NCBI GenBank assembly: GCA_016209865.1
Contig: JACQVL010000068.1
Coordinates: 1 to 17,384 of the forward strand
DNA: 17,384 bases
Source of the DNA: Candidatus Latescibacterota bacterium
GTDB lineage: Bacteria; JAAXHH01; JACQVL01
Direction of reading: 5' to 3'
Shown: positions 1 through 17,384 of the stretch, piece by piece
How the letters are laid out: every line of letters starts with the position of its first letter
Position numbering within the stretch: position 1 is the first letter of the stretch
Notes under the pieces: generated by a model
Databases searched by the model: none
What the model was told of the DNA's origin: nothing
What the model saw: only the letters and a program-made list of their open reading frames with translations
Made by a program: the position numbers and the translations under genes

Positions 1-32
1 CAGTGCCACCGCCACAGGAAGCGGACGCCGTG

Positions 33-239
33 ATGCTCGACGTCCCGTGTCCGAAGTGCAGAACGCTATCCAAGGTCCAGGCGAACCTGAAGAAGAGCCC
101 GCTGCAGCCTGGCCACCATCGGTTCCCGTCGGACAACAGATTCAAGTGCCCAGCGTGCGGGGCCGAAGTTGACCTTACAGACGCCAGGCGTCAGATTGAG
201 GTACAATCAAAGCGGTCTCTGATCGACGAGTACGAGTGA
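33..239 (+). CDS. small zinc-ribbon-like protein, start uncertain
   Basis: A protein of 68 residues if it starts at ATG 33. GTG codons at 3 and 30 lie in the same frame, which is still open at the left edge, so the true start could be further upstream or outside the window. It has two CxxC knuckles, CPKC at residues 6-9 and CPAC at about 39-42, separated by a basic stretch containing a His pair. This spacing suggests a small zinc ribbon that could bind nucleic acid or a protein partner. The tail is acidic and polar. I cannot name a family. The stop is followed 8 bases later by the ATG of the next gene, whose ribosome site overlaps this stop, so the two are probably co-transcribed. Confidence 0.6.
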   Translation: MLDVPCPKCRTLSKVQANLKKSPLQPGHHRFPSDNRFKCPACGAEVDLTDARRQIEVQSKRSLIDEYE

Positions 240-247
240 GGAGCCCT

Positions 248-454
248 ATGGACGAGAGTCCCCGTTTCAAGCTTGTCTTCGCCAAGCTCCGCGCGGTGCT
301 GGCGGATGAGGTTCGGAAGGAGCCTGCGAAGATCAGAGTAGAGATTCGCCGACCTCCCGAGGTAACTCAGGAGGAACTGGACGAGATCGACAACCTCCGG
401 CGCATCGTGCTCGAGGTGACCGAGCCCGAGCCGATGTCGTTCACGACGACCTAA
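248..454 (+). CDS. small hypothetical protein
   Basis: A protein of 68 residues. I chose ATG 248 because GAGGAG at 238-243 sits 4 bases before it, whereas the in-frame GTG at 236 has no such site. The sequence is highly charged, with a basic N-terminal half and an acidic C-terminal half rich in Glu. The segment around residues 39-50 (PEVTQEELDEID) looks helical. There is no membrane segment, signal peptide or recognisable motif. It probably forms a two-gene unit with the zinc-ribbon gene just upstream. I do not recognise the family. Confidence 0.5.
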   Translation: MDESPRFKLVFAKLRAVLADEVRKEPAKIRVEIRRPPEVTQEELDEIDNLRRIVLEVTEPEPMSFTTT

Positions 455-513
455 TCTCGCTTCAGCCTTTGCTGCTGAAGCGCTGCGAGCCGATGTTGTC
501 TATCCCGCTGAGT

Positions 514-593
514 AGATTCAGCCCCGTTCACGGGGCTTGACCCGATTGCCAGCCCGGCCATTTATGGCCGGGCGTCACGGCCGGGCTGAATTT
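514..593. repeat. nested inverted repeats (multi-hairpin element)
   Basis: ATTCAGCCC at 516-524 is perfectly complementary to GGGCTGAAT at 583-591, and the pairing extends outward with one G-U pair. Inside lie GCCCGGCCA 552-560 / TGGCCGGGC 565-573 (9 bp, loop TTTA) and AGCCCCG 520-526 / CGGGGCT 531-537 (7 bp, loop TTCA). The second hairpin shares bases with the outer stem, so the two are alternatives. A third option pairs 551-559 with 578-586. No T-run follows, so it is not a standard intrinsic terminator. It ends 8 bases before the GGAGGA site of the next reading frame and could be a REP-like element or a leader structure. Confidence 0.55.
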
Positions 594-612
594 CAAGCTT
601 GGAGGACAGACC

Positions 613-831
613 GTGCCGACACATGACCAACTCCCACTTCCCATCCAACCCGTCAATAACCCAATCCTGTGCAGTCCCTACGAGGAGCCGACGGAACACT
701 GGGTCTACGACACCCAGACGGGCGAGGCGTCACGGATGATGGGACGGCTGGGCCGGTGGGCACCTCATGTGTGCCGTGATCCCCAGATGCTGGGACGAGA
801 GTTAGAGTGGTTGTGCCAGCACACAGGGTGA
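613..831 (+). pseudogene. N-terminal remnant of a BPTD_3080-type restriction/helicase gene
   Basis: A reading frame of 72 residues from GTG 613, with GGAGGA at 601-606. Residues 16-31 (NPILCSPYEEPTEHWV, then a DTQTGEA-type stretch) look like the conserved N-terminus of large DEAD/DEAH-box type III restriction-like proteins of the BPTD_3080 family, which are normally many hundreds of residues long. The resemblance ends at about residue 45 (MMGR). The last 27 residues are in a different style and a stop follows. No helicase motifs occur downstream before the AAA gene at 852. I infer a gene truncated by deletion or frameshift, leaving its translation signal and first ~45 codons. The alternative is a genuine small protein that shares this motif. 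Confidence 0.55.
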
Positions 832-851
832 AAATGGGTTAGGATTCTGAG

Positions 852-2354
852 ATGGCGACTGGTTTTGTCTTTCCAGAAATGAGACTCAGCGATGGGTTGA
901 TTCGTGATCTTCGACGAATGAATCCGTGGTGGGAAGGCGCGCCGTTGCCGGTACTCCCTCACACCCGACGTCATCTGGTGAGTACGATTCATCGACGACT
1001 GCAGTTGAGGCTTGCTCCGATTGTCGTGGTGCGCGGTCCCCGACAGATCGGGAAGACGATTGCCCAATTACAGGTGCTGCAAGACCTGCTCGACGCGGGC
1101 GTGCCTCCGCGTCATATTCTGCGCGTGCAATGCGATGAACTCTCTGAGATCATCCCACTCTCCGAGCCAATCCTCCGTATCGTGGACTGGTATGAGGGCA
1201 CCATACTCGGTCAGACTCTCAACGAAGCTGCTCACCGGGAAGCCCCGACATATCTGTTCTTTGACGAGATTCAAAATCTGAAGAATTGGGCACCTCAGAT
1301 CAAGTTCCTGACAGACACTTCGACGGCCTCTATGTTGGTCACTGGAAGTTCTGCCCTGCGGATCGAACTCGGCCGTGACAGCCTTGCCGGTCGCATGACG
1401 ACGATCGAAGCTGGTGTGTTGTCCTTAACCGAAATTGGACGGTTCCATCAGGTCGATGTCGACGAGCCATTCCTACCGGACAATGGGCCGGAGGCGTTCA
1501 CGCGAAAAGAGTTTTGGCACGAACTGGTCGCGCATGGGGTACACCGGCAGGAAGTCAGAGACCAGACATTCCGATGGTTTTCTGATCGTGGTGGCTATCC
1601 CCTCGTCCACCAGCGGGCAGACGTGGAATGGGGGTATGTGGCGGATCAGTTGAATGAGACGATCATTCGCCGGGTTATCCAGCACGACCTGCGAGTGGGG
1701 GAACGCGGCCGAAAGCGCGATGCTCCTTTACTGGAGGAAGTGTTTCGACTCGCGTGCCGCTACATCGGTCAGTCGCCCGGACTTACGGTGCTCGCGCGGG
1801 AAGCGCAACGGACGCTGAACGCCAACGTCGGCCCGCAACGGATCAATCACTACCTTCGCTTCCTCGGCGATACCTTGTTACTGCGCCTGATCGAACCGTT
1901 GGAAATTCGTCTCAAGCGGAAGCGCGGCAACCCAAAGATCTGCCTGGCAGATCATGGATTGCGCGCAAGCTGGTTGCAAGAAATCATTCCGTTAGCGCCT
2001 GATGACCTGATACAGAACCCTCATCTGACCCCCGTGGCCGGTCACATCGCGGAGAGCGTGGTGGGAGCTACGCTGGCGACGATTCCCTCCCTGGATATCG
2101 CCTACCTGCCGGAGCGAGGGGGAGAGCCGGAGATCGATTTCGTTGTAACGGTCGGCACCAAGCGTATCCCATTAGAGGTCAAGTACCAACGACGAATCGA
2201 CCCGCTCGCAGACACGGAGAGCTTACGGACCTTTATCGAAAAAAGCGTGAATAACGCGCCGTTTGGGTTGCTCGTCACACAGGTCGATACCCAGGCGGTC
2301 ACCGATCCCCGCATTATTACCGTACCTCTTTCAACATTCATGATGCTGAGATAA
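852..2354 (+). CDS. AAA ATPase with DUF4143 domain
   Basis: A protein of 500 residues, somewhat longer than the roughly 400 usual for the family. Walker A is GPRQIGKT (62-69), Walker B is YLFFDEIQ (134-141) with D138/E139, and a sensor-like LVTGSSA is at 162-168, all typical of AAA_14. The C-terminal third is DUF4143. It carries ESVVG (401-405), EIDFVV (427-432) and PLEVKYQ (440-446), giving the E...D...ExK pattern of a PD-(D/E)XK-type nuclease fold. There is no signal peptide or membrane segment, so it is cytoplasmic. The cellular role of this widespread family is poorly defined, and it is often found in accessory DNA. The start at ATG 852 has only a weak upstream purine stretch. The family call is firm; any role in defence is only a guess from the neighbouring restriction remnant. 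Confidence 0.9.
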   Translation: MATGFVFPEMRLSDGLIRDLRRMNPWWEGAPLPVLPHTRRHLVSTIHRRLQLRLAPIVVVRGPRQIGKTIAQLQVLQDLLDAGVPPRHILRVQCDELSEIIPLSEPILRIVDWYEGTILGQTLNEAAHREAPTYLFFDEIQNLKNWAPQIKFLTDTSTASMLVTGSSALRIELGRDSLAGRMTTIEAGVLSLTEIGRFHQVDVDEPFLPDNGPEAFTRKEFWHELVAHGVHRQEVRDQTFRWFSDRGGYPLVHQRADVEWGYVADQLNETIIRRVIQHDLRVGERGRKRDAPLLEEVFRLACRYIGQSPGLTVLAREAQRTLNANVGPQRINHYLRFLGDTLLLRLIEPLEIRLKRKRGNPKICLADHGLRASWLQEIIPLAPDDLIQNPHLTPVAGHIAESVVGATLATIPSLDIAYLPERGGEPEIDFVVTVGTKRIPLEVKYQRRIDPLADTESLRTFIEKSVNNAPFGLLVTQVDTQAVTDPRIITVPLSTFMMLR

Positions 2355-2387
2355 GAGAGCTGTTATGTCACCACACAGGATACAACG

Positions 2388-2536
2388 ATGAAACATCCCC
2401 TGACCCCGATCGACCTGCGGGAACACGGGCGGCTGGGCATCGAGCACATACGTCATAGCGTCGACCGCGACGGATTCCCATCCCCCACTGACCGTCATGC
2501 ATCATCAGCGAGAAACGTTGCTGGACTTGATCGCGG
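2388..2536 (+). pseudogene. decayed partial copy of the 5' end of the GH127-like gene at 3291
   Basis: Bases 2388-2468 match 3291-3371 with 5 mismatches in 81. Bases 2471-2536 then match 3601-3666 with about 7 mismatches in 66. About 229 bases of the full gene are missing at the junction, which puts the second block out of frame: the start codon and first 27 codons read correctly (MKHPLTPIDLRE...), then the frame shifts and encodes unrelated residues. Similarity also seems to extend about 11 bases before the ATG, over the ribosome site. After 2536 I see no further match. This is a relic of a duplication and should not be annotated as a protein, although a 75-residue frame runs through it to 2615. 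Confidence 0.85.
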
Positions 2537-2607
2537 ATACGTTAGGCAGCATGATATTACGTCAGCAATGGGGACATTGAAGCCATTTTGCACGAACAGG
2601 AGGTCCT

Positions 2608-2898
2608 ATGCCTAAGCCTATCGAGGTGAAACCGCTCGACCATTACTGCCTCTGGCTCAAATATTCAGACGGCATTGAAGGCGTGGTTGATCTGTCCAAC
2701 TTGGTCGGTAAGGGCGTGTTTGCCCTCTGGAACGATGAGCATGCCTTTCAACAGGTGCACCTCGGCCCAAGCGGAGCGCTGGCGTGGAGTGAGCAAGTAG
2801 AACTGTGTCCCGATGCCCTGTATCTCAAGCTCACCGGGAAAACACCAGAAGAGCTCTTCCCGGCGTTACGAGAGTTGGCACAGTATGCCAGAGATTAG
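2608..2898 (+). CDS. DUF2442 domain protein
   Basis: A protein of 96 residues with a strong ribosome site, AGGAGG at 2598-2603, before ATG 2608. It has the DUF2442 layout: a first strand with YCLWLKYSDG (12-21), the VVDLSNLV turn (26-33), a central F..V.LG segment, and the closing W-x(6)-L-x-PD-x-LY pattern (residues 58-72). Members are small cytoplasmic proteins of unknown biochemical role. They are often encoded next to DUF4160 proteins, as here, and the pairing has the look of a toxin-antitoxin-type module. The next gene starts inside this one with a 14-base overlap, which suggests coupled translation and tight stoichiometry. Which partner would be toxic cannot be told from the sequence. 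Confidence 0.88.
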   Translation: MPKPIEVKPLDHYCLWLKYSDGIEGVVDLSNLVGKGVFALWNDEHAFQQVHLGPSGALAWSEQVELCPDALYLKLTGKTPEELFPALRELAQYARD

Positions 2899-3145
2899 CC
2901 GGTTCTTCGGGATCAGCATCAAGATGTACTTTGATGATCATCCGCCGCCGCACTTTCACGCGGAGTATGGGGAATATATCGCGGTTGTGGAGATTCACAC
3001 CTTGGTGGTAATCGGGGGGACATTGCCCCCGCGGGTATTGGGGTTGGTCATTGAGTGGGCGGCTCAACATCGAGGGAAGTTGCTCACGCTGTGGGAGTTG
3101 GCCGCGCAGCATCAGCCGTTGCATAAGCTACCTCCGCTCGAATAG
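2885..3145 (+). CDS. DUF4160 domain protein
   Basis: A protein of 86 residues starting at ATG 2885, inside the end of the DUF2442 gene. A longer frame from 2813 exists, but its extra residues only shadow the upstream gene, and homology to the family begins at MPEISRFFGI. The signature DDHPPPHFHAEYGEY (17-31) is the hallmark of DUF4160, and the second half carries the usual EWA..HR..LL.LWE pattern (57-71). It is small, soluble and without a signal peptide. The His-rich motif is suggestive of metal or phosphate binding, but no activity is established to my knowledge. Overlap with DUF2442 argues that the two proteins act together. Confidence 0.9.
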   Translation: MPEISRFFGISIKMYFDDHPPPHFHAEYGEYIAVVEIHTLVVIGGTLPPRVLGLVIEWAAQHRGKLLTLWELAAQHQPLHKLPPLE

Positions 3146-3290
3146 GGTGACGCCTCACCAGACGCTGCAGACCGACGGGCCCTGCGCCTGGCGTTTGGAG
3201 GCGCTATCTCGCTGGGGAAACACCCCATAGAATGAGCGTTTGGCAGAGATCGACCTGAGAATAACACACAGAGATGTCTGAGGACGAACG

Positions 3291-4838
3291 ATGAAACATC
3301 CCCTGACCCCGATCGACCTGCGAGAGCACGTGCGGCTGGGCATCGAGCACATACGTAACAGCGTCGACCGCCGCCGCGACTGTCGCCCGTACTTCCGCTT
3401 CAACCTGACGACTCCTCCCGTCTGGTCTCAGCACGAAGACTGCGACACCCCCCACACGGTCGGCCGTTTCCTGCATGCGCTGAACGTGTGCACCGGGATC
3501 GCCGGACCGCTGGACGATGCCGAGTTGTTGCACGGATTGCGGAAGCACATGTTCGCAAGCTGCGCGCATGAACACGGGTTCGCCCAGGACGATGTGGGTA
3601 CGGATTCCCATCCACCGCTGACCGTCATGCACCATCAGCGAGAAGCGTTGCTGGGCCTGATTGCGGTCTGGCGGCTGCTCCAGGATCCTCAGGCCGAGCG
3701 GTACGCCCGAACCCTGGTCGCTGCCATGGAAAAGGCAACCAGAGTCACTGGAACCTACCCAGGCGCCACCCTGGGGTCGCGAGGGTGGCAGGACACGAAC
3801 TTCGCCACGATGACCTCCGGACGCGCGGTCGGCGCGCTGCTCGTCTACAGTCGCACGTTTGATGATCCGCTCGCGGTGGAATTGGCGCTGCGCTTTGCTC
3901 GCCACGTCCTCGCCTCGTGTTTCGGGGAGAACGGCGAACTGACCCCGGCCGCCGGAACCCATATCCACTCTATCACCGGCACCGTGGCCTCGTTAGCAGA
4001 ACTCGGCCTCGTGACCGGGCAACGGGAGTTCACTGAGCGTGCCCGCCTCGTCTTTGATAGCGGACTCCTCCCGTATCGCACTCGGACCGGCTGGGTCAAG
4101 GAGGGAGCCACAGCCCATCGTGGTCGGGGTGAGGCTAACTGCACCGCCGACCTGATCGAAGCGGCCTGTCTGCTCGGCATGGCCGGCTCTCCTTCGTATT
4201 TCGAGGATGCGGACCGCATGCTCCGCAACCATCTGCTCGCTTCCCAGATGGATGACCTGTCGTGGGTGGTGGAAAACGAAGGAATGGCCAACACCGACAC
4301 GCGCGCCTACGAAGGTCTGCGACAGCGAGCGCGGGGCGCGTTCTGCTTCGCCGAGCCCAACGGATTCCATTCGTACAACTCCGACCTCACCGGCGCGGCG
4401 CTCCAGGGCATCGCCGCCGCTTGGCAGCATATCATCACGCGCGAAGGAGAGGGGAGGGTTCGGATCAACATGCTGCTGTCCCGCCAGCATGAGGATATCC
4501 GCCTCACCAGCCTGTTGCCGCAGGAAGGAAGGGTCATCCTCGAACTCAACCATCCCACAACGGTCTCCATGCGCCTCCCGCCCTGGACTGAGCGACAGAC
4601 CGTCAATATCACGATCGATGGTCATGCCGTGACACCCATGATGGAGGGGGATGGCCTGACGATAGACGCACTCCGTGAAGGGACGCGAATCGAGGTGACG
4701 TTTGCGCAACCTGAGTTTGTGACCCAGGAGCGTGCGCTCGGCTATGAGACACCGTATCGAGTCCGGTGGCTGGGGAATGCGGTGATGGCGATGTCTGGCA
4801 CGAATCCTTGTATGACCCTCTACCCGGCGCTGGTGTAG
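3291..4838 (+). CDS. GH127-like alpha/alpha-barrel protein, Cys-Cys pair not seen
   Basis: A protein of 515 residues, with GAGGA at 3280-3284 six bases before ATG 3291. The body (about 50-390) has the repeating helical-hairpin pattern of an (alpha/alpha)6 barrel, followed by a beta-sandwich tail (about 390-500) with an MRLPPW segment typical of the GH127 group (beta-L-arabinofuranosidase-like). GEANCTADLIEAA (280-292) matches the place where GH127 enzymes have their conserved Glu and first zinc Cys. The second site, a CC pair in known enzymes, appears here as HSYNSDLTGAALQG (360-373) with no cysteines. It may therefore use another mechanism, be a lyase-like or inactive relative, or belong to a neighbouring family. 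There is no signal peptide. The next gene follows after 22 bases, so the two form an operon. The 145 bases before it (3146-3290) hold no gene, only a small hairpin (TGGGG 3214-3218 / CCCCA 3224-3228). Confidence 0.72.
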   Translation: MKHPLTPIDLREHVRLGIEHIRNSVDRRRDCRPYFRFNLTTPPVWSQHEDCDTPHTVGRFLHALNVCTGIAGPLDDAELLHGLRKHMFASCAHEHGFAQDDVGTDSHPPLTVMHHQREALLGLIAVWRLLQDPQAERYARTLVAAMEKATRVTGTYPGATLGSRGWQDTNFATMTSGRAVGALLVYSRTFDDPLAVELALRFARHVLASCFGENGELTPAAGTHIHSITGTVASLAELGLVTGQREFTERARLVFDSGLLPYRTRTGWVKEGATAHRGRGEANCTADLIEAACLLGMAGSPSYFEDADRMLRNHLLASQMDDLSWVVENEGMANTDTRAYEGLRQRARGAFCFAEPNGFHSYNSDLTGAALQGIAAAWQHIITREGEGRVRINMLLSRQHEDIRLTSLLPQEGRVILELNHPTTVSMRLPPWTERQTVNITIDGHAVTPMMEGDGLTIDALREGTRIEVTFAQPEFVTQERALGYETPYRVRWLGNAVMAMSGTNPCMTLYPALV

Positions 4839-4860
4839 GGGCGGCTGGCGAGGTGGGGTT

Positions 4861-5973
4861 ATGACAATCACGAACTTCCAGACACTGGTGCTCGCGGCTC
4901 CACTCAAGAAGCCGATGGGCGGCATCTCGCACAGCGGCCCGGTCTACTCACGGAAGACCGCATTGATCCAGGTGATGACCGATGAAGGGCTGGTGGGTCT
5001 CGGGGAGAGTTTCGGCATCCCGGAACTCGTGCCCCCGATCGTCCAGCACGTGTTCCGCCCGCTGCTGATCGGGCAAGATGCTCTGGACACCGAGGGACTG
5101 TGGGACCGCATGTATCGCGGCCTGGGCTATCACGGTCAGAAAGGACTCCTCGTTGAAGTCCTGAGCGGGATCGACATCGCGCTGTGGGACCTGCGAGGCA
5201 AAGCGGTTGGACAACCGATCTACAAGCTCTTAGGCGAAACTCACCGCACGACCCTCCCGGCCTATGCCGCCGGGATGTATTTCTCGCAGGTGGACAACCT
5301 GCGGGCTGAGGCGCGCTCCTACGTGGAACAGAGCTTCAGCGCCGTCAAGCTGAAGATCGGGGTGGGGAATAAGGTCCCGGACGAGGTCGCGGTCCGGACG
5401 GTGCGAGAGACGGTGGGGCCCGATGTCCGTGTGATGGCGGACCTCAACTGCGGCTATGATTATGAGAAGGCGCTCGAAGCCGGAAAGAAACTCGAACCCT
5501 ATGACCTGCATTGGCTGGAAGAACCCGTCCCACCGGAATACTTAGAGGACTATCACCGGCTTCGACAGACACTCACGATGAAGATCGCTGGGGGTGAAGC
5601 CGAATACACCCGCTGGGGCTTCAAGGCGATGTTTGAGAAAGAGGCGGTGGACGTGGCTCAGCCGGATCTCATGCGGTGTGGAGGACTGACGGAAGGCCGG
5701 CGTATCGCCCAATTGGCGGCCGAGTACGGCGTTCCGGTCTCAACCCATGCCTGGCTGTCCATCGTGGGGATGGTCGCGTCGCTGCACTACGGCGCTGCCT
5801 GTCCCCTCTTCGAGAGCTTTGAGTTCGAGATGACGGAAAACCCGCTGCGTGACGACATCACCGTTCAAAAGCTCCGCGCCGAGCGCAGTCAGGTCAAGGT
5901 ATTCGAAGGGCCGGGTCTCGGACTGGACCTCATCGACGAGCAAGTCGCGCGATACCTGGTGATGAAGGGATGA
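4861..5973 (+). CDS. mandelate racemase/muconate lactonizing enzyme-family protein (sugar-acid dehydratase or racemase candidate)
   Basis: A protein of 370 residues, normal length for the enolase superfamily. ATG 4861 follows a GAGGTGGGG ribosome site. The N-terminal capping domain (about 1-125) contains the closed-loop segment around residues 18-30. The barrel carries the full mandelate-racemase-subgroup set: KLK at 163-165, metal ligands D194 (VMADLNCG), E220 (HWLEEP) and E246 (AGGEAEY), and the D269 (QPDLMRCGG) / H296 (STHAW) dyad, with E318 as the likely late-barrel Glu. These are nearly the same residue numbers as in mandelate racemase. Such enzymes abstract the alpha proton of a carboxylate using Mg2+, and family members in sugar loci are usually aldonate or uronate dehydratases. 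The substrate cannot be set from sequence. It is cytoplasmic and co-transcribed with the GH127-like gene upstream. Confidence 0.92.
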   Translation: MTITNFQTLVLAAPLKKPMGGISHSGPVYSRKTALIQVMTDEGLVGLGESFGIPELVPPIVQHVFRPLLIGQDALDTEGLWDRMYRGLGYHGQKGLLVEVLSGIDIALWDLRGKAVGQPIYKLLGETHRTTLPAYAAGMYFSQVDNLRAEARSYVEQSFSAVKLKIGVGNKVPDEVAVRTVRETVGPDVRVMADLNCGYDYEKALEAGKKLEPYDLHWLEEPVPPEYLEDYHRLRQTLTMKIAGGEAEYTRWGFKAMFEKEAVDVAQPDLMRCGGLTEGRRIAQLAAEYGVPVSTHAWLSIVGMVASLHYGAACPLFESFEFEMTENPLRDDITVQKLRAERSQVKVFEGPGLGLDLIDEQVARYLVMKG

Positions 5974-6013
5974 TCGGACAATGTTCATCGGTTCGCGCGT
6001 CAGTTCTGGGTAT

Positions 6014-7027
6014 TTACTCCCGCCAGACCTGCCGAAAGAGCCGAAGCAGGTTCCCGCTCAATACTTTTTCAATCTCCTCATCCGTATAGCCTCGTTTGAC
6101 CAGTCCCCGCGTCAGGTTGGGCATCAGGCTGATGTGTTCCACTTCTTTCACCCACGCCCACGTATCGTCCGGAGCGGTGAGGAAATAATCGCCCCCGAGT
6201 GCGACCGTATCGATGCCCACTAAGGAGCGGATATGGTCGATGTGGTCGATCAGATCGTCGAGGATCGCCTGCGTTGTGCCGTGACGCGGGGTAATGTAAT
6301 CGCCACTGACAAAATGGAGGCCGATGACCCCGCCACGCGCCGCCAGCGCACGAATCTTCTCGTCGGTCAGCGTATCCCCCTTCCCCGAGACCGCGTAGCA
6401 GGCCGTATGCGAGACGATCACCGGCTGCTGGCTGAGTTCCAGCACCTGCCAGAAGGCGGCGTCCTGGAGGTGGGAGAGGTCGATCAGCATCCCCACGCGG
6501 TTCATCTCCTGCACCACGGCTTGCCCCAGCTCATTGAGCCGCCAGTCAGTGATGAGTTGATTCGGGGCCGCCCAGGTCAGTTGCAGTTCCCGCAGGCCGA
6601 GCCGATAGAACGTTCGTAGGATCTCCAGACTCCCCTCTATCGGCCGCGGTCCCTCGAAGCTCAAGATCAACCCGGTCATCCCCTGTTGCTTCGCCGTGAG
6701 GATGTCGGCGACACCCCGGACGATCATGACCTCTCCGGGATGGGCTTCGACGAACCGGTGCACCGCGTCCATCGTAGCGAGTCCACGCTTGGTCCATCCC
6801 TCAAGCGTGTCGATGGAGACACGCCGTCCCTCCGCATCCCAGACGATGCTATCGACCGTTAACTTCACCACCTTGGCCGTGACTCCACCCTGGCGCATGG
6901 CGGCGACGTCTTCTGGCCCATACAGGTGATCATGGGCGAGGACGACTATTGAACGCTCGTGCAGCGCCTGCGCACGCGCGGCTTCCGTGGGGCTTAACGC
7001 GACCTGGGGCGCGTTTGCATCTGGCAT
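6014..7027 (-). CDS. peptidase M19 (membrane dipeptidase) family protein
   Basis: A protein of 337 residues from ATG 7027, chosen because AGGAG lies 6 bases upstream; the GTG one codon earlier would be too close. It matches the M19 (renal dipeptidase) metal scaffold: E125 (LSFEGPR), H186 (DLSHLQ), H207 (VSHTAC, 21 residues on, as in the family) and D280 (LGGDYF). The first motif, normally H-x-D, reads H32-D-H34 here. The family hydrolyses dipeptides or acts on amidohydrolase-like substrates with two zinc ions. There is no signal peptide or lipid anchor, so it is cytoplasmic. It is the last gene of the minus-strand run, 30 bases after the dehydrogenase, and converges with the enolase-superfamily gene across 40 bases with no clear terminator. 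Why a dipeptidase relative sits in a sugar locus is unknown. Confidence 0.88.
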   Translation of the reverse strand: MPDANAPQVALSPTEAARAQALHERSIVVLAHDHLYGPEDVAAMRQGGVTAKVVKLTVDSIVWDAEGRRVSIDTLEGWTKRGLATMDAVHRFVEAHPGEVMIVRGVADILTAKQQGMTGLILSFEGPRPIEGSLEILRTFYRLGLRELQLTWAAPNQLITDWRLNELGQAVVQEMNRVGMLIDLSHLQDAAFWQVLELSQQPVIVSHTACYAVSGKGDTLTDEKIRALAARGGVIGLHFVSGDYITPRHGTTQAILDDLIDHIDHIRSLVGIDTVALGGDYFLTAPDDTWAWVKEVEHISLMPNLTRGLVKRGYTDEEIEKVLSGNLLRLFRQVWRE

Positions 7028-7033
7028 CACGTT

Positions 7034-7038
7034 CTCCT
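7034..7038 (-). promoter_or_regulatory. ribosome binding site of the M19 gene
   Basis: AGGAG on the minus strand, 6 bases before ATG 7027. It settles the start on ATG 7027 rather than the adjacent GTG at 7030. Confidence 0.75.
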
Positions 7039-7057
7039 TTGAGTTTTTACGGAGGAT

Positions 7058-8206
7058 TCACCCGATCCCCTCGTTCAGGACGATGGTAGCCTTGACACAC
7101 CGCAGGGCCAGGGCGCTGTGAATGGCTTCGTGAACCCCCGCTTCGGTGAAGGGGAAGCAGGTCTGCATCTGCGGCCACGGGTAGCGAGTGCAGGCCCGGT
7201 CGAGCAGGTCGATGGCGACCGGGATGTCGTTGGCGGTAAACGCCCAGCTTCCCACGACGATGATGTCCTTGACGCAGAACCGGTGCCAGTTGGTGGCGAT
7301 CGGACCTGCGTCGGTGAATTGCCCCATCTCGACGTAGGTCCCGCCGTCCCGCAGCATCTCGATCCCCTCCGGCCCGGCAGAGGGATGACCGCTGCACTCC
7401 ACCACCACGTCCGCGCCGAAGCGTCCGACAACCTGGCGGACGGCATCGATCCGTGCCTGCGGGGTCGTGTGGGTCTCAAGGGACACGGTGGCGTCCGCGC
7501 CAAACTGGCGACACAGGGCGAGCCGTGGCTGTTCCGGCGCTCCCACCACGATGACACGTCCGGCGCCCATCTCCCGGGCTGCCGCCAGGGCCAAGACCCC
7601 GATGGGGCCTGAACCCTGAATGACCACCGTAGACCCGGCCCGGAACCCGCCGACCGCCACCGCCCGGTTCAGGGCGCGCACACAGGCGGTGAGCGGCTCA
7701 GCCAGCGACCCAAGCCGTAACGACATACGATCCGGTAACCGGTAGACCTTCGTGGCGGGTAACAGGTCGAGGTCGATATAGACCATCTCAGCCCAGCCAC
7801 CCCACAGGTGCGGCGGTTTCTCGAACGGGAGATACCGACCGTAGTAGGTGGGGTTGAGACACCGGTTGGCGTGGGTCGGGTAGTGCACGCAGTAGTAACA
7901 CGTTCCACAGGGCATGAGAGGCGGCAGCATGACCTTGCAGCCGACGGTCAGCGGTTGGCCCATAAAGTCGGCTTCCAGGGCAGGACCTTTTTCGACGATC
8001 ACACCAGCCAGTTCATGACCCAGCGTCAACGGCCAGGGCAGGGGTGTGGGCCAGTGTCCCTGGAGGATGTGCAGGTCGGTGCCGCACACCCCGCAGACAC
8101 CGATCTGGATCAGAGCCGCTTTGTCGGGCACGCGGGGCCGGGGCACCGTCCTGATCTGCGGCCGGGCGCCGGGGCGATCGAAGGTAGCGACACGTACGGT
8201 CTGCAT
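7058..8206 (-). CDS. zinc-dependent medium-chain alcohol/polyol dehydrogenase
   Basis: A protein of 382 residues, normal for the MDR superfamily. Catalytic-zinc ligands are visible: C41 in GVCGTDLH, H64/E65 in LGHELAG, and E170 in LAEPL. The structural zinc lobe is CGTCYYC (100-106) with the fourth Cys at 116, a slightly longer loop than usual. The Rossmann motif is GSGPIG (198-203), and no Asp or Arg seen after the second strand decides clearly between NAD and NADP. The family oxidises secondary alcohols, with sorbitol, threonine and aldose dehydrogenases as relatives, so a sugar or polyol is likely here. The ribosome site CCTCCTC (8212-8218, read as GAGGAGG) lies in the 12-base gap after the URO-D-like gene. 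That tight packing marks a shared transcript. Confidence 0.93.
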   Translation of the reverse strand: MQTVRVATFDRPGARPQIRTVPRPRVPDKAALIQIGVCGVCGTDLHILQGHWPTPLPWPLTLGHELAGVIVEKGPALEADFMGQPLTVGCKVMLPPLMPCGTCYYCVHYPTHANRCLNPTYYGRYLPFEKPPHLWGGWAEMVYIDLDLLPATKVYRLPDRMSLRLGSLAEPLTACVRALNRAVAVGGFRAGSTVVIQGSGPIGVLALAAAREMGAGRVIVVGAPEQPRLALCRQFGADATVSLETHTTPQARIDAVRQVVGRFGADVVVECSGHPSAGPEGIEMLRDGGTYVEMGQFTDAGPIATNWHRFCVKDIIVVGSWAFTANDIPVAIDLLDRACTRYPWPQMQTCFPFTEAGVHEAIHSALALRCVKATIVLNEGIG

Positions 8207-8218
8207 CCGAACCTCCTC

Positions 8219-9292
8219 TCAACAGGCGATGGGCAACCTGCCGAATCGGTTGATCGTCTTGAGAATCGTGTCAAAACTCTCTCGCCACCGGTTATCCGGG
8301 ACATTTTCTGTAATACCGATGATAAACCGGTCTCCGGGGGCCGCTTCTTTGAGCATCTGTTTCGTCGTGGCCTCGATCACACTGGCTGGCTCGAGATGCA
8401 CGGATGACGGGAAATTGATGAAGAGGACTTTCCCCGGCCACAGGCGTCGTGCCTCAGCCACGGTCATGTCAGTATCCGGCGCCGGCGTGAACGCTTCAAC
8501 CCAATCCAGCGCAGATTCACCGATTTCCCGAGCCCAGAGCTTATTGTTCGCGTCGAGATGACAGCCCACCAGCTTTCCGCCTGCGTGCAGGATCGAGGTC
8601 ACTTCTTCCCAATGAGGTACGACATACGAGACGAATCGTTCTTTGCCCAGCACCTCTGGCGCATAGTTCCCTCCGCATTGCACGACTCTTGCCGGAGACT
8701 GGGCGATAATGGAAAAAACGGCTCGCTCGTTTTCAACGATCGCTTCATGCAGGGCGAGAACCCGGTTTCGTCGTTCCGCCCATTCGACGCTGAACGTGGT
8801 AAGCCCCATCAGGTGGTACATGATCGTGTGTAACGGAGCCCCTGGAGCCGTGGTCTTAAAGAACGCATCCCCACCGATTTGTTCCTGCGCCCTCAGGAAC
8901 GAGGCATAATCGGGTGTGTACTGGCGATCCCGGATGATGAATTCCAGCGCCGCGTAATCCTCAGGGCTTTTGAACAGTGGTTCCATCTGCCAGGTGGTGT
9001 TCTCCGTCTTCTCTGCGGGCAGGCTCTTCGTCAAGGATGTGAGCATCCCTTTGGGCGTTTTGATCGTCGTTTTTTGATACCGCGCTCCGTCCTTGTTGAA
9101 GGTGAGCGTTTCCGTCTCCGTGTTGGGGCTTGCGACGGTATAGACAGATCTGGCATCCAGGATACACAAGCCTTCATTCCGGAGGAGTCGTTCCATCTCA
9201 CACTGGGGAATTCGCCATCCCTTGAGCGCGAACGGAACGGTATCAACGAGCTTCCCCTCAAACACGGCTTCGAGTTTCTCAGCGCACGTCAT
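8219..9292 (-). CDS. URO-D (uroporphyrinogen decarboxylase) superfamily protein
   Basis: A protein of 357 residues from ATG 9292, which has GGAGGAGGA a few bases upstream; the in-frame ATG at 9310 would place that site inside the coding region. The opening MTCAEKLEAVFEGKLVDTVP matches the N-terminal helix and 'R.P..' lead of URO-D-like proteins. The barrel shows GGKLVGCHLDANNK (238-251), where members have an H-x-D-G/N-type loop, and IIGITENVP (324-332) near the C-terminus. True HemE residues for porphyrinogen binding are not evident, and no corrinoid protein is encoded nearby as partner for a methyltransferase. The function is therefore unknown. It lies between a GH127-like gene and the Zn dehydrogenase. 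A second, distant relative is at 12696-13814. Confidence 0.82.
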   Translation of the reverse strand: MTCAEKLEAVFEGKLVDTVPFALKGWRIPQCEMERLLRNEGLCILDARSVYTVASPNTETETLTFNKDGARYQKTTIKTPKGMLTSLTKSLPAEKTENTTWQMEPLFKSPEDYAALEFIIRDRQYTPDYASFLRAQEQIGGDAFFKTTAPGAPLHTIMYHLMGLTTFSVEWAERRNRVLALHEAIVENERAVFSIIAQSPARVVQCGGNYAPEVLGKERFVSYVVPHWEEVTSILHAGGKLVGCHLDANNKLWAREIGESALDWVEAFTPAPDTDMTVAEARRLWPGKVLFINFPSSVHLEPASVIEATTKQMLKEAAPGDRFIIGITENVPDNRWRESFDTILKTINRFGRLPIAC

Positions 9293-9295
9293 CTG

Positions 9296-9304
9296 TCCTC
9301 CTCC
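9296..9304 (-). promoter_or_regulatory. ribosome binding site of the URO-D-like gene
   Basis: GGAGGAGGA on the minus strand, ending 3 bases before ATG 9292, with the best core GGAGG 6-8 bases away. It argues for ATG 9292 against the upstream ATG 9310. Confidence 0.75.
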
Positions 9305-9346
9305 GGTCATCTGGTTACCCCGGATTCAGATTTAAGGATCTCAGGA

Positions 9347-11110
9347 CTACCACAGAACGGACTGATCGGCGACGAACCGCTCTTTGTCCACCCAGCGCGT
9401 ACGGTCGTTGCGCAGGGCCTCGCGCTCAAACAGAGGATAGTAGATGCCTCTGGGCTCGATCCACACGATGTCGGAGCCTCGCAGACCGAGGGAGTAGAGT
9501 TCACCCCCCATTTTTTCCTGGACGGTTCGTTCTGTGATCGGAAACTGGAGCGTCGCCGTCTGTCCTTCAGGGATAGCGTCCAGTTCGACGTACCGCCCGC
9601 TGCGTCGATGCGTCGTCGCTGTTCCGTTGACCGTCACGGTCACCCCTTCCTTCTCTCCAACCCACACCGGCAGCCGAACGCGCAGAGACAGTCGTGCTTT
9701 CATCCTGACGTCCACCCGACCCTGGTACGGCAGATGGCTGTTCACGTCCGCCCAGGGAGAAGCCCGGTTCAGCAGGAGATGGAGGTGCAGGGTGTCCTGG
9801 CAGTGTTCGAGGATCGACTCCCACCCATAGTACAGCGCACGGGCACAGTTGCCAAGACAACAGTGCTGGAAGACCGGCCAGCCTTTTCCCGCCCAGAGAT
9901 CGTTGGGAAGCGTCCAGCCGCCGAACGACCCGACGTTGCGTTCAGGCACGCGGTCGGACGTGGCGTTCTCCTCAGTGGCTCTCTCGGTCCGGGGCACCAC
10001 GGTGTCCTGAGCCGAAATCAGCCGCTCGGCCACCCGGTACATCCAGTCGCCGCGGAGCATCTGCATCGTCGCCAGTTCGTTCCGGAGGGTGGCGTCGAGG
10101 TCGTCGAAGAGGTCTGCGGCTCCCGTCTGGGTCAGGCGCGACTGGATGGCCACCATGTCTGCGATACAGCAGCCCTCGGTGTTCCGAAATGGACGGTCAT
10201 CCGGCCATACATCGCCGATGTATTCCGGGTAGTAGCCGGTGATCGGGCTTCCGGTCGACCGGGCAAACTCGTACGCCCGCAGGGCGCGTGCTGCCGCTTC
10301 CTTGTCCCCCGTCGCCAGAGCATACTCGGCCAGGGCCAGCACCGTGTTCGTGTTATGATGGAAGTGGAGCGCCATGCGACTCCCGTCGGGCCAGGTCCCG
10401 GCCTGTGGATCCCAAATGCTTTTGCTGGTCTGATGTTCCAGGGCTCTGGGACCGTGGCGCGCACACAACCGCCCTTCCTCGTCGAGCACCCCGGTGCGCG
10501 GGTCGCTCAGATACCGGGCCAGACGCGTCGCTGTCTCATAGGCTGCGTCATCCCCGGTCGCGCGCAGGTACTGGGACAGCCCTTGCAGGGTCCAGCCAAA
10601 AATCGTAGCCGGCCACCCCCGTCCCATCTCGCCCCGCGTCTGATGCTCGACCAGGATCGTCCGGTAGTCCCTGACCGCCCGGGCGCATGCCTTCTTCCAG
10701 GCATCGTCACCCGTTAACAGCCAGTATAAGGTCGCGGTGGCAAGCATTCGTCCTGAGGAAACGGCGGTCGAGAGGTTGTCTGTCGTGAGGCTGTTCCACA
10801 ATCGATCCGCCCAGCTCCGTTCCATGTCCCCGTGATCGCAGTTCCCACACGTCAACCGGTCGAGAATCAACGCTTCCCACATCTTGGGGTTGTACGCAGC
10901 CGTATCGCTCCCGACCGGCTGATGGCGGATCATCGTCGGAGGATACGAGGCGAGGGTGACGAGGAAATACTGGGCGTAGTCATTTGCGGGCTCGGTCGTC
11001 CCGGCAATGGCGTGAATCGCCAGACTCGCGCGGTCGGCCAGGTCGAGCGTATCCGGCACCCATGCGGAGTACCGGGCTCCGCCATACTCTGGTAACGGCA
11101 TATCAGACAT
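9347..11110 (-). CDS. GH127-type (beta-L-arabinofuranosidase-like) protein
   Basis: A protein of 587 residues from ATG 11110. GTG 11143 in frame is possible, but neither start has a strong ribosome site. Helical-hairpin repeats (about 60-360) form a predicted (alpha/alpha)6 barrel, then a beta-sandwich tail contains RVRLPVWVG. Counting from ATG 11110, NTEGCCIADM (310-319) and VFQHCCLGNCARAL (413-426) align with the two active-site stretches of GH127, in which a Glu and three cysteines bind zinc and one cysteine acts as nucleophile. C417-C418 is the key pair. The substrate may be a terminal beta-L-arabinofuranose or another furanoside; several GH127-like branches have other or unknown specificities. 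There is no signal peptide. It is distantly related to the protein at 3291-4838, which lacks the second cysteine pair. Gaps are 54 bp downstream and 108 bp upstream, neither holding an obvious element. Confidence 0.78.
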   Translation of the reverse strand: MSDMPLPEYGGARYSAWVPDTLDLADRASLAIHAIAGTTEPANDYAQYFLVTLASYPPTMIRHQPVGSDTAAYNPKMWEALILDRLTCGNCDHGDMERSWADRLWNSLTTDNLSTAVSSGRMLATATLYWLLTGDDAWKKACARAVRDYRTILVEHQTRGEMGRGWPATIFGWTLQGLSQYLRATGDDAAYETATRLARYLSDPRTGVLDEEGRLCARHGPRALEHQTSKSIWDPQAGTWPDGSRMALHFHHNTNTVLALAEYALATGDKEAAARALRAYEFARSTGSPITGYYPEYIGDVWPDDRPFRNTEGCCIADMVAIQSRLTQTGAADLFDDLDATLRNELATMQMLRGDWMYRVAERLISAQDTVVPRTERATEENATSDRVPERNVGSFGGWTLPNDLWAGKGWPVFQHCCLGNCARALYYGWESILEHCQDTLHLHLLLNRASPWADVNSHLPYQGRVDVRMKARLSLRVRLPVWVGEKEGVTVTVNGTATTHRRSGRYVELDAIPEGQTATLQFPITERTVQEKMGGELYSLGLRGSDIVWIEPRGIYYPLFEREALRNDRTRWVDKERFVADQSVLW

Positions 11111-11218
11111 TGTTGGCTCGCTTTCTGAAGTGTTCCCTCCCACTCAGGATCAAGGTCGGGTCATCAGTTCCGTCGCTTTTTTCTCACGGCATTCCCTCGT
11201 CGGACATCTGAGTCCTTC

Positions 11219-12538
11219 TTATCGCAGGGCCTTCCATCTCCACGTCGGAGCCTGTGTGTACGTGAAGGAGACCCTGTCTCCTGGCTCCAGGATGAACGTC
11301 TGGCCGGCGACCAGTCCGGCGGAGATGGTTTGAGCGGATGACGGCCGCGGCGGTGGGATGGGCCGCGGCGGCCGCGTGAGGTTGTCCACCAGGCTGAGGT
11401 TGTGCGGGATGGTTTGGGCGGTGCCCTCCGCATCCGCGATCGTCCATTCTGAAACCGCTCCGGGCGTCAGGATGATGACCTGCATCGTATACGGGTTCGT
11501 GTTGACCACCTCATCCCCCGACGCGGGCATCGGGGGGGTGGGCACATCAAACCCGACCGTCCAGTTGGGCACAACCTTATTGGTGGGCATCCTCGCCTTG
11601 TTGGTGATTCCGTTCGGCAGGTCGAAGGCGAAGACCGTGTTATCCCTGGAATCCGGCTCAAACACGATATCCTGTCCGGGCGCTCGTTTCCCGAATAACG
11701 AGAACGTCAACACATTCCTCTGGGCGAAGATGTCCGCCCCGATCGCGTCGTCAGGAACGAAGTCCTCGATGATGACGTACCGTTTGCGCTCGGAATCGAA
11801 ATGCGCGCCTCTCGGCGCATGGAACGACATCTCAAACCGGTTATGGACGATTTTCTGTGACCCTGGGTCGCCGAGCCGGAGGCCGGTGCATCGTCCTGTG
11901 GCGTGGTATTGATTGCCGTATGGCACGTGGATGCGGTTGTTGCTGATCCATTGGCCTACGCCGCCGTTATCCGTGACATAGACGCCTGTTCCAACCGTGT
12001 TGGTCTCTTCCGCAAAGATCAGACTGTTAATGATGGGGCCTTTGGACGAGTCGATCAGGATGCCAACCCCGTCCGGGTGGCTTGAGACGACCGCAGAAAA
12101 ATCGAACAGGCTGGCGGTGACCACGACGAAATCGTCCGGGCCTGGAGTCTCGGGCTTGATCGCTACGGCCGCATCGGGGGACTGCGAGGTGATGAGGCCG
12201 AATTTGTACCGGCAATTCATCTGGCTGTCGATATGGATCGCGTGGCCGGTCGTCTTTTGGTAGGCGAACAGAGCGTTCCCTCCATCCACTCGAAAGTCCT
12301 GGCTCCACGGCACCCGGAGCGTCTCATCGAGCGTGTAGATGTTGTACGGCATCCCCTCTCCGTCGTGCATCCCGCCCCGACCTCCCCAGATGTAGACATC
12401 CCGGCAGTGGGCATGCGCGTAATCGAGGGCTTCCTGGATGCCGCTGGTCTTCGTGCCCGGGGTGTTCGGTCCGAAATCCCCGCCATCATCCGGCCCTTGG
12501 AGTGTCACAAAGACGTAGGGTTTTCGTCTGGCTTCCAT
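11219..12538 (-). CDS. right-handed beta-helix protein with C-terminal beta module
   Basis: A protein of 439 residues from ATG 12538, supported by AGGAG nine bases upstream; the frame opens at 12574. Residues 7-50 (VTLQGPDDGG..., IQEALDYA) resemble the opening of pectate-lyase-superfamily helices. Residues about 85-320 show short alternating strands with Asn/Gly turns (NNRIHVPYG, HNRFEMS), as in a right-handed parallel beta-helix. A C-terminal module begins at NPYTMQVIILTPG (348-360) and ends GDRVSFTYTQAPTWRWKAL (420-438), a pattern seen at the end of phage and bacterial surface-type beta proteins. A proline-rich insert (389-399) splits it. The enzyme class (lyase, hydrolase, epimerase or binding protein) is not evident, and no catalytic residues stand out. 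No signal peptide is visible, which is unusual for such a protein. Confidence 0.6.
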   Translation of the reverse strand: MEARRKPYVFVTLQGPDDGGDFGPNTPGTKTSGIQEALDYAHAHCRDVYIWGGRGGMHDGEGMPYNIYTLDETLRVPWSQDFRVDGGNALFAYQKTTGHAIHIDSQMNCRYKFGLITSQSPDAAVAIKPETPGPDDFVVVTASLFDFSAVVSSHPDGVGILIDSSKGPIINSLIFAEETNTVGTGVYVTDNGGVGQWISNNRIHVPYGNQYHATGRCTGLRLGDPGSQKIVHNRFEMSFHAPRGAHFDSERKRYVIIEDFVPDDAIGADIFAQRNVLTFSLFGKRAPGQDIVFEPDSRDNTVFAFDLPNGITNKARMPTNKVVPNWTVGFDVPTPPMPASGDEVVNTNPYTMQVIILTPGAVSEWTIADAEGTAQTIPHNLSLVDNLTRPPRPIPPPRPSSAQTISAGLVAGQTFILEPGDRVSFTYTQAPTWRWKALR

Positions 12539-12547
12539 CCGTATCGT

Positions 12548-12552
12548 CTCCT
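12548..12552 (-). promoter_or_regulatory. ribosome binding site of the beta-helix gene
   Basis: AGGAG on the minus strand within AAAGGAG, 9 bases before ATG 12538. It favours this start over ATG 12574, which would include the site in the coding region. Confidence 0.7.
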
Positions 12553-12571
12553 TTCTGTCTTTCTGTGCCCC

Positions 12572-12684
12572 CATCCCCCGGCCCCTCGTTTGGGCAGGTG
12601 GGCAATGGGCAGTGGGCAGTGGAAGCCGTTCCCCCGTCCACTGCCTACCTGCCCATCTGCCCAGTAGAGTAGGGCCGGGGGGAT
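12572..12684. repeat. large imperfect inverted repeat between URO-D-like and beta-helix genes
   Basis: The left arm (about 12572-12622) and right arm (about 12637-12684) are largely complementary. ATCCCCCGGCCC pairs with GGGCCGGGGGGAT at the base, GGGCAGGTGGGCA with the segment around TACCTGCCCATCTGCCC, and GGCAGTGGA with TCCACTGCC next to a loop of about 14 bases. A transcript could fold into a very long GC-rich stem with a few bulges. No T-run follows on either strand. It fills most of the 157-base gap. It could stop or pause transcription, stabilise mRNA ends, or be a small non-coding repeat element present elsewhere in the genome. Confidence 0.75.
12591..12622. repeat. heptamer tandem repeat TGGGCAR
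   Basis: Units TGGGCAG (12591-12597), TGGGCAA (12599-12605), TGGGCAG (12606-12612) and TGGGCAG (12613-12619) run head to tail with one extra G after the first, then a partial TGG. They make up the left arm of the larger inverted repeat. The right arm holds more degenerate complements. Confidence 0.85.
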
Positions 12685-12695
12685 AGTGAGGGCCA

Positions 12696-13814
12696 TCAGA
12701 CCTCCCCGGCCAGAAACCGCCGCCCGTACTCGCGTCCGTGCTCCATCATGGCACGGATGTTCTCCAGCGGAGCCTCAGGAAGGATCGAACTGCTGGGCGC
12801 CAGGCAGAAGCCGCCGCCGGGAGCGGCCACCTGGAAGCAGCGTTCGACCTCGCGCTTCACGTCCTCCACCGTCCCGAACGGCAGGGTATGCACGACGGAC
12901 ACACTGCCGAAGAAGATCAGTTTGCCGCCATCCTGACGCCGGAACTGAACCATCTCCTCCAGCGGAATATTCGCCTCGCGTTCCTGGAAGCCCTGAAAAC
13001 CGGTGACACCCAGGTCGATCAAACGAGGCACTAAGGGCAGGACATTCCCGTCACAGTGCCAGACGATCTCGATTCCCGCTTCGACTAACGGTCGCAGCGC
13101 ATCGGCCAGGGCCGGGAAGTACAGGTTATCGAGCATGGCCACCGCACACATCGGGCCGTCGTTGAAGCAGATATCGTCCCCCCCGTACACCACCGGGGCT
13201 AAGTCGTCCTGGCGGACGGCTTCGGCGATGGCGAGGTTGTACAGGCGGCCCCACTCGCCTCCGTGCCAGAAGTACCGGCGGAAATGTTCCGGGTAGAGGT
13301 AGAGGGCGGACAGATAGCTCTCGTAGTTCCAGCGGGTGTAGCCGCCCATGAAACTGGGCATTCCGAAGCTCCCGATGTACAGCGTCCGGTCCCCGGACAT
13401 CTCGCGCAGGCGGAGCAGACGTTGGGCATAGTTCCGCGCTGCCGCGTCGAGGTCAAAGTCACGGCCGAGTGTCTCTGGATCGGGAAGCGCCTCGATGTCG
13501 TCACGCACCTGTTCCGGGGTCACGTCCGTTCTCGGGTAGCTCAGGGAGACGTTGCCGGAGGCTGATTCCGGGACGTGGAACGGGTCGCACGCTAAGTGTT
13601 CGTGGTGGGGGGATGGCATGATAAACTGGGGGTTGAGGTTACAACCCGAATTGGCGAACGCCTCGACGGCGGTGCGCACCGGGTCTGCGTAAATATCGTC
13701 CACTCCCGCATACTGGCGGAAGAACTCCCGTTTCATCACCCAGCAGCAGATCAGACACGGCTCTTCAACGTGCTCGCGCTGTAATGTCCGCCACGCGATC
13801 TCTACGCCAGTCAT
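12696..13814 (-). CDS. URO-D superfamily protein (second copy, divergent)
   Basis: A protein of 372 residues from ATG 13814, with GAGG and AGG purine runs upstream. It has the URO-D-like barrel plan: an N-terminal PC.ICCWVMKREFF segment, YIGSFGMPSF (146-155), GGDDICFNDGPM (211-222), then VWHCDGNVLPLVPRLIDLG (251-269), the conserved H-x-DGN-type loop of this branch, followed by GFQGFQE and a late GGGFCLAPSS (333-342). H253, C254 and C337 might bind a metal, as in corrinoid-protein methyltransferases of the superfamily, but their spacing is not the classical H-x-C-x(n)-C. No heme or corrinoid genes are near. It starts 25 bases after the GH116-like gene and probably shares its transcript. Its substrate is unknown; methyl transfer from, or breakdown of, a released aglycone or sugar acid is speculation. 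Confidence 0.82.
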   Translation of the reverse strand: MTGVEIAWRTLQREHVEEPCLICCWVMKREFFRQYAGVDDIYADPVRTAVEAFANSGCNLNPQFIMPSPHHEHLACDPFHVPESASGNVSLSYPRTDVTPEQVRDDIEALPDPETLGRDFDLDAAARNYAQRLLRLREMSGDRTLYIGSFGMPSFMGGYTRWNYESYLSALYLYPEHFRRYFWHGGEWGRLYNLAIAEAVRQDDLAPVVYGGDDICFNDGPMCAVAMLDNLYFPALADALRPLVEAGIEIVWHCDGNVLPLVPRLIDLGVTGFQGFQEREANIPLEEMVQFRRQDGGKLIFFGSVSVVHTLPFGTVEDVKREVERCFQVAAPGGGFCLAPSSSILPEAPLENIRAMMEHGREYGRRFLAGEV

Positions 13815-13839
13815 GAAACCTGCCTCGCTTCCCTGTCGA

Positions 13840-16293
13840 TCATTCTGCCTTCCCCGCCTGGATCATCCGATCAACAAGGCTTCCGGGAGCGCAGAACGTT
13901 GTGATGTCCAGATTATCGATCGACGCAGGGACGGCCCAGAGCATCATGTTCTGGTAGTAGTCGGTTCCAAAGACGCGCGCCCCGGTGTCCCCCCGGACGA
14001 TGTTGGGCAAATCCCACGGATGGCGCTGCCGTACCGTGAGGTTCTCCCAGTGCCGGCGGCAGAGATCGACCCCGAACTCTCGCTCCCCCGCCACCATGTA
14101 CGTCATCGCCAGCACGACCAGCTCGGGCGGGAACATCGCGTACTGGCCGTAGACGGCCACTTGTGAGCCGGACGGCAGGGGACTCCCGTCGGGCCGGACG
14201 AAGTTGGCCGCGCCCACGTCGGGGGTCAGGGCGATGTTGCAGCGTTTGATCGTGTCCAGCGTAGTCTTCACCCGATCCGCCCGGAACACGCCGGGAAGCC
14301 CGTGGTACCGGGCCGCCCATTCGCCGTCCAACTGATACCCCATCACGTCATCCGATTTCTTCCCGGTCTCTTTCTCGTAGAAGTTCAGGTAGTAGCTGCC
14401 TGCCCACATCTCCTCTTCCATCGCTCTACAGCCATCGGCCAGCCATGCCCGGCATCGTTCAACGTATTCGGCATCTCCCATCGCCTCTGCCATCCGTTCC
14501 ACCATGCGCAACTGCGCCAGCCGCAGGCCGCCCATGTGCGCCGCCATGCCCGCCCATTCGCCGAACTCGAACCACTCCATCCCGCCGATCTCGGGCATGC
14601 TGATGACCCCGCCCGGGCCTGTGCGCAGGTTCATCGTGAATGTGTTGCACCGCTTCACCGAGTCGTAGAACGCGCGCAAGACTGTCTCGTCCCCGGTCCG
14701 CTGCCAGAGCCGGTCGACCATATCGATGTAACACGTCCCGTTGAGGGAGACCTGCCAGTAGTACTCGGGCGTGGTCAGGTCGGGCAGGTCGCCGATCCTG
14801 CCGATCGCAAACGGGATCTCCCCGTCTTCGAGCTGGTATTGCTTGAACGCTTTGAGGTTTGACAGCGCCAGCTCCGGGAAGAACAGCACGACCGGCAGGT
14901 TGCCGTACCAGTCGCAGGGGATGCAGGAGATGTGGGGACAGCCCCGCGGACTCTCGTTGAGGGCGAACACCCCTTCGGGATAGCCCCAATCCCCCACCGG
15001 AGGCTTCGCCTGGACCCAGTAACTGTCCTCGGCGATCAGACAGAGGTTGTTCACTAAGGCGTCGCGGAGCCAGACGGGCAGCCGGTCTTCCGTGTAGACG
15101 ACCGCCTGCCAGGCCAGCACCCGTTGCAGCAGAGTCTCATGTTCAACCGCCATCCGCCGGGCCACGTCCAGGGCGCTGTCGTAACGCGCCGCGTACATCT
15201 GGGTGTAGTAGTTCGTGTCCCCCGCCCATGCAGAGGTCAGCCAGCGCTGCCGGAGATAGCCGTCGATCACCAGACGATCATCGCCGGTCCAGGTCTTCTT
15301 CGCTCCCTCTAACACCGGCGCATACCAGGCGAGGAGAAACCGGACGACTTTCTCCTGTCCGGCTGCCAGGCTAAAATCGACAGCGACAGAACAACTGAAA
15401 TCGTGGGACAGGACGAGGCCCTGATGTTCCCGCCGGGCGGGCTGGGGCAGGTCGGTGGCGATGCGAGACCAGGCGGTCGGGTTGGTAGTCAGGCCGGCAC
15501 CGAAGCGAACGTGCTCATTCCCGATGACACCCAGAATGTAATTGACCCCGCCGGTGGAGCTGACGAGCATCCCGCGAACGTCCTCGTCTACAGGCTGACG
15601 GATGAATTCGGTCGCCCGGGCGTCCTGGGCATCCGGGCCGGGAAAATCGAACGCGATCGTCCCATGTTGAGGCTGGTCGGTCGCGTTCCGCAGGTGCACC
15701 TCGAAGACGGCTGCCGGGATGTTGGATGCGGCAGTGTCCCCCGGAAGAAACGGCGACCAGGCCCGCAGTCCCACGCCGACGGGCGCGTCGGTCTCGAACT
15801 CCATATCAGCGACCGGATAGTGTCCCCAGTAGTGAATCTCTCTGGCGGCCTGGACTCCTTCCACCACCGGGCAGGCGGCCATCAGGGGCTTGCTCTCTTT
15901 CCCCTGCACTTCGAGCATCTGCGGTTCGGTGCACCACGGGATCGTCCCGCCGGTCATCATCTCCTGAGCGGCCAGCACCCAGGTCTTGTCCCCCACGGCA
16001 AGGCCCAGGAACGGGGAAGGAGCGGGGGGCTTTCGCGTGATCCGCCAGTTCTGGTGAACGGGATGAAGGAAGGACGGGTTGAACAGGCTGCTGAAGCCGT
16101 ACACCCCACGGGCGTCGATGTCGAGACAGCCGGTGCTGATCCCCCCTAACGGCACCCCACAGCAGGGCGGCTGACCAGTGCGGTAGATGATCCCGCTGAC
16201 CGGCCTGGCAAACCCGGCGGCGGGGAACTCGCTCCATCGCAGAGGGGGAAGGTCGGTGGGAAACAACGTCCCTTGACTATTCGTGTGCGACAT
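13840..16293 (-). CDS. GH116/DUF608-like glycosidase
   Basis: A protein of 817 residues from ATG 16293, with AGGAG seven bases upstream. The N-terminal beta-sandwich domain (about 30-330) opens with CCGVPLGGISTGCLDIDARG (44-63), close to the GVPLGGxGTG signature of the GBA2/GH116 N-terminal domain. The alpha/alpha-barrel catalytic domain spans about 400-800. E447 in FALNESPRGCP, followed by CDWYGNLPVVLFFPEL (460-475), lines up with the GH116 nucleophile region, and MPEIGGMEWFEFGEWAG (566-582) with the acid/base region, where the usual Asp appears replaced by Glu (E573 or E576). GH116 members are beta-glucosidases, beta-xylosidases or glucosylceramidases. There is no signal peptide, so it should act in the cytoplasm. 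It is upstream of URO-D-like and other genes in the same run. Confidence 0.8.
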   Translation of the reverse strand: MSHTNSQGTLFPTDLPPLRWSEFPAAGFARPVSGIIYRTGQPPCCGVPLGGISTGCLDIDARGVYGFSSLFNPSFLHPVHQNWRITRKPPAPSPFLGLAVGDKTWVLAAQEMMTGGTIPWCTEPQMLEVQGKESKPLMAACPVVEGVQAAREIHYWGHYPVADMEFETDAPVGVGLRAWSPFLPGDTAASNIPAAVFEVHLRNATDQPQHGTIAFDFPGPDAQDARATEFIRQPVDEDVRGMLVSSTGGVNYILGVIGNEHVRFGAGLTTNPTAWSRIATDLPQPARREHQGLVLSHDFSCSVAVDFSLAAGQEKVVRFLLAWYAPVLEGAKKTWTGDDRLVIDGYLRQRWLTSAWAGDTNYYTQMYAARYDSALDVARRMAVEHETLLQRVLAWQAVVYTEDRLPVWLRDALVNNLCLIAEDSYWVQAKPPVGDWGYPEGVFALNESPRGCPHISCIPCDWYGNLPVVLFFPELALSNLKAFKQYQLEDGEIPFAIGRIGDLPDLTTPEYYWQVSLNGTCYIDMVDRLWQRTGDETVLRAFYDSVKRCNTFTMNLRTGPGGVISMPEIGGMEWFEFGEWAGMAAHMGGLRLAQLRMVERMAEAMGDAEYVERCRAWLADGCRAMEEEMWAGSYYLNFYEKETGKKSDDVMGYQLDGEWAARYHGLPGVFRADRVKTTLDTIKRCNIALTPDVGAANFVRPDGSPLPSGSQVAVYGQYAMFPPELVVLAMTYMVAGEREFGVDLCRRHWENLTVRQRHPWDLPNIVRGDTGARVFGTDYYQNMMLWAVPASIDNLDITTFCAPGSLVDRMIQAGKAE

Positions 16294-16313
16294 GACTCTG
16301 CTCCTTTCAAAGT

Positions 16314-16348
16314 CGGTGATCGGTGGCCGGTGGTCGGTGATCGGTCAG
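16314..16348. repeat. heptamer tandem repeat CGGTGRY
   Basis: Four clean units, CGGTGAT, CGGTGGC, CGGTGGT and CGGTGAT (16314-16341), and a degenerate fifth CGGTCAG (16342-16348). They lie in the 106-base gap between the clan-A hydrolase stop and the GH116-like start, about 20 bases upstream of that ATG. On the coding strand they read as ATCACCG-type units. The period of seven and position just before a gene match the repeat at 12591. Confidence 0.85.
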
Positions 16349-16399
16349 ATCACGGATCATGGGAGGCTCTGAGGCTCCTTTCAGTACTGTTCGACGAGT

Positions 16400-17384
16400 T
16401 CACGCGCAAGGGTCTTGTGTCTCAAAACAGACATACTGGGGTGCAGAAGAAAGGGACAGTACCATCGGATCATCGTTCGGCAGCGCCTGCCCGTAGAGAT
16501 CGACCTTGTGGACACTACCAGGGATAACGGTCAACGGGAGGGTAATGGCTTGCACCCCGCACGGCCGCCAGAGGACGGCCACGCGACGGCGATCTTTCCC
16601 GAATAGGAAGCCACGCGGGCGCGTCACGACGCTGAGGTTCCGGACCCGGACTCGACAGCGGAGACCATCCCCCTCGTGGAGGTAGAACGGCCGGAAATGG
16701 TATCGTTTCACATAGAGAGAGACGAGGGTTAAGGGATAGAGCAATTCATGAGGCCCCTCACGAGACGCGTCCGGCGCGAACATGCCGGCCACCGGCTTCC
16801 AGCCGTGCCAGTTCAGATACTCCAGATCGCCCATGAATTCTCGGCCCCCAGCATCCCGCACACGAGCGCCTATGAGGTTATCGGACGCGTCCGCATGTAC
16901 CTCCATCGCCAGGCCCGTGGGTTCCCCTGGCAAGAGGCGATGAATCGGAACGTCTCTCACCGTCTTCTCCGGTTCGTCCGAGAGGGTGAGGTCGAGAACG
17001 ATCTCATCCCCATCGCGGTGCACATGCACCGGCGAACCCGACAGGTCCAGCGGGACCGCTACGGAGGCCGCCGACAGATCGATCGGCCCCAGGTAGTCAT
17101 ATCCGTGCAGGAGACGGGTCATCGTCGCAAAGGCGAGGTAGGCTGGCTTCGGGGACATGTCCTGACGAAGGAGCCCCAGATTGCTCTCCCAGTAGGACGG
17201 GTCGGCGGCGTCGTCCCGGAAGTCATACCAGAAGCACTTATCCAGACCCGGGACGGCCAGGGCCATGATGTAGGCTTTGACGAGATACTCCGCCTGGGTC
17301 TGTTCCGTGACGGCCAGATGCGCCCCTGTCGGCCATCCCAGCTCTGTCAGCCAGGTCGGTTTGAGACACCCGTAGTCCTGACAC
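16400..17384 (-). CDS. clan-A-type glycoside hydrolase, C-terminal part (runs off the window)
   Basis: The frame stays open from the right edge to the stop at 16400, about 327 codons. The ATG at 17266 is internal, since the preceding codons (17267-17383) continue the same fold. They include KPTWLTELGWPT, whose Glu at 17342-17344 fits the nucleophile at the end of barrel strand 7 in clan-A TIM-barrel enzymes (GH5, GH39, GH53 and relatives). Next come GLDKCFWYDFRDD and LRQDMSPKPAYLAF, the usual last strand and 'KPAY.A' helix. About 200 residues of beta-rich sequence follow, probably one or two accessory sandwich domains. The exact family and substrate cannot be set without the N-terminal half, and any signal peptide lies outside. 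It is the first gene seen in the minus-strand run, 106 bases ahead of GH116. Confidence 0.75.
   Translation of the reverse strand, partial: CQDYGCLKPTWLTELGWPTGAHLAVTEQTQAEYLVKAYIMALAVPGLDKCFWYDFRDDAADPSYWESNLGLLRQDMSPKPAYLAFATMTRLLHGYDYLGPIDLSAASVAVPLDLSGSPVHVHRDGDEIVLDLTLSDEPEKTVRDVPIHRLLPGEPTGLAMEVHADASDNLIGARVRDAGGREFMGDLEYLNWHGWKPVAGMFAPDASREGPHELLYPLTLVSLYVKRYHFRPFYLHEGDGLRCRVRVRNLSVVTRPRGFLFGKDRRRVAVLWRPCGVQAITLPLTVIPGSVHKVDLYGQALPNDDPMVLSLSSAPQYVCFETQDPCA

Follow-up and report, generated by a model that had tools for sequence, protein, structure and literature searches.

Glycosidase genes paired with URO-D-like genes on a Latescibacterota contig and their possible role in glycoside catabolism

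Glycosidase genes are paired with genes for URO-D-like proteins on the contig described here, and this pairing recurs in other phyla and on further contigs of its own genome. The pairing is real and modular. The exact gene set of the contig is not a conserved unit. Glycoside catabolism is likely at this locus. A more specific reading is put forward tentatively, with somewhat less than an even chance of being correct: a locus for breaking down a small glycoside in the cytoplasm after its import, in which the URO-D proteins would act as corrinoid-dependent sugar O-demethylases.

Gene layout of the contig

The window, meaning the whole stretch of DNA analysed (17,384 bases), spans contig C355 in full; the draft genome to which it belongs comprises 3.75 Mb in 356 contigs and is 83% complete. 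About 15 genomes of the same order are available, with no closer kin. The ten genes and two convergent units of the preliminary description are all present and tightly spaced (Table 1). The plus unit consists of the 515-aa GH127-like gene followed by the MR/MLE gene. The minus unit begins at the contig end with the clan-A fragment and finishes with the M19 homologue. Genes are co-directional within each unit and are separated by gaps of 12 to 121 bases; such short gaps match operon organisation, as expected.

Table 1. Features of the window
Feature	Coordinates	Strand	Evidence
Relic of second copy of the 515-aa GH127-like gene	2384..2536	+	
GH127-like, 515 aa, variant active site	3291..4838	+	Pfam sub-threshold, residue alignment
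MR/MLE sugar-acid dehydratase-like enzyme	4861..5973	+	Pfam, NCBIfam
M19 (renal dipeptidase-type) homologue	6014..7030	-	Pfam, motif alignment
Zinc-type MDR dehydrogenase, polyol/sugar dehydrogenase-like	7058..8206	-	Pfam, NCBIfam
UROD1, URO-D-fold protein	8219..9310	-	Predicted structure; no Pfam match
GH127-like protein, 598 aa	9347..11143	-	Pfam middle domain, catalytic residues
Putative beta-helix protein (label of the preliminary description)	11219..12574	-	No Pfam match
UROD2, URO-D superfamily	12696..13814	-	PF01208, Foldseek
GH116-like glycosidase	13840..16293	-	Both GH116 domains
C-terminal part of glycosidase-like protein (clan GH-A per the preliminary description)	16400..17383	-	

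Pfam and NCBIfam support the labels given to the MR/MLE enzyme, the M19 homologue, the MDR dehydrogenase, both domains of GH116 and one URO-D protein. The clan-A gene runs off the contig and is therefore missing its N-terminus. It has a weak DUF5722 match and resembles one of the genome's GH10 proteins (37% over 56 aa). A PHROGs search of the clan-A and beta-helix proteins returns nothing useful. The relic matches the 515-aa GH127-like gene at 94% over 85 nt and 90% over 67 nt. There are no tRNA or Rfam matches in the window, and its promoter and terminator scans give counts at or below the shuffled expectation. As first described, the window genes include no transporter, regulator or SusC/SusD pair. 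This is uninformative, as the window is a complete contig, which ends on both sides of these genes.

Recurrence of the glycosidase and URO-D pairing

With UROD1 as the probe, 80 loci were fetched from many phyla. The immediate neighbours of UROD1 are heterogeneous across these loci and mostly unrelated. In the fetched stretches as a whole, a GH127 relative occurs at one locus, GH116 at none, MDR at two and MR/MLE at one. The sole locus that also carries GH127 is from the Latescibacterota (L071), where the gene order is URO-D, GH127, URO-D, PLP decarboxylase and URO-D, with UROD1 and PhyH on the other strand. Among the loci compared, the full ten-gene set is not found outside the window contig. 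The preliminary description had named two outcomes as counting against a shared pathway, a gene set conserved only in close relatives and homologues scattered among unrelated neighbours; the absence of the full set and the heterogeneous neighbours of UROD1 come close to these.

A smaller core of GH127 and URO-D does recur. With the 598-aa GH127 protein as the probe, there are 14 strong loci with full-length relatives outside the window genome. A URO-D gene lies nearby at 5 of these 14 loci, which come from searches in chosen phyla and not from a random draw, against 0.79 expected from URO-D density (P about 0.0006). This makes GH127 with URO-D about six times commoner than density predicts, with the URO-D genes of the loci called by a profile broader than PF01208, on which the density is based; the test assumes an even URO-D density and ignores the general clustering of URO-D genes in sugar loci, and therefore shows an association with sugar loci rather than with GH127 alone. 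One locus has the order UROD2, GH127, MDR (L191). URO-D adjoins GH127 at two others (L185, L193), and a URO-D gene and a GHMP kinase gene lie around GH127 at L184.

Within the window genome, contig C231 carries UROD2, UROD1, GH10 and GH127 in this order, followed by genes for mannitol dehydrogenase, PfkB, Gfo/Idh, GH2, a CBM9 protein and two more URO-D proteins. On contigs C41 and C203, URO-D is paired with GH29 or GH36. Elsewhere, URO-D lies beside GH116 and GH29 at locus L036. The closest relative of the window GH116 (genome G042; 31% over 814 residues) is encoded in a locus with a fucosidase, a fucose isomerase and a kinase, where a URO-D gene precedes it by 57 bases. No MDR gene lies beside M19 at any of the seven M19 relatives examined (about 1.5 kb on each side).

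Active sites of the predicted enzymes

The two GH127-like proteins differ in their predicted active sites, and sequence matches are weak for both. The 598-aa protein scores 27.1 bits against a Pfam cut-off of 24.2 in the middle domain and 20.9 against 24.9 in the catalytic domain. It retains E307, E323-x-C325 and C428-C429, and E323, C325, C428 and C429 are aligned in nearly all relatives. An E-x-C...CC arrangement is required in GH127/GH146 (E723, C725, C804, C805; PMC10850190), and the corresponding residues are essential (PMC10850190, PMC10728902). The label first given to the 515-aa protein, by contrast, needs correction, as this protein lacks the catalytic cysteines. It scores 23.2 bits, under the cut-off of 24.9. 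Residues E271, E281 and N283 are kept in its subgroup, D365 replaces the nucleophile Cys and there is no Cys-Cys pair. N283 and D365 are also present in a 29% identical relative of the same order (G011), which retains both Glu residues. From this alignment, D365 may act as a carboxylate nucleophile.

The N- and C-terminal domains of GH116 are matched with 103 and 89 bits. The nucleophile E447 is invariant, and the acid/base column holds E576 instead of Asp. GH116 includes a branch of exo-beta-D-arabinofuranosidases (PMC10509167). The early suggestion of a furanose substrate draws modest support from this branch and from the beta-L-arabinofuranosidase residues of the 598-aa protein, but not from the 515-aa protein, which lacks them.

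The MR/MLE enzyme is nearest to arabinonate and galactonate dehydratases and falls under all equivalog cut-offs. In renal dipeptidase, H-x-D is the metal motif and the Arg of an R-N motif holds the dipeptide. In the M19 homologue and a same-order relative, H-D-H replaces H-x-D and the R-N motif is absent. The M19 label holds as homology but not as function: the H-D-H and the missing R-N motif make a dipeptidase role unlikely, and the protein is probably not a dipeptidase. It may be lactonase-like, a guess prompted by the dehydrogenase and the dehydratase encoded next to it.

UROD1 has no Pfam or NCBIfam match, and a sequence-profile search against solved structures gives nothing significant, so only the fold comparison is informative. 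Its AlphaFold2 model (pLDDT 93.6) is a URO-D (beta/alpha) barrel, congruent with its first description as a URO-D-like protein. The model aligns with human UROD (1r3y) at Z 22.6 and an rmsd of 3.6 over 301 residues, with MtaA at Z 21.6 and with methionine synthases at 14.5 and below. UROD2 matches PF01208 with 39.8 bits over its second half and has a Foldseek E of 2.5e-9; its model is unreliable over residues 1 to 93. MtaA and HemE are the nearest matches to the UROD2 family profile. The UROD1 site contains H251-x-D253 and E335. In UROD2 the site reads H-x-D...S, with Ser at the position of the MtaA zinc Cys. The H-x-C...C zinc ligands of MtaA, a methylcobamide:CoM methyltransferase, are therefore replaced in both proteins, which makes a role as MtaA-kind thiol methyltransferases unlikely. 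Of the URO-D proteins examined in the window genome, just two have a complete H-x-C...C. No characterised counterpart of the H-x-D...E signature is known to us. Neither protein is close to a characterised O-demethylase. A role as haem enzymes was considered and rejected; a clear HemE-like match is present elsewhere in the genome (C195, 437 bits).

Proposed pathway, alternatives and known systems

The window genome has one PF02607 corrinoid protein and 22 URO-D matches. On contig C245, the corrinoid protein gene adjoins genes for the RACo reductive activator, two URO-D proteins and a homocysteine methyltransferase. In Lentisphaerae GWF2_45_14, an operon has the order corrinoid protein, RACo, UROD1 relative and URO-D. 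This UROD1 relative is 40% identical to UROD1, and its gene overlaps the RACo gene by 4 bases. A corrinoid protein is nearby at only 1 of the 80 UROD1 loci, and no methyl-H4folate step was identified. The UroD superfamily includes the O-demethylases MtvB, OdmB, VdmB and MtoB, as well as CdmB, a corrinoid methyltransferase without zinc (PMC13222342). The corrinoid-RACo operon and the zinc-free methyltransferases of the superfamily therefore make methyl transfer the leading idea for the URO-D pair. The suggestion of a methylated substrate in the preliminary description gains support from the corrinoid context, but demethylation itself stays a proposal.

In the proposed pathway, the 598-aa GH127 protein, GH116 and the clan-A enzyme would remove sugars from a glycoside. 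The MDR dehydrogenase would oxidise the sugar once it is released. The resulting lactone or amide would probably be opened by the M19-like metal hydrolase, and the MR/MLE enzyme would dehydrate the sugar acid. UROD1 and UROD2 would act on the glycoside or on the sugar itself, most likely by taking an O-methyl group off the sugar and passing it to the corrinoid protein encoded on C245. We infer the cytoplasmic location (no signal peptide is seen by eye), the step order, the substrate and the methyl transfer. The enzyme types fit the glycoside pathway first suggested and the coupling recurs, but conservation does not extend to the complete set. No other single reading is as likely as demethylation of an O-methyl sugar via a shared corrinoid protein, although its chance is well below even.

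Several points count against demethylation: the single corrinoid protein for 22 URO-D matches in the window genome, the rarity of corrinoid protein genes at UROD1 loci, the missing methyl-H4folate step, the distance of UROD1 and UROD2 from characterised O-demethylases and the lack of a known characterised counterpart to H-x-D...E. In addition, several genomes contain 15 to 48 URO-D matches and zero to two PF02607 matches. Large URO-D families of about 20 to 50 genes occur in Planctomycetota, Verrucomicrobiota, Omnitrophota, Latescibacterota and others. These might form a modular network in which many URO-D paralogues, some with a new H-x-D...E type site and each with its own glycosidase locus, demethylate different sugars onto one shared corrinoid protein. 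Such a network is rather doubtful. If demethylation via a shared corrinoid protein is correct, it would provide an oxygen-independent route for methylated glycans. A known route for demethylation of 6-O-methyl-galactose, by contrast, uses a cytochrome P450. Should the URO-D proteins catalyse another reaction, the H-x-D...E family would be a group of uncharacterised enzymes for which a high-confidence model exists. Literature searches on URO-D proteins linked to glycans and on corrinoid-based demethylation of sugars turned up no relevant paper, and none that accounts for large URO-D families beside glycosidases.

The same glycoside pathway might instead contain corrinoid-free URO-D proteins, with H-x-D...E binding a metal for decarboxylation, aldol cleavage or isomerisation of the sugar. 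This is somewhat unlikely. It is consistent with an H-x-D...E that is invariant in all 77 aligned UROD1 relatives, as opposed to the H-x-C...C of MtaA, and with the many conserved polar residues of the family. Several genomes have 20 to 40 URO-D genes per corrinoid protein, and two URO-D-rich genomes have no RACo match (G399, with 15 URO-D matches and no PF02607 match; G218, with 39 URO-D matches). However, the UROD1 relative inside the corrinoid protein and RACo operon and the zinc-free methyltransferases of the superfamily (PMC13222342) favour a corrinoid-dependent role.

Another possibility, also unlikely, is that the URO-D genes have no functional tie to the glycosidases and that the two are brought together by a general clustering of accessory genes in a genome with many URO-D paralogues and mobile sugar genes. 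The heterogeneous UROD1 neighbours, the absence of the full set from other loci and the number of URO-D genes are as such clustering would predict, whereas the excess of GH127 with URO-D over density, the repeated pairing on C231 and the co-directional, closely spaced window genes are not. Very unlikely is a beta-arabinofuranoside pathway without methylated sugars, in which GH127 and an arabinofuranosidase-type GH116 would free arabinose for degradation by the MDR, an M19-type lactonase and the MR/MLE enzyme. The retained residues of the 598-aa protein and the arabinofuranosidase branch of GH116 (PMC10509167; 8ic6 is also matched) are congruent with such a pathway, but glucosidases are the closest solved structures to GH116. 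The best NCBIfam match of the MR/MLE enzyme is arabinonate dehydratase, but at 245 bits against a cut-off of 650. The URO-D proteins would also be left without a role.

The favoured demethylation reading and the glycosidases can be compared with four known systems. Like the GH127/GH146 beta-L-arabinofuranosidases HypBA1 and Bll3HypBA1, the 598-aa protein has a zinc-cysteine site in which both Glu and all three Cys are retained. Unlike them, the window proteins have marginal Pfam scores, and the 515-aa protein has Asn and Asp at the positions of the first zinc Cys and the nucleophile Cys. The Microbacterium D-arabinan loci, with a GH116 exo-beta-D-arabinofuranosidase, share a GH116 member within a sugar-degradation locus. 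The window contig lacks the GH183, GH172 and ABC transporter of those loci, for which the available part of PMC10509167 does not report URO-D.

Acetogen O-demethylase and haloalkane systems combine OdmB, MtvB or CdmB with a corrinoid protein, MTII and an activator. The window resembles them in its URO-D-superfamily proteins, and the window genome in its corrinoid protein and RACo; for one UROD1 relative, these are in the same operon. Unlike in the acetogen systems, no corrinoid protein or MTII lies beside the window genes, there is one corrinoid protein per about 20 URO-D, and the window URO-D proteins have polar conserved residues and adjoin glycosidases. The mlp clusters contain Mlp, a corrinoid protein and Ram/RACE (PMC10418091). 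The window URO-D proteins differ from these in lacking the H-x-C...C zinc ligands and in their position beside glycosidases, whereas C245 and L120 resemble the mlp clusters in combining URO-D paralogues with a corrinoid protein and an activator.

Accessory genes and a gene relic

The AAA_14/DUF4143 ATPase and the DUF2442/DUF4160 pair are different in kind from the window glycosidase genes and are possibly inserted accessory genes. The G+C content of the pair is 0.556, lower than about 0.62. The window also contains a decayed second copy of the GH127-like gene (3291-4838), restricted to the gene start. This relic matches the gene at 94% over 85 nt and then at 90% over 67 nt, with approximately 228 nt absent between the two segments.

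Neighbours of URO-D genes

In two Latescibacterota loci (L071 and L072, from separate genomes), a PLP-dependent decarboxylase is flanked by two URO-D genes, adjoining UROD1. Two contigs of the window's own genome carry further URO-D genes, beside the enzymes listed.

Features and their coordinates
Feature	Location	Remark
AAA_14/DUF4143 ATPase, DUF2442/DUF4160 pair	window 852-3145	
Relic of GH127-like gene start	window 2384-2536	upstream of DUF2442/DUF4160 pair
PLP-dependent decarboxylase	L071:7309-8781	Pyridoxal_deC
PLP-dependent decarboxylase	L072:7324-8766	size and start like L071 gene
Glycyl-radical enzyme (PFL-like)	L030:1129-3444 (contig C231)	amid URO-D and sugar genes
UROD1-like and UROD2-like genes, then molybdopterin oxidoreductase	L031:11033-15588 (contig C194)	

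URO-D families in other genomes

Four other genomes (G061, G085, G064 and G078) each contain 41 to 51 URO-D genes, including 41 in one genome of 2.0 Mb, and one to four matches to PF02607, the family used to count corrinoid proteins.
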